Positions 1 through 64,000 of a DNA stretch of 64,000 nt are shown here, in pieces. Positions within the stretch are counted from its first letter, which is position 1, and the number at the start of each line of letters is the position of its first letter. Under the pieces are notes generated by a model, which was given only the letters and a program-made list of their open reading frames with translations, was not told the origin of the DNA and ran no database searches. The stretch comes from Tichowtungia aerotolerans (GTDB taxonomy: Bacteria; Verrucomicrobiota; Kiritimatiellia; Kiritimatiellales; Tichowtungiaceae), in assembly GCF_009905215.1 (NCBI RefSeq), contig NZ_CP047593.1:620001-684000 (forward strand), written 5' to 3'. The translations under genes were made by a program, and so were the position numbers.

Positions 1-2850
1 TTCATTCATTCCCATCGAATTCAGCTCAATGGAAACCCCATAAAGACTCTCATTTTCCCTGAACGACACCTCCATGTCCGGCGGCGCCTCATAAGAGATA
101 AAACATTTACTTTCTTCACGCCTCCAGGCCACCCGCAAATCTCCCCGCACGGTCTTCACAACGCCCTCGGCCTCACTCAACCCGCAAAATCGCGGACTGA
201 TTTCAAAAGAAGAACCACCGACGCCCGTCTGGCGCACTCCCAGTATAATTCTCTGGAAGAAATAGATGGGAGATGCCGACCATCCATGACAATGACTTCG
301 GGTCGGGAAACCATCTTGAGCCAACGTTCCCTGCGCATAACTTTCCCACGCCGTTGAAGCGCCAATCTCCAGCATCGGACGGTAGGCCTGCCCAATCAAA
401 TCAATCACCCGTTCGGAAAAACCGGTTTTTTCCAGCGCCTCATACATGTACATCGTGGCGAACGGAGAACCGGCCTCGATGGTCTCTTCGGACGGGTTGA
501 GCATGTTGTTCACGACCTCATCGACATGAACCGGCTCAACAATATCATACAGCAAAGACAGAAAAGCCGTGTGCTGCGATGAAGACCCACTGGCCAATCC
601 GTCATCGTGAAGGCTGTCCGGATAAGACTTTTTCTCCGCATTCCAGAAGCGGTTGATGGAACCGGTCAGCGCCTGCGCCAGTTCTGAAAACCGCGAGACT
701 CCCTCTTCATCCCGCATTGCTTCCGCACAGCTGACCGCAGCCTGCAGCGCACCGACAAAAAGCATGTTGTTATGAAAAACAGTCCGATGCTCCTTATCAA
801 TTTTCGCCCAGTCGAAAAAGTTCCAGTATTCCGCACTGAAAAGCCCCTGATCTGACATCCGTTTTTCGGCGGACTGAATATTTTTCACTACGGCAGGATA
901 GAGCGCTTCCAGCCCCGCTTGGTCGCCGGTGTACCAGAAGTATTCCCACACGGCGATCCCCCAAAGAAAACTCCACGCAGGCAACACCATATCCCAGCAG
1001 GAAGGCACCTGAGAGCCGACCATTCCGTATCGGGACACAGACTCGGCAGCGAGTCGCAGAGAATTCCACGCAATATCGGTTGCCCCAAACGCATAATAAC
1101 CATAGAGCGCTTCATTTCGAAGGTCACCTACCCAGAGCGTCTGTTCGTAGAGCGGACAGTCGGTATACACATCCTCCATGCAAAGCTTCAACGTCCGAAC
1201 AGACAGCTCGGCAACGGCATTCAATTGCGGGTTGCTGCATGAGAAAAGGCCGGCATCATCCACCGGATAGGTAGACTCGATCAGTTTTACATTTCGGAGA
1301 CGAACCGGCTGACTCAGGTTTCGCAACGTTATGAAAAGATAACGGCCGGCCCGACGCTTCATTGACGTATAACAGTTCGTTCCCTGCCGCGTGATATATC
1401 GGAATCCATTGCGGTTTTTTTCGGAAAACTGGATTGCACCGTTGCTGTGAATGTATTCCACCATAAACAGGTCAACAACCACCCCATGCTCTGCAACCAG
1501 GTCAAAATCAATGTAGCCGCAGTTTTCCTCGCCCAAATCATAAACTAGTTCCACATCGCCTTCACAGGCAGGCACTTCCGTCCATGATTCATCGTCAGAA
1601 AGCAACGCATTCGGGAACTGAACCAACTCGTTTATATTCCCAATCTCACGTCGACTGCAGAAATCAAGATAAGAGTCCTCAACAAACATCTCACCGGACG
1701 GAATATTTTCAGCCGCAGATCCCAAGCAGGAAATGAAATCATCAACCTGCCGGATCTCGGACAACCAGGAATCGGTCAGTTTCTCGTACGCAACATCCCG
1801 GCCCTCGGAAAGCGGCTCGGCAAACCACCGCCAGACCATGTCATCCTGAACAAACGCATAGTCCCGCATCGGAAGATAGCACCACGGATTTGCATACATC
1901 CCGTCCAGCGGATTCCTTAACACCAGATCGTCCGGGCCGGACAACCCGAACGCCACCGTCTTGTCGTTATTCAGAATATTCCGTGCAAATCCCAAAACCA
2001 GATGCCTGCCCCGATTCAGAGAAATGCGCTCACCCTCTTCTACAACCTGCCCATCAACGGCAATCTTCAGGAATCCTCGGTCCACCCGTTTTTTTTCAAA
2101 GACAACCTCTCCGTCCGATTCGAGAACCAGAATTGTCGCGATTCCGAACGGGCTGAAAACCCGCCCGTTGGCTTCGATCAGCCCGGGATTCATCACTCTC
2201 GTATGCGCCATGCAGAATGAACGTGAAGGAGAAGCAACCAGCGAAGCGCCTGCAAACGCCTTAAAACTGAAATCACGGCGAGTCAGGCAGGCAACCTCCC
2301 GCCTGCTGAGATTTTTCCACGGTCCTTCGCCAACAGGAAACAGCTCAACCGCATCCTCGAAAACAAGCTGATCTTCCAATGTCGCATCGTAAAGTTCCGC
2401 CGGTTCCATCTGAATCGAAACTTTCGGCGTATTGCGCCGCCACATCACGCCGTCTGCAACCTGCCACGAAGAATCCGTCGCAACCCGAAGCTCCCGCCCA
2501 TCGGTCGTCCGCAGATCAACCTGTGCGGCCAGCCCTGCCTGCTGCGGCACCCCGTGAAAAGTACCGCAACCGAAATAGCGAGCAACAATTTTGATCTCGT
2601 TTTCACCGGGCCGCAAAAACTCTTCGATCTCATGCACATCATAACAATACCGCTCAGACCAGGCCCGTGCAGGACCATCCGCAATCCAGTGTCCATTCAC
2701 AAACAGGCGGTACCGGCTGTCCGCGGTGATCTGAATCCGGGCAGCAGTAACCTCACCCGCCTGAAATCTCCGGACAGCAACAATCGTATCATTATACGTG
2801 TTATAAGAACCACGCTGCGTCCAAATCCATTTTACATTGGAATTCATCAT
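1..2850 (-). CDS. GH78-type alpha-L-rhamnosidase (C-terminus beyond left edge)
   Basis: The frame is open from an ATG-ATG at 2850 to the left edge, giving at least 950 residues. The protein probably removes terminal alpha-L-rhamnose from glycans by the inverting GH78 mechanism. The GH78 signature DCPLYEQTLWVGD places D564, E569 and D576 at the same spacing as D567, E572 and D579 of Bacillus RhaB, and a WE pair at residue 836 fits the catalytic base E841. The N-terminal third (about residues 15-330) looks like beta-sandwich modules, including an LFVNGHWIADGPAR segment typical of rhamnosidase N domains. No signal peptide is visible, so it may act in the cytoplasm or periplasm on imported oligosaccharides. 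It lies 28 bp downstream of the secreted beta-propeller gene and is probably the last gene seen of that operon. The arginine-rich CPxRER form of the motif is replaced by CPLYEQ. Confidence 0.85.
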   Translation of the reverse strand, partial: MMNSNVKWIWTQRGSYNTYNDTIVAVRRFQAGEVTAARIQITADSRYRLFVNGHWIADGPARAWSERYCYDVHEIEEFLRPGENEIKIVARYFGCGTFHGVPQQAGLAAQVDLRTTDGRELRVATDSSWQVADGVMWRRNTPKVSIQMEPAELYDATLEDQLVFEDAVELFPVGEGPWKNLSRREVACLTRRDFSFKAFAGASLVASPSRSFCMAHTRVMNPGLIEANGRVFSPFGIATILVLESDGEVVFEKKRVDRGFLKIAVDGQVVEEGERISLNRGRHLVLGFARNILNNDKTVAFGLSGPDDLVLRNPLDGMYANPWCYLPMRDYAFVQDDMVWRWFAEPLSEGRDVAYEKLTDSWLSEIRQVDDFISCLGSAAENIPSGEMFVEDSYLDFCSRREIGNINELVQFPNALLSDDESWTEVPACEGDVELVYDLGEENCGYIDFDLVAEHGVVVDLFMVEYIHSNGAIQFSEKNRNGFRYITRQGTNCYTSMKRRAGRYLFITLRNLSQPVRLRNVKLIESTYPVDDAGLFSCSNPQLNAVAELSVRTLKLCMEDVYTDCPLYEQTLWVGDLRNEALYGYYAFGATDIAWNSLRLAAESVSRYGMVGSQVPSCWDMVLPAWSFLWGIAVWEYFWYTGDQAGLEALYPAVVKNIQSAEKRMSDQGLFSAEYWNFFDWAKIDKEHRTVFHNNMLFVGALQAAVSCAEAMRDEEGVSRFSELAQALTGSINRFWNAEKKSYPDSLHDDGLASGSSSQHTAFLSLLYDIVEPVHVDEVVNNMLNPSEETIEAGSPFATMYMYEALEKTGFSERVIDLIGQAYRPMLEIGASTAWESYAQGTLAQDGFPTRSHCHGWSASPIYFFQRIILGVRQTGVGGSSFEISPRFCGLSEAEGVVKTVRGDLRVAWRREESKCFISYEAPPDMEVSFRENESLYGVSIELNSMGMNE

Positions 2851-2878
2851 AGACAAAAAATGGTTAAAAAGATCCTGC

Positions 2879-4837
2879 CTAGAACTGCAGTGTAAAGATC
2901 TCGGCTTTTTCCAGCGTGATTCTCAATTTGAACGGTCCATCGGGAAGAGTCCGAACAGTTCCGTTCGACCAACTGAGCTCACCGTCAACCTGATCGCCCT
3001 TAAAGACCGCCGCATTCCGCCGGCAGTATTCCGGCAGATCATTTCCGTACGGATCAAGCACCTCAACACTGATGAAACCGTCCGGAGAACTCTTGGCATT
3101 AATCCGCAGTGTGTCCCCGTCCAGCAGCACCTTTGTCACCAGTTCCGCCCGACGCTTCGCCGGCGAAGCGCCGATCCAACCATCCGCACGGTAACGCATG
3201 AATGCAGGAGTAAACATCTGCTGCTTACTCACATCACAAATATCCTGCCACGAATCATGCCAGTTCATGATGGGCGAGTTCTCTATGCCATACTCTCCCA
3301 CCATTCGGCCATCGAACCGCTCCGCATAAAATTCCGGCGTCAGGAACGAACGGTCGTTCTTTGAATAAGAAGCCATGAACATGAAATGCAGCACATTAAT
3401 ACACTGCATGGGCTCATAATAATACCCGTCCCAGCTCATTCGGGTTCGATTCCCGGTCGTAATGGCATAGCCGTAGTTAAACTCGCCGGGGGCGCCGTTT
3501 TCGAGGAACGGTTTCCCGTCACGCATACGGTTCCAGTAAACACCGTCCCGGCTGGTCACCAGTTCCGTGTAAACCTTCTGATGCTGCACATCAAAAATCT
3601 TATGATAAGCAAACTGCAGGCGAGACTCCTCCTCGGACCACATATCCACACCATAGTGCTGCGTCGACCAAGGGTCATCCAGTGTCGGGGCATCGAAACA
3701 GCTCGGATTCCAGTTCACGCCGTTCGTCGAAGTCCAGGTTACGAGAATACGGTCCGAGAGGTTGTTATCGTAATGAACCCGAAACGGATCATGCCGCGGA
3801 ATCAGGCGCGCCTGATAGCAGCGCAAGGTCTTCCCGTCCGGACTCAGCCGAACATCACCGAAGTTATCATTCGAATCCGACCACGTTCCGATTTCATCAT
3901 CAGCAAACTCGCTTTTATCAATCGTAATCGGATCTCCGAGAATCAGGACTTCCCCGTTCGGCTTTTCCCACACAGCAACCCGGCTGCGATAGGGAATCGG
4001 AACATCCCCCCATTTCAAATCCCTGACCGTTCCGGACCAGCGAACTCTCACTTGAGACAAATCGACCTCTCCGTCCAACTCCGGATCATATCGCCGATAC
4101 GTTCCCCCGGAACTTCTGGATGGGATTCTCAAATTCACCAGAGAACACTCCGGATGCTTGGGTTCCGGAACAGAAACAAGCGTCCAGTCCTTCAGATTGC
4201 TGCTCTTTGCCCAGTATCGCCCAACCGGTTCCTTCTCCGCGGTTGCCGTCAGAATATCAACATTCAAATCCCCGTTGCGATCAACCCAGAAAGACTGAAT
4301 GGAATTTCGGGCACAACGAAGTTGCGGGTCGGTTTTCCACGGCTCAACCGGAACCAGTTCCGCAGGATGAATCTCCCGGTGCACACCTGCCGTCTTTTCA
4401 AAATACCAGTCATCAACAAAGAACATCTTGCTGCCCGACATGCGGAACGGGCCCTCAGGAGCCTCGGGTGAAACTTTGGTCTGCTTGCGAATCCCGCGCA
4501 CCAACGGAGGTACTTCCGTGCCCTTCTCGGAAATAAATGTTTTGTACTCTCCGTCCGGCCAGGAACTGATATCAATCGACACCTCGCTTCTTAAGCCCGG
4601 CCCGGTCAAAACAACATCAAGCGGCTCCGACGGAACGACCCCGGAATTCTGTTCCTTGAAAGAAATCGCCAGTGACAGATCAACCGCATTCGTTCGGACA
4701 AACACCAGAATCGCCTCGTCCATATTCAGGTATACAGGCAACCGGGATTCAACCTGAAGCTTATCCTTCAGCCCGGCAAAAGCCTGCATTCCGAAACACA
4801 CACACAAACAAACATAAACTATATTTCGTTTCATCAT
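2879..4837 (-). CDS. Secreted protein, probable beta-propeller glycoside-active protein
   Basis: 652 residues with a clear signal peptide (MMKRN then a hydrophobic stretch ending near AFA). After an N-terminal beta-rich region, the segment FFVDDWYFEKTAGVHREIHP near residue 140 resembles the start of secreted five-bladed propeller proteins (GH32/43-like) common in marine Planctomycetes and Verrucomicrobia. Repeated pieces such as WAKSSNLKDW, LVTWTSTNGVNW and LVTSRDGVYWNRM look like the S-x-D-G-x-x-W blade motifs of sialidase or GH43-like propellers. The C-terminus is a short beta domain. It is probably exported and acts on or binds polysaccharide alongside the downstream rhamnosidase. I cannot assign a substrate or a CAZy family, and catalytic acids are not identifiable with certainty. 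Confidence 0.7.
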   Translation of the reverse strand: MMKRNIVYVCLCVCFGMQAFAGLKDKLQVESRLPVYLNMDEAILVFVRTNAVDLSLAISFKEQNSGVVPSEPLDVVLTGPGLRSEVSIDISSWPDGEYKTFISEKGTEVPPLVRGIRKQTKVSPEAPEGPFRMSGSKMFFVDDWYFEKTAGVHREIHPAELVPVEPWKTDPQLRCARNSIQSFWVDRNGDLNVDILTATAEKEPVGRYWAKSSNLKDWTLVSVPEPKHPECSLVNLRIPSRSSGGTYRRYDPELDGEVDLSQVRVRWSGTVRDLKWGDVPIPYRSRVAVWEKPNGEVLILGDPITIDKSEFADDEIGTWSDSNDNFGDVRLSPDGKTLRCYQARLIPRHDPFRVHYDNNLSDRILVTWTSTNGVNWNPSCFDAPTLDDPWSTQHYGVDMWSEEESRLQFAYHKIFDVQHQKVYTELVTSRDGVYWNRMRDGKPFLENGAPGEFNYGYAITTGNRTRMSWDGYYYEPMQCINVLHFMFMASYSKNDRSFLTPEFYAERFDGRMVGEYGIENSPIMNWHDSWQDICDVSKQQMFTPAFMRYRADGWIGASPAKRRAELVTKVLLDGDTLRINAKSSPDGFISVEVLDPYGNDLPEYCRRNAAVFKGDQVDGELSWSNGTVRTLPDGPFKLRITLEKAEIFTLQF

Positions 4838-4847
4838 GCTGATCCGC

Positions 4848-5543
4848 CTATTCTACACTCTGAGCTGCCAATACCGTTGCTGATAAATTATCGAACAGTG
4901 CGTCCGGTCTGGCCGATCCGGGGGCAGATCGCACATAAACCCCGGCATAGCCGCCTTTAAATGCCCCCGCCCGATCCGTTCCAACAGTCGTCGGGTTAAG
5001 CACCGTTGACTCCCCCGCCTCCGTAATTTCAAAGCTGATCTTATACGGCTCTCTACAGATCACTTTAATCCGATATGCAGCTCCGACGGCAAACTGACAG
5101 GAAGCATCTTTTCTGCTCACTGCTGCAGAAATCCGGCCATTCACCACCTTTACAAACTGATAGGTCTGGGTGCCGGCCTGAAAGCGAATCGCATAGAAAT
5201 TATCTGGATTCTGGTAATTAAAAACCACTCCGGCCCAGGCTCCGCCAAACATACCAATCACGTCCGCGCAAATTTCAAACCCACCGGTGCCCTCCTTGCA
5301 GATTTCCTCTGAACGGTTATAGAAAGCATACTCCCCCGAAACATTGTGATCCGCAGAAAGCATTCCGTTCTGTATGGTCCAAGTAACGGACCCGGTGCTT
5401 TCCCACTCATTACCAATTGTGCCGGAATCTACCGAATAATCGGTATCAACCCGGTTAAAATCATCCAGCACACCGCCTTCGGCCCAAAAACCTGCAACCA
5501 TAAGCAAAACAACACCACCTGTTATATACGTCTTCAAATCCAC
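4848..5543 (-). CDS. Secreted concanavalin/laminin-G-like lectin protein
   Basis: 231 residues, beginning with a signal peptide (MDLKTYITGGVVLLMVAGFWA). The mature part reads VLDDFNRVDTDYSVDSGTIGNEW, followed by beta strands with the pattern WAGVVFNYQNPDNFYAIRF and GGYAGVYVRSAPG. This is typical of the jelly-roll LamG/DUF1080-like fold, in which a protein describes its own ligand-binding sandwich and carries no catalytic centre I can recognise. It is the first gene of a three-gene minus-strand operon with 2879-4837 and 1-2850 (10-bp and 28-bp gaps), so it probably helps bind a rhamnose-containing glycan outside the cell. Confidence 0.7.
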   Translation of the reverse strand: MDLKTYITGGVVLLMVAGFWAEGGVLDDFNRVDTDYSVDSGTIGNEWESTGSVTWTIQNGMLSADHNVSGEYAFYNRSEEICKEGTGGFEICADVIGMFGGAWAGVVFNYQNPDNFYAIRFQAGTQTYQFVKVVNGRISAAVSRKDASCQFAVGAAYRIKVICREPYKISFEITEAGESTVLNPTTVGTDRAGAFKGGYAGVYVRSAPGSARPDALFDNLSATVLAAQSVE

Positions 5544-5658
5544 TCCTTTTTTGCAGCTGTTACCAGTTCCTACATATCATTGAAATAAGCAGTTAAACCG
5601 CACCATGCCTTCCAATATCTGCCACCCTCACCGCCAAAACTATTTAATGTATTTTTTT

Positions 5659-5779
5659 ATGTATACAATGTAGACATTATTTCAACAAGTCAAAATTTTC
5701 ACATTTTCTTAGCAACCCGTACATTTCCCCTGCTTTACATCTCCCGTTAAAAACATCACCGTACACATCATGATGTATA
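5659..5779. promoter_or_regulatory. Two palindromic candidate operators in the divergent IclR intergenic region
   Basis: The 343-bp gap 5544-5886 separates the glycan operon from the IclR gene. It contains ATGTATACAATGTAGACAT at 5659-5677, a 19-bp palindrome with one mismatched pair, and TACACATCATGATGTATA at 5762-5779, an 18-bp palindrome with one mismatched pair. Both share TGTATA/TACA-type half-sites and flank the likely promoters. IclR proteins bind such dyads as dimers or tetramers. Their assignment to the adjacent regulator is inference. Confidence 0.5.
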
Positions 5780-5886
5780 TTAAACACCAATGCAGACAAT
5801 GGTTTGCCAGTCACAGTGAACCGCACAAAATCTGCATAGACAGCCAATACGCACAAAAGAAAAAATAAGACACAAAAGAGGCCCAT

Positions 5887-6654
5887 GTGAAACAAGCACG
5901 TATTCTGCCATCCGTACTGAAAGGAATTCAGATCCTCCAGAGTATCGCCAATCAGCCAAACGGCATGAAGCTCTCTGAAATTTCCCAGGACCTGGAAACG
6001 CCATCCTCCAACATGACACTTTATCTGAATACCCTGATGAAATCCGGAAGTGTCATTCGCGACCCGCTCAACCGGAAATTCTATATATCCCCCAGGGCAA
6101 TTGATCTATTCCAGCATGCCGGAAAAGGCCTGATCCACCAGCTGGGTCCTTGTGCAGATGAACCCATGCAGGCTCTTCATCGGCATTTTAATGAAAATAT
6201 CCTGCTCGGATTCAGAAAAGATCATCTGGTCATATTCATTAAACACATCCGGTCAACTCAAGTCATCGGGGTCAACTTCGAAAAGGAACCCGATCTCCCC
6301 CTGCACATCACAGCAGCCGGACGAGCCATCCTGGCCTTTCTGCCGAAAAAAGAAATCGATGCTTACATAAAGAAAGCGTCCTTTGAAAAAGTCACGAGCA
6401 AAACCGTATCCGACGAAACCTCACTGCGCAGAATCCTCGAAGAAACCCGAAAAAAAGGATTCGCCTTCAATCCTGGTGAATTTGAAGAAGAAGTCATGGC
6501 AGTAGCAGTTCCCATCCTGTTCAACGATCATCCGATCGCCTCTCTCGTCATGCAGTTTCCTCTTCTGCGCCATACAGAAGAAGACGCGATTAACGCAGCA
6601 CCGCTGATCATTGAGCAGGCAAAAATCATCGAAAACAAATTGATGAACACATAG
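5887..6654 (+). CDS. IclR-family transcriptional regulator
   Basis: 255 residues, the usual IclR length. Residues 7-70 form the winged helix-turn-helix (PSVLKGIQILQSIANQ, MKLSEISQDLETPSSNMTLY). Residues 80-250 form the effector domain with the characteristic HITAAGRAILAFLP, the RRILEETRKKGFAFNPGEFEEEVMAVAVPI region and a terminal IEQAKIIENKL helix. IclR proteins sense small carbon metabolites and repress or activate adjacent catabolic genes. It is divergent from the lectin/propeller/rhamnosidase operon and has two palindromes between, so it most likely controls that operon in response to a sugar breakdown product. The ligand is unknown. The start is the ATG at 5887; no strong Shine-Dalgarno is present. 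Confidence 0.9.
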   Translation: MKQARILPSVLKGIQILQSIANQPNGMKLSEISQDLETPSSNMTLYLNTLMKSGSVIRDPLNRKFYISPRAIDLFQHAGKGLIHQLGPCADEPMQALHRHFNENILLGFRKDHLVIFIKHIRSTQVIGVNFEKEPDLPLHITAAGRAILAFLPKKEIDAYIKKASFEKVTSKTVSDETSLRRILEETRKKGFAFNPGEFEEEVMAVAVPILFNDHPIASLVMQFPLLRHTEEDAINAAPLIIEQAKIIENKLMNT

Positions 6655-6657
6655 CAC

Positions 6658-6713
6658 TTCAGAGGTTGGGCCGGCCGCACCGGTTAGGCTGCTCCGGGTT
6701 CCAACCTTTGGAA
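6658..6713. repeat. TTCCAA-N3-TTGGAA palindrome with degenerate partner
   Basis: TTCCAACCTTTGGAA at 6699-6713 (one mismatched pair) lies between the convergent ends of the IclR and oxidoreductase genes. A decayed copy starts 41 bp upstream at 6658, matching the pair spacing seen at other sites in this window. Confidence 0.55.
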
Positions 6714-6721
6714 AACACCTT

Positions 6722-7711
6722 TCACTCGCCGGGATATTTCATTCCCCACAGCGTGCGCAACGCATCGGCCGTACGCATCACATCCAGCGTTTCGCTCAGC
6801 GGCATGCCGGGACTCTCAGTCAGCCCTTCCCGCAGACAGCGGTGGAACTCGAGAATCTCGTGTTCGAAGCCGTTCGCCCCGCATTCGATAACTTCCGGAG
6901 CGCCTCCGGGCCGGGTCAGAGTAAGCCGGTCAGCACCGGAAAAATGAGGCACCGTAATAATGCCCTTTGTCCCGGTAATAACGGCATCACGCGGACGCTG
7001 CTCCACAAAAGAAGTCATCAGATCCGCCCGCCGGCCGCCACCGTAATCGAGGTGATACTCTGATGTTTTATCGACACCGGTCCATGCCATTTTCGCGGAC
7101 CCACCGATCCGCTCCGGCCGCCGCCCGAACACCATCCGGGCGTACGCCAAAGGGTAGACCCCAAGATCCAGAAGCGCACCGCCCGCCAAATACGGATTAT
7201 ACATTCGGTTCCACGGCATGGTTTTCATTGAAAGAGGCATTTTGACACCAAAGGCCGCCTTCAAACGGATCACTTCGCCAATTGCGCCATCCGCCAGCAG
7301 CTCCCGAATTTTTACAGTCGCCGGATTAAAACGAGTCCACATGGCTTCCATCAACATCAGGTTCTTCATGCCGGCCAAGTCGATCAGTTCCTCTGCCTCC
7401 GCTTCATTGCGGGTGAATGCCTTTTCAACCAGCACCGGCAGGTTGTGCTCAAAGCAGAGCTTCGCGCTTTGATAGTGTTCCGCATGGGTGTTGGCAATAT
7501 ACACGGCATCGAGTTTTTCGTGCTCGAGCATTTCTGCGTAACTGCCGTATGCACATTCGATTCCGAGTTTCTGCTGAATCCGCCGCGCGCGGCGCATGGA
7601 CTTGGAGGCCGCGGCCACCACATGCCCCTCGCCCGTATTTTCCAATGCCTGGAAAAATTTAGGCGCGATCAGTCCGCACCCGATAATTCCCCATTTAAAA
7701 CTGCTGCTCAC
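6722..7711 (-). CDS. Gfo/Idh/MocA-family NAD(P)-dependent oxidoreductase
   Basis: 329 residues. The N-terminal Rossmann fold begins WGIIGCGLIAPKFFQAL, and the EKAFTRNEAEAEEL segment near residue 96 holds the EKP-type lysine of the family (here EKA). The C-terminal domain has the GGGALLDLGVYPLAYARMVFG motif (written AGGALLDLGVYPLAY), typical of dihydrodiol or glucose-fructose oxidoreductase-like members. It probably oxidises or reduces a sugar or cyclic polyol in the cytoplasm, in keeping with the neighbouring glycan genes. The substrate cannot be read from the sequence. A degenerate TTCCAATGCCTGGAA palindrome (7640-7654) lies within the coding region. Confidence 0.85.
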   Translation of the reverse strand: MSSSFKWGIIGCGLIAPKFFQALENTGEGHVVAAASKSMRRARRIQQKLGIECAYGSYAEMLEHEKLDAVYIANTHAEHYQSAKLCFEHNLPVLVEKAFTRNEAEAEELIDLAGMKNLMLMEAMWTRFNPATVKIRELLADGAIGEVIRLKAAFGVKMPLSMKTMPWNRMYNPYLAGGALLDLGVYPLAYARMVFGRRPERIGGSAKMAWTGVDKTSEYHLDYGGGRRADLMTSFVEQRPRDAVITGTKGIITVPHFSGADRLTLTRPGGAPEVIECGANGFEHEILEFHRCLREGLTESPGMPLSETLDVMRTADALRTLWGMKYPGE

Positions 7712-7786
7712 TCAGAAGCTCCCGGTTGAAAATTGCCTGAACATCAAAACGCGGCTATCCTAGTCTCTTTAAACGAGAGACGCCAC

Positions 7787-8722
7787 ATGAACCGACTTGA
7801 AAAAACCTGCCGGACGATTACCGGTTATTTTGTCCTGTGGATCCTGCTGTTTGCGGGATGGAGTCTCTGGAAGCCGAACACTTTTTTATGGGTTCTTCCC
7901 AATATCAAATGGATGCTTGGCGTCATTATGTTCGGCATGGGCATGACCCTGTCTGCGGCTGACTTCCAGCAGGTTCTCCGCCGGCCGCGCGATGTATTTT
8001 CCGGCGCCGCCGCTCAGTATTTGATCATGCCCCTGCTCGCCTACGTCCTTGCCCGCGGACTGCGACTCTCCGACAATCTGGCTGTCGGACTGATTCTGCT
8101 AGGATGCTGCCCCGGCGGCACCGCTTCGAACGTCATCACTTTTCTGGCGAAAGGCGATGTGGCCCTTTCGGTATCGATGACGACCGTCTCCACCCTGCTC
8201 GCTCCACTGCTCACCCCGACACTGATGCTCCTGCTGGCGGGGCACTGGATGCATATTGATGCAGCGGCTCTGTTCGTATCGATTATCGAAATGGTTCTTC
8301 TTCCAATCGTTCTCGGCACGACGGCGAATCACTTTTTCGGCAACAAACTCCACCGGATCCAACCGCTGCTTCCGGTTCTCTCCATCATTACCATCCTGCT
8401 GATTGTCGGCGCAGTCATCGGCAAAGATGCGGACCGGTTGCGGCATATGGCCCCGATTGTGCTGGCCGCAGTCATACTGCACAACGGCGGCGGACTGCTG
8501 CTCGGCTGGACCGGCGGATCCGCGCTGCAACTGGGCGCGCCGCAAAAACGCGCACTGGCCATTGAAGTCGGCATGCAGAACTCGGGGCTGGCCGTCGCAC
8601 TGGCGGTGGCGCATTTCTCACCGGAAGCCGCGCTGCCCGCCGCGCTCTTCAGTGTATGGCACAACATATCCGGCCCGGCACTGGCCACGATCTGGAACCG
8701 CCGCGACCCAAAAAACCGCTAA
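7787..8722 (+). CDS. Bile acid:sodium symporter (BASS) family transporter
   Basis: The ATG at 7787 (MNRLEKTC) is preferred over an upstream in-frame start at 7733 because a purine-rich GAGAG precedes it and the extra residues are not family-like; the product is 311 residues. About nine to ten hydrophobic helices are present. Family hallmarks are MFGMGMTLSAADF, ILLGCCPGGTASNVITFLAKGDVALSV (the crossover region that binds Na+ and substrate), VGMQNSGLAVALA and a final FSVWHNISGPALA. Bacterial homologues import organic acids such as pantoate or keto acids with sodium. It stands alone on the plus strand, divergent from the oxidoreductase by about 75 bp. Confidence 0.9.
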   Translation: MNRLEKTCRTITGYFVLWILLFAGWSLWKPNTFLWVLPNIKWMLGVIMFGMGMTLSAADFQQVLRRPRDVFSGAAAQYLIMPLLAYVLARGLRLSDNLAVGLILLGCCPGGTASNVITFLAKGDVALSVSMTTVSTLLAPLLTPTLMLLLAGHWMHIDAAALFVSIIEMVLLPIVLGTTANHFFGNKLHRIQPLLPVLSIITILLIVGAVIGKDADRLRHMAPIVLAAVILHNGGGLLLGWTGGSALQLGAPQKRALAIEVGMQNSGLAVALAVAHFSPEAALPAALFSVWHNISGPALATIWNRRDPKNR

Positions 8723-8746
8723 TTTTCAAGGTCTCGGAAACCCGGT

Positions 8747-10186
8747 TTATTTGAGAGAAATTCGGCGAACGCGAACCGTTCCATCCACCACCGGGAAAAC
8801 AATCCGCAGCTGTTTCATCGCGCCTTTGTATTCCGGATTGTCTGCCAGGGACACCCGATAGGTTCGCATTTCACCGTCGGCCGTCACCTGGAAAGGAATG
8901 TGAGCCGGTTTCGCCGGAGGAAACTGCTCCTGTTTTTTTTCTACAGCATCTTTGACGTCCGATTCAACCCACAGCAGAAAGTCGATTGTGTCTTCGGGGC
9001 CGAACGGCTGCACAACCGCTTCTGCATAGAAAACAGCGGCATTGGTTGAACCGCCGAATGCGGCTTCCAGTTCCAGTACCGCAGCAGCCTCAGCCTGCCA
9101 GAAAATTTCATCGGAAATCATCAAGCCGCGCGGCTTCTTTTTAAAGCTAATATTCAGACCGTCTCGCACCGGCCAGCCGCTGTCAGAAGCATGACGATAT
9201 GACCACCCCTGCCGTGAATCATCAAACGTCCATACCAAAGAGGTGCGCGGCTGTTTCTGCGCAAAACCGCGGATTTCATCAAGAGAACCGACGATAATGT
9301 ATGTGCGATAGGTCCAGTCGATATTGTGGTCCAGAACACGATCGGCGACCGGGGCAATGTAACCCGTCTGCACATCCTTCATTCCGCCGAACCCTTTTCT
9401 GGAACCGCCGCCGGCAAACCCTCCGAGCATCCGGGCGGTGTCCGGCTGATACAGGCCGACCCCGAAATTCTCCTCATTCAACAGCGCAGTCCAATGTTCC
9501 GGTGCATAGAATTTCGACCACGGCCAGCCTTTGCCGTCGTCTTTGCCGACAACCGTCGTAACCGGGGCTCCGGTAAACGGAGCGTCGCCCAGATAAGTGA
9601 CCAGCCGGTACCACTCACCGTTTGTGTAAAGCGCGGGCATTTCCTGATTGCGGGCCGGATATTGAGTATGATCAGAGCGAGCGTTGATAATCCGGGATTC
9701 CATCAGAACCACGTTGTTTTCATGCAGCCGGTATGTCGCCTCAAACTCGCAGTCGCCGGGGAGGTTGATGTGCGGCCACTGCATTGGAATACAGCGCACC
9801 CGCATAAAATTCTTTCCCTTTTTAAACGCAATAACTTTCGATGGAATGCCGCCGGCGCTGCCGGCCTGAATCGGATTCCATCCAAGCCCGGCCCAGTTTT
9901 TAACGGGTTCCTCGCCGTTGGGTCCGATGAAAGGAATCGGACCGGAATAATAAGACTGCTGAATCTGACGGCCCCAGTCGAAACTGTTGATCATATTGCC
10001 GCTGTCGCAGGCCTTGTCCTCCAGATACGTCACCGCACCGCCGGCACTGAGATTAATTCCGATCTTCAGCCGGTCGTTTTCAAGATAGCGCATTGGATCT
10101 TTTCCAAAATCAAACCCGGAATTCTCCGCAGCTTCCAGGCCGAGGGCGAAAACAAAAGTCCAGAACCACAATATATACTGCTTCAT
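8747..10186 (-). CDS. Secreted protein of unknown function with C-terminal sandwich domain
   Basis: 479 residues with a signal peptide (MKQYILWFWTFVFALGLEAA). The first 310 residues contain DPMRYLENDRLKIGINLSAGGAVTYLEDK and a WGRQIQQSYYSG segment, features reminiscent of mutarotase-like or glycoside-active beta-sandwich proteins that recognise sugar rings. Residues about 325-479 form a second beta-sandwich resembling a carbohydrate-binding or F5/8-type module (LVWTFDDSRQGW; a terminal VVDGTVRVRRISL). I do not recognise a named family or catalytic residues. It is 10 bp from, and likely transcribed after, the M48 lipoprotein gene. Export and sugar binding are inference from fold-like patterns. 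Confidence 0.6.
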   Translation of the reverse strand: MKQYILWFWTFVFALGLEAAENSGFDFGKDPMRYLENDRLKIGINLSAGGAVTYLEDKACDSGNMINSFDWGRQIQQSYYSGPIPFIGPNGEEPVKNWAGLGWNPIQAGSAGGIPSKVIAFKKGKNFMRVRCIPMQWPHINLPGDCEFEATYRLHENNVVLMESRIINARSDHTQYPARNQEMPALYTNGEWYRLVTYLGDAPFTGAPVTTVVGKDDGKGWPWSKFYAPEHWTALLNEENFGVGLYQPDTARMLGGFAGGGSRKGFGGMKDVQTGYIAPVADRVLDHNIDWTYRTYIIVGSLDEIRGFAQKQPRTSLVWTFDDSRQGWSYRHASDSGWPVRDGLNISFKKKPRGLMISDEIFWQAEAAAVLELEAAFGGSTNAAVFYAEAVVQPFGPEDTIDFLLWVESDVKDAVEKKQEQFPPAKPAHIPFQVTADGEMRTYRVSLADNPEYKGAMKQLRIVFPVVDGTVRVRRISLK

Positions 10187-10196
10187 ACCGATCCTT

Positions 10197-11006
10197 TTAT
10201 TGGTGTTGATAAATCCTCAGAGCTTCCGGCAAACGAGCGCGAAGCGCAGCCAACCGGGCCGCGTCCGGCGGGTGCGTCGAAAAAATGCTCGCGGCCGGAT
10301 CTTCACCGGTGCGCTGCTGAGAAGCCCGCTCCCAGATGCGAATGGCCGCCCGCGGGTCATAACCGGCTTTTGCCATATACATCATGCCGACCGCGTCCGC
10401 CTCCATTTCGTTTTCGCGGGAATAGCGGGTCATCCAGATGCCGTTATAAAGGAACAGTCCTCCCGCCGCCACAATCTGGGCAAACTGCTCATAATCAGTA
10501 TCTTTTGCGGCAATCACCCCGACCGTGGCCAGAATGTTCACCGGCAGAGAGCGCGTCATCGCCTCCGTGGAATGCCGAGCGTTGACGTGGGCGATCTCGT
10601 GCGCAATGACCGCGGCAATTTCATCGTCATCCTTCGTCAGCCCTTTTTCCGGATCCCAGAGCCCTTCATACACCATGATTTTACCGCCGGGCGCGGCCAT
10701 GGCGTTGACGATATTGGTCTGGATCAGGCTGACTTCGTACGGAAGATCCGGCAAGTCAGATGCGGCCGAAATCCGGTTGACCATTCCCTGAAGCTGAGCC
10801 ACACGGGCGCGATCTTCATTGATCGGCACGCCGCGGGCGCGCATTTCCTCCAGCGTCTGGTCATACACCTTTGAGCCAATGCCCACATCCTGATCAAGGG
10901 AATACATATTGCGCGTCTGCAACCCGGTCACAGGATCAATGGTTGAACACCCGACCAGCACCGCTGAAAAAATCAATCCGACAAACTGAAGGTTCTTTTT
11001 CATCAC
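10197..11006 (-). CDS. M48-family zinc metalloprotease lipoprotein
   Basis: 269 residues with a lipoprotein signal whose lipobox is VLVGC20, so the mature protein is probably anchored in a membrane facing the periplasm. HEIAH at 136-140 gives the two zinc-binding histidines and the catalytic glutamate, and ENEMEADAVG at 198-207 supplies the third zinc ligand. The overall layout matches BepA/LoiP-type M48C proteases, which degrade misassembled outer-membrane proteins. It lacks the C-terminal TPR domain of BepA. Envelope quality control is the likely role. The start is MMKKN at 11006; the two genes 10197-11006 and 8747-10186 look co-transcribed. Confidence 0.88.
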   Translation of the reverse strand: MMKKNLQFVGLIFSAVLVGCSTIDPVTGLQTRNMYSLDQDVGIGSKVYDQTLEEMRARGVPINEDRARVAQLQGMVNRISAASDLPDLPYEVSLIQTNIVNAMAAPGGKIMVYEGLWDPEKGLTKDDDEIAAVIAHEIAHVNARHSTEAMTRSLPVNILATVGVIAAKDTDYEQFAQIVAAGGLFLYNGIWMTRYSRENEMEADAVGMMYMAKAGYDPRAAIRIWERASQQRTGEDPAASIFSTHPPDAARLAALRARLPEALRIYQHQ

Positions 11007-11196
11007 TTCGCGATTATATCAACAACGACTCATCCGGCGAGCCGAACTGCGACCCAAACTCTTACATATAGACCCAACCGAAATAAAAGGGAAATAAACA
11101 TACCGATGATTTGAATCGTCTTGCAAAACAAAGTATCGTCAGTCTGCTTAAGTTTTAACGATTCGCAGTATTTTGCGGGACAACAGGGAGATGCAT

Positions 11197-11928
11197 ATGC
11201 CGTGGTATTATATGGAAGACGACCAGCAAATCGGGCCGATCTCTGATCAGGAGCTTCAACAGCGAATTGAATCGGGAGTCATCGGACCAACGACTCAGGT
11301 CAAAAACGAGACCATGGAAGACTGGATTAAAGCCAACCAGCTGCCCGATGAAGAAACCTCTTCTTTGACCACCTGCTCCATGTGTGGAAACAAATTTACG
11401 GATGACGAACTGATTCAGTTCGAAGGAGCCTCCGTATGCGCCAGTTGCAAACCCCAGTTTCTTCAGCAGATGAAAGAAAATGCCGAGATTTCCGGAGAAC
11501 ACATCTTTCATTATGCCGGGTTCTGGCGCCGTTTCGGGGCTGTTTTTATTGATGGACTAGTCATGTCTATCTTTAGCATTCCGGCAAATATCTTTTTCCA
11601 ATATTCAATGCGCCGCATTGCTGAGGGCAACAAAAGTCCCTTTATTGCACTGGCTGTTATTGCATATTCATCAATGCTGATTATTCCGGCCATTTACATG
11701 ATTTGGCTAAACGGAAAATATGGAGCAACGCTCGGCAAAAAAGCGCTGGGAATCAAAATTATCATGTCGGATGGAAAACCCATTTCCTATGGTCGCGCAA
11801 TCGGACGATATTTTTCATACATGCTCAGCGGGTTAATCCTGAACATCGGCTATCTGATGGCTGCATTTGATGGAGAAAAACGGGCTTTGCACGATCATAT
11901 CTGCAATACCCGCGTTGTTTACAAATGA
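11197..11928 (+). CDS. GYF_2/zinc-finger/RDD membrane protein
   Basis: The chosen start is the ATG at 11197 (MPWYYMEDDQQ), 6 bp after AGGGAG. The product has 243 residues. Residues 2-50 are a GYF_2 (DUF4339) domain (WYYMEDDQQIGPISDQEL). A CxxC...CxxC zinc finger follows at about 60-90 (CSMCGNKF ... CASCK). An RDD membrane domain occupies 108-243 (GFWRRFGAVFIDGL, then YGATLGKKALGIKI and ALHDHICNTRVV). The protein is inserted in the inner membrane with cytoplasmic sensor-like domains. It opens a ten-gene overlapping cluster that leads to MoxR and DUF58. The cluster's exact function is unknown; I infer a membrane-associated chaperone or stress complex. Confidence 0.8.
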   Translation: MPWYYMEDDQQIGPISDQELQQRIESGVIGPTTQVKNETMEDWIKANQLPDEETSSLTTCSMCGNKFTDDELIQFEGASVCASCKPQFLQQMKENAEISGEHIFHYAGFWRRFGAVFIDGLVMSIFSIPANIFFQYSMRRIAEGNKSPFIALAVIAYSSMLIIPAIYMIWLNGKYGATLGKKALGIKIIMSDGKPISYGRAIGRYFSYMLSGLILNIGYLMAAFDGEKRALHDHICNTRVVYK

Positions 11929-12536
11929 TCATGAATCGGTTTTCCGTCAAATGCCCAAAATGCAATCGGCCTCTGGCGGCGGAGTTTTACAACCAGAAAT
12001 CTCCGCTGCGTTGCGAGGGGTGCCGAACCCGGCTGACGGTTCGCGCGTTTCCTGCGCTGTACCGGCAGGATTCCACACCGACCCACTCCGCCCCGGCACA
12101 ACAGGAGGATGCCGCCTGTTTTTACCATCCCTCCAAAAAGGCGGAACAGATCTGCTCGGACTGCGGACGGTTTCTGTGCAGTCTTTGCGCACTGCCGGTC
12201 GGCGATAAAATCCTCTGCACGTCATGCCTGGAACGACAGCGCAAGGACGACAAGGGACACGAACATAAAGCCCGCAGAATGCGACACGACAAACTGGCGA
12301 TGATGCTGGCAGGAGCGGCCCTGCTGATGCTCCTGTTTTCCTGGTTCTTTCCGGTGATCCCGGCAGTCCTGGCTCTCAGCAGTCTTTTTGTGGCAATCCG
12401 ATACTGGAAAAACAAACCGGAGTTTTCTCCCGGCTATACATCGCGAATGGCTCTGGCACTCATTTTATCCATTCTCATTACTGCCAGCTCAATTGCAGCA
12501 ACCATCTATTTCGTTGGGAAGTTCATCCGTGCGTAA
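11925..12536 (+). CDS. Zinc-ribbon and B-box-like membrane protein
   Basis: 203 residues, starting with an ATGA overlap onto the previous stop. It has an N-terminal zinc ribbon (CPKCNRPL ... CEGC, residues 10-35). A second cysteine/histidine cluster like a B-box follows (CFYHPSKKAEQICSDCGRFL, then CALPVGDKILCTSC, about 65-105). Two or more hydrophobic helices fill the C-terminal half (MMLAGAALLMLLFSWFF, and ALALILSILITASSIAATIYF). I cannot name a family beyond these parts. Position and architecture suggest a membrane-anchored partner of the RDD protein that binds zinc in the cytoplasm. Confidence 0.7.
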   Translation: MIMNRFSVKCPKCNRPLAAEFYNQKSPLRCEGCRTRLTVRAFPALYRQDSTPTHSAPAQQEDAACFYHPSKKAEQICSDCGRFLCSLCALPVGDKILCTSCLERQRKDDKGHEHKARRMRHDKLAMMLAGAALLMLLFSWFFPVIPAVLALSSLFVAIRYWKNKPEFSPGYTSRMALALILSILITASSIAATIYFVGKFIRA

Positions 12537-13056
12537 GAAAAAAAACAGTCAGCCCGCATATCAAAAGCTGTCGCGTCGATGCGGCTCGCTGGCGACGTAT
12601 CATCAAATCTGGTGCGGCGCAGACCATCTGCTGCTGATTCATGAGGCTGGTTGCGTTGAAGAATACAAGCGCTTTTATTTTCAAGACATTCAGGCTCTCG
12701 TTGTGGTTCGTTCGATGAGCTTCTATTTCTGGACCGCCGTTCTTCCCCTCTTGATGCTCCTTTTGCTGACCATCCCCGCATTTGCCACTCCCGGAAGTTT
12801 TCTGGAATGGTTCTCTTCCAGCCTGTACTGGATTGCCGGCTTTTTTGGAATCATCTGGCTGATTCACCTGCTTCAGGGCCCAACCTGCAAATGCTGGATC
12901 CAGACCGGCATCAATCGCGAGCCGCTGCCCATGTTTAAACGTATCCGGCAATCCAACCGCTTCTGGAAAAAAATTGAGCTTAAACTGATCGCGGCCCAGG
13001 GAAATTTTTCTCAGGATGAAATGAATCGAATCGGTGAAACGGAGACTCCGAAGTGA
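12529..13056 (+). CDS. Two-helix membrane protein of the MoxR cluster
   Basis: The likely start is the GTG at 12529, 7 bp after TGGGAAG and overlapping the previous stop by 8 bp. The product has 175 residues. An N-terminal cytoplasmic region (residues 1-60) precedes two hydrophobic segments at about 65-85 and 95-110 (FWTAVLPLLMLLLLTIP, and WIAGFFGIIWLIHLL), then a charged C-terminal tail. A CKCWIQTG motif follows the second helix. The pattern recalls small PH-like membrane proteins, but I do not recognise a family. Tight overlap with its neighbours ties it to the cluster. Confidence 0.6.
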   Translation: MRKKKNSQPAYQKLSRRCGSLATYHQIWCGADHLLLIHEAGCVEEYKRFYFQDIQALVVVRSMSFYFWTAVLPLLMLLLLTIPAFATPGSFLEWFSSSLYWIAGFFGIIWLIHLLQGPTCKCWIQTGINREPLPMFKRIRQSNRFWKKIELKLIAAQGNFSQDEMNRIGETETPK

Positions 13057-13379
13057 ACGGGCTGCACCGGTCGAAATGCCTGAACCATCCCGATCGGGAA
13101 GCCGTCGCCTGCTGCCCTGAATGTAAGATTTTTTTCTGCCGGGAATGCGTAACGGAACATCACGGAAAACTCGTCTGCAAAACCTGCCTGACCTCTGCTG
13201 CATCTTCAGAACAAACAACATCTCTCAACGCTTTCCAGAAAATCATGAGCGGCACGGGGACCCTGTTTAAAATGGTGTTGAGCTTTTCAATCCTGTGGCT
13301 CACGGTATACGCCTTCGGGAGACTGCTGCTGCTGATTCCGGACTCGTTTCATTCCGGCGATATATGGGAGTCCTTTTGA
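13053..13379 (+). CDS. Small B-box zinc-finger membrane protein
   Basis: 108 residues from a GTG that overlaps the previous TGA (GTGA). Residues 9-46 form a B-box-like finger (CLNHPDREAVACCPECKIFF, then CRECVTEHHGKLVCKTC). One transmembrane helix lies near the C-terminus (MVLSFSILWLTVYAFGRLLLL). It is a short paralogue in architecture of the zinc-finger half of 11925-12536. Bacterial B-box/membrane proteins of this type often neighbour MoxR or RDD genes. The function is not established. Confidence 0.65.
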   Translation: MNGLHRSKCLNHPDREAVACCPECKIFFCRECVTEHHGKLVCKTCLTSAASSEQTTSLNAFQKIMSGTGTLFKMVLSFSILWLTVYAFGRLLLLIPDSFHSGDIWESF

Positions 13380-15031
13380 AACGGCGCAGAACAACCGCAG
13401 AAGAGGAAAGCAGCTTTGACCTGGTCGAGCGTGCTTTTCATTTGCTGCGCACAACCCCCATTCATATCACAGCCCGATTCTATCTCGGCTCCATTCCCTT
13501 TGTGCTCGGACTGCTCTTCTTTCTGGTCGATATGGGATCAAACCCTTTTGCCGGCCAGTACTGTTCTGCATCCGCCTTCGGAATGGGACTGCTGTATATA
13601 TGGATGCGCACATGGCAGTCGCTCTTCTGCCAGGGACTGAACTCCAAAGTAAAGAACAGCGACCCGTCGGATCTGAACCCAAGAACAGTTTGGCAGTTTT
13701 TTAAATTCCACCTGATTTATTCGTCATGGGCCGCCATCCTTCTTCCAGTGTCTGCAATTCTTGCGATTCCGTTCGGATGGGTTTATGCCTACTTTAACAA
13801 TCTCTGCATGACCAACCCCTGCGGTTCTGACTTCAAAGAAAGCGCGGCCCGCGCACGTTCACTGTCTATGCTGTGGCCCAAGCAGAATCATTTACTGATT
13901 ACACTGCTGTTTTCCTTCAGCATCGTCATCTTTATCAACATCGGCGCCGCTCTGGTTTATTTCCCCGGCCTGCTCAAGTCGCTGTGCGGCATTGAAAGCA
14001 GCTTTTCGAGAAGTTTCCACTGGATTTTCACTCCCACTTTTTTTGGAATTGCCTGTGGACTGACCTATCTGGCCATCGAACCGCTTGTCAAAGCGGCCTA
14101 TGTTCTTCGCTGTCACACCTGCGAATCCATTCAAACCGGTGAAGACCTGCTGATTGAACTGAAACGCCTGCCGCCGGTACGACGGAGCGCGGTCTCCGCA
14201 ACACTCGCACTGATGATCGTATGCTGCTCCGCAATTTTTTCGCCGCTTCGATCCGCACCTCTTTCCGATAATCCCCCGTCGGCAATCAATGTACCGGAAC
14301 TCGATGCCGCCATTGATCACGTCATGAAAAGCCCGGAATTCACATGGCGGATGCCGAACATTCTCCCTGAAGATAAACAGGAAAACGGTTTTTTCGAACA
14401 GTTCTTCGCACCCATTCAGGAATGGCTCGAAAAAACAACCCGCTCATTCGTCAGACTGCTTGATCGGTTTTTCGAATGGATGAATGACTGGTTTAAACGT
14501 TCTCCGGACAGGCAGCACAAGGACTGGAACCTGAACCCTGCTCTGCTTAAAAACATATCTTTGATACTGCTGCTGATTCTCATCGGCATTCTTGCGGTCG
14601 TTCTGTTTCGAGTATTCCGCAACCGCTTCAATCCTCCGGAATCCATTCAGGAAGCTGTTCCGTCGACTGAAGTGGATATCGACGACGAAAATATCACAGC
14701 CACTTTGCTCGAAGAAGAGGAGTGGATTGAATTGGCCCGTCAACTCGTCGCCGCCGGAGAACTGCGCAAAGCCATGCGCGCATGGTTTCTTGCCGGAATC
14801 GCCTGCCTCGCCAGGCAGGAACTTCTACAGGTAAGGCAATCCAAATCGAATCTTGAATATCGACGGGAACTGATTCGACGCGCGCGCCGGCTCCCGGACC
14901 TGCCGCCCCTCTTTACAGAAAATATCGGTCTTTTTGAAAGAGCATGGTACGGACTGCACTCGGCATCCATGCAGGATCTGAATCAGCTGGAACAGAATAC
15001 GGAAAGGATGCGCCGTGACGTTAAGGCGTAA
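13364..15031 (+). CDS. Multi-pass membrane protein with C-terminal DUF4129
   Basis: Starting at the ATG 13364 gives 555 residues. A TTG at 13376 that overlaps the previous TGA (TTGA) and has GGGAG 6 bp before it is an equally likely start. Four to five hydrophobic segments lie in residues 30-290 and two more near 300 and 400. The C-terminal region (about 450-555; EEEWIELARQLVAAGELRKA, SNLEYRRELIRRAR and ERAWYG) is a DUF4129 domain. DUF4129 proteins commonly sit beside DUF58, DUF4350 and MoxR genes and are thought to help in envelope or glycan-related processes, though no activity is proven. The protein spans the inner membrane with a large C-terminal soluble part. Confidence 0.75.
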   Translation: MGVLLKRRRTTAEEESSFDLVERAFHLLRTTPIHITARFYLGSIPFVLGLLFFLVDMGSNPFAGQYCSASAFGMGLLYIWMRTWQSLFCQGLNSKVKNSDPSDLNPRTVWQFFKFHLIYSSWAAILLPVSAILAIPFGWVYAYFNNLCMTNPCGSDFKESAARARSLSMLWPKQNHLLITLLFSFSIVIFINIGAALVYFPGLLKSLCGIESSFSRSFHWIFTPTFFGIACGLTYLAIEPLVKAAYVLRCHTCESIQTGEDLLIELKRLPPVRRSAVSATLALMIVCCSAIFSPLRSAPLSDNPPSAINVPELDAAIDHVMKSPEFTWRMPNILPEDKQENGFFEQFFAPIQEWLEKTTRSFVRLLDRFFEWMNDWFKRSPDRQHKDWNLNPALLKNISLILLLILIGILAVVLFRVFRNRFNPPESIQEAVPSTEVDIDDENITATLLEEEEWIELARQLVAAGELRKAMRAWFLAGIACLARQELLQVRQSKSNLEYRRELIRRARRLPDLPPLFTENIGLFERAWYGLHSASMQDLNQLEQNTERMRRDVKA

Positions 15032-16238
15032 CATTTTCACAATACTGGTTGTAACCGCGTTGCTGCTCCTGCTGGGAGGCGGACTGACAAAGCTTTTCAT
15101 GCTGCGCTTCAGCTCCGGTAACATGTACCCGCCGTACTCCTCTCTGCGTGCCGACCCGAAAGGTTGCCGCATCCTGTTTGAATCCCTGAAACGACTGCCC
15201 GGACTTTCGGTTGAGCGCACATTCGAATCTGTTGACCTGCCCGAAAAACCGGAAACCGGAATATTAATGCTCGGAGGAAAGAAAGGACAACTGCTGCACA
15301 TCGCAGATCACGAGCTCCGTCCATTCCTTCTCAGCGGCGGCCGGGCAGTTCTTGCCTGCCGACCGGAGCCCCCGGACCACGAAGAGCCAACAGCCCCAAA
15401 AGATCTTACAGAAGAAAAAGAGTCCGAACCGACAGGAACTGAAGAGGAAAAACCACCGAAAGAACTGTCCGCAAATGACCGCTGGGGCATTCAGTTCTGT
15501 CGGTTCAATCGATCTGAACTGAAAGAAATGGAACAGCAGGAAACGGCTCTGCCGGAATCACCGGAACTGGATCCAGTTCCATGGAAATCCTCCGGTTGGT
15601 TTGATGAACTGAGCAGCGACTGGACCGTCATCTATCGCTTCCTCGACAAACCGGTCATCATCGAACGGAGCTGGGGAGAAGGATCCGTTGTCCTGATCGC
15701 CGATAGCTACCTGTTCAGCAACGAAGCCATGGTGACACAGCGCAGCACCGCAACACTCACCAGACTGATCGGCCCCGTCCGACACCTGCTGTTCGATGAA
15801 ACCCATCTGGGAATTTCTTCACGGGAAAGTGTTATGATGCTGCTCAACCGCTATCACCTTCAGGGAGTTCTGGCTGCCTTGCTGGTTTTGGCAGGGCTCT
15901 TTCTCTGGCAGCAGTCCACCGGACTTATCCCTAAACAAACTCCCCGAAAACAGTCTGTCATTGACTCCGAAACGGCCACCGATTCCATGCAGGGCATGAC
16001 CAACCTGCTCAAACGACATATTCCCCGAAAAAAACTGATGGAGACCCTGATCGCAGAATGGCGCTCTTCATTCAGGAACATACCGTCCATGCAGCACAGG
16101 AATGAACAGCTGGACAAAGAAATCCGTCAGGCAACGGAAAAAACGCACCCGGTCGATCTGTATAATCAGATCACAAAAACTTTTAATGAAAGGAAACACT
16201 CATGGCACACACACTCGAACAGCTTCAGGAAATCCTGA
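15015..16238 (+). CDS. DUF4350-containing membrane protein
   Basis: 407 residues from a GTG at 15015 preceded by GGAAAGGA, overlapping the DUF4129 gene by 17 bp. One N-terminal helix (ILVVTALLLLLGGGLTKLF), then the DUF4350 domain: SSLRADPKGCRILFESLKRL, GILMLGGK and a GEGSVVLIADSYLFSNEAM segment. A second helix lies near residue 285 (GVLAALLVLAGLFLWQQS). The domain resembles a GATase-like ABC-accessory fold facing the outside, with a cytoplasmic C-terminal tail of about 110 residues. It is almost always linked to MoxR/DUF58/DUF4129 genes. The specific role is unknown. Confidence 0.8.
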   Translation: MTLRRNIFTILVVTALLLLLGGGLTKLFMLRFSSGNMYPPYSSLRADPKGCRILFESLKRLPGLSVERTFESVDLPEKPETGILMLGGKKGQLLHIADHELRPFLLSGGRAVLACRPEPPDHEEPTAPKDLTEEKESEPTGTEEEKPPKELSANDRWGIQFCRFNRSELKEMEQQETALPESPELDPVPWKSSGWFDELSSDWTVIYRFLDKPVIIERSWGEGSVVLIADSYLFSNEAMVTQRSTATLTRLIGPVRHLLFDETHLGISSRESVMMLLNRYHLQGVLAALLVLAGLFLWQQSTGLIPKQTPRKQSVIDSETATDSMQGMTNLLKRHIPRKKLMETLIAEWRSSFRNIPSMQHRNEQLDKEIRQATEKTHPVDLYNQITKTFNERKHSWHTHSNSFRKS

Positions 16239-17167
16239 CGAGGGCAAAACAGGAAACCGCCAAAGTCATCATCGGTCAGGACGATGTGATCGACAAAGCG
16301 TTGATCGCCGTAATTACGCGCAATCATGCCCTGATTGAAGGCGTACCGGGCGTTGCAAAAACATTACTGGTTCGCACGCTGGCCAAAGTGCTCGGCTGTG
16401 AATTCGGACGTATCCAGTTCACGCCGGACCTCATGCCCGCAGACATCACCGGCACGAACATCTTCAACATGAAAAACAATGAGTTCAATCTCATGAAAGG
16501 CCCGATTTTCACCACGTTTCTACTGGCGGATGAAATCAACAGAGCCCCGGCAAAAACCCAGTCCGCCCTGTTGCAGGCCATGCAGGAACGCTGCGTCACT
16601 ATCGACTGCGAAACACATGCCCTTGCGGAGGACTTCACTGTTTTCGCCACCCAGAACCCGATCGAATACGAAGGAACGTATCCATTACCGGAAGCCCAGA
16701 AAGACCGTTTCATGCTCAAAATCACCATGGGCTGTCTCGATCAGGAAGAAGAAACAGAACTGGCCCGCCGCACTCTTGGGAGCGATGCTCCGGAACATAT
16801 CCTGGCAGCCGGAGCTGTCGAAACCGTCATCGGCCCCGCAGAACTGACCGCATTTCGAGAGGTGTTGAGCGGGGTAACCGTGCGTGACGAAATGGTCGAC
16901 TACGCCGTCAACATCATCCGCGCCACACGCACCAATGACTGCACAATGGTCGGTGCCGGACCGCGGGCGACACAGGCCCTCATTCTCGCCGCCCGGGCTC
17001 ACGCCGCCATCCAGGGCCGGGACTTTGTCACTCCGGACGACATCAAAACTCTCGCCGAACCCGTCCTCTGCCTGCGCATAATCCTTCGCCCCGAATACGA
17101 AATCGAAGGAATGACTGTTGCAGAAACCATTCAGACAATCCTTCAGGAAATTACGGTACCGCGTTGA
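16202..17167 (+). CDS. MoxR-family AAA+ ATPase
   Basis: 321 residues from the ATG at 16202, which follows AAAGGAAA and overlaps the DUF4350 gene by 37 bp. Walker A GVPGVAKT is at 47-54 and Walker B LLADE at 107-111. The MoxR-specific segments NRAPAKTQSALLQAMQER, FATQNPIEYEGTYPLPEAQKDRF and GAGPRATQALILAARAHA are all present. MoxR ATPases act as chaperones that remodel or insert metal and cofactors into von Willebrand-type partners such as DUF58 proteins. The downstream DUF58 gene is its probable direct partner. It acts in the cytoplasm at the membrane face. Confidence 0.95.
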   Translation: MAHTLEQLQEILTRAKQETAKVIIGQDDVIDKALIAVITRNHALIEGVPGVAKTLLVRTLAKVLGCEFGRIQFTPDLMPADITGTNIFNMKNNEFNLMKGPIFTTFLLADEINRAPAKTQSALLQAMQERCVTIDCETHALAEDFTVFATQNPIEYEGTYPLPEAQKDRFMLKITMGCLDQEEETELARRTLGSDAPEHILAAGAVETVIGPAELTAFREVLSGVTVRDEMVDYAVNIIRATRTNDCTMVGAGPRATQALILAARAHAAIQGRDFVTPDDIKTLAEPVLCLRIILRPEYEIEGMTVAETIQTILQEITVPR

Positions 17168-18504
17168 TTGCTCCATCCAACAGACTGCTCTTCTGGACAG
17201 CTGCGGCCATCGTACCCTTTGCCGCAGTTGCGGCCTTTACGCCGTCGGCCCAGATCATCGGCCCGGCCATCGCCGCGCTGCTGTGTTTCATTGCAGTCTG
17301 CGACGCCGCACTCAGTGCCCGCAGTCTTACCCAACTGGAAATCGACGCCCCGGAAATCATCCGGCTGTCCAAGAATGTGGAAAATACGGTTGAACTGGAG
17401 GTCTGCAGCCCGATCCGCACCTTTAAAGCCGTCCGGTTCGGACTGATGCTCCCGGAAACCATTCAGGCCGTCTCAACCGACCTCTACACGGAGATTCCTC
17501 AGCCCGATCGTCGCTACCGTCTGCGCTGGCAGATCAGGCCGCAGGAATGCGGGAAATATCAGCTCCCGCTCTGCGGTATGGAAACCGCCTCCCGACTGGG
17601 CCTGTGGAAAGTCCGGCGGCGCGTACCCATTCAGGCAGAATTAAGAGTCTATCCCAACCTGCGCCGGGAACTTCGCAGCACAGCCGCCCTCTTTTTAAAC
17701 CGTGGAGATTACGGAGGACACCTCTGGCGGCAGGTCAGCAAAGGCCGGGAATTTGAAAAACTGCGCGAGTATATTCCCGGAGACACCTACCGCGACATTC
17801 ACTGGAAAACCACAGCCAAACGTCAGCACCCGGTTACGAAAGTCTATCAGATTGAACGGACTCAGGAGGTATACGTCATCATCGATTCCTCACGACTGAG
17901 CGCACGACGCATCACTCTGCCCGACACGGATGAAACCGTCACCCTGCTGGAGCGTTATGTCACCTCAGCACTGATGCTGGCGATGGCTGCGGAATCGCAG
18001 GGCGATCTCTTCGGCCTCATCGAATTCGGCTCAAAGCCGCATCTGTTCCTGAAAGCCGCCCGAGGGAAAACCCATTTTGACACCTGCCGAAACGCTCTCT
18101 ACACACTGCTTCCGGAAGGATCCTCTCCGGACTTCAATGAGCTGATCTCTTTTATCCGAACCCGCCTGCGCAAACGCGCGCTGCTCGTTTTCCTGACCAG
18201 CCTTGATGACGCCGCCGAAGCCGAGCGCTTTAAAGAACATATTTCCCTGCTGAGCCGCCATCACCTGACGGTTGTCAATATGATGCGTCCGGAAGGAGCG
18301 GCACCTCTCTTCAGCGGAGATCCGACCCATTCACTGCCTGAGCTGTATGACCGGCTTGGCGGACACATTGCATGGCGCAGGCTCCACGAACTCGAAACAC
18401 ATCTGCAGACTTCCGGAGTGCAGTTCAACCTGCTCAGCAACGAACACCTCAGCGCCGACCTCGTCTCCCAATACATGAGCATCAAGCAGAGACAGCTGAT
18501 ATGA
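17164..18504 (+). CDS. DUF58 (vWA-like) membrane protein
   Basis: 446 residues from a TTG that overlaps the MoxR stop (TTGA). Two N-terminal helices (residues 8-50) anchor it in the membrane. A beta-rich region follows. The DUF58 motif GDTYRDIHWKTTAKRQHPVT lies at about residue 210. A vWA-like domain follows, with VYVIIDSSRLS at about 235-245 in place of a MIDAS DxSxS motif. DUF58 proteins are the usual partners of MoxR ATPases in operons of this type. Function in envelope integrity or stress tolerance is inferred from gene neighbourhood in other bacteria. Confidence 0.88.
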   Translation: MIAPSNRLLFWTAAAIVPFAAVAAFTPSAQIIGPAIAALLCFIAVCDAALSARSLTQLEIDAPEIIRLSKNVENTVELEVCSPIRTFKAVRFGLMLPETIQAVSTDLYTEIPQPDRRYRLRWQIRPQECGKYQLPLCGMETASRLGLWKVRRRVPIQAELRVYPNLRRELRSTAALFLNRGDYGGHLWRQVSKGREFEKLREYIPGDTYRDIHWKTTAKRQHPVTKVYQIERTQEVYVIIDSSRLSARRITLPDTDETVTLLERYVTSALMLAMAAESQGDLFGLIEFGSKPHLFLKAARGKTHFDTCRNALYTLLPEGSSPDFNELISFIRTRLRKRALLVFLTSLDDAAEAERFKEHISLLSRHHLTVVNMMRPEGAAPLFSGDPTHSLPELYDRLGGHIAWRRLHELETHLQTSGVQFNLLSNEHLSADLVSQYMSIKQRQLI

Positions 18505-19505
18505 TCATCAACCTCCAGAATTTCATTGAGCGCGAAAAGCCGGTCTGGGATGAACTCGACACCCTGCTTACCCGCATCAGCCGCGAACCGTTCGGAAGCT
18601 TTGAGCTCGAAGAACTCAAGCGCTTTCACTACCTCTCTGAACGAACCTCTGCCGATCTCGTGCAAATCCGGGACTTCGCCAATCAGAATGAACTCCAGGC
18701 CTATCTCGAATCTCTGGTATCCCGGTCTTTCAGCGAAATTCAGGAAAACCGGTCCAACAGCCTGCGGTTCAAACCACTGACCTGGTTTTTCAAAACCTTT
18801 CCGCAAACCTTCCGGCGGCATGCCCGCTGTTTCCACCTCGCAGTGGCCATTACCATCGGCGGCATGCTCTTCGGCGGAAGCGCCGTTGTATTCGACCCCT
18901 CCGCCAAAAGCGCTTTGATTCCGTTCCCCCACCTGGCACAGAGTCCTAGCCAGCGCGTTGCCGAAGAAGAAGCCAAACAAACCATCTCCATGGACGGCAA
19001 AGGCTCTTTTTCCGCATACCTGATGACCCATAATACCCGGGTCTCCATTTTTATTCTCGCCCTCGGCATCGGCTGGGGTATCGGGTCCATCGCACTGCTG
19101 TTCTATAACGGCGTCATCCTCGGCGCGGTCATTGCAGACTATGTTGTTGCCGGGCAAAGCGTTTTCCTTGCCGGCTGGCTGCTGCCGCACGGCAGCATCG
19201 AAATTCCGGCGATCCTGATCGCCGGTCAGGGCGGACTTCTGCTCGCCCGAGCCATGATCGGCTGGGGAAATCAGCTGCCGATCCGGCAGCGGCTTCAAAG
19301 CATTCTGCCGAACCTTGTCTCCTTGATCGGCGGCACAGCCTGCCTGCTGGTCTGGGCCGGAATTGTTGAATCCTTCCTTTCTCAGGACCATGAACCGGCA
19401 CTGCCCTATGCCGTAAAAATCGCAGTCGGACTGATTGAGCTCGTTCTGCTCGCAGTCTTCCTGAAATTCAGTGGACGCAAAAAGGAGGTCCATCATCAGC
19501 TCTGA
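18501..19505 (+). CDS. SpoIIM-like (stage II sporulation protein M family) membrane protein
   Basis: 334 residues from an ATG in an ATGA overlap with DUF58. Residues 1-90 are soluble and helical (INLQNFIEREKPVWDELDTL, the family's typical start). Five to six transmembrane helices follow from about residue 110, with the SpoIIM hallmark FYNGVILGAVIADYV and an LPHGSIEIPAILIAGQGGLLLA motif. In non-sporulating bacteria such proteins sit with RDD, DUF58 and MoxR genes; the activity is unknown, but SpoIIM itself helps target peptidoglycan-degrading enzymes. The organism shows no other sign here of sporulation. Confidence 0.88.
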   Translation: MIINLQNFIEREKPVWDELDTLLTRISREPFGSFELEELKRFHYLSERTSADLVQIRDFANQNELQAYLESLVSRSFSEIQENRSNSLRFKPLTWFFKTFPQTFRRHARCFHLAVAITIGGMLFGGSAVVFDPSAKSALIPFPHLAQSPSQRVAEEEAKQTISMDGKGSFSAYLMTHNTRVSIFILALGIGWGIGSIALLFYNGVILGAVIADYVVAGQSVFLAGWLLPHGSIEIPAILIAGQGGLLLARAMIGWGNQLPIRQRLQSILPNLVSLIGGTACLLVWAGIVESFLSQDHEPALPYAVKIAVGLIELVLLAVFLKFSGRKKEVHHQL

Positions 19506-19506
19506 C

Positions 19507-20268
19507 ATGCACAGCATAAATATTCGCACACCGGAAGGAGTGATTTTCTCTCTCAATCTCGCCGGACCGGTTGTGCGCATGCTGGCCCTGCTGGTCGATA
19601 TGGCAGCCATCATCACAGTCACTTCTGTCATCCGAAGTGTACTGGGTCTGGCGTTCATCATTAACCCCGATTTCGGTACCGCACTCTTTCTGATCCTCTA
19701 CTTTGCAGTCACCGTCGGCTATGGAATCTTCTTCGAATGGCTCTGGAACGGACAAACCCTCGGCAAACGCCTGCTTCGTCTGCGGGTTGCCGACGAAAAC
19801 GGCCACCGGCTTCTGTTCAGTCAGATCGCCGTACGAAACCTTCTGCGCTTTGTCGACTCCCTGCCGGTTTTCTATCTTGTCGGCGGCATTGCCACCCTGC
19901 TGAACCGGCGCGCCCAGCGGCTGGGAGACCTCGCTGCCGGAACCGTCGTCGTGCGGCAGCCGCGCGTCGGCATGCCGGACGTCGAACAGATCGGGGAGAC
20001 CAAATACAATTCGTTCAGCGACTATCCGTTTCTGGAAGCCCGGCTTCGTTCTCTGGTTTCACCCAAAGAAGCTTCACTGGCGCTCTCCGCACTTTTGCGA
20101 CGCAATGAACTGGACGATAATTCGCGGCTTACCGTGTTTCAGGAACTGGCCGGCCGCTTCAAACAGATCGTCATATTTCCGCCTGAAATCACTGACGATA
20201 TCTCCGACGAGCAGTTCGTTCGAAATGCCGTCTGCAGCCTCTATCGTCTGAACACTCAACAATCCTGA
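19507..20268 (+). CDS. RDD-family membrane protein
   Basis: From the ATG at 19507 the product has 253 residues. RDD features are residues 1-130: GPVVRMLALLVDMAAI, FFEWLWNGQTLGKRLLRLRV and NLLRFVDSLP. A cytoplasmic tail of about 110 residues follows. RDD proteins may be Na+/H+ or osmoprotectant-type transporters; several are of unknown role. The start is uncertain. The strong AAAGGAGG at 19481-19488 is 18 bp from this ATG, and no ATG, GTG or TTG lies at normal spacing; a GTG at 19471 precedes it. It closes the ten-gene cluster and is the second RDD protein in it. Confidence 0.8.
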   Translation: MHSINIRTPEGVIFSLNLAGPVVRMLALLVDMAAIITVTSVIRSVLGLAFIINPDFGTALFLILYFAVTVGYGIFFEWLWNGQTLGKRLLRLRVADENGHRLLFSQIAVRNLLRFVDSLPVFYLVGGIATLLNRRAQRLGDLAAGTVVVRQPRVGMPDVEQIGETKYNSFSDYPFLEARLRSLVSPKEASLALSALLRRNELDDNSRLTVFQELAGRFKQIVIFPPEITDDISDEQFVRNAVCSLYRLNTQQS

Positions 20269-20273
20269 CTGGA

Positions 20274-20957
20274 TTAAAAATTGGTTTCAATCATCGGACG
20301 ATAAACCAGTTCATGCACAACCACGTCTTCAGGTGCATTGATGCACTGAACGATCATCTGTGCGGCAGATTCCGGCTTCAAATAGTCGGGACGGTTTTCC
20401 GGACGGAAATCCGTATCCGTGCCGCCGGGATAAACACCGGTCACTTTCACATTCACCTGCTGCGCTTCCTTAATCAGGCACAACGTAAATCCATGCATGG
20501 CATATTTGAGCGAACAGTAGGTGGAATAGTTCGGCGCACTGGTCCGTGCAATGGTGCTGACCACATTCAAAATGTGCCCGGTTTTTCGAGCGCCCATATC
20601 CTTGAGTGCCTCTCGGCAGAGCAGATACGGAGCGCGCAGATTGACCGCATACGACACATCCAGGTCTTCCACCGGCACATCCACGACCGGAGTCTTGCCG
20701 GGATTCAGCCCCGCGTTGTTAATCAGCACGTCCACCTGCCCCAATGCAGCGCGCGCGGTTTCATACATTGAAAGGACCGAAGAGGAATCAGACAGATCGC
20801 AAGTTTCACCCAGACAGCCGGTGTCCTTTTTTAATTGATCGAGCAAGTGCCGGTCGCGGCCGGTTGCAAACACCGAAAAGCCCTGTTCGCGAAGCTGCTT
20901 CACAGCCTCGCGCCCGATCCCGCGCGTCGCCCCGCTCACTAAAACCGTACGACCCAT
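20274..20957 (-). CDS. Short-chain dehydrogenase/reductase
   Basis: 227 residues with the classical SDR pattern: GATRGIG at 9-15 for nucleotide binding, NNAG in VLINNAGLNPG, a catalytic serine in NVVSTIA and the YxxxK pair in STYCSLKYAMHGF. The family reduces or oxidises hydroxyl/keto groups with NAD(P). The start codon overlaps the stop of the phosphohexomutase gene by one base (TGATG), so the two are translated from one mRNA with the mutase first. The substrate cannot be inferred; a sugar or polyol is plausible from the pairing. Confidence 0.88.
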   Translation of the reverse strand: MGRTVLVSGATRGIGREAVKQLREQGFSVFATGRDRHLLDQLKKDTGCLGETCDLSDSSSVLSMYETARAALGQVDVLINNAGLNPGKTPVVDVPVEDLDVSYAVNLRAPYLLCREALKDMGARKTGHILNVVSTIARTSAPNYSTYCSLKYAMHGFTLCLIKEAQQVNVKVTGVYPGGTDTDFRPENRPDYLKPESAAQMIVQCINAPEDVVVHELVYRPMIETNF

Positions 20958-22474
20958 CAGACCATCTCCGGAACATCGAGTGAATCAAACTGCGAAAGGA
21001 ACGCCTGCATACGTGCAGCAATCTTCGCAACGCCGCCGGCTTCTTCGCTCTCAATATTGAGCGGCAGAACCGGATCGTGCAGCGATTTGCGCAGCAGCGC
21101 CCATCCGTTGCCGGCGGAGGCATCGACGGTCACATGTACTCCTTCAAAATTATTCGGCGTGGCGTTCCAGCCCGGCTCATCCGCCACAAACTGCTCAAAT
21201 GCTTTCAGCACATCGTCGCCATACGGGCCGAAATCTTCGGTGGTAATCTTGGCACGGTACTCCTTGGCTTCGGCCGGTTCCGGCAGACCGTCAACCAGCG
21301 TATCCACCCCGCCCTTGCCTTCGCCGTGCAACTGCGCGGTTTTGATCAGAATTTTTGCAATCTGATAAGCGCCGTCGTCGAGGAAGTAGTTTTCCTTCAG
21401 CGCGCCGTGGCCGGAGGTTTCCATCGCCAGCCAGGACTCCCTGTCCTCGCCGTTGAGGCGAATGGATTCGTTGATCACGTTTTTATAGCCGCGTTTGAAA
21501 CGGTGATGAACACCGCCGAGTTTTTCTTCGATCCAGTATTTGAGACCGGTTGAGGTCACCGAGTCGGTCACAATGACGGTTCCCGGATGCTCTTCGAGCA
21601 CGATGGTGGACATCAGCGCGATAAAGCGGTTGCGGTTGATCGGCTTGCCGTTTTTATCAACCGCGCCGGCGCGATCGACATCCGTGTCAAAAATAATGCC
21701 GAGATCCGCCTTGTTGTTTTCGACGGCGGAAATGATGGCGTCCATCGCCTCCGGCTCTTCCGGATTCGGAATGTGGTTCGGGAAACTTCCGTCCGGATCG
21801 AGGAACTGGCTTCCGGTGGTATCCGCGCCAAGCGGCTTGAGTACTTTATCGACGAAATATCCGCCCGCTCCGTTGCCGGCATCGACCACGATTTTCAACC
21901 CGGCCAGCGGCGTGTCGCCCTGCCCCGCACCTTTCCGAATATTGGAAACGAGAGATGCAGCGTAGTCGTCCATCAGCTCGATTTTCCGAACTTTGGAAAG
22001 TTCGACCTCATCGAATGTTCCGGTTTCGGTCGCGGTGGTCAGAATCGCTTTGATATCCGCTTTTTCGAGACCGCCGTCGCGGGTGAAAAATTTGAGCCCG
22101 TTGCGGTTGAACGGCAGGTGGCTGGCGGTCAGCATAATGGAGCCGTCGTAGGCGTGATTGTCAAACACGGTTGCCATAAACATCGCCGGAGTGGAAGAAA
22201 GGCCGCTGTCGGCGATTTCGGAGCAGCCTGCTTTTTCCACCCCCTGAAAAACCGCGGTTTTGACCATCTCAGCGGAAAGACGAGAATCGTGACCGACTGC
22301 GATTTTGAGCTCCGAAACCGGCTTGCCCTTTTTCTCCGCGAGCCACTGAGCAAAGGCGTATCCGATCGGGCGGACAATTTCCGGCGTCAGATTGACAGCC
22401 TCGCCTTCGACTCCCTCAAGCGCTACGCCGCGCACATCACTTCCGTTCTGCAGTTTAAACCATGTTTGATCCAT
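20957..22474 (-). CDS. Phosphomannomutase/phosphoglucomutase
   Basis: 505 residues of the alpha-D-phosphohexomutase superfamily, which moves a phosphate between C1 and C6 of a hexose. The phosphoserine loop TASHLPFNRNG puts the reactive serine at 118 (TASHNP in most members; here asparagine is replaced by leucine). The Mg2+ loop reads DTDVDRAG where DGDGDR is usual. The sugar loop ETSGHG follows. The active-site architecture is therefore conserved with the same substitutions seen in plant-type and large bacterial mutases. It probably feeds nucleotide-sugar synthesis. The ATG at 22474 follows TTTTTTCTCC read in reverse (GGAG). Confidence 0.85.
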   Translation of the reverse strand: MDQTWFKLQNGSDVRGVALEGVEGEAVNLTPEIVRPIGYAFAQWLAEKKGKPVSELKIAVGHDSRLSAEMVKTAVFQGVEKAGCSEIADSGLSSTPAMFMATVFDNHAYDGSIMLTASHLPFNRNGLKFFTRDGGLEKADIKAILTTATETGTFDEVELSKVRKIELMDDYAASLVSNIRKGAGQGDTPLAGLKIVVDAGNGAGGYFVDKVLKPLGADTTGSQFLDPDGSFPNHIPNPEEPEAMDAIISAVENNKADLGIIFDTDVDRAGAVDKNGKPINRNRFIALMSTIVLEEHPGTVIVTDSVTSTGLKYWIEEKLGGVHHRFKRGYKNVINESIRLNGEDRESWLAMETSGHGALKENYFLDDGAYQIAKILIKTAQLHGEGKGGVDTLVDGLPEPAEAKEYRAKITTEDFGPYGDDVLKAFEQFVADEPGWNATPNNFEGVHVTVDASAGNGWALLRKSLHDPVLPLNIESEEAGGVAKIAARMQAFLSQFDSLDVPEMV

Positions 22475-22655
22475 TTTTTTCTCCAGTTAAAAGATAGTGC
22501 AGACGAATAAACACCAAATCTGACGAATTTCCAAGCACACGAACCCAATCTCTATTCGCGCAGAAAAAAAATACCGCCAAAGATTAAGATCCGTCTATCC
22601 GGATTTTAGGATATACCGATTGCCAAAGCCGAGCAAAGCTGTTAGCTTTCCCCGC
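22475..22655. other. Intergenic gap between the mutase and metH
   Basis: 181 bp with divergent genes on either side. It holds a small hairpin at about 22591-22606 (ATCCG-6-CGGAT). The arms are only five pairs, too weak to call a terminator or riboswitch. I searched by eye for SAM or cobalamin riboswitch hallmarks and saw none. Confidence 0.4.
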
Positions 22656-25600
22656 ATGAAACTCAAAGAACGAATCCAATCCAGACCGCTGCTACTCGAT
22701 GGCGCCCAGGGAACCTTTCTCCAAAACTGCGATATCACCCCGGAACAGTGGGGCGATGTCGAAGGCTGCAACGAATGGCTCAACCTCTCAGCCCCCGACG
22801 TCATTCGCGGACTGCACCGCGCCTATTTTGAAGCCGGCTCCGACGCTGTGGAAACCAACACCTTCGGCGCATCACCAATCACGCTCGGCGAATACAACCT
22901 CTCCGACCGCGCTTATGAAATCAACAAAGCCGCCGCCGCTCTCGCCCGCGAGGTGGCCGACGAATTCTCGACCGATGAGCAGCCGCGCTACATCATCGGC
23001 TCCATTGGTCCCGGCACCAAACTGCCGTCTTTGGGACACATTACTTTCGACGAACTGCTGGCCGCATATAAAATCCAGATTCAGGGACTGGTCGACGGTG
23101 GGGTCGACGGACTGATCATCGAAACCTGCCAGGATCCGCTGCAGATCAAGGCAGCGCTGTCGGCGGCGGACGATATCCTCGGGCCGGACAGCGATATCGT
23201 GCGCTACGTTTCCGTCACCATTGAAACCACCGGCACGCTGCTGGTCGGAACCAGCCCGGCGGCAGCCGCTGCCATTCTTGCCCCCTACCCGATTGACGTC
23301 CTCGGCCTCAACTGCGCCACGGGGCCGGACGCCATGAAACACCATCTTGACACCTTTAACGAACTGTGGCCCGCACAGCTCGCCTGTATGCCCAACGCCG
23401 GAATGCCCGAAGCACGGGCAGACGGCTCCGTTCACTATCCGCTCCAGCCCGAAGAGTTCGCGGAAAAAGTCGGCGCTCTCGCACGGGAACACGGTCTCTC
23501 CATCGTCGGCGGCTGCTGCGGCACCACGCCCAGACACATTGCCGAATTGAGAAAGCAATTTTCCAACGATTGGAACAATGAAGGGGTGGAGGCTCAGCCT
23601 CCTTCCAACGGTTGGAAAATCCGCGAACCGGCCCCAGCCCCGCAACAGGCAGCCAGTCTCTTTTCCGCTGTGGAGCTGACACAGGAGCCCGCGCCGCTCT
23701 ATATCGGCGAACGCGCCAATGCCACCGGCTCTCGAAAATTCCGCGACACCCTGCTCTCCAATGACTATGAAAACGCCTTCCACATACTGACCGAACAGGA
23801 AGAAACCGGTGCGCACGTACTCGACCTCAGCTGCGGCTATGCCGGACGCGATGAACGCAAAGACATCGAGGTGCTCGTTCCGCGTATGGCGCGTGAATGC
23901 ACTGCACCGATGATGATCGATTCCACCTCCGCCGACGTCATTGAAGACGCACTGAAATGCTACGGCGGCCGGGCCATGATCAACTCCATCAACTTTGAAG
24001 ACGGCGGAGAGCGCGCCGAGCGCGTCGTTCCGCTGGCGAAACGATTCGGGGCATCACTGGTCGGCCTGACCATCGATGAAAAGGGAATGGCGATGAATGC
24101 GGATGAAAAGTTCGCGATCGCCAAACAACTGGTCGAGTTCTGCGTTGAGCGAGGACTTCGCGCCGAGGATCTGCTGATCGACCCGCTGACGTTTACGATC
24201 TGCAGCGGTGACGATACGCTGCGCGATGCCGCGTTCCAAACCCTGGAAGCCATCCGCCGGATCAAAGCCGAGCTGCCGGGCGTACGTACCATGCTGGGAT
24301 TGTCCAACATTTCGTTCGGCCTCAAGCCGGCGCTGCGCAAAGTGCTGAATGCGGTCTTTCTGCATCAGGCGGTCGAAGCCGGCATGGACGCATGCATTAT
24401 CAACGTCGCCGCCATCGTACCGCTCAACGAAATTCCGGACGAGCTGCGCAAAGGTGCCGAGGCGCTGCTGGCGAACGATACCTCCAACGGCGACCCGCTC
24501 GAAAACTACATCAACCTGTTTGAAAATGTGGTTGAGGAATCGGAGACTTCCATTGAAGAGCGCCCGGCGGACGAAGTACTGCGCGACGCCATTATTCGCG
24601 GGAAAATTCCGTGGCTTGAACCGGCAGTCCCCGATCTGCTCAAGGAACAGGCTGCTGAAGATATTCTGAACAACATCATGCTCCCGGCCATGAAAGAGGT
24701 CGGCCGCCTCTTTAATGACGGGATCATGCAGCTGCCGTTCGTACTGAAAAGCGCGGAAGTTATGAAACGGGCGGTGGATATGATCAAACCGTTCATGACA
24801 ACTACCGAAGCAGACGAAACCGTACCGCTGGTCGTTCTGGCGACCGTGGCCGGTGATGTGCACGACATCGGCAAAAACCTGGTTGGGATCATTCTCTCCA
24901 ACAATGGTTTTGATACGGTCGACATCGGCATCAAAGTGCCGATCGAGCAAATGATGCAGGCGGTCAAAGACCATAACGCCGCCGCACTCGGCATGAGCGG
25001 GCTGCTGGTGAAATCCACCGCCGTGATGGCTGAAAACATGAAGGTTCTCGAACAGGCCGGGTTCAAAACCCCGGTCCTGCTCGGCGGAGCCGCGCTGTCC
25101 GAAAAATTTGTTCACGAAGCCTGCCGTCCACACTATTCCGGAGAGGTACTCTACTGCAAAGATGCTTTTGCCGGACTGGCCGCCCTGCAGACATTCAAGG
25201 ACACCGGCCGCCTGCCGGAATATGTTGAGCCGACCCGTGATGGACTCGGCTGTGAAGTTCCAGACTCTGGACACGAAGAGGAAGAACAGTCCGAACCGAT
25301 CGCTCAGGATGTGCCGGTTCCCGATGTAGAACTCGACACGTGGATCACAACAGATATCGACCTCGATGAAATCTGGAAGTATCTCGACCTCGATGGTCTG
25401 ATCAAAGGGGCATGGGGCTATAAAAAAGGCGGATTGTCCGACGAGGAATATCAGAAACTTCTCGATGAAGAGGTGTATCCAAACCTTGAAAAAATGCAGG
25501 AGCTGGCCCGCGAGATCTTCGAACCGAAAACCGTTCACGGCTTTTTCAAATGCCGCTCAGAAGGCGATCATTTCTACCTGACCAACCCGCAAACCGGCGA

Positions 25601-26081
25601 AGAGATCCCGACGACCTTTCCGCGCCAGAACAAAGCGCCTCATCACTGTCTGGCCGACTTTTTCCGTCCGGATGGAGACGTCTGCGCACTGACAGCCGTC
25701 ACAATCGGACACAAGGTGATGGAAAAAGAACAGGAACTGCGGGATGCCGATTGTTATCAGGACTACCTGCTTTTCCACGGGCTGGCCATCATGACCGCCG
25801 AAGCCCTCAACGAATATATGCACAAACAGGTGCGCCTTCAGTGGGGATCGGATGAAGGTGATCTGCCGCTAAGAGAAATCTGGAAACAAAAGCTCGACCA
25901 AAGCCGTTTCGGGTTCGGCTATGCCGCCTGCCCTGATCTCGAGATGAATAAAGTCGTCTGTGATCTGCTCGACACCGAGCGCATCAATCTGCGAACGACC
26001 GAGCTGTTTATGTGCGACCCGGAGGTTTCCACCCTTGCTCTGGTGACCCACCATCCGCAGTCGTATTATTTTAATTTGTAG
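22656..26081 (+). CDS. metH: Cobalamin-dependent methionine synthase
   Basis: 1141 residues from the ATG at 22656, about the family length. It transfers a methyl group from methyltetrahydrofolate to homocysteine through B12. Domains in order: homocysteine-binding (1-300, zinc ligands in GLNCATG and GGCCGTTPRH), pterin-binding (from about 350, IGERANATGSRKF and PMMIDSTSADV), B12-binding cap and Rossmann domain with DVHDIGKN carrying the histidine that ligates cobalt, and the C-terminal AdoMet activation domain with SRFGFGYAACP. All expected motifs are intact. The linker at residues 303-321 is written by two palindromic repeats (23561-23617) that are in frame and add an SNDW...SNGWK-type segment. 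It stands alone between divergent and convergent neighbours. Confidence 0.95.
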   Translation: MKLKERIQSRPLLLDGAQGTFLQNCDITPEQWGDVEGCNEWLNLSAPDVIRGLHRAYFEAGSDAVETNTFGASPITLGEYNLSDRAYEINKAAAALAREVADEFSTDEQPRYIIGSIGPGTKLPSLGHITFDELLAAYKIQIQGLVDGGVDGLIIETCQDPLQIKAALSAADDILGPDSDIVRYVSVTIETTGTLLVGTSPAAAAAILAPYPIDVLGLNCATGPDAMKHHLDTFNELWPAQLACMPNAGMPEARADGSVHYPLQPEEFAEKVGALAREHGLSIVGGCCGTTPRHIAELRKQFSNDWNNEGVEAQPPSNGWKIREPAPAPQQAASLFSAVELTQEPAPLYIGERANATGSRKFRDTLLSNDYENAFHILTEQEETGAHVLDLSCGYAGRDERKDIEVLVPRMARECTAPMMIDSTSADVIEDALKCYGGRAMINSINFEDGGERAERVVPLAKRFGASLVGLTIDEKGMAMNADEKFAIAKQLVEFCVERGLRAEDLLIDPLTFTICSGDDTLRDAAFQTLEAIRRIKAELPGVRTMLGLSNISFGLKPALRKVLNAVFLHQAVEAGMDACIINVAAIVPLNEIPDELRKGAEALLANDTSNGDPLENYINLFENVVEESETSIEERPADEVLRDAIIRGKIPWLEPAVPDLLKEQAAEDILNNIMLPAMKEVGRLFNDGIMQLPFVLKSAEVMKRAVDMIKPFMTTTEADETVPLVVLATVAGDVHDIGKNLVGIILSNNGFDTVDIGIKVPIEQMMQAVKDHNAAALGMSGLLVKSTAVMAENMKVLEQAGFKTPVLLGGAALSEKFVHEACRPHYSGEVLYCKDAFAGLAALQTFKDTGRLPEYVEPTRDGLGCEVPDSGHEEEEQSEPIAQDVPVPDVELDTWITTDIDLDEIWKYLDLDGLIKGAWGYKKGGLSDEEYQKLLDEEVYPNLEKMQELAREIFEPKTVHGFFKCRSEGDHFYLTNPQTGEEIPTTFPRQNKAPHHCLADFFRPDGDVCALTAVTIGHKVMEKEQELRDADCYQDYLLFHGLAIMTAEALNEYMHKQVRLQWGSDEGDLPLREIWKQKLDQSRFGFGYAACPDLEMNKVVCDLLDTERINLRTTELFMCDPEVSTLALVTHHPQSYYFNL
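23561..23617. repeat. Paired TTCCAA palindromes with central GGAGGCTCAGCCTCC, inside metH
   Basis: TTCCAACGATTGGAA at 23561-23575 and TTCCAACGGTTGGAA at 23603-23617, starts 42 bp apart. Between them lies GGAGGCTCAGCCTCC, itself a perfect 7-bp-arm palindrome around one base. The 57-bp segment is 19 codons and keeps the metH frame, falling in the inter-domain linker. Confidence 0.85.
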
Positions 26082-26104
26082 AACCAGCCGGGTTTATCCC
26101 CGGA
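26082..26104 (+). terminator. Weak hairpin at the metH/trpF convergence
   Basis: CCGGG at 26089 pairs with CCCGG shortly after, but no T-run follows directly. It overlaps the end of trpF. It may help stop both transcripts; the call is tentative. Confidence 0.3.
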
Positions 26105-26726
26105 CGGCTTTAATAAATTTTTTGACTTTGCGGATGTTTTTGACACCGGGTTCCTTCTCGACGCCGGAGCTGACATCCACGCCCCACGGATGAACGACAT
26201 CAATTGCCTCGGCAACATTGTCCGCATTCAGGCCGCCGGCCAGCATCACCGGCCGGCCCAGCGTTTCTTTCATTTCAACCGCCCGGTCCCAGCTGCTGAG
26301 TTTGCCGGTACCGCCGACCGTATTGGGATCAAAGGAATCCGCAAGCAGAACTGACGGCTCAGGATCAACCACTTTAAGCAGATTCTCGGTAACGCCCTCG
26401 CTCATGCGCGGCGAAAGCCATATTTCCAGGCCATGGAACAGCGGACGGTCAATTTTCCAATCATTGGAAACCAAATGGATTTGAATGACGTCGAGCTCAC
26501 ACGTGCGGGCGATAGACTCAACCGTATCGGCCGGCGGCTCCACAAACACACCAACCTTTTTTATGGTTTCCGGAATTGCCGGGAGCCACGTAGCCACCTG
26601 CTCCGGACGCACATAGCGCCCGGCGTTCGGCCAAAAGATAAAACCGATGGCATCCGGCCCTAATGCACAAATCTGCTCCAGATCTTTTCTGGAGCAGATT
26701 CCGCAGATTTTAATAAATACGCTCAT
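26094..26726 (-). CDS. trpF: Phosphoribosylanthranilate isomerase
   Basis: 210 residues, the usual TrpF size. It opens the furanose ring of N-(5'-phosphoribosyl)anthranilate in tryptophan synthesis. Conserved signatures are KICGI at 7-11 with the catalytic cysteine, a DAIGFIFWPNAGRYV strand-loop, LADSFDPNTVGGTGK with the catalytic aspartate, LAGGLNADNV and WGVDVSSGVE. The second repeat-bearing gene of the window: TTCCAATCATTGGAA at 26455-26469 encodes SNDWK between residues 85 and 90 and is in frame. It is 8 bp from the azoreductase-like gene in the same direction. Confidence 0.93.
   Translation of the reverse strand: MSVFIKICGICSRKDLEQICALGPDAIGFIFWPNAGRYVRPEQVATWLPAIPETIKKVGVFVEPPADTVESIARTCELDVIQIHLVSNDWKIDRPLFHGLEIWLSPRMSEGVTENLLKVVDPEPSVLLADSFDPNTVGGTGKLSSWDRAVEMKETLGRPVMLAGGLNADNVAEAIDVVHPWGVDVSSGVEKEPGVKNIRKVKKFIKAVRG
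26455..26469. repeat. TTCCAA-N3-TTGGAA palindrome inside trpF
   Basis: Perfect 15-bp copy read in frame as VSNDWKI in TrpF. An imperfect TTCCAGGCCATGGAA lies 31 bp away at 26424. No copy is found at the usual 42-bp spacing. Confidence 0.75.
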
Positions 26727-26734
26727 GCAGCGAA

Positions 26735-27394
26735 TTATCCTTCGGAGCTTTCCTCCGCCATTTCTTCGGCGAGCTCTTCGGCAAGTTCTTCAGCGGCATC
26801 AAAGGCCATTTCGCGGCGGACTTCGCTGTCGTTGTTGAACAACGGGTTCTGGCCGTCAGCCCACGCAATGCGGACATCGTCGATACCGACAAATCCGAAA
26901 GCCGCGCTCACCTGGCGGGCGAGAGCATCGCGCTCGTCGTCCTCTTTGTAAACTCCACCGGAAGCGACCAGCAGAACGAGCGATTTGATTTTGTGGATCG
27001 GCTTCGGTCCTTCTTCGTTGAGCTCGAAGGTAAGGCCCGGAGAAAGAACCTGGTCGATCCATGCTTTCATGACTGCCGGAGCCGAGAAATTCCACATCGG
27101 CATGGTGAGAACCAGCACATCGGCGGCGTTGAACAGTTCCGCCTGTTTGGTTGCATAGTGCGCGGCAGCTTCCTCTGCTTTGGACGACTCGTAGACCGGA
27201 TCGAGGACCGGATTCCACATACGGCGGAACAGGTCATTGGAGTAGTACGGAGGTTTCTCCTGATAAAGATCAACATTGTTGAGCTCCACATCAGGGTTCA
27301 TCTCCATCAGCTTACCGAAAAACCGGGCAGCAAGCTGTTTAGAAACGGACTGCTCGGTCGGCTTCGGATTTGCGCAAACATGCAAAATATTCAT
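26735..27394 (-). CDS. FMN-dependent NADH-azoreductase/quinone reductase-like flavoprotein
   Basis: 219 residues of the flavodoxin-2 fold. The opening MNILHVCANPKPTEQSVSK is the typical phosphate-binding start, and VLTMPMWNFSAPAVMKAWIDQ is the classical AzoR/NQO motif. It reduces quinones or azo compounds with NAD(P)H and FMN, protecting against electrophiles. The C-terminus is odd: residues 195-219 are a run of AEEL-type units (AAEELAEELAEEL, then AEEMAEESS), encoded by an almost perfect 12-bp tandem repeat at about 26749-26795. The tail is strongly acidic and likely helical. It lies between trpF and the divergent trpB. Confidence 0.85.
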   Translation of the reverse strand: MNILHVCANPKPTEQSVSKQLAARFFGKLMEMNPDVELNNVDLYQEKPPYYSNDLFRRMWNPVLDPVYESSKAEEAAAHYATKQAELFNAADVLVLTMPMWNFSAPAVMKAWIDQVLSPGLTFELNEEGPKPIHKIKSLVLLVASGGVYKEDDERDALARQVSAAFGFVGIDDVRIAWADGQNPLFNNDSEVRREMAFDAAEELAEELAEEMAEESSEG

Positions 27395-27589
27395 CAGAGG
27401 GTACTCCTTGTTTTTTTCATCAGCAAATAATGTAAGATAGACTTTAACAACAGAACGAGTCGAGCAACAAGCGTTTCTCTTTGCCGAAGTCGAAAAGCCG
27501 CCCGGCTCCGGCTTCTCCTTGCTTTGCGAAGGCCGATCAACTACCCTTTTCCCTTCATTTTTTCAACTGTTCAACAAGGAGGCTCCCTA
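27395..27589. other. Divergent promoter region between azoreductase-like gene and trpB
   Basis: 195 bp. A GC-rich inverted segment around 27493-27513 (AGCCG, CGGCT) could fold, and AAGGAGG at 27576-27582 is the trpB ribosome-binding site. I could not recognise a Trp operator, leader peptide or T-box. Confidence 0.4.
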
Positions 27590-28807
27590 ATGAAGCAGGA
27601 CTACAGCAACTATTTTGAAAACACACCCGACGCAAACGGCAATTTCGGAGAATACGGCGGAGCGTTCCTTCCTCCGCAGCTGGAAGGGCCGATGAAAGAA
27701 ATCCACGACGCCTACCTGAAAATCAGCAGATCGGCTGATTTCATCAACGAATTGCGCTCCATCCGCAAACACTACCAGGGCCGCCCGACCCCCACCTACC
27801 ACGCCAAACGCCTCTCCGAACTCGCCGGCGGCGCGGAAATCTACCTCAAACGCGAAGACCTCAATCACACCGGCGCCCACAAGCTCAACCACTGCATGGG
27901 CGAAGCCCTGCTCGCCAAATACATGGGCAAAAAGAAACTCATCGCCGAAACCGGCGCCGGTCAGCACGGCGTGGCCCTCGCCACCGCCGCAGCCTACTTC
28001 GGCCTCGAATGCGAAATCCATATGGGCGAAGTTGATATTGCTAAAGAGCACCCCAACGTCGTGCGCATGAAACTGCTTGGCTGCACTGTTGTTCCGGTCA
28101 CTCACGGACTCAAAACCCTCAAAGAAGCCGTCGACAGCGCCTTCGACGCCTACCTCGCCGACCCCGAAAACTCCATCTACTGCATCGGCTCCGTCGTCGG
28201 CCCGCACCCATTCCCGATGATGGTGCGCGACTTCCAGAAGATTGTCGGCATCGAGGCCCGCGAACAGTTCCAGGAAATGACCGGCAACCTGCCGGATCTC
28301 GTCACCGCCTGCGTCGGCGGAGGATCCAACGCCATGGGAATCTTCTCCGCGTTCCTGAACGATCCGTGCGAAATCTGGGGCGTTGAACCGCTGGGGCGCG
28401 GCCCGGGGACCGGCGAGCACGCAGCCACAATGACCTACGGTATGCCCGGCATCATCCACGGTTTCAAATGCTACATGCTGCAAGACGAACAGGGCGAACC
28501 CGCCCCCGTCTACTCCATCGCCTCCGGCCTCGACTACCCCGGCACCGGTCCGGAGCACTGCCACCTCAAAGACGAAGGCCGCGTGCAGTACACCACCGCC
28601 GACGACAAGGAATGCCTCGATGCCTTCTACAAACTCTGCCGCTACGAAGGTATTATTCCGGCACTCGAAAGCTCACACGCCGTGGCCTTCGCTATGAAGA
28701 AAGCCAAAGAGATGGGCTCCGGATCCATCCTCGTCAACCTCTCCGGCCGCGGGGATAAAGACATCGACTTCATCGCCGACAATTACGGATTCGGCGAGGA
28801 AGGCTGA
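27590..28807 (+). CDS. trpB: Tryptophan synthase beta chain
   Basis: 405 residues from the ATG at 27590, which sits 7 bp after AAGGAGG. It joins indole and serine with pyridoxal phosphate. The PLP-binding lysine is K98 in [19 protein letters not shown]; the phosphate loop is [10 protein letters not shown], and [17 protein letters not shown] is the typical catalytic region. It belongs to the TrpB1 form (HTGAHK). No trpA is present in the window; the alpha subunit must be elsewhere. The last codon and stop sit within GAAGGCTGAGCCTTC, a palindrome related to the core of the neighbouring repeat. Confidence 0.95.
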
Positions 28808-28837
28808 GCCTTCACCCACCCTTTCCAAACATTGGAA
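28799..28837. repeat. Repeat copy at the end of trpB
   Basis: GAAGGCTGAGCCTTC (28799-28813) overlaps the trpB stop, and TTCCAAACATTGGAA lies at 28823-28837. Order and type match the composite element in metH (core palindrome then TTCCAA palindrome). A decayed partner starts at 28866, 43 bp after the second. Confidence 0.65.
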
Positions 28838-28893
28838 ACTCAATTGGTCGCCGGAACTTCCGGCGGCCAAAAGCTGGGAAAAAGGTCCTGAAT

Positions 28894-28951
28894 TTCCAAA
28901 GGTTGGAAAAGAAAGCCGGATGGAGGCTCAGCCTCCTTCCAAACCCTGAAA
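28894..28951. repeat. Paired TTCCAA palindromes with central GGAGGCTCAGCCTCC, after trpB
   Basis: TTCCAAAGGTTGGAA at 28894-28908 and a partly decayed TTCCAAACCCTGAAA at 28937-28951, 43 bp apart. TGGAGGCTCAGCCTCC between them is identical to the copy inside metH. It is 16 bp from the 3' end of the convergent helicase gene and could serve as a bidirectional stop, but has no T-run. Confidence 0.8.
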
Positions 28952-28966
28952 AATCTGACCGCCGCA

Positions 28967-30751
28967 TCAGCGGCGCTTGCGGGGGCCGCCCTGCCCGCGG
29001 CCGCCTTTGCGGGGTTTATCCTTAAACTTATCGAAGGGTTTTCCATCTGATGGAGAACCTTTTCGTTTCGGCTTATTGGGACGGGACTTTGTGTTGCCTG
29101 CCATCGCGACACTGACCTGACGGCCCTCACAGTCGACATAACTTTTGGTAAAACTGTCGATCACATCCATGGCATCGCCGCGCGGCACCTCAAAATAGGA
29201 CTGCATTTTTACAATATTGATCCGACCGATCTCGATGCTTTTGTCGCGATCGGCCACATTGACCATCGCCATCAGTTTTTTCGGCGTAACCCCGTTGACT
29301 TTCCCGACGTTCATGACGAGCTCAACCATGCCGGCAGTCATCTGCCGCGGCTCGTGGTTTTCACGCTTCTCACGACCCGACTCGCGCGGTCCGTCTTTTC
29401 TGCGGGGTTCGCTCTGCCGTTCCGAAGGCTGCACATTGAGATCCGGCGCATCGCGATAGAACAGAAGCATGCGGTGCATATCGATCGAGACAAAGCGTTT
29501 GATCAGCTCTTCTTTGGAGAGGTCGGCCAGCATAGCGGTAAGTTCTTCAAGATAGTTATCGATCAAGCCGGGCCCGCCCGTCCAGTCGCGGACGCGTTCA
29601 GCCATCGCCATGAGGCGCACCCGGGCAATCTCCTCGCCGGTCGGGACCGGTTTCTGCGTAAACTTTTTACCGAGCGCTTTCTGCAATCGGTTGATCTTAT
29701 GGTGCTCACGCATGTGAATGATCGAAACAGAAATCCCTTCTTTCCCGGCGCGGCCGGTGCGTCCGCTGCGATGAGTGTAGGCGGCGAGATCATCGGGAAG
29801 ATTATAATTGATGACGTGAGTCAGATCATTCACGTCCAGTCCGCGCGCGGCGACATCGGTGGCCACGAGAATCTGGACGTGGTGGTCCCGGAATTTTTTC
29901 ATAACGCTGTCGCGCTGCATCTGGGTCAGATCGCCGTGGAGCGGCTCGGCGCTGTAGCCGTCTTTGCGGAGATGATCCGAAACCTGCTGGGTCTCCATCC
30001 GGGTGCGGCAGAAGACAATGCCGTACATGCGGGGGTAAAAGTCGACGATGCGGCGCAAAGCGCGATAACGGTCTTTGGCATGCACCACATAATAGTCGTG
30101 GCTGACATTTTCGGCCCCGGCGTTGCGCGAACCGACCGTGATTTCGTGCGGATCCTCCATATAGTTGCGGGCGATTTTGGCTACCTCTTTAGGCATGGTG
30201 GCCGAAAACAGGAGCGTCTGCGCGATATCATTCACGGAAGACAGAATCGCCTCGATGTCTTCCTCAAAGCCCATGTTGAGCATTTCGTCAGCTTCGTCGA
30301 GTACGACGCGTTCAATAAAGGAAAAGTCCGCGCGCTTGCGGCGCAGGATATCGAGCATACGACCGGGAGTGGCCACGATAATTTGAACGCCGGCGCTCAA
30401 TGCGTCGAGCTGACGACGGATATCCGCGCCGCCATAGACTGCCAGCACCTTCACCTCCGGCATACAGGAGGCAAAACTCTGCAGGTCGCGCGCAATCTGC
30501 ATGCACAGCTCGCGGGTCGGACAGAGAATCAGCGCCTGCGGCGCACAGTGCGTCAAATCCAGCTGTTCGAGAATCGGCAGGCCGAAAGCGGCGGTTTTGC
30601 CCGTGCCGGTTTGCGCCAGCGCAACCACATCATCATCGTTATCCAGAAGATACGGAATTACCTCGCCCTGGACAGGCGTCGGTGTTTCAAAGCCGAGTTT
30701 TTCGATACCGGCGAGCAGTTCGGGGCTGAGCCCCAAGTCGGAGAATTTCAT
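28967..30751 (-). CDS. DEAD-box ATP-dependent RNA helicase (CsdA/DeaD type)
   Basis: 594 residues. Helicase motifs appear in order: GFETPTPVQ (Q motif), AQTGTGKT at 46-53, PTREL, TPGRMLD, DEAD (in VLDEADEML), SATMP, VATDVAARGLD and HRSGRTGRAG. Residues about 460-545 form a DbpA/CsdA-type RNA-binding domain (GMVELVMNVGKVNGVTPKKL). A basic RNA-binding tail rich in K, R and G ends the protein. Such helicases unwind RNA in ribosome assembly and cold adaptation. The tail length and DbpA domain resemble CsdA rather than RhlE. Confidence 0.93.
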   Translation of the reverse strand: MKFSDLGLSPELLAGIEKLGFETPTPVQGEVIPYLLDNDDDVVALAQTGTGKTAAFGLPILEQLDLTHCAPQALILCPTRELCMQIARDLQSFASCMPEVKVLAVYGGADIRRQLDALSAGVQIIVATPGRMLDILRRKRADFSFIERVVLDEADEMLNMGFEEDIEAILSSVNDIAQTLLFSATMPKEVAKIARNYMEDPHEITVGSRNAGAENVSHDYYVVHAKDRYRALRRIVDFYPRMYGIVFCRTRMETQQVSDHLRKDGYSAEPLHGDLTQMQRDSVMKKFRDHHVQILVATDVAARGLDVNDLTHVINYNLPDDLAAYTHRSGRTGRAGKEGISVSIIHMREHHKINRLQKALGKKFTQKPVPTGEEIARVRLMAMAERVRDWTGGPGLIDNYLEELTAMLADLSKEELIKRFVSIDMHRMLLFYRDAPDLNVQPSERQSEPRRKDGPRESGREKRENHEPRQMTAGMVELVMNVGKVNGVTPKKLMAMVNVADRDKSIEIGRINIVKMQSYFEVPRGDAMDVIDSFTKSYVDCEGRQVSVAMAGNTKSRPNKPKRKGSPSDGKPFDKFKDKPRKGGRGQGGPRKRR

Positions 30752-30891
30752 AAGTTAACCCAATGTTTTGTTGCAGGAACCCAAAATACCGATCTTCATC
30801 CTGCACTAAACACCGGGGCCTCAAAAACTGAGTGCGGCGGGAACATGGGGGCAAACCCGCCAAAGATCAACCCAAATCCCGGAATAAATCC

Positions 30892-30919
30892 TTGCCGACA
30901 AAAAGGCCGCTTAGTATAT
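30892..30919 (+). promoter_or_regulatory. Sigma70-type promoter for tRNA-Ala
   Basis: TTGCCG at 30892-30897, 16-bp spacer, TATATT at 30914-30919, 13 bp before the tRNA. Element quality is good; the -35 TTGCCG recurs before ahpC. Confidence 0.6.
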
Positions 30920-30932
30920 TTGCCGCTTCTTT

Positions 30933-31009
30933 CGGGGCGGTAGCTCAGTTGGTAGAGCGCCACGTTCGCAATGTGGAGGTCGAGGGTTCGATCCCCTTTC
31001 GCTCCACCA
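30933..31009 (+). tRNA. tRNA-Ala (anticodon CGC)
   Basis: Full cloverleaf. Acceptor GGGGCGG/TCGCTCC includes the G3-U70 pair that identifies alanine tRNA. Anticodon loop TTCGCAA reads CGC, decoding GCG. TTCGATC T-loop and an encoded ACCA end at 31009. Confidence 0.95.
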
Positions 31010-31041
31010 CCTTATCCCCGTCTTCGATAGAAAGATTAAAG

Positions 31042-31079
31042 TGCCGCCGTTTGGAGTTTGCCATCCGGACGGCATTTTC
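31042..31079 (+). terminator. Candidate intrinsic terminator after tRNA-Ala
   Basis: TGCCG-C-CG pairs with CGG-A-CGGCA around a 16-base loop, followed by TTTT. The stem contains one mismatch. It overlaps the tRNA-Leu promoter region, so the call is moderate. Confidence 0.45.
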
Positions 31080-31087
31080 CATATTGT
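31058..31087 (+). promoter_or_regulatory. Sigma70-type promoter for tRNA-Leu
   Basis: TTGCCA at 31058-31063, 18-bp spacer, TATTGT at 31082-31087, 14 bp before the tRNA. Confidence 0.5.
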
Positions 31088-31101
31088 ATTTTTCTACGTA
31101 C

Positions 31102-31182
<81 letters not shown>

Positions 31183-31204
31183 TTCAGTTAAAGGGGAAAA
31201 CAAC

Positions 31205-31519
31205 ATGATGCCGCAACACGGAGGCGTGCCGAACTTCAGCCTGAAAATTCCCGGGCCGATCAAGGTTCTGCTTATTCTGGAGCTGACCATCGGCACCCTG
31301 CTGACCCTGTCCTTTCACCTGTATGCCGACTCCGGCGATCTGGCGGCAGCGAACCGCACCAAACTCTCTCTGATCGTCACAATCTTACTGGCGTTTTTTA
31401 TCTTTCTGGTCGGCACCGGCCGCTGGTGGCACCCCCACCTGTGGCGACATGGCAACAGCCAAAAACAGCATCGCCACCGCACCCGGAACAACCGGCACCG
31501 CACCCGGAACAGACGTTAA
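31205..31519 (+). CDS. Small two-helix membrane protein
   Basis: 104 residues, starting 9 bp after AAAGGGG and 22 bp after tRNA-Leu. Two hydrophobic segments (VLLILELTIGTLLTLSF and LSLIVTILLAFFIFLVGT) and a basic histidine/arginine-rich tail with repeated HRTRN. Homologues of rhomboid-associated type have a similar size, but I do not recognise a family. It could be co-transcribed with tRNA-Leu. It is outside the integrated element. Confidence 0.6.
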   Translation: MMPQHGGVPNFSLKIPGPIKVLLILELTIGTLLTLSFHLYADSGDLAAANRTKLSLIVTILLAFFIFLVGTGRWWHPHLWRHGNSQKQHRHRTRNNRHRTRNRR

Positions 31520-31528
31520 GCTTTTTCA

Positions 31529-31557
31529 TTGCGCCGAACGACGGAGCGCAGTAGATT
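31529..31557 (+). promoter_or_regulatory. Sigma70-type promoter for tRNA-Lys
   Basis: TTGCGC at 31529-31534, 17-bp spacer, TAGATT at 31552-31557, 15 bp before the tRNA. Confidence 0.5.
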
Positions 31558-31572
31558 GATAGTTTGTCTGAT

Positions 31573-31648
<76 letters not shown>

Positions 31649-31711
31649 CCACAAACCATTGCAAACAAATGACTTAACTACAATTTTACTTGATTGTTTT
31701 GCAGAATTAAC

Positions 31712-31773
31712 TGGTTGCATTTTAGGCGTAAAGCCCCGAAAAAAACATACTCAGCGTTGCATTTTGGTTGCAT
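31712..31773 (+). promoter_or_regulatory. Candidate integrase arm-binding sites, left end
   Basis: TGGTTGCAT at 31712-31720 and 31765-31773, plus GTTGCAT at 31756. The same nonamer appears once near the right end (38566-38574). These lie in the 140-bp non-coding space inside attL; arm-type binding is inference. Confidence 0.45.
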
Positions 31774-31789
31774 CGCCTCCCTCCCACTA

Positions 31790-32506
31790 CTAATCACTGT
31801 ATTTTTCTCTCAAGCTCTCGAAGTCTTGATGCAGACCATTAGACACCTGCGGAGAAGTATCGACCGTAAGAATCCTTCGATTGCCAAAAAATCCGGGATA
31901 CTCAAACACTATTCGGCACCCTGTAACCGTTTGTTTAACCGGATTACCATTCCTTCTTATACTGTCTGACTTAAACCAACTGCACCCGCTGTAACATAAG
32001 AGCCCCCACGATGACGTGGTATACGGGGGAACGACCACAAAGCTGTGCGTTGCAGCGCCTGATACGGTGCATTCCATATCTGAAACATGCATGGGGGATA
32101 TGGTTGTATGAGACCCCGAGACTTTAGACAGGTCATCAGGCATAAAATAATGATTTTCGAGATTTGTTAAAAATCTGACACTACGGATAGTGATTTCGAC
32201 CGAAGTACAATTCTTAATTGTTAAATACACGTACTGGCTATTTGGCGATGGTCCTATGTGAAACCCAACCGAACGGGGAGAGAGGGCCGTTTTCAAAGCC
32301 TGCTCCAGTTTTATATCCCTAACCCATGTTCCAATATATGCCAAGGCAGCCCAAATAAGAGCCGTGCATGTTCCACTAATCAGGCTATATCCCAAGCTTA
32401 AGGACATGGAAAACGCTAGAGCAATGGCTAAAACAATTAGGGCAGCAAGACCAATTGAGTTTCGTTTTGCGCTATCTGACCAGAGGGTAAAAGTTGTGTG
32501 CTTCAT
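31790..32506 (-). CDS. Membrane-anchored cargo protein of unknown function
   Basis: 238 residues. Two hydrophobic segments near the N-terminus (IGLAALIVLAIALAFSMSL and ISGTCTALIWAALAYIGTW), followed by a soluble domain of about 175 residues rich in serine and beta-type patterns (VYLTIKNCTSVEITIRSVRF). No known domain is recognised. It lies next to the left end of the integrated element, the place where satellites and islands usually carry accessory or anti-phage genes. The start MKHTT at 32506 is preceded by AATGAAG-like purines, not a strong ribosome site. A defence role is only a positional guess. Confidence 0.55.
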   Translation of the reverse strand: MKHTTFTLWSDSAKRNSIGLAALIVLAIALAFSMSLSLGYSLISGTCTALIWAALAYIGTWVRDIKLEQALKTALSPRSVGFHIGPSPNSQYVYLTIKNCTSVEITIRSVRFLTNLENHYFMPDDLSKVSGSHTTISPMHVSDMECTVSGAATHSFVVVPPYTTSSWGLLCYSGCSWFKSDSIRRNGNPVKQTVTGCRIVFEYPGFFGNRRILTVDTSPQVSNGLHQDFESLREKYSD

Positions 32507-32620
32507 TGATGTAAAAGCGTAGTGATTTGAAGCAATTCAAGCAACCACCTTGCTCACCTAAACTTTTCCGCTCTTGCACTCCTTCAAAAAAGGAGTACGG
32601 TTCGCCCAGACATTTGAATT

Positions 32621-32800
32621 TTGCGTTTGTGTAAGTTGCTCTGCTCAGAAACCGCCAATTTTAAGCACAGAGAACAGTCTGCACAGGGACGCGCCCGCTC
32701 GGGCGTGGCTTGTGTTCGTTTCTCTGTGCGGGTGCTTGGCGGTACCTTGAGCGGGGGCGTCATGAGTCACGCCTCTTTTTTTGAGGCAGAAAGGACAATT
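32621..32800 (+). other. Structured leader region with open frame upstream of the lipoprotein
   Basis: The frame of the lipoprotein is open upstream to 32621 and would encode segments such as GVACVRFSVRVLGG and GGVMSHASFF. The DNA can fold extensively. GCACAGAGAA near 32660 pairs with TTCTCTGTGC near 32723 (10 bp), enclosing a CGCCCG-CT-CGGGCG hairpin. GGCGT/ACGCC and GCCTC-T7-GAGGC hairpins follow just before AAAGGACAATT. This looks like a regulatory RNA leader or an overlapping small gene of the Ash/Icd-like type found in P4-type islands; the latter rests on memory of short motifs only. Confidence 0.35.
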
Positions 32801-32827
32801 ATGGATGAGATGGAATATGAGGTCACT

Positions 32828-33217
32828 ATGATTAAATTAGCCCGCAATTTGTCTGTTCGCGCTCTTATCCTTGTTACCGTGGGATTTATGGTCATTTCAG
32901 GCTGCGCATATTCATCTGGAACAAAAAGCGCATCAAACTTAGATGCTCGCCAAAAAATAGTTAAAGGTCAGACCAGTAAGAACGAAGTCCTCCGATTGTT
33001 TGGACCTCCAACTATGCGTATAGGCATCGGATCAGACCGGGAAACATGGAGCTACTCTTATGCTGAGGCAAAAGCTCAAAAAAGGATGTTCATCCCAATT
33101 GTTGGGCCCTTGATTGGCAGCGTAGACTCTGAGGCTCATTCCATAACCATCGGCTTTGATTCCAATGGAGTAGTAAAAACAGTGAGCGTTTTTGACCAAA
33201 CCGGAGGTCGCCGTTAG
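32828..33217 (+). CDS. BamE/SmpA-like lipoprotein (cargo)
   Basis: 129 residues from the ATG at 32828. A signal peptide with lipobox VISGC leads to a small domain of the SmpA/OmlA/BamE type (IVKGQTSKNEVLRLFGPPT and ETWSYSY are typical). BamE helps assemble outer-membrane proteins; small phage-encoded relatives are sometimes surface lipoproteins. An alternative start at 32801 (MDEMEYEV, with AAAGGA upstream) would put acidic residues before the signal peptide and is less likely. It is cargo of the integrated element and may alter the outer membrane of the host. Confidence 0.7.
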   Translation: MIKLARNLSVRALILVTVGFMVISGCAYSSGTKSASNLDARQKIVKGQTSKNEVLRLFGPPTMRIGIGSDRETWSYSYAEAKAQKRMFIPIVGPLIGSVDSEAHSITIGFDSNGVVKTVSVFDQTGGRR

Positions 33218-33334
33218 CGGAAAAAAATTTTACCCAAAAATTTTCCGAACAAAAATTGCACCCCGCGATTTACGGAGGAGGAATAACGATTTTTTTAAAA
33301 GCCCCACGTAGCGGTTTATAAATGGAGAAAAAAA

Positions 33335-33490
33335 ATGGACGTATCTGCATCTTCAGAAATGCTTGAGGAAAGTAAAAAACAAACCCGTTACCTCAAGGAG
33401 ATCCACAACCTGATAGGCTTTATAATTGCCGTACAGGGAATATTGATTATTGCAGTAGGGGCAATTGTTTATTGGAAAATCTATTCCTAA
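33335..33490 (+). CDS. 51-residue single-pass membrane protein (cargo)
   Basis: Reads MDVSASSEMLEESKKQ at the start, a short charged segment, then a long hydrophobic helix (IGFIIAVQGILIIAVGAIVYW) and stop TAA at 33488. GGAG at 33324 is 7 bp before the ATG. It overlaps nothing and ends directly beside the convergent primase stop. The layout recalls holin-like or toxin-type small proteins, but no family is recognised. Confidence 0.6.
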   Translation: MDVSASSEMLEESKKQTRYLKEIHNLIGFIIAVQGILIIAVGAIVYWKIYS

Positions 33491-34480
33491 CTAGCTTTTG
33501 AATATGCCCTTTGGGCTGGGGGCGGGATTGATATAAAGCAGCCTTTGCCATCGGCCTCTTTCCTCTCTGTAATGCCCCGGCAGACGGCTTAGGCGTGACG
33601 GATTAGCGCAAGCAGGGTCACACCCCATCGGGACAAGCATTTTCCTGTACAGGGTTTCCTTTACAGTGAGCCGCCATTGTTCGGGGGTGTAGATTTCTGA
33701 AAGCTTTATCCATGCATGAATGCTTTTCCCGCCTGAATCAATGAGGGCGGCAATGGGAAACGGGGCCGCACACCAGAAAGCTATCTGGTCTTCGCGGCTC
33801 ATATTGTCGAATTCCGCCACCGCAAACCGATATTCTTTTATTGCCGCATCGCATCGCATTGAGTCCTTCCCGTCTTTAGTTTTGTGTGTCGTTCCTGTTA
33901 ATGGGTTAGGGATTATGTGCGGCATTTTGCTGGTGTCCTGATCCTGTATGATGAACTCCTTAAAATCTGCCACAGTGCAGGGCTCTTTTAGATAGCGAGA
34001 ACCGATAAAAAGGTATTCACAAGGCGCATAGAATGCTTCCAGCAGGCAAAGGGAATCCTCAAAAGGATGCCCGCCTAGTTGCAATGTGCTTTTTTCCAGC
34101 AGGGCATTTTCTGAATATTTTCTACCCACCTGTATCAACCGTTTTTTCAACGTAGCGGGAGCGCAGGACAAGCCGATTGTCGGGGGCGGTGGTGCGGGTA
34201 TGTTTTCTGCTCCTTGCTCATGGTCGGCGCGGGCCTTTTGAACAGCACTCCAAATTTCCGAGTCTGGCACATAGCGGGCGCACTCATCGGTTTGCCCGCG
34301 AATGTCTTCAAAGATCGTCTCATCGTCAAAGCCCGCTTTCACTCCGATATTCGCTACCCCCAAAATAGCGGGATGATACCCCGCACCTGTAGGGGGAAGG
34401 GTTTCCAGCTTGTGCAGGTATTTTGAGCGCATATCCGGGGCGTGCTGGCGGAGATGTTGTTTTAGTTTTTCTTTGTTCAT
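33491..34480 (-). CDS. AEP-type primase
   Basis: 329 residues. The centre has the archaeo-eukaryotic primase pattern: FAVAEFDN (motif I acidic residues), IDSGGKSIHAWIKL (the SxH motif II) and GCDPACANPSRLSRLPGHYR near the C-terminus, typical of plasmid and satellite primases. An N-terminal helical region (residues 1-110; EIWSAVQKARADHEQG) resembles PriCT-like modules. It lies downstream of an origin-like region and convergent to the small cargo ORF. It most likely primes replication of the excised element with the helicase encoded upstream. Confidence 0.75.
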   Translation of the reverse strand: MNKEKLKQHLRQHAPDMRSKYLHKLETLPPTGAGYHPAILGVANIGVKAGFDDETIFEDIRGQTDECARYVPDSEIWSAVQKARADHEQGAENIPAPPPPTIGLSCAPATLKKRLIQVGRKYSENALLEKSTLQLGGHPFEDSLCLLEAFYAPCEYLFIGSRYLKEPCTVADFKEFIIQDQDTSKMPHIIPNPLTGTTHKTKDGKDSMRCDAAIKEYRFAVAEFDNMSREDQIAFWCAAPFPIAALIDSGGKSIHAWIKLSEIYTPEQWRLTVKETLYRKMLVPMGCDPACANPSRLSRLPGHYREERGRWQRLLYINPAPSPKGIFKS

Positions 34481-34709
34481 GGCAATTTCTCCTTTTTTTT
34501 CTGCGTGTGTGTGTGGTGACGGGGTGTCACCCTCTGCCCCATTCCTGTGTTATTTATATTATTATTATCTGACTATAGAGGTAGAGGGTGGAGCCTTGAC
34601 ACCAGCCTTTATTTATAGGGCTAAAAAGGTGACACACGCGGTTTTTCAAGCCCGGCAAGGGTGACACCCGTCTCAAGGGATTTTGATTTTTTAGCTCTTT
34701 TTTCAAAAT
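34481..34709. other. Candidate replication origin with GTGACAC repeats
   Basis: The 229-bp gap between helicase and primase genes holds GGTGAC-5-GTCACC at 34515-34531, TTGACACC near 34596, GGTGACAC at 34628-34635 and GGGTGACACCC at 34659-34669. An AT-rich stretch (34541-34578) lies between the first and the others. Short repeats around an AT-rich tract next to primase and helicase genes are what an iteron-type or P4-type origin looks like. Confidence 0.5.
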
Positions 34710-36068
34710 CTAGCCCCCTTGTTCTTTTTCCGGTGCGATACACCATTCCCTGTTAGATTTGCTTCTTACGCTCTCAACCCGTTCAGGGTGTATTTTCTGA
34801 AGCCTTCCAAGCAGGGCCGCGCACGCACTGGGGAAGCTGAACAACTGGCTTGTCTGTTGCGGTGCTGCCGTCCTAAGCATTCCGTCTAACGATGCCGCCG
34901 AACCCCGGAACGGAAGCCGAATATGCGTCTCTATCAGCTCAAGCAGCTCTGTTTCCTTGGAGGTATTGCGGAGTGCCCGCAAAAGCTCGGGATGATGAAA
35001 GGCCTTTACTACATACCGTTCAGATCGTTTGTCGGCGGGCACGTCCATATCTTTGAGCACGTACAGAAGTCCGCTTGCATCACTGCATAGCCGCTTCCAG
35101 AATTGCGACCGCTCCTCTGCCGTATTGGTTGGCATTGGTAGCGGAGATTTCCGTGCTTGCAACAGGATAATTTTATCCTCAAGGCTCTTTTCCATCCGGG
35201 GAAGAACCTGCAAATTTTCTTCCTCATCGTTCAGGCTGAAACTCAAAACCCAGAACGGGGAAAGCATGATTGCATCCCTGCCTTTCGCATGCAGGCGGTG
35301 TTCGGAGCCTACAGCAATTTGCTTTATCTCATTTCCTAGGCTCTCCCGGCTTCGGTGATCAGTGCTTGCACTTTCATCGTCAATAATCAGGTGCTCCGCT
35401 CCGAACAGTTCCGAATTAAATTCTGTGCGCCCTGTCAGATAGCGATAGGGCTTTGCAGAGCGTCCGCCTAACGTGTAGCTGACTATTTTCTGAAGCAAGG
35501 ATTTGCCGCTCCCGGGCTCTCCGCCGATAACAAGGGCCTGTCTGGGTTTCTCACGCTCCCAGATTATCCCTTTCCACCATAGCAAAAAAGTTTCCAACTG
35601 ATCGGCGTTGTGCCCAAGCAGTCCGTCTAAAAATTCAAGCAGGACGGCATACTCTCCCTCCACTATATCAAAGGGCTTTGCCTCTGATGTAACCAGAATT
35701 CGATTCCCGCACTGCTCTACCATCCCGCAAGGATACCCGGCAAGCGGCCCTGCAAATTGAATGCTCTGATTGTCCTGAACGAACAGCAAACAATCGTCAA
35801 TAAGGCTTAGCTCTGTAAGCGGGTCGCGGGCATTGGAAATACCTAGCTTTTTCAGTCGCCTCTTTACGTCAGACAACGGGAGGGCAATATAGCTTCCATC
35901 GCTCGCCCCATACAGATACCGGTTCCGCTGGTGGTCAAAATAGATATGTTTCACAAGCTCAGGGCTGAACTGGACCATCTCTTGCCGAAACCCGCTGAAC
36001 AATGGATGATCCAGCGGGTTCGGGTCATTAGCTACAGCTATTGCCTTTCGTTGGGAGCTGTTAGTCAT
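34710..36068 (-). CDS. SF3-type replicative helicase
   Basis: 452 residues. Walker A GGEPGSGKSLLQ at about 187-198, Walker B HLIIDDES about 45 residues later, and a sensor/arginine region (VLSFSLNDEEENLQVLPRME). This is the C-terminal ATPase of DUF5906/P4-alpha-like primase-helicases, without a primase head, which the separate downstream gene supplies. It probably unwinds the element's origin as a hexamer. The start overlaps the previous gene by 8 bp (AATGACTAA). Splitting of primase and helicase into two genes is a small variation on the P4 layout. Confidence 0.8.
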   Translation of the reverse strand: MTNSSQRKAIAVANDPNPLDHPLFSGFRQEMVQFSPELVKHIYFDHQRNRYLYGASDGSYIALPLSDVKRRLKKLGISNARDPLTELSLIDDCLLFVQDNQSIQFAGPLAGYPCGMVEQCGNRILVTSEAKPFDIVEGEYAVLLEFLDGLLGHNADQLETFLLWWKGIIWEREKPRQALVIGGEPGSGKSLLQKIVSYTLGGRSAKPYRYLTGRTEFNSELFGAEHLIIDDESASTDHRSRESLGNEIKQIAVGSEHRLHAKGRDAIMLSPFWVLSFSLNDEEENLQVLPRMEKSLEDKIILLQARKSPLPMPTNTAEERSQFWKRLCSDASGLLYVLKDMDVPADKRSERYVVKAFHHPELLRALRNTSKETELLELIETHIRLPFRGSAASLDGMLRTAAPQQTSQLFSFPSACAALLGRLQKIHPERVESVRSKSNREWCIAPEKEQGG

Positions 36069-36414
36069 TAGCAGCCCCTTCCAAAAAGTCGGGGTGCGCT
36101 TTGAGAATCATTTTTATGATTTGTCGGAGGCGCATCTTTGATGCGCTCAGCGGAATGGAAACAATCTCATCAAGAGGCAAGGCCCATTTCGGGTTTACTT
36201 TGATCCGGTCATCTTCTTTTACCTTTCCGTAAAAGTTGAATCCCAGTATCTCAACATTCTTGAGGTCATCCCCTTTGATGGATATGCCAAGGAAATAGTT
36301 TCCCGGAATCAGCTCAAACGAAAAGGGTTCCTCTTGGCTTTGAGATTGGCCGTCACCACAGCAAGTTACAGGAGAGATAAGGATTAGCTTTGTTACGTCT
36401 TGCCTGTCACTCAT
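36061..36414 (-). CDS. Small unknown protein of the element's replication operon
   Basis: 117 residues from an ATG that overlaps the AlpA-like gene's stop (ATGA). The N-terminal part is serine/glutamine-rich, then beta-type pattern (FELIPGNYFLGISIKGDDLKN). I recognise no domain. Its position between the AlpA-like regulator and helicase suggests a replication or copy-control accessory. Confidence 0.6.
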   Translation of the reverse strand: MSDRQDVTKLILISPVTCCGDGQSQSQEEPFSFELIPGNYFLGISIKGDDLKNVEILGFNFYGKVKEDDRIKVNPKWALPLDEIVSIPLSASKMRLRQIIKMILKAHPDFLEGAAND

Positions 36415-36614
36415 GCCGCACCCCCAATCTTGCACTCTTCTAAGAAGAGGTCGAGGTCGGCAATGTCATAAACAAGACAGCGAGGCCCTATTTTAGAATA
36501 AGGAATTCGCCCTTGTTTGGTGAGGTCGTGTAAATAGCGCCGGGAAATTCCCAGATATTCACTAGCCGCCCCCGCCTTAAGGGCGCGTGGTTTTGTTTTG
36601 TTGCTTATCGCCAT
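36411..36614 (-). CDS. AlpA/excisionase-like DNA-binding protein
   Basis: 67 residues forming one MerR/AlpA-type winged helix: KAGAASEYLGISRRYLHDL is the recognition part, followed by GRIPYSKIGPRCLVYDIADL and a terminal helix. Such proteins bind att sites to direct excision or activate integrase-element genes. It heads the replication operon on the minus strand and is divergent from nothing; transcription begins in the 109-bp gap up to 36723. Confidence 0.85.
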   Translation of the reverse strand: MAISNKTKPRALKAGAASEYLGISRRYLHDLTKQGRIPYSKIGPRCLVYDIADLDLFLEECKIGGAA

Positions 36615-36723
36615 ATTATCTCCTTCTGTTTGTCTATGTACGGCAAGATGAGATTCTCGCCTTCAGGAGGAGATAATGGAGGACTGTTGCAGCAAGCACA
36701 AAGGTGCTAAATTAGACACATAG

Positions 36724-37296
36724 CTAGGGAGAATACAATATTGCTAAAGCCCTGATGTTTTTCAGGTCGCCATCCATCGAGTCTCGACATAGCTCAAGAT
36801 ACGAAAGAAAACAGCTGGCAGAGCCCGTCTTTGGGGCCATTTCTGCATGTTTTTCAAACAGGTCTGCAAACTGCCTAAAAACATATCTTTGCAGCAAGCT
36901 GTAGGGCTTCCGGCTCTTTCCCTTACCAAACTTTTTTGACAGAATGCTTTGGTAAAAGCTCACCCCATCATGATTCGGACAATTCGGCTTTTTTGTTTTT
37001 TTCCAAAGCGAGTCGAGGCCTCGCTGTAGGTCGCTTTTCCTGCGAGCCAGTTTTATTTCCAACCCGTCCACCCTTATATAGTCGATATTTAGCAGTTCTT
37101 TTTCGCTCAAAGTCTTCAGGTAAGCCTTGAACTCATTTGATTCCGGAAGGCGTGAATTAAAAACATGCTGAAAACAAATGCAAAGAGGAATGGTGTCTCT
37201 TGCTAAGGCAGTTGCGGCTTCTGGGGAAAGAGTAGGAATATAAGCTCCTACCCTGCCGGGGGTGATAAATTCTGATAGGGTTTCTAGCTTGCTCAT
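36724..37296 (-). CDS. Unknown protein coupled to the integrase
   Basis: 190 residues from an ATG that overlaps the integrase stop (ATGA), so it is translated with it. It is rich in lysine, leucine and cysteine in its first half (IPLCICFQHVFNSRLPESNE) and helical in the second (LQRYVFRQFADLFEKHAE). No known domain recognised. Translational coupling to the integrase suggests a role in integration/excision control or immunity. Confidence 0.6.
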   Translation of the reverse strand: MSKLETLSEFITPGRVGAYIPTLSPEAATALARDTIPLCICFQHVFNSRLPESNEFKAYLKTLSEKELLNIDYIRVDGLEIKLARRKSDLQRGLDSLWKKTKKPNCPNHDGVSFYQSILSKKFGKGKSRKPYSLLQRYVFRQFADLFEKHAEMAPKTGSASCFLSYLELCRDSMDGDLKNIRALAILYSP

Positions 37297-38513
37297 GCCG
37301 CCTTCGACTTTTTTATTTGCACCACCTTCCCCGCTGTTGCGGGTTTGATTTGGAAATACGATTGCGCCTGTGCTTTGCGGTTTTTCGCAAGGCCTTTGTA
37401 GTGCCGCTGGAGCATTTTAGAATCTGTGTGCCCTAGGCGGTGCAGGGTTTCATCCAACCCTTCCAGCGCAAAGCAAAAGGTTGCAAAGGTGTGTCGCGCC
37501 CCGTCCTGAATAGATGGAGCTTCGGCCTTTTGGTAGACCTTTACGCGCCACCGCTTGAGAGTAGTCGCGGAGTACGGGAAAATCTTCCCGTCTTTTTTGC
37601 GGTATTTCAAAAGCCATGCTTTCAGATTCTCCGGCATGGTGACAATACGGGCCGAGCGGGTTTTGGATTGATCGGCCCGAATGTGAATTTCCCCGAGATT
37701 CAAATCAACATCCTTCCAGCCTAGACGGGTGATTTCTTCGGGGCGCACCCCGGCGAAAAAAGCAAGAGCAAGGTATGGCACAAGGTCGGGGTGCAGTTCC
37801 TCTGCCTGTTTGAAAATGGCTTTTACCTCTTTGGGTGTATAAATGCCGGGGGTGTGCGATTCCATCACTGTTTGGCGGGTGCGTTTAACGGGATTGGCGG
37901 TCGCTTTGCCCTCCCGCATTGCCCAATTGTAGAACCCACCCAGATAGCGTTTTAGATTTGCACGGCTCGTTCCCTGAATCCCTTGTTCATCTAAAAAAAC
38001 GTCAATGTCCTTCGGTTCTACGGCATCAACCGCCATATGTTCGAACGCTTCCTTGCAGGGTTTTAGCCATTTTTTAATTTCGCTGAACGAGCGGGGGCGC
38101 AAATCGCCGCGCTTCATGTCACGTTCTTTTTTCTGGATATACTGCTCTACTAAAGGGCCGAAACCGTTCGAGCTATCAACTTTTTGATGGTGTTTTATGT
38201 AGAACTTAGCAGCAGCTCTCAGGTTTACCCCGTATTCTTTCAGCAAAAACAGGGCTTCAACTGCATCCGTTTTTTGTTCATCGCTGAACCGCAGGGCAGC
38301 AATCCCCTTGTTCCCGGCCTCAATGCTCTTCTTTTGCGCCCAGCCAATGGCAGCATCTTTTGTTTTGCAGGTCTTCCGAACATGCTTGCCGGATTTGCGC
38401 CCAAGGTCTACCTGATACCGCTTCCCTGCCGTTGTCTCAATTAGCCGAATTCGAAAGCCGTGGTGAATCTCGAATTTGTCCTCTTTGAATGTCGCATCCG
38501 TTGCCTTTTTCAT
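37293..38513 (-). CDS. Tyrosine-type site-specific integrase
   Basis: 406 residues. An N-terminal SAM-like region (about 110-210), and a catalytic domain with the first arginine in FFAGVRPEEITRLGW, a GARHTFATFCF block for the second arginine, LGHTDS for the second histidine, and YKGL with the nucleophile tyrosine in RHYKGL. The first H of the HxxR motif appears as Q in IQDGARHT, a known type of change in this subgroup. It catalyses recombination between the 45-bp att repeats; attR begins 126 bp upstream of its start. Confidence 0.93.
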   Translation of the reverse strand: MKKATDATFKEDKFEIHHGFRIRLIETTAGKRYQVDLGRKSGKHVRKTCKTKDAAIGWAQKKSIEAGNKGIAALRFSDEQKTDAVEALFLLKEYGVNLRAAAKFYIKHHQKVDSSNGFGPLVEQYIQKKERDMKRGDLRPRSFSEIKKWLKPCKEAFEHMAVDAVEPKDIDVFLDEQGIQGTSRANLKRYLGGFYNWAMREGKATANPVKRTRQTVMESHTPGIYTPKEVKAIFKQAEELHPDLVPYLALAFFAGVRPEEITRLGWKDVDLNLGEIHIRADQSKTRSARIVTMPENLKAWLLKYRKKDGKIFPYSATTLKRWRVKVYQKAEAPSIQDGARHTFATFCFALEGLDETLHRLGHTDSKMLQRHYKGLAKNRKAQAQSYFQIKPATAGKVVQIKKSKAA

Positions 38514-38565
38514 AATGGCAACATGATGAAAGATAGGCGTGGAAAAGCAAGCATTCGTTGCAAAT

Positions 38566-38574
38566 TGGTTGCAT
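38566..38574 (+). promoter_or_regulatory. Candidate integrase arm-binding site, right end
   Basis: TGGTTGCAT, identical to the two left-end copies, lies between the integrase start and attR. A related GTTGCAA is at 38557. Confidence 0.4.
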
Positions 38575-38638
38575 CTTTATTTTTATTACTACAGTAACAA
38601 TCTACATTGCAACACTTTATAAAATCATGACCTACTGT

Positions 38639-38683
38639 CTCTTAATCAGCGGGTCCAGGGTTCGAGCCCCTGCGCGTCTACCA
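38639..38683 (+). repeat. Right attachment repeat
   Basis: 45 bp identical to the 3' part of tRNA-Lys, ending in CCA. It contains no complete tRNA, only the anticodon-loop-to-CCA segment, as expected for attR. Confidence 0.9.
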
Positions 38684-38698
38684 TTTGATTCCGCACCT

Positions 38699-39436
38699 TT
38701 ACTGAACCCCAACGCGGGCGTTGGAGTATTTCGGTCGAGGGATGGGGCGGGATTTGAGCTGATCGCTGAAAAAGTCCTCCTCCTCAAAGCCTCGCAAGGC
38801 ATCCAGCCGGTCTTCTGTAATCCAGCTGAGGTCGGTTTTGAACTCAACCGGATGATCCTGCCGATCGAATATAATCACAACATATCCGGCATACAGACAG
38901 CCGCGCAACTGATAGTTGTATTCCATATACCGTCGGGATTCGGTCTCCAGCGACATCTGACAGGTATAATCGTTCTCTTCATTAAAACTCAAAGGCTTCG
39001 AGGCTTTGCGCAATAACCTGTAGCCATCGTCGGCGACTTCTTCACCGATCAGATACACCTCCATGCGCAGCGTGTCGCTTTCAATGTTATCTTTCGCCTC
39101 CACCACAACGGTCCCGGTTACAATTCGGATGATATCATCCGCCAACGCATTTTTGCTCCTGAATTTGGCACGCGAGGAATCGGAGAACTTGATGTTCACC
39201 TTAGGAATAAAAATGGAGGACAGGTGCTTCTTGTCCCATTCAGACAGCTCTCCGAGCGGAATATACTCTTTTTCTCCGGCAGAGGTTTCGATCTGCACCT
39301 TACCAAGAAGTACCCGTACGAATCGGCCTTCAATCCTCTCACCGGACTGCGTGCGCCAGATGCGCATACCGTCGGCACCTGCACAGATCACTGCGCAGCC
39401 AAACAGTATTCCTAAAATGGTTCGGCTCATTTTCAT
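38699..39436 (-). CDS. Secreted SHD1-like protein
   Basis: 245 residues with a signal peptide (MKMSRTILGILFGCAVICAG). Residues 25-75 resemble an SLA1 homology 1-type domain (MRIWRTQSGERIEGRFVRVL, then YIPLGELSEWDKKHL), frequent in secreted proteins of Verrucomicrobia and Kiritimatiellota. The remainder is a beta-rich domain without recognised motifs. It begins 3 bp after the stop of the upstream TonB-like gene, so the two are an operon. Confidence 0.65.
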   Translation of the reverse strand: MKMSRTILGILFGCAVICAGADGMRIWRTQSGERIEGRFVRVLLGKVQIETSAGEKEYIPLGELSEWDKKHLSSIFIPKVNIKFSDSSRAKFRSKNALADDIIRIVTGTVVVEAKDNIESDTLRMEVYLIGEEVADDGYRLLRKASKPLSFNEENDYTCQMSLETESRRYMEYNYQLRGCLYAGYVVIIFDRQDHPVEFKTDLSWITEDRLDALRGFEEEDFFSDQLKSRPIPRPKYSNARVGVQ

Positions 39437-39439
39437 AAA

Positions 39440-40555
39440 TCAGTACACATTGAACATTAAGTCGCTGTCCAGATTGATCTCTCCCGGGGTCAGCAGGTAG
39501 GTCATTTTATTTTTCACCTTCTCGGGGATCTCCGCGGTATGGAATACCGGCAGGATTGGCATCCCATCCTCGTTTTTAGGATAAATGGCACCCTGCTCCT
39601 CCACTGCAAGCATGGCTTTGAACCAGCCGCCGTAATAATCGCCGGCGATCACTTCCATATCCACCGGAACGCCGGGCTCAAGCTCAAACCAGTCGCTGAC
39701 CGTGGCCCACCCGTGCCCCATCAGATATTTCCAGCTGTCTTTATGCGCCGAACGCCAGTCGCCGAAGTGCAGCATCTGGGAGTTTCCGAAACCGGTCACC
39801 AGCACGACCTGCTTGTTCACCCGAACAATCAGGTAGTTGTCTCCGGTTCCGCGGAAACGAAAACGTCCGCCGTCCTTGCGGGCGATCTTTCCTTTATAAT
39901 GAATCAGCCAGAATGCCGGACTCACCTGCTCACTCAGCTGAATGCCGAACTGTGCCGGACCATGTTCCGACGGAATCGGGGGAATCATAAAATGCGTTGT
40001 GTAGAGTTTTTGAGGAGAGCGGTAGTACGGGGCGAACACACGCGGGTTCCAGCCGGAGTTCATGAACCGACGGATCAGGGCCTGTGTTTTATCAACCCCG
40101 ATTGCTTCAAAAGATCCGTCGCGCTTCATTTCCAGGGAATAAAACGTTCCCTCAAAATCATTCCCCATCGCAATGGAGTTTTTCGTGCCGAACAGTCCGA
40201 TGTCCGAAGCATCGGGCATCAGCTCAAACCCGCCGACGCCTCCGCCGAGCCCTTTTGACATACTCGGCATCTCAGGCAGCTGCAGCTGAGTCATATTCTG
40301 AACATTCTTTGAAGTAATCCGACTGGCCGCTTTGGGGCGAACCTGCTTCTTCACCTTCACCTTCGGTTTTTTAAGCTCCATCTTCTGGCGCTTCACCGGC
40401 GGCGGCGGTTCAAATTTCTTTTCCGGCTTCTGGACCATCGTAAAGACGACCAACCCGCCGGCCAGCAGAGCGATTCCGCCATGAATCAGCATGCTCACCA
40501 GCACCGCTGTCGGCACGCCCTTGATCAACCCACCATTTTTTGTGCTCTTGGCCAT
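39440..40555 (-). CDS. TonB-like/PA14-like membrane-anchored protein
   Basis: 371 residues. An N-terminal helix (VPTAVLVSMLIHGGIALLAGG) resembling the TonB anchor, a proline/lysine-rich stretch (EPPPPVKRQKMELKKPKVKV, a periplasmic spacer), then a domain of about 230 residues with a PA14-like pattern (FRFRGTGDNYLIVRVNKQVV and MEVIAGDYYGGWFKAML). TonB-type anchor joined to a ligand-binding domain suggests a periplasmic sensor or energy-linked complex, not a classical TonB, which lacks PA14. Function unknown. It precedes the SHD1-like gene. Confidence 0.65.
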   Translation of the reverse strand: MAKSTKNGGLIKGVPTAVLVSMLIHGGIALLAGGLVVFTMVQKPEKKFEPPPPVKRQKMELKKPKVKVKKQVRPKAASRITSKNVQNMTQLQLPEMPSMSKGLGGGVGGFELMPDASDIGLFGTKNSIAMGNDFEGTFYSLEMKRDGSFEAIGVDKTQALIRRFMNSGWNPRVFAPYYRSPQKLYTTHFMIPPIPSEHGPAQFGIQLSEQVSPAFWLIHYKGKIARKDGGRFRFRGTGDNYLIVRVNKQVVLVTGFGNSQMLHFGDWRSAHKDSWKYLMGHGWATVSDWFELEPGVPVDMEVIAGDYYGGWFKAMLAVEEQGAIYPKNEDGMPILPVFHTAEIPEKVKNKMTYLLTPGEINLDSDLMFNVY

Positions 40556-40876
40556 ATGACAGACAAACGTTTATTCTGTGTTATTTCTGATCAATACGTT
40601 TACCAACGAGAAACCGGTTACAGTTCTCATCGGCCACTTTATGCCTTCAACCCACACCCCTTCTCTACACCCACGTCTTAAAACAGTTAAAGACACAACA
40701 GTGAAGCGCATCCTGATTCCAATTTACCAAAGGATCTTTCAAATTCGCTAGCACGTTAAAGACAAGTAGCAGAACGATCACGCCATAAGAACCCACGCGT
40801 CTTTTCTCCAAAGGTTGGAAAACCAGTTGCATCGCAAGACACATTTTTCCAAGGTCTGGAAACAAAGGAAACTTTC
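40556..40876. other. 321-bp divergent intergenic region
   Basis: It separates the TonB-like operon and the symporter gene. The right half has paired repeats at 40806-40861. AAAGGAAA near 40863 is the likely symporter ribosome site. I see no tRNA, small ORF with a convincing start, or terminator. Confidence 0.5.
40806..40861. repeat. Paired TTCCAA palindromes before the symporter gene
   Basis: Copy with one changed base (CTCCAAAGGTTGGAA) at 40806-40820 and TTCCAAGGTCTGGAA at 40847-40861, starts 41 bp apart. The second ends 16 bp before the symporter start. Confidence 0.7.
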
Positions 40877-42349
40877 ATGGAACACCTCGGCATACTCATC
40901 ACCTTCGCGGCTTATCTGCTCTTCATGCTCGCCGTGGGAACCCACTTCTACAAACGCAACGAATCCCTTTCGGACTACCTGATTGGTGACCGCCAGCTTA
41001 ACAAATGGGTCACCTCCATGAGCGCACAGGCCTCTGACATGAGCGGCTGGCTGCTGCTCGGGCTTCCCGGCTATGCCTACCTTCAGGGCATGGAAGCATT
41101 CTGGATTGCCTTCGGTCTCGCTGCCGGCACCTACCTGAACTGGAAATTTGTTGCGCGGCGGCTGAGGTGCTACACCGAAGCCGCCGGAAACGCCATCACT
41201 CTGCCGGATTATTTCGCCAACCGTTTTGAAGACCACAACCGGCTTCTGCGCGTTTTATCCGCCCTCTTTATCCTCGTCTTCTTCCTGATCTATACCGCCT
41301 CCGGATTCGTCGCCGGCGCCAAGCTCTTCGAGTCGGTCTTCGGGCTGCCTTACCAAAGCGCACTGCTCATCGGCGCCGTCGTTATCATCTCCTACACCGC
41401 ACTCGGCGGTTTCATGGCCGTCAGCTGGACCGACTTCTTTCAGGGCATCATCATGTTCTTTGCCATCATCACCGTTCCAATGCTTGGAATCCATGCGGCA
41501 GGGGGATTCGCGGAGTCTTCCAATGCCTGGAAAAATGTCAGCCCCGGTTTTCTCAGCATTTTCACGGATGGAGCGGGAACTCAACTTCGAGCCACAGCGA
41601 TCCTCTCTCTGGCAGCATGGGGAATCGGATATTTCGGACAGCCGCACATCCTCACCCGCTTCATGGCAATCCGGTCTCCCTCTGAAATCAAACCGGCCCG
41701 GCACATTGCCATGACATGGGTCCTCGTCAGTCTCTTCTGCGCCCTACTGGTTGGATTCGTCGGACGCGCGATTCTGCCGGAACTTCTTTCCAAAACGGAT
41801 TCAGAAAAGGTCTTCATGATTCTCGTCAATCAGCTCACACATCCGCTCATCGGCGGCATTCTGCTCGCCGCAGCTCTCGCGGCCATCATGAGCACTGCCG
41901 ACTCGCAGCTGCTGGTCACCTCCTCCGCGCTCACCGAAGACCTCTATCGCGTCATCATTCGACCCAAGGCCTCCGATCGCGAACTCGTCTGGGTCAGTCG
42001 CGGCACCGTTATCGGCGTTGCCGCGCTCGCCTGCGCCATTGCGTTGGAACCCGACAGCTCCGTACTCGGCCTGGTCTCCTATGCGTGGGCCGGATTCGGC
42101 GCCACGTTCGGCCCGCTCGTCCTCATGTCGCTCTACTGGAAGCGAATGACCCGCAACGGCGCTGTTGCAGGCATCATCGGCGGCGGACTCACCGTACTCA
42201 TCTGGAAACAGCTCGGCACCGGACTCTACGAAATCGTCCCCGGGTTCATCGCCTCTATTCTGCTCATCATCCTTTTCAGCAAACTCGACGAACCACCCGA
42301 TCAGAAAATCCTAACCCGTTTTGATGATGTGATAAAATCACAACACTAA
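40877..42349 (+). CDS. Sodium/solute symporter (PutP-like)
   Basis: 490 residues of the SSS family with about 13 transmembrane helices. PutP features are SLSDYLIGDRQLNKWVTSMSA, QASDMSGWLLLGLPG, YLNWKFVARRLRCYTE, IMSTADSQLLVTSSALTEDLY (Na+ site) and SYAWAGFGATFGPLVLMSLYW. The closest character is proline:Na+ symport. Two palindromes at 41475-41532 lie in the coding sequence; the second codes for SNAWK in the loop after helix 5. It is transcribed with acylphosphatase and the amidohydrolase (16-bp and about 30-bp gaps), which may process D-amino acid derivatives. Confidence 0.92.
   Translation: MEHLGILITFAAYLLFMLAVGTHFYKRNESLSDYLIGDRQLNKWVTSMSAQASDMSGWLLLGLPGYAYLQGMEAFWIAFGLAAGTYLNWKFVARRLRCYTEAAGNAITLPDYFANRFEDHNRLLRVLSALFILVFFLIYTASGFVAGAKLFESVFGLPYQSALLIGAVVIISYTALGGFMAVSWTDFFQGIIMFFAIITVPMLGIHAAGGFAESSNAWKNVSPGFLSIFTDGAGTQLRATAILSLAAWGIGYFGQPHILTRFMAIRSPSEIKPARHIAMTWVLVSLFCALLVGFVGRAILPELLSKTDSEKVFMILVNQLTHPLIGGILLAAALAAIMSTADSQLLVTSSALTEDLYRVIIRPKASDRELVWVSRGTVIGVAALACAIALEPDSSVLGLVSYAWAGFGATFGPLVLMSLYWKRMTRNGAVAGIIGGGLTVLIWKQLGTGLYEIVPGFIASILLIILFSKLDEPPDQKILTRFDDVIKSQH
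41475..41532. repeat. Paired TTCCAA palindromes inside the symporter gene
   Basis: TTCCAATGCTTGGAA at 41475-41489 and TTCCAATGCCTGGAA at 41518-41532, starts 43 bp apart. The first is read in a different frame (VPMLGI) from the second (SNAWK). Confidence 0.7.
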
Positions 42350-42364
42350 AACAATCAGACCAAC

Positions 42365-42640
42365 ATGAATCATCGAATGACAGTCCGTTACGAAGGCCGC
42401 GTACAGGGCGTCGGATTCCGATTTACCTGTGTGAAACTGGCGCAGGGTTTTGAAGTAACCGGCTGGGTAAAAAACGAGTTTGACGGCAGCGTAACGCTGG
42501 TTGCCGAAGGGGAAGAAGACCAGTTGACGGGACTGCTTCAGGCAATCCGGAATTCACTTCTGGATCGGTATATCACCAACGAGCTGATTCGCCGCTCGTC
42601 AGCAACCGACGAATTCGAAACCTTCGGCGTGCGCTATTGA
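42365..42640 (+). CDS. Acylphosphatase
   Basis: 91 residues, the full size. VRYEGRVQGVGFRFTCVKLA supplies the phosphate-binding loop and catalytic arginine, and GWVKNEFDGSVTLVAEGEED supplies the catalytic asparagine. It hydrolyses carboxyl-phosphate bonds of acyl phosphates in the cytoplasm. It sits 15 bp after the symporter gene. Confidence 0.92.
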   Translation: MNHRMTVRYEGRVQGVGFRFTCVKLAQGFEVTGWVKNEFDGSVTLVAEGEEDQLTGLLQAIRNSLLDRYITNELIRRSSATDEFETFGVRY

Positions 42641-42671
42641 AAATCCGGCGGATGCGGGTAAGGTTTTGGTC

Positions 42672-44237
42672 ATGAACTTTGACCTGCTGATTCGAAATGG
42701 AAGTGTACTCGATGGAACCGGAGCGGAAGCAGTACAGGCTGACATTGGCATTCGCGGCGAAAAAATTGTGGAGATCGGAAACCTTGCAGGAGCAGAAGCA
42801 ACCACCATTATTGACGCAACCGGCCAGACGGTCTGCCCGGGATTTATTGATGTCCACTCGCACTCGGACGCCTACCTGCTGATTGATCCACGCGCGTCGA
42901 GCAAGGTCTTTCAGGGCATCACCACCGAAGTGTGCGGAAACTGCGGAGCGTCTGTTGCGCCGCAACTCGGAGATGCCAAACTGCCGTCCGACTGGCAGGA
43001 CAAACCATTTCCCGGAACGTGGAGCACCGTTGCCGAGTATCGAAAGCTCTTTGAGCAAGTAACCCCGGCAGTTAACGAAGCCCTGCTGATCGGACACAAC
43101 ACACTGCACCGCGGCGTGTGCGGTTATGACCCGCGCGGAGCAGCACCCGACGAACTCAAAGCCATGAGCCGTGCTCTCGAACAGGCTCTCGATGAAGGCG
43201 GATTCGGCATGAGCACCGGCCTGATCTACCCGCCCGCCTCAGCCGTGCCGCGCGAAGAAGTCGTGACGCTGTCGAAAGTCTGCGCGGTAAAAAACAAAAT
43301 CTACACTTCTCACATGCGCAGCGAAGGTAAACAGCTTCTGGAGGCTATCGACGAAGCTCTCGACATTGGCCGTCGCTCCGGCGTTCGCGTACAGATTTCA
43401 CATCTGAAAACCTCCGGCCAGGCCAATTGGCACAAAATCGACGCCGCGCTCGAAAAAATAGAAGCGGCCATTGCCGAAGGCCTCGAAGTTGCCGCCGACC
43501 GCTATCCCTATACCGCGGCACAGACCGACCTCGATATTATTCTCCCAGACTGGGCCATTCAGGGCGGAGCCGAGGCAGAGCTCGCCCGGCTGGCCGATTC
43601 CAACGTTCGGAAACAAATCCGGGACGAAGTTCTCGAAGGCCGTGGCGAATTCGGCTTCAGCACGGTTATGATCGGCTCGGTCGAAAATCCGAAATTTCAC
43701 CGGTTTAAGGGAATGAAGGTCGACGATGCCGCCAAGGAACTGGGCATGGAACCGGTCGACGCGCTGCTGCACATCATCGAACAGGACAAACTGCGCACCG
43801 GTGGAATCTTTTTCGGCATGTGCGAAGAAAATATGTGGCGGATTCTCGCCCAACCCTGGGTGATGATCGGTTGCGATGCATCCCTGCGCTCTCCGGACGG
43901 CATCCTCAGCACCGATCACCCGCATCCGCGAGCCTATGGGAGTTTCACCAAACTGCTGCGCGCGTCGATCGACGGCCAGACCGTTCCCCTGCCGGAAATG
44001 ATCCGCAAAATGACCTCGCTCGCTGCGGCGCAATTCCGATTGAAAAACCGCGGGGAGCTGAAAGCAGGAAACTTTGCCGACGTTGTGGTATTCAATTCAG
44101 AAGCTATCGCGGAAAAAACAACCTATCAAAATCCGCATCAACTGTCTGAAGGAATTACAACTCTACTCGTCAATGGCACCCTGACCATAAAGAACGGCGC
44201 TCTGACGAATAAAAGAAACGGCCGGTTTCTGGATTAG
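42672..44237 (+). CDS. N-acyl-D-amino-acid deacylase-type amidohydrolase
   Basis: 521 residues from the ATG at 42672 (a GTG lies two codons upstream). The amidohydrolase-3 layout is clear: GFIDVHSHSDAYLL gives the HxH metal ligands, EVCGNCGASVAPQ supplies the metal-binding cysteine typical of D-aminoacylases, VQISHLKTSGQ a further histidine, and DRYPYTAAQTDLD plus DASLRSPDG the catalytic acids. It releases a D-amino acid from an N-acyl-D-amino acid. With the symporter and acylphosphatase it may recycle D-amino acids from cell walls. Confidence 0.9.
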   Translation: MNFDLLIRNGSVLDGTGAEAVQADIGIRGEKIVEIGNLAGAEATTIIDATGQTVCPGFIDVHSHSDAYLLIDPRASSKVFQGITTEVCGNCGASVAPQLGDAKLPSDWQDKPFPGTWSTVAEYRKLFEQVTPAVNEALLIGHNTLHRGVCGYDPRGAAPDELKAMSRALEQALDEGGFGMSTGLIYPPASAVPREEVVTLSKVCAVKNKIYTSHMRSEGKQLLEAIDEALDIGRRSGVRVQISHLKTSGQANWHKIDAALEKIEAAIAEGLEVAADRYPYTAAQTDLDIILPDWAIQGGAEAELARLADSNVRKQIRDEVLEGRGEFGFSTVMIGSVENPKFHRFKGMKVDDAAKELGMEPVDALLHIIEQDKLRTGGIFFGMCEENMWRILAQPWVMIGCDASLRSPDGILSTDHPHPRAYGSFTKLLRASIDGQTVPLPEMIRKMTSLAAAQFRLKNRGELKAGNFADVVVFNSEAIAEKTTYQNPHQLSEGITTLLVNGTLTIKNGALTNKRNGRFLD

Positions 44238-44247
44238 GAGAGTTTCA

Positions 44248-44814
44248 ATGGCTGAACCTGAGACAAAGCCAACCTTGTTGATAAATCTTGCGAAAAAAGG
44301 CAACCAACAAGGGTCTGAAAAAATCAAAAGCTTTCCTTTTTCCGCCGACTGCCGTGCTCGCATTCTGATCCTCGGATCAATGCCGGGTGCGGAATCATTG
44401 AGACAGCAGCAGTATTACGCCCATCCGCGCAACCTGTTCTGGGAATTCATGAACGACCTGTTCGGGGCCGGGCGCGAGCTGCCGTATGAAGAGAGATTAT
44501 CTGTTTTACGCGATAACGGCGTTGCATTGTGGGACGTCGCGCACACCTGCCGGCGTGAAGGAAGCCTCGATGCCAATATGACCGAAGTGGAAGCCAATGA
44601 TTTCCAGTCCTTGTTTGCGCTGGCACCGAACATACACAGCATTTTTTTCAACGGACAGAAAGCAGCCAAGCTTTTTAAAAAATTGGTTTTTCCAAATCTT
44701 GACAAAAAAACAGCTCTCGTTTCCCTCCCTTCCACCAGCCCTGCGAACGCATCCATTAGCAAAACTGAGAAAATAAAGGCATGGAATCAGATCCAAAGAG
44801 CCTGTATTGACTGA
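44248..44814 (+). CDS. DNA-deoxyinosine glycosylase (UDG family 6)
   Basis: 188 residues. GSMPGAES at 43-50 and AHPRNLFWEFMND follow the family-6 hypoxanthine-DNA glycosylase pattern, GVALWDVAHTCRREGSLDANM the active-site asparagine region, and LPSTSPANAS the second motif. It removes hypoxanthine or uracil from DNA to start base-excision repair. An N-terminal extension of about 37 residues is unusual for the family. A degenerate TTCCAAATCTTGACA near 44689 is inside the gene. Confidence 0.85.
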   Translation: MAEPETKPTLLINLAKKGNQQGSEKIKSFPFSADCRARILILGSMPGAESLRQQQYYAHPRNLFWEFMNDLFGAGRELPYEERLSVLRDNGVALWDVAHTCRREGSLDANMTEVEANDFQSLFALAPNIHSIFFNGQKAAKLFKKLVFPNLDKKTALVSLPSTSPANASISKTEKIKAWNQIQRACID

Positions 44815-45005
44815 TTTTCCAACTTTTGTTAAAAAGCGCGCTTTAAACCCGGTTTCTCTCAAACATCATGTCGTTTTTGAGAATCCCTTGTTTTTACTAG
44901 TGATTTAGCTGACAACATGTTGGTTTATAACCACACGGAAACAACAACCTATTTTTATGGAATGCTTCATGCTTTCTAACGAAAGACAGCAGGAGCTTTG
45001 AGACA
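44815..45005. other. Intergenic region before the pseudopilin gene
   Basis: About 190 bp with an AT-rich centre. A GCGCGC/TTTAAA patch near 44836 is too short to be a terminator. No ribosome site stronger than AGGAG at 44991 (for 45006) is seen. Confidence 0.4.
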
Positions 45006-45383
45006 ATGAAGAACAAAGACGGATTTACACTGGTCGAGATTATGTTTGCGGTCGCAATTATCGGGCTGCTGGCATCAATCGGCATTCCGTCGATCCTGCA
45101 TGCATTTGAAAATGCAAAAGACAAGACGAAGCAATCACATATTGCCACAATTGAAAAAGCAAAGAGCATGCTGACTCTTCCCGAATTGGTCTATGCGTAC
45201 GGTCGCTCCCTCGAAGACGGCGCCGAATTTGGTGAAGGTGACTATACAGAAGAAAATCTGATGGCCTGCATCCATACGGCAGAAACTCTGGAAGAGTTAA
45301 AGGTCGATGACAACTATCTGGTTCCAGGAAATATTGGAACCAAGGCCTACTACACAAAAACTCAACCGGCATACGCTCGGTGA
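45006..45383 (+). CDS. Type II secretion/type IV pilin-like pseudopilin
   Basis: 125 residues. The N-terminal GFTLVEIMFAVAIIGLLAS is the class III prepilin signal: cleavage after G6 leaves an F residue at the start, followed by glutamate 5. The rest lacks a typical GspG calcium loop and is soluble and charged. AGGAG at 44991 precedes the ATG by 10 bp. It is a stand-alone pseudopilin; Verrucomicrobia and Kiritimatiellota have many. Export by an encoded type II system elsewhere is likely. Confidence 0.85.
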   Translation: MKNKDGFTLVEIMFAVAIIGLLASIGIPSILHAFENAKDKTKQSHIATIEKAKSMLTLPELVYAYGRSLEDGAEFGEGDYTEENLMACIHTAETLEELKVDDNYLVPGNIGTKAYYTKTQPAYAR

Positions 45384-45406
45384 TGTTTGAGAGAGTCACA
45401 TGCTCC

Positions 45407-46081
45407 TCAGGTCAGCCGACTTCTTGCTGAAGTAAAAAACACCTCCGAATGGATCTGATTGAGAGCAACCCCCCGGGCGTTCAGGCAGCCAAATGCCTCA
45501 TCAATCATTGCATCATAGCCGCACAGGAAAAAATCCGCATTCAACGGCAAATCAGGGGTCCTCAACAGCGCAGTCACATGTCCCTGAAAATGGCTGAGCA
45601 CCATCTCGCGAGAAACAGCCAGCTTCAAATCGGCCAGTCGGGACAATAAAGCAAGTTCGACAGCATCCCGCCGATAACGAACTCCATACAGACAGAGCAA
45701 CTTTTCATGAAGAGGATCATTCGGCGACGATCGCAGTACGCTCAAAAACGGAGCAATTCCAACCCCCGTGGCCACAAACACCGTCGTACTCCTGCCGGAA
45801 TCCGGGCAGAAATCGCCAAACGGTGCACTGACCTGAACCATATCGCCGGGCTTCCGTTCGCCCAGCCATCTGCTGACAGCTCCGTCGGAAATACGCCGAA
45901 TAAGGAAACGCAGCAGCGGTTCACCGGCTCCGGATGCCAGACTGTACGGGCGAGAATCTGCAACATCATTAAACAGCACTGCACACTGCCCCGGACGAAA
46001 CGAATACCCGCCCTTTTCCAAAGACAGTTCAAAAATATCCGGCGTATAAAAACGCACCTCATTAACCGGCAGCTCGAACAT
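45407..46081 (-). CDS. FAD/NAD-binding ferredoxin reductase-type oxidoreductase
   Basis: 224 residues. SRPYSLASGAG at about 43-53 is the FAD-binding RxYS motif, and FVATGVGIAPFLSVL at about 105-119 the NAD(P)-binding glycine loop; FLCGYDAMIDEAFGCL is the terminal cysteine-glycine motif. It lacks an N-terminal ferredoxin or haem domain. It transfers electrons between NAD(P)H and an unknown partner, such as ferredoxin or an oxygenase. Its end is 23 bp from the convergent pseudopilin stop. Confidence 0.85.
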   Translation of the reverse strand: MFELPVNEVRFYTPDIFELSLEKGGYSFRPGQCAVLFNDVADSRPYSLASGAGEPLLRFLIRRISDGAVSRWLGERKPGDMVQVSAPFGDFCPDSGRSTTVFVATGVGIAPFLSVLRSSPNDPLHEKLLCLYGVRYRRDAVELALLSRLADLKLAVSREMVLSHFQGHVTALLRTPDLPLNADFFLCGYDAMIDEAFGCLNARGVALNQIHSEVFFTSARSRLT

Positions 46082-46167
46082 GATCGGAACGGTTATGTAT
46101 CACTTCCGAAATGTCAATATTCCGAAAAACGGATCTTGTTCGCATATTTTTCAGAAACTACATGGAA

Positions 46168-46899
46168 TCAGAAATGCTCATTCGCACCCAGATAACGCCA
46201 CTGACCGGGAGGGAGGTCTCCCAGTTTCACATGGCCGATCCGAATGCGTTTCAGCCCGACCACTTTGAGTCCAACCAATTCGCACATTCGACGGATCTGG
46301 CGTTTTTTACCTTCGCGCAGAATAAACCGTAACTGGTCTTTGTTCTGCCAGCTCACTTTGGCCGGCTTCAGTTTTTTTCCGTCAAGACTCAGTCCGTGAT
46401 TTAAAAGCTTCAGCCCGTCTCCAGACAACCGCCCCTGCACGCGAACCAGATACTCTTTATCAATGGATGACTGTTCCCCGATAATCTGCCTGGCAACGCG
46501 TCCATCCTGCGTCAGAATCAACAGTCCGTTTGAATCGATATCAAGCCGTCCGGCAGGAGCCATCCCCCGAAGCTGACCGCGATGAAATTTTAGCGGAGAC
46601 CGGTCTCCGTTCCAATGAGTAGACGGTTTGATCAGCAATACCGCCGGCTTATAATTTTTTTCAGCCTGTCCGGAAACGTATCCGACCGGTTTGTTCAGCA
46701 ACACTGTGACCAAAGCATTCTGCTGAGCCTGCCCGGCACCACTCAACAGAATATCCTGGCTCGGTAAAACTTTAGTGCCCAGTTCAGAAACGACTTTTCC
46801 ATCAACCCGCACCAGTCCCTGCTCAATATAACGGTCCGCTTCGCGCCGGGAGCACATCCCCCGCTGTGCCATGATTTTTGAGAGTCGTTGTAATTCCAT
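46168..46899 (-). CDS. rRNA pseudouridine synthase (RluB/RluF type)
   Basis: 243 residues from [10 protein letters not shown] at 46899; an upstream in-frame start at 46941 adds a weakly coded extension. An N-terminal S4 RNA-binding domain ([24 protein letters not shown]) precedes the catalytic domain. [17 protein letters not shown] holds the catalytic aspartate, and [20 protein letters not shown] is the family's second motif. It converts a uridine of 23S rRNA to pseudouridine. RluF-like features include the [11 protein letters not shown] region. Confidence 0.9.
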
Positions 46900-46940
46900 C
46901 AGTAACTTCTTACCACATGCGACCGATGAGAGCGCACACA

Positions 46941-46956
46941 TTTCCCAAACATTGGA
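46941..46956. repeat. Single TTCCAA-type repeat
   Basis: TTTCCCAAACATTGGAA has one extra base in the left arm. No partner at 42 bp. It overlaps the upstream extension of the pseudouridine synthase frame. Confidence 0.45.
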
Positions 46957-46968
46957 ACCTGTGTATAC

Positions 46969-47002
46969 AAAAAAAGAGCGCCCCGCAACGGGACGCTCCT
47001 TT
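46969..47002 (-). terminator. Intrinsic terminator of the rpoBC operon
   Basis: On the minus strand GAGCGTCCC pairs with GGGGCGCTC around GTTGC, followed by seven T. It begins just 18 bp after the rpoC stop. Confidence 0.9.
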
Positions 47003-47019
47003 TCTCTTTTCTGCCCGAT

Positions 47020-51216
<4,197 letters not shown>

Positions 51217-51237
51217 GATGATTCTCCTGTCAAAAAA

Positions 51238-55029
<3,792 letters not shown>

Positions 55030-55167
55030 GCAAATCATCCTCAGGCTAAATTTCGGGTCGCCAAAGGCCTAAACACTTTAAAAGAAAGAGGTCTAGGCAC
55101 ACGAAAACTATATGCGACAGAGCCGACGGAGCTTATCGCCCCGCCGGATCTGCCTGCATGATCGTCG
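55030..55167. other. rplL-rpoB intergenic gap
   Basis: 138 bp. On the minus strand a short hairpin near 55127-55146 (GGCGGGGCG-type) is possible. This is where enterobacteria have a partial terminator, but no T-run is seen. Confidence 0.4.
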
Positions 55168-55581
55168 TTATTTGATTTCGACGGTAGCGCCCACGCCTTC
55201 GAGTTTTGCTTTAATCTCTTCGGCTTCTTCTTTGGAGACGCCTTCTTTAACAGCTTTCGGAGCGTTGTCGACCAGTTCTTTCGCTTCTTTCAGGCCAAGG
55301 TTCGTGATACCACGAAGCTCTTTAATAACCTGAATTTTCTGCGAACCGGGAACCGTCAAAGTAACAGTGAACTCAGTCTGAGCAGCAGCGGCTTCTTCGC
55401 CACCACCAGCAGCAGCGCCGCCAGCGGCCACAGCAACCGGGGCTGCAGCAGAAACGCCAAGACGAGTTTCAAGTGCTTCAACCAGTTTGGAAAGTTCCAG
55501 AACCGAAATTCCTTCGATCCACTCTACGAATTCAGCCATTTTGCCTTCGAGCTGTACTTCTTCTTTTACTTCTTCAGCCAT
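55168..55581 (-). CDS. rplL: Ribosomal protein bL12 (L7/L12)
   Basis: 137 residues. N-terminal dimerisation segment ([22 protein letters not shown]), an alanine/glycine hinge ([20 protein letters not shown]), and the conserved C-terminal factor-binding domain ([28 protein letters not shown]). The hinge is longer than average, which explains the size above 120-128 residues. GGAGG precedes the start. It forms the ribosome stalk that binds EF-Tu and EF-G. Confidence 0.96.
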
Positions 55582-55631
55582 TTTTCTTCCTCCCTACGAT
55601 GAATAATATTCAACAATTATAAAAAGCGTCT

Positions 55632-56156
55632 TTACGCCGCCTGTTCTTTTTTCTCGCGTACGGCGTTGAGCACATACAGCAAACTGCAGACTTTCTGGTT
55701 CATGACACCAACCACCTGAGTCATCGGTGCTGCCAGTGTACCCACCAGTTTCGCCTGAAGCTCTTTTTTGCCCGGCAGTTTTGCCAGAGCAGCCACATCC
55801 TCGGCCGAAAGAACCGATCCTTCGAGCATTCCGCCTTTGAGAACCGGTTTTTCTTTCTGCGCAGAAAACTTCTTCAGAATTTTAGCAACTTCAACCACGT
55901 CACCTTCGCCGAAAACCATTGCGGTTGGACCGGTCACCTGACCGAAGTCCTCACACAACCGCTGCAGCATGCTGTTCTTAACAATTTTTACTTTGGCCTC
56001 TGCTCCGCGAAGCTGTTTTTTAAATTCTGTGGTTTCAGGCATGCTCATGCCCGTGTAGTCGGCAAGGATCATATAAAGCGCACCGGAAACATGTTCCTGC
56101 ACCTCATTGTACATTGCCTTTTTTTCAGGTCTCAAATTTTTACCTTCTGTGCTCAT
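55632..56156 (-). CDS. rplJ: Ribosomal protein uL10
   Basis: 174 residues. The N-terminal region (RPEKKAMYNEVQEHVSGALY) binds 23S rRNA, and KIVKNSMLQRLCEDFG follows the L10 pattern; the C-terminal helix anchors L12 dimers. It is directly followed by rplL (50-bp gap). No L10-binding leader is visible because only 20 bp separate it from rplA. Confidence 0.95.
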   Translation of the reverse strand: MSTEGKNLRPEKKAMYNEVQEHVSGALYMILADYTGMSMPETTEFKKQLRGAEAKVKIVKNSMLQRLCEDFGQVTGPTAMVFGEGDVVEVAKILKKFSAQKEKPVLKGGMLEGSVLSAEDVAALAKLPGKKELQAKLVGTLAAPMTQVVGVMNQKVCSLLYVLNAVREKKEQAA

Positions 56157-56176
56157 GACCGTATATCCTTGATTAT

Positions 56177-56872
56177 TTAAGCTGCTGCGGTTTCTTTGAC
56201 ATCCACGTGCAAACCCGGTCCCATAGTGGTCGCAATCGTCACGCGCTTAATATAAATCCCTTTAACCGAATCCGGTTTCGCTGCCAGAATCGCATCATAT
56301 GCAGCACGGAAATTCTCTGCCAGCGCTTCAACGGTGAAAGAGCGTTTCCCGAACGGAAGCATAATGTTTGCATTGCGGTCCATCCGGAACTCAACGCGTC
56401 CTGCTTTAAACTGAGTCACCGCATTTCCAATATCGTCAGTAACCGTTCCGGTTTTCGGGTTCGGCATCAAACCGCGCGGTCCGAGAACACGGGCAATCTT
56501 GCGAACTTCTTTCATGGCGTCCGGAGTGGCAATCACCACATCAAAGTCCATCCACCCGTTTTTGACCTTCTCAATCAGGTCTTCAAATCCGACGTCTGCC
56601 GCTCCGGCAGAACGGGCCGCTTCAGCCGCATCGCCCGTCGCAAAAACGATCACACGAACATCTTTACCGGTTCCGTTCGGCAGAGCCACCGTGGAACGGA
56701 TTGCCTGGTCGGATTTCGTCGGATCCACTCCCATGCGGAGGGCCAGTTCAAAGGTTTCATCGAAACCGGCGGTGGGGTTGTCTTTTAAGAACTGAATGGC
56801 CTCTTCGAGGGCATACTGTTTCTCAACAGAAACCTTTTCTTTCACTGAGTTATATTTTTTTCCGTGTGCCAT
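56177..56872 (-). CDS. rplA: Ribosomal protein uL1
   Basis: 231 residues. Family motifs: ALRMGVDPTKSDQAIRSTVALPNGTGK, VIATPDAMKEVRKIARVLGPRGLMPNPKTGTV and a terminal IKRVTIATTMGPGLHVD. It binds 23S rRNA at the L1 stalk and represses its own operon. Two bases separate its start from the rplK stop. Confidence 0.97.
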   Translation of the reverse strand: MAHGKKYNSVKEKVSVEKQYALEEAIQFLKDNPTAGFDETFELALRMGVDPTKSDQAIRSTVALPNGTGKDVRVIVFATGDAAEAARSAGAADVGFEDLIEKVKNGWMDFDVVIATPDAMKEVRKIARVLGPRGLMPNPKTGTVTDDIGNAVTQFKAGRVEFRMDRNANIMLPFGKRSFTVEALAENFRAAYDAILAAKPDSVKGIYIKRVTIATTMGPGLHVDVKETAAA

Positions 56873-56874
56873 CG

Positions 56875-57297
56875 CTATTCAACCTCAATTCCCATACTGC
56901 GAGCGGTTCCTTCGATAATACGGCAAGCCGCATCCAGGTCACTGGCGTTCAGGTCCGCTTCTTTTGTTTTTGCGATCTCTTCCACCTGTGCACGGGTGAC
57001 TTTTCCAACCTTGTCACGGTTCGGAACCCCGGATCCCTTTGCAATCGATGCTGCTTTTTTGAGCAGTGCAGATGCCGGTGGACTTTTTGTTACAAACGAG
57101 AACGAACGATCCTCATAAACGGTGATCACCACCGGAATAATCATTCCAGCTTCCTGCTGTGTCGCTGCGTTGAACGCCTTGCAGAACTCCATGATGTTCA
57201 CGCCATGCTGACCGAGCGCAGGACCCACCGGCGGTGCCGGGTTGGCCTGTCCGGCCGGTATCTGCAGTTTGATCAATCCCTTTTCTTTTTTTGCCAT
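56875..57297 (-). CDS. rplK: Ribosomal protein uL11
   Basis: 140 residues from [16 protein letters not shown] at 57297; an upstream frame to 57339 is not L11-like. [22 protein letters not shown] and the C-terminal rRNA-binding helix pattern are conserved. It supports the GTPase centre and stringent response. Confidence 0.97.
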
Positions 57298-57311
57298 AAC
57301 AAAACTCCGCT

Positions 57312-57866
57312 TTAGGAAGACGCCTTGTCCACCTGCCAATATTCAAGTTCCACCGGTGTCTCACGCCCGAATACAGAAACCAGCACTTTGAGCATCCCGC
57401 GCGCTGGGTCGACTTCGTCGATAATGCCTGCCAAGCTGGCAAACGGTCCGTCAGAAATTTTAACCGTTTCGCCCGGATCAAACTGAACTTTCGGCGTAAC
57501 TTTTTCTTTTTTCTCTTCCACCTGATTCAGAATATTCTCCACCTCATCATCGCGTAACGGCACGGGAGCATCGCCTCCGATAAAACCAATTACACTCGGG
57601 GTTTCCTGAATAAACGACCAGGTTTCCGCTATTAAATTCTTATTGTCGTCATACAGAGCGACATTCGCCAGCACGTACCCGGGGAAAAACTTCCGTTTCA
57701 CGGTGGTTTTTTTACCCTGCTTCACTTCCGAAACATTTTCGGTCGGAATCAGGATCTCACCGATATACTCTTCCATTTCCTCCTGCTGCACCCGGCTGGC
57801 AATATTGCCCTGAACTTTCTGTTCATGCCCTGAGAGCGTGTGTAAAACAAACCACTGCTTTTTCAT
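57312..57866 (-). CDS. nusG: Transcription antitermination factor NusG
   Basis: 184 residues. The NGN domain ([21 protein letters not shown], then [17 protein letters not shown]) and the KOW domain ([29 protein letters not shown]) are complete. It tethers RNA polymerase to Rho or ribosomes. It lies between secE and rplK in the usual order. Confidence 0.97.
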
Positions 57867-57884
57867 ATTCGGGTCTTTCTCCGC

Positions 57885-58088
57885 TTATCGCAGAACCGCT
57901 CTCAAAATTCCCATCAGCACCGAGTCGCTCAGACCAACAAATGCACCCAGAATCACCACAGAAATCACAACCACCATTGTTGAACCCATCAATTCCGATC
58001 GGGTCGGCCAGGTACACTTCTTCAGCTCGGTTTTCACCTCGCCCAGAAATGTTTTCAGAGCACTGATCAATTCAACAATCTTTTTCAT
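57885..58088 (-). CDS. secE: Preprotein translocase subunit SecE
   Basis: 67 residues, a short single-helix SecE. An amphipathic EVKTELKKCTWPTRSELMGST lies before the helix VVVISVVILGAFVGLSDSVLMGIL. It clamps SecY in the membrane. Short form as in most bacteria other than Proteobacteria. Confidence 0.93.
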   Translation of the reverse strand: MKKIVELISALKTFLGEVKTELKKCTWPTRSELMGSTMVVVISVVILGAFVGLSDSVLMGILRAVLR

Positions 58089-58109
58089 GCTGGATGTTCC
58101 CGAAGAACC

Positions 58110-58185
58110 TGGCAGGCCAGAAGGGAGTCGAACCCCTAACCCCCGGTTTTGGAGACCGGTGCTCTGCCAATTGAGCTACTGGCCT
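58110..58185 (-). tRNA. tRNA-Trp (anticodon CCA)
   Basis: Acceptor AGGCCAG/CTGGCCT, D-stem GCTC/GAGC, anticodon stem CCGGT/ACCGG with loop CTCCAAA, T-loop TTCGACT, encoded CCA on the minus strand. It lies between rpmG and secE, the classical position. Confidence 0.95.
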
Positions 58186-58199
58186 ACTGCTTCTTCAAA

Positions 58200-58352
58200 T
58201 TATTTGGTTTCTCTGTGCAGTGTGTGGCTGCGGTCGTGGGGGCAGAACTTCTTCACCTCAAGTCGGCCCTTCGCAAGCTTCTTATTCTTCGTCGTGGTAT
58301 AGTTACGACGCTTACACTCTGTGCAGGCCAATGTAATAATATCTCTCGGCAT
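58200..58352 (-). CDS. rpmG: Ribosomal protein bL33
   Basis: 50 residues, [20 protein letters not shown] at the start. The first CxxC (residues 10-13) is followed by [11 protein letters not shown], so the zinc site is CxxC...C with histidine/aspartate at the last position. Position between tuf and tRNA-Trp is standard. This short gene is easily missed. Confidence 0.95.
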
Positions 58353-58445
58353 TGTCTTGCCCTCTTTTGCCAACTGTTCATTAACGAAGTGATGCCCTGA
58401 CTGAACAGGAACACCACCTCATTGATTGTCAGTCGGTGCTCCGAA

Positions 58446-59648
<1,203 letters not shown>

Positions 59649-59695
59649 GACTATTCCTCCTGATCCTTTACTTACTCTAATTCCAAATTTCCAAC

Positions 59696-59771
<76 letters not shown>

Positions 59772-59940
59772 GGCAAATCCCTTTGCGGCTCGCGCAATAC
59801 TAAAGAAGAAAGAGCACAAAAATACCGTCTCCGTTTTTAACGAAATCCAAGAAACAGACTTTTTACACTCCTCACAACTCTCTAAATTTTACCTGCGCGC
59901 CCCACCAAACAATCTCTGGTATCTCACACAAAGGGGGGTG

Positions 59941-59968
59941 ACTTTAGCGAAAAAGGCCCGGGTGTCAA
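59941..59968 (-). promoter_or_regulatory. Promoter of the tRNA-Thr/tuf/rpoBC operon
   Basis: On the minus strand TTGACA at 59968-59963, 16-bp spacer and TAAAGT at 59946-59941. The leader to tRNA-Thr is about 160 bp. The -35 is a perfect match. The 350-bp gap 59772-60121 also holds the ahpC promoter. Confidence 0.6.
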
Positions 59969-60050
59969 CTTTTTTGGATCAAATATTTGCCACCTTTTTC
60001 CGCACTCGCCCCCTCGTGCTTTTCTCCGCAAAAATTAACCCGAAAAAAGA

Positions 60051-60078
60051 TTGCCGATACGCACGAAAGTATTATCTT
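60051..60078 (+). promoter_or_regulatory. Promoter of the peroxiredoxin gene
   Basis: TTGCCG at 60051-60056, 16-bp spacer, TATCTT at 60073-60078, about 44 bp before the ATG, with AAGGAGA at 60108 as ribosome site. No OxyR or PerR box recognised. Confidence 0.5.
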
Positions 60079-60121
60079 AAAACTCACATTTCAAACCCTT
60101 AATTCATAAGGAGAAAACACC

Positions 60122-60685
60122 ATGCTGCAAATTGGACAGGAAGTTCCTGACTTCGAGATCGAAGTCTTTCATAATGAGGAAATTAAAAAGGTAAAACTCT
60201 CTGACTATAAAGGGAAATGGGTTGTATTTCTATTCTATCCGGCAGACTTCACCTTCGTCTGCCCCACCGAACTCAAGGAGGCCGCACAGCTCTACGATCA
60301 GTTCCAGGCCGCCGACGCTGAAATCATTTCAGTCAGCACCGATACTGCGTTTGTCCATAAGGCATGGCACGACAACTCTGACGCCATCAAACAGGTCAAG
60401 TATCCCATGGGCTCCGACCCTTCCGGCAAAATCTGCAGACAATTCGGAACGTATCTGGAGGACGACGGAGTCGCCCTGCGCGGCACATTCATTATCGACC
60501 CGGACAGCATCCTGAAAACGGTCGAAATGCATGATCTCGGTATCGGCCGAAGCGCCGCAGAGGCATTGCGCAAACTCGAAGCTGCTAAATTCGTGCGCGA
60601 ATATGGCGATCAGGTCTGTCCGGCAGGCTGGAAGCCCGGCGATGACACAATCACACCCGGACTGGATCTGGTCGGAAAAATTTAA
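60122..60685 (+). CDS. ahpC: Typical 2-Cys peroxiredoxin (AhpC)
   Basis: 187 residues. Peroxidatic C47 lies in FYPADFTFVCPTELKE, resolving C166 in QVCPAGWKPG, and YPMGSDPSGKICRQFGTYLED matches AhpC. It reduces peroxides with electrons from AhpF or thioredoxin. It stands alone with its own promoter and a strong terminator. Family size and start (ATG 60122) are normal. Confidence 0.95.
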   Translation: MLQIGQEVPDFEIEVFHNEEIKKVKLSDYKGKWVVFLFYPADFTFVCPTELKEAAQLYDQFQAADAEIISVSTDTAFVHKAWHDNSDAIKQVKYPMGSDPSGKICRQFGTYLEDDGVALRGTFIIDPDSILKTVEMHDLGIGRSAAEALRKLEAAKFVREYGDQVCPAGWKPGDDTITPGLDLVGKI

Positions 60686-60703
60686 GTCCAGGGGGACCCC
60701 AAC

Positions 60704-60740
60704 AAAAAGCCCGGTTGCTTTTCGAGCAACCGGGCTTTTT
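60704..60740 (+). terminator. Intrinsic terminator after ahpC
   Basis: AGCCCGGTTGCT pairs with AGCAACCGGGCT around a short loop, flanked by A-run and T-run. It is symmetrical and so can also stop the convergent argH transcript. Confidence 0.93.
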
Positions 60741-60760
60741 CATGCATTGCACCACAATAC

Positions 60761-60775
60761 TTCCAGACATTGGAA
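60761..60775. repeat. Single TTCCAGACATTGGAA palindrome
   Basis: One mismatch from the consensus; located between the ahpC terminator and the argH stop. No partner at 42 bp. Confidence 0.55.
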
Positions 60776-60778
60776 AAA

Positions 60779-62137
60779 TCACTTTTCAGCAAAAAGCTTA
60801 TTCACCGTCCGATCGATCATTTTGCGCTGCTCGCGCACAATAGCGTTCACCGCAGCAACCCGCTCTTTGAAAAGCGCCCAGTCAATTCCCATCGGCGCAC
60901 CGAGATGCGTCTTCTGCTCGATTGCCTTGCGCGGATCAATACTCTCGAGTTCGCCAATATTTTCCTTCACATAATGATACGCATCGCGGAACGGCATCCC
61001 CTCACCCACCAGTTCCAACGCCCGATCGGTGGCAAACACATCCGGCCTGAACCCATCGATAAGGGCCTGTTTATTCACTTCAACAGCCTCAATAAACGGG
61101 CTTAGAACCCGCAGGCAGGCGCGCGTCGTCGCCACGCCGTCCATGAAAAACTCCTTGGCGTCCTGCAGATCACGGTTGTAGCCGGTCGGCGATCCCTTGA
61201 TCAGATCATACACTGCCAGCTCACAGGCCTTAACTTTGGACGCGCGCGCACGAACGAGCTCAATCACATCCGGATTCTTCTTCTGCGGCATGATGCTGCT
61301 GCCGGTTGTCAATTCATCGGGCAGCGTAAAATAGCCGAACTCCGGCATGGTAAACAGCATCAGATCCTGCGCCATGCGTGAGAGCGTCAGCATCACCTGA
61401 CTCATTGCAGAAAGAATAATACTCTCGTTTTTTCCGCGACTGTTATTGGCGTAGAGTACGTTGTGGACCGGACAGCGGAACCCGAGCAGATCTGATGTCA
61501 GCTCGCGATTAATCTCCAGCGGCACACCATAGCTGGCGGCCGACCCCAACGGACACTGATCATTCAGCTCATACGCGTTTACCAGCAACACACAGTCATC
61601 GAGCAGGCTCTCCGCATGCGCCGACGCCCACAGCCCGACCGAACTCGGCATCCCCGGCTGCATATGCGTTCTTCCAACCATCGGAACCTTTTGATGCTTC
61701 CGCCCGAACTTCAGCAATGCAGCCGCCAGCGCGACCGCCTCTTCGATTGCTCCCAGAAGCTCTTCACGGGCAAACAGGCGCAGATCCACCGCCACCTGAT
61801 CATTGCGACTGCGGCAGGTATGGATCTTCTTGCCGAGATCACCCAGTTTTTCCGTCAGCGTACGCTCAACGGCCAAATGCACATCCTGATCGGCCAGACG
61901 GATTTTAAATTTTCCTTCATCAGCCAGCTCTATAATTTTTTTAAGCTCACCAATCACCTGCTTGCGCTCATCAGCAGTAATAATCGCCGGCTTCATTCTT
62001 GAAAGCATCGTCACATGGGCAGCTGTTCCGATGCAGTCCGCCTGGATCAGGTTCACATCGAGCTCTACATCCCGCCCGGCCGTAAACGCCAGTACTTCCT
62101 CATCAATTGTTCCGACTGTTGTCTTCTGCGTTTTCAT
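60779..62137 (-). CDS. argH: Argininosuccinate lyase
   Basis: 452 residues from MKTQKTTVGT at 62137 after AAGGCGG; an upstream start at 62167 is poorer. The superfamily signature GSSIMPQKKNPD and substrate segment TCRSRNDQVAVDLRLF (the canonical HTGRSRNDQ with T-C in place of HTG) are present. It splits argininosuccinate into arginine and fumarate, the last step of arginine synthesis. The substitution of the first residues of the signature is modest. It lies upstream of nothing else in its operon. Confidence 0.94.
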   Translation of the reverse strand: MKTQKTTVGTIDEEVLAFTAGRDVELDVNLIQADCIGTAAHVTMLSRMKPAIITADERKQVIGELKKIIELADEGKFKIRLADQDVHLAVERTLTEKLGDLGKKIHTCRSRNDQVAVDLRLFAREELLGAIEEAVALAAALLKFGRKHQKVPMVGRTHMQPGMPSSVGLWASAHAESLLDDCVLLVNAYELNDQCPLGSAASYGVPLEINRELTSDLLGFRCPVHNVLYANNSRGKNESIILSAMSQVMLTLSRMAQDLMLFTMPEFGYFTLPDELTTGSSIMPQKKNPDVIELVRARASKVKACELAVYDLIKGSPTGYNRDLQDAKEFFMDGVATTRACLRVLSPFIEAVEVNKQALIDGFRPDVFATDRALELVGEGMPFRDAYHYVKENIGELESIDPRKAIEQKTHLGAPMGIDWALFKERVAAVNAIVREQRKMIDRTVNKLFAEK

Positions 62138-62161
62138 AAATCCGCCTTTTCCTTTCCAGAT

Positions 62162-62218
62162 TTCCAAGCATTGGAAATTTTACCCCTTAAGACACGAAGA
62201 TTTTTCCAACCATTGGAA
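62162..62218. repeat. Paired perfect TTCCAA palindromes between argH and dtd
   Basis: TTCCAAGCATTGGAA at 62162-62176 and TTCCAACCATTGGAA at 62204-62218, starts 42 bp apart, 27 bp between. It is the cleanest pair in the window and fills almost the whole 84-bp gap. Confidence 0.9.
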
Positions 62219-62221
62219 ATT

Positions 62222-62671
62222 TTATTTCCGCCCGGTGCTTTCGAGGATCAAAGTAACCGGGCCGTCATTGACCAGACTGACCTCCATCTCTGCCTGAAAG
62301 ATGCCGGTTTCAACCTGCGAAATAAAAGCCTGCAGCTGACTGACATATTCGTCGTAAAGTTCCCGCCCCCTCTCCGGGCGGGCAGCATTGATATAACTCG
62401 GGCGGTTTCCTTTTTTGCAGTCGCCGTAAAGTGTAAACTGACTGACCGCCAGAACAGAGCCGCCGACATCCAGAACGGACCGGTTCATGACGCCCTCATT
62501 ATCATCAAAAATCCGCAGGTTGGCGGTTTTTTTCGCAAGATGAGCAGCGTCGGAGGCGGTGTCATCGTGCGATACGCCGACGAGAACCAGAAGACCGCCC
62601 CCTATTTCACCGACCGTTTTTCCTTCGACAATTACGGATGCTGATTTTACACGCTGGATGAGCAGTTTCAT
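62222..62671 (-). CDS. dtd: D-aminoacyl-tRNA deacylase
   Basis: 149 residues from MKLLIQRVKS at 62671. It removes D-amino acids wrongly attached to tRNA. SQFTLYGDCKKGNRPSY and the terminal NDGPVTLILES contain the Dtd active-site loops (the cis Gly-Pro motif). The enzyme is a dimer in the cytoplasm. Family length is usual. Confidence 0.95.
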   Translation of the reverse strand: MKLLIQRVKSASVIVEGKTVGEIGGGLLVLVGVSHDDTASDAAHLAKKTANLRIFDDNEGVMNRSVLDVGGSVLAVSQFTLYGDCKKGNRPSYINAARPERGRELYDEYVSQLQAFISQVETGIFQAEMEVSLVNDGPVTLILESTGRK

Positions 62672-62743
62672 CTGTCTTCTCACAAATGCAAAAGGCCGAA
62701 AGCCCGCAGACCTTCGACCTTCTGACGTTCAGGCGTTCAATCC

Positions 62744-64000
62744 TTATTCGGTCGCGTGGGAAACGCGGAAGGTCGGCAGGCGATTGAGCGCTGCGGCCAG
62801 TTCGTAACGACGCGGGCGGGCCAGGTCGCCGCGCAGGTCGCGGGAAATGGACCCGAGGCCTTCGGTGCTGAGGTCACGGTCGATCATGTCGAGCATTTCG
62901 CGCAGCGGGTAGCCTTCCTGCATGTAACGCAGCTTTGCGTAGTAGAGAAGCAGACCGATGGTCAGCGTCTGACTCTCATCCGCAAGCTGCGACACGCTGT
63001 CCAACTCAATCACGGAGCGGCCGAACTGGACCGCCTTGAGATCCAGAGCCTGGATCAGCTGGTCAATGCGACCGACAGAAGCATCGATACTGCTGGGCAT
63101 AATCCAGCGGGAACGTGCGAGCATCGGCCCAAGGTTCACAGCCGGAGCTTCCGGCGGCGGCTCGATGGCGAGCGCTTTGGCCTCTTCCGTGATGTCTTTG
63201 ACCTGGAAGTCTTCAACTTTCAATACGGTGTCTGCAACCGGGATGTATTCAGCGACCAGATTTTCTCCACCGACCACCAAAGAAATACCCAGCTCATCAA
63301 CCATCTGGCGGGCACGCTGTGCGAGGGAGGAAAGCGGGGTTTCGCCCAGCAGGGATGCAACGCGGGTATCTGTGGTGAGGAATGCAGGGGCCGAGGTGTC
63401 TTCATCGACCAGCAGCACTCGGGCACCCACTTCGAGAGCCTCAATGATCCCGGCAGCCTGAGAAACAGAAGCGCCGGCAGAATCTGTGCTGTAAGAAGAA
63501 GGATCTGCGTCGTCGATTTCCGCAAAGAACGGGGAAATGTTGATTTCCTGAATGCTGCGACCCGGATCGGCGTCGATCTGCACCGCATCGGAAACCGTCA
63601 GAACGTGCTCACGGCCATCGCCAGGGACGTGATTGAAAACGCCGGCGGCCAGCGCATCCATAAAGCTTTTGCGTCCACCGGCATCATCACCGAGAACAAC
63701 CGTCAAACCGGCCGGAACCCCGAGGCCGCGAATGGTTCCGGCATTGGGAACCTCAACTTCTGCAAGTACATCGCCTTCCACTTCGAAAGGAGCAATGTTG
63801 TCGTAATCAGGATTGTCTGAATCTTTCTCGCGGGCCAGGAAGGAACCTTCGCCAACAAAACTGACCAACCCCATCGTGGCAAGCGCCTGACGAACGCGGT
63901 CGGAATCCTCCATGGTGTTCACGAAGTTTTCCGCCTCGGCAATGTTCAGGTTGCAGCAGAAAATACTGTTGCTGATGACCTCAGGAAGGTCTTCGAAGAA
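62744..64000 (-). CDS. ABC-class ATPase of unknown role (N-terminus beyond right edge)
   Basis: The frame runs past the right edge, so the start is not seen; 418 residues are visible. It matches the predicted ABC-class ATPase family PF09818: LPEVISNSIFCCNLN, PGDGREHVLTV, YSTDSAGASVSQAAGIIEAL and LLVDEDTSAPAFL (Walker B). The Walker A differs: the family's GGxxHGKST appears as GDDAGGRKS, so the usual lysine is arginine. Family members have no proven function. It may be a nucleotide-binding protein with reduced or changed hydrolysis. Its 3' end is 72 bp from the dtd start, same strand. Confidence 0.8.
   Translation of the reverse strand, partial: FFEDLPEVISNSIFCCNLNIAEAENFVNTMEDSDRVRQALATMGLVSFVGEGSFLAREKDSDNPDYDNIAPFEVEGDVLAEVEVPNAGTIRGLGVPAGLTVVLGDDAGGRKSFMDALAAGVFNHVPGDGREHVLTVSDAVQIDADPGRSIQEINISPFFAEIDDADPSSYSTDSAGASVSQAAGIIEALEVGARVLLVDEDTSAPAFLTTDTRVASLLGETPLSSLAQRARQMVDELGISLVVGGENLVAEYIPVADTVLKVEDFQVKDITEEAKALAIEPPPEAPAVNLGPMLARSRWIMPSSIDASVGRIDQLIQALDLKAVQFGRSVIELDSVSQLADESQTLTIGLLLYYAKLRYMQEGYPLREMLDMIDRDLSTEGLGSISRDLRGDLARPRRYELAAALNRLPTFRVSHATE

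Follow-up and report, generated by a model that had tools for sequence, protein, structure and literature searches.

The metH gene, which encodes a cobalamin-dependent methionine synthase, contains three copies of a short palindrome, two of which match TTCCAANNNTTGGAA exactly and stand close together in the region between two domains of the protein. Further copies lie in neighbouring genes and between genes of the window, i.e. the whole stretch of 64,000 nucleotides of the Tichowtungia aerotolerans chromosome that was analysed, to which all positions refer unless another stretch is named. The principal features are the following.

6699-6713: exact copy, intergenic, with convergent genes on either side
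21933-21998: one-mismatch pair, 51 bp, in a phosphoglucomutase/phosphomannomutase gene
22656-26081, plus strand: metH, cobalamin-dependent methionine synthase, with three copies
23561-23575: exact copy 1, in the interdomain linker of MetH, read as SNDW
23576-23602, plus strand: 27-nt spacer with the inner palindrome GGAGGCTCAGCCTCC
23603-23617: exact copy 2, read as SNGWK, 42 bp (4 turns) from copy 1
24234-24248: one-mismatch copy in metH, in another frame, read as FQTLE
26455-26469: exact copy in trpF (gene 26094-26726, minus strand), read as SNDWK, residues shared by homologues without the palindrome
28823-28951: cluster between convergent genes, with exact copies at 28823 and 28894, a degenerate copy at 28937 and a second composite element (GGAGGCTCAGCCTCC)
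40806-40861: one-mismatch phased pair, 41 bp, immediately upstream of the symporter gene
41475-41489: exact copy in the sodium:solute symporter gene, frame 1, read as VPMLG
41518-41532: one-mismatch copy in the symporter gene, frame 2, read as SSNAWK, 43 bp from the exact copy at 41475
62162-62218: exact pair, 42 bp, at the start of and upstream of a lyase gene (60779-62167, minus strand)

Abundance and form of the palindrome

Allowing up to two mismatches, the window holds 26 matches to the palindrome, compared with 3.8 in shuffled sequences; the copy at 7640 is read as FQxLE. In the complete genome (3,882,676 bp, one contig) the exact palindrome occurs 567 times, and a reversed control pattern does not occur at all. 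Reading frames and spacing were studied in a sample of 1.264 Mb, composed of the window and 60 further stretches and covering about one third of the genome. In this sample TTCCRRNNNYYGGAA was found 420 times, and two controls with scrambled arms gave no occurrence. The palindrome is far above expectation in coding and non-coding DNA alike, as is characteristic of HIP-type repeats. The motif was refined to TTTTCC-RR-NSN-YY-GGAAAA, with G or C at the centre of 98% of copies and T and A tracts on the flanks. No conserved sequence was found past these tracts, and the flanks of single copies are random beyond 3 bp. Variants with one mismatch mainly carry A>G changes at the two inner positions (167/242).

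The density of copies along the sampled genome is overdispersed. Three of the 20-kb stretches (L045, L056 and L080) have no copies at up to one mismatch, where the mean is 6.9, and they carry sulfatase, solute-binding and oxidoreductase genes. The window itself includes an island at 31.6-38.7 kb with no copy at up to one mismatch. The tRNA-Lys gene at 31573-31648 pairs with a 49-nt copy (98%) of its 3' end at 38635-38683, a phage-type integrase gene lies between them at 37293-38513, and the region 31573-38683 is an integrated element of about 7 kb, free of the palindrome at the same threshold.

Reading frames, origin in place and the MetH insertion

The sample contains 193 exact copies, and 128 of them are coding, 60 are intergenic (classified by neighbour type) and 5 are at an edge or unassigned, the gene calls being approximate and made with a simple codon-based gene finder. 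Copies are denser between genes, where 12.7% of the DNA carries about a third of all exact ones, and the coding copies are evenly distributed over the length of genes. An earlier note on this DNA had read the repeat as SN(D/G/A)WK, mostly in one frame. The individual readings, namely FSNDW and PSNGWK in MetH, VSNDWK at 26455 in TrpF and SSNAWK in the one-mismatch symporter copy at 41518, were confirmed. The preferred frame, however, was not. The 128 coding copies divide into 53 read as FQxLE, 42 as xPxxG and 33 as S(N/K)xW(K/N), so that the frame taken to be usual is the rarest, and the same genes hold copies in other frames (VPMLG at 41475 in the symporter, FQTLE at 24234 in MetH). Whichever frame is used, neither arm of the palindrome holds a stop codon; the NNN codon of frame 0 is the single place where one is possible. 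Therefore, the frame is not chosen by avoidance of stops, and the proposal of such selection has no basis in the sequence.

The same note had suggested that the repeat could act as a portable linker inside proteins, visible as an insertion of 19 or about 5 residues and read in a preferred frame, and had named homologues that keep the residues without the palindrome as the observation that would refute an insertion. Such homologues exist for TrpF. SN.WK is present in every homologue of the genus in which the region could be aligned, with or without an exact palindrome, and where the exact palindrome is absent the same residues are encoded by DNA such as TTCCAACGACTGGAA or GTCCAATGAGTGGAA. The trpF site is made or broken by synonymous changes, e.g. 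GAC/GAT, and a second site in the gene (FQGLE), 31 bp away, is exact in three species. Of the exact coding copies, 17 could be compared with their counterparts in the palindrome-poor relative G008, and for 16 of these the alignment is gapless. In all, insertion was examined in two gene families and in those 17 copies; the symporter homologues, at less than 35% identity, are too distant for an insertion to be judged. At the loci tested, the TrpF series and the gapless alignments show that the sites arose in place. The features of Rickettsia-type palindromic elements are lacking here, since the coding copies are not in-frame insertions, except in the MetH composite described below, and the 53/42/33 division leaves no conserved peptide in one frame.

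Selection at the level of DNA was assessed by shuffling synonymous codons among genes, with proteins and codon usage preserved. The 128 exact coding copies of the 1.264-Mb sample compare with 2.6 +/- 1.6 after shuffling. The protein sequence itself is bent by the palindrome: the sampled proteins contain 121 instances of FQxLE, where about 3 would be expected, and 2 of the reversed ELxQF. This is a clear example of DNA-level selection outranking codon choice and reading frame.

MetH stands apart, in that a dispersed composite repeat added 14 residues to its interdomain linker. Copies 1 and 2 fall in the stretch that separates the homocysteine domain (residues 25-314) from the pterin domain (364-596), and the spacer together with one palindrome forms a 42-bp in-frame insertion relative to homologues of the same genus. 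At the same position and in the same frame, one exact palindrome is present in G003, G004, G005 and G013, a one-mismatch form in G006, and none in the others. The composite repeat expanded one old site into two, lengthening the linker by these residues. A clean in-frame gain in the linker, as the earlier note expected for MetH, is thus borne out, but the gain is of 14 residues and belongs to a separate element. In the MetH linker of two relatives (L007 1351-1400 and L016 1372-1500) another palindromic repeat, GCAGACAxGAGTGTCTGC, encodes ADTPVCS or ADKSVCPT; the linker therefore tolerates different dispersed repeats. The genuine MetH gain, placed between domains, is what speaks for a portable linker. 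As a general rule the proposal is extremely improbable, given the retained SN.WK of palindrome-free TrpF homologues, the 16 gapless copies of 17, the use of three frames with SNxWK the rarest, the even spread along genes, and the 36 of 41 neighbouring coding pairs within one gene that use two different frames and are nevertheless phased on the helix.

The composite element consists of the palindrome, AGGCTSAGCCT and a second palindrome at a fixed spacing of 42 bp, in the layout palindrome-G-N-AGGCTGAGCCT-N-CACCC-about 7 nt-palindrome. It is present in about 17 copies in this genome and in 0-23 in members of the genus, and its inner stem shows matched changes. It resembles REP and MITE repeats in having inner and outer inverted repeats; however, its outer palindromes are the genome-wide site itself, and it showed neither a target-site duplication nor a link to a transposase. 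The composite, of which the MetH insert is one copy, is also the evidence for a transposing palindromic repeat of the REP, MITE or Rickettsia type, whose fixed structure would produce phasing as a by-product. A mobile repeat accounts for the composite but not for the bulk of the copies. A conserved body beyond the palindrome exists in the composite only, the flanks of single sites are not conserved, the coding copies came without insertions, the spacers of pairs about 31 bp apart are unrelated in sequence (40 genomes), and spacings take many values, all of them whole turns. For single copies a mobile element was rejected, as both conserved flanks and insertions are absent, and as an explanation of the palindrome in general it is unlikely.

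Helical phasing and distribution among genomes

All 89 of 89 adjacent pairs in the 1.264-Mb sample (at most one mismatch, separated by 16-150 bp) share one face of the helix, with a period of 10.45 bp. The spacings are 22, 31-32, 42, 52-53, 63, 71-74, 82-84, 92-95, 106 and so on to 145 bp. The Rayleigh test gave p ~1e-30, and 2e-10 after removal of the classes of 30-33 and 40-44 bp. Phasing is equal in coding pairs (R 0.88) and intergenic pairs (R 0.89), and with a relaxed motif 82 of 85 pairs are phased. Per-genome counts summed over 40 genomes gave 430 exact pairs at 30-33 bp against 3 at 35-38 bp. In G019, a relative from another genus represented by a small sample, the phasing is weaker. 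Judged from the sequences, such phasing is the signature of a protein that probably touches the DNA from a single side.

The palindrome could instead work in mRNA as a hairpin, i.e. as a terminator, a stability signal or a pausing signal. A stem of 6-9 bp with a short loop is possible, and some site-poor relatives (L216, L218, L224 and L227) retain longer stems between genes of ribosomal-protein operons. Nevertheless, an mRNA hairpin is disfavoured and very unlikely, because helical phasing is not expected of it and because on the sense strand stem-breaking T>C changes in the 3' arm are commoner (75) than A>G changes in the 5' arm that keep a G.U pair (40), a difference to which synonymous codons may contribute. 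Copies also occur throughout genes, and the only Rfam matches in the window are tRNAs. In the same four relatives, near position 1501, the palindrome lies inside longer perfect stems, e.g. GGAAGGTTCCAANNNTTGGAACCTTCC, which adjoin genes resembling rplX-rplE and rpsG-fusA.

HIP1 of cyanobacteria is a very frequent palindrome with in-place turnover among related genomes and with an unknown function (PMC4390886). The present palindrome is likewise very frequent and turns over in place, but it is longer, bipartite, of another sequence, locked to whole helical turns and found in another phylum. An iterated palindrome of this kind, produced by mutation bias, repair or methylation instead of a structural binding protein, would agree with the massive in-place build-up in coding DNA and the rapid turnover from species to species seen here, which resemble HIP1 (PMC4390886). 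It would not predict whole-turn spacing up to about 145 bp, and the site, with its two parts, 12 fixed bases and A/T tracts on either side, is longer than methylase sites usually are. Such an origin is quite improbable. Rickettsia palindromic elements are insertions of about 150 bp that encode a conserved peptide (PMC10969869). The likeness to them lies in a palindromic repeat situated in frame inside protein genes, and the MetH composite acts in this way, whereas the single 15-bp copies are not insertions and have no fixed peptide. A search of the literature on the motif in this phylum found nothing relevant.

Palindromes in pairs occur almost exclusively in one class, the Kiritimatiellia. 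Of the 131 genomes sampled from this class, 37 carry exact pairs at 30-33 bp, with a maximum of 436 in one genome (G050); in the rest of the phylum the figure is 1 genome of 256. Each copy is one of about a thousand short palindromes that arise in place, within and between genes, in one bacterial class, close neighbours being nearly always separated by whole turns of the DNA, as would be expected of sites for a DNA-packaging or regulatory protein. Single copies range from 0 to 1177 per genome within the order. Phased clusters of several sites are found both upstream of genes and next to the terminase genes of prophages, and such arrays are also borne by some IMG/VR viral contigs. Two arrays of about 8 sites, mainly in 31-bp steps (L054 7581-7836 and L087 8473-8778), adjoin large and small terminase genes, named from sequence inspection, of two related prophages in the same genome. 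No common theme was found among genes adjacent to clusters, which include sulfatases, MutL, PheS, LemA, KilA-N and prophage terminases.

A putative binding protein and its implications

The palindromes are probably sites of a dimeric DNA-binding protein that would contact several sites on one face of the helix. TTTTCC-RR-NSN-YY-GGAAAA would be its recognition site, and the binder may be a nucleoid-associated protein or a global regulator that touches neighbouring sites from one face through cooperative binding, wrapping or short loops. Acting on the DNA, selection would make and retain the sites in and between genes through point mutations, of which many are synonymous, and the peptides S(N/K)xWK, FQxLE and xPxxG would be by-products. 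The abundance, the in-place origin at the loci tested, the phasing, the class-level distribution and the composite insertion are direct observations; the binding, the dimeric state and the function of the protein are what these patterns suggest. Against this reading, copy number differs more than tenfold among species of one genus, an uncommon degree of variation for an architectural site that is essential.

Proteins of the Lrp/AsnC family bind palindromes of about 13-15 bp with a 3-bp centre, clustered on one face of the DNA (PMC2995911, PMC10201364) and spaced by two or three helical turns (PMC2995911); their sites are described as degenerate and local to promoters (PMC2995911, PMC10201364). 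The clusters found here share this length, the 3-bp centre and the same-face spacing of two or three turns, with 22, 31-32 and 42 bp dominating. However, the present sites are nearly perfect, number hundreds per genome, lie largely within genes and have a G/C centre. Of the phylum's 387 genomes, 350 encode the Lrp/AsnC domain (PF01037). All 18 of 18 genomes of the class without it also lack pairs (hypergeometric 0.0015, ignoring kinship), and most genomes that bear it lack pairs too. No palindrome was found near the start of the conserved Lrp gene in 20 genomes examined, including array-rich ones. Lrp was rejected as the binder, since almost every genome of the phylum has the family and its gene has no palindrome nearby in the genomes examined; by analogy it may serve as a model for how the sites work, not as an identification. 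An autoregulated binder was also sought through the last sites of site-poor genomes, but these lie in ribosomal-protein operons and scattered genes, and the regulator was not found.

A wider interpretation is that the palindromes form a class-wide, sequence-directed code for chromosome packaging, in which a nucleoid protein of the Kiritimatiellia would read hundreds to thousands of sites and evolution would set neighbours on the same helix face at a cost in amino-acid choice. This is conceivable, and we put it forward only tentatively. If a protein does bind these sites, the genome itself would display the positions of binding and the spacing of its units in cultured species (Tichowtungia, Pontiella), and a sequence-specific chromosome-organising or global regulatory system would come within direct experimental reach in a phylum whose molecular biology has hardly been studied.
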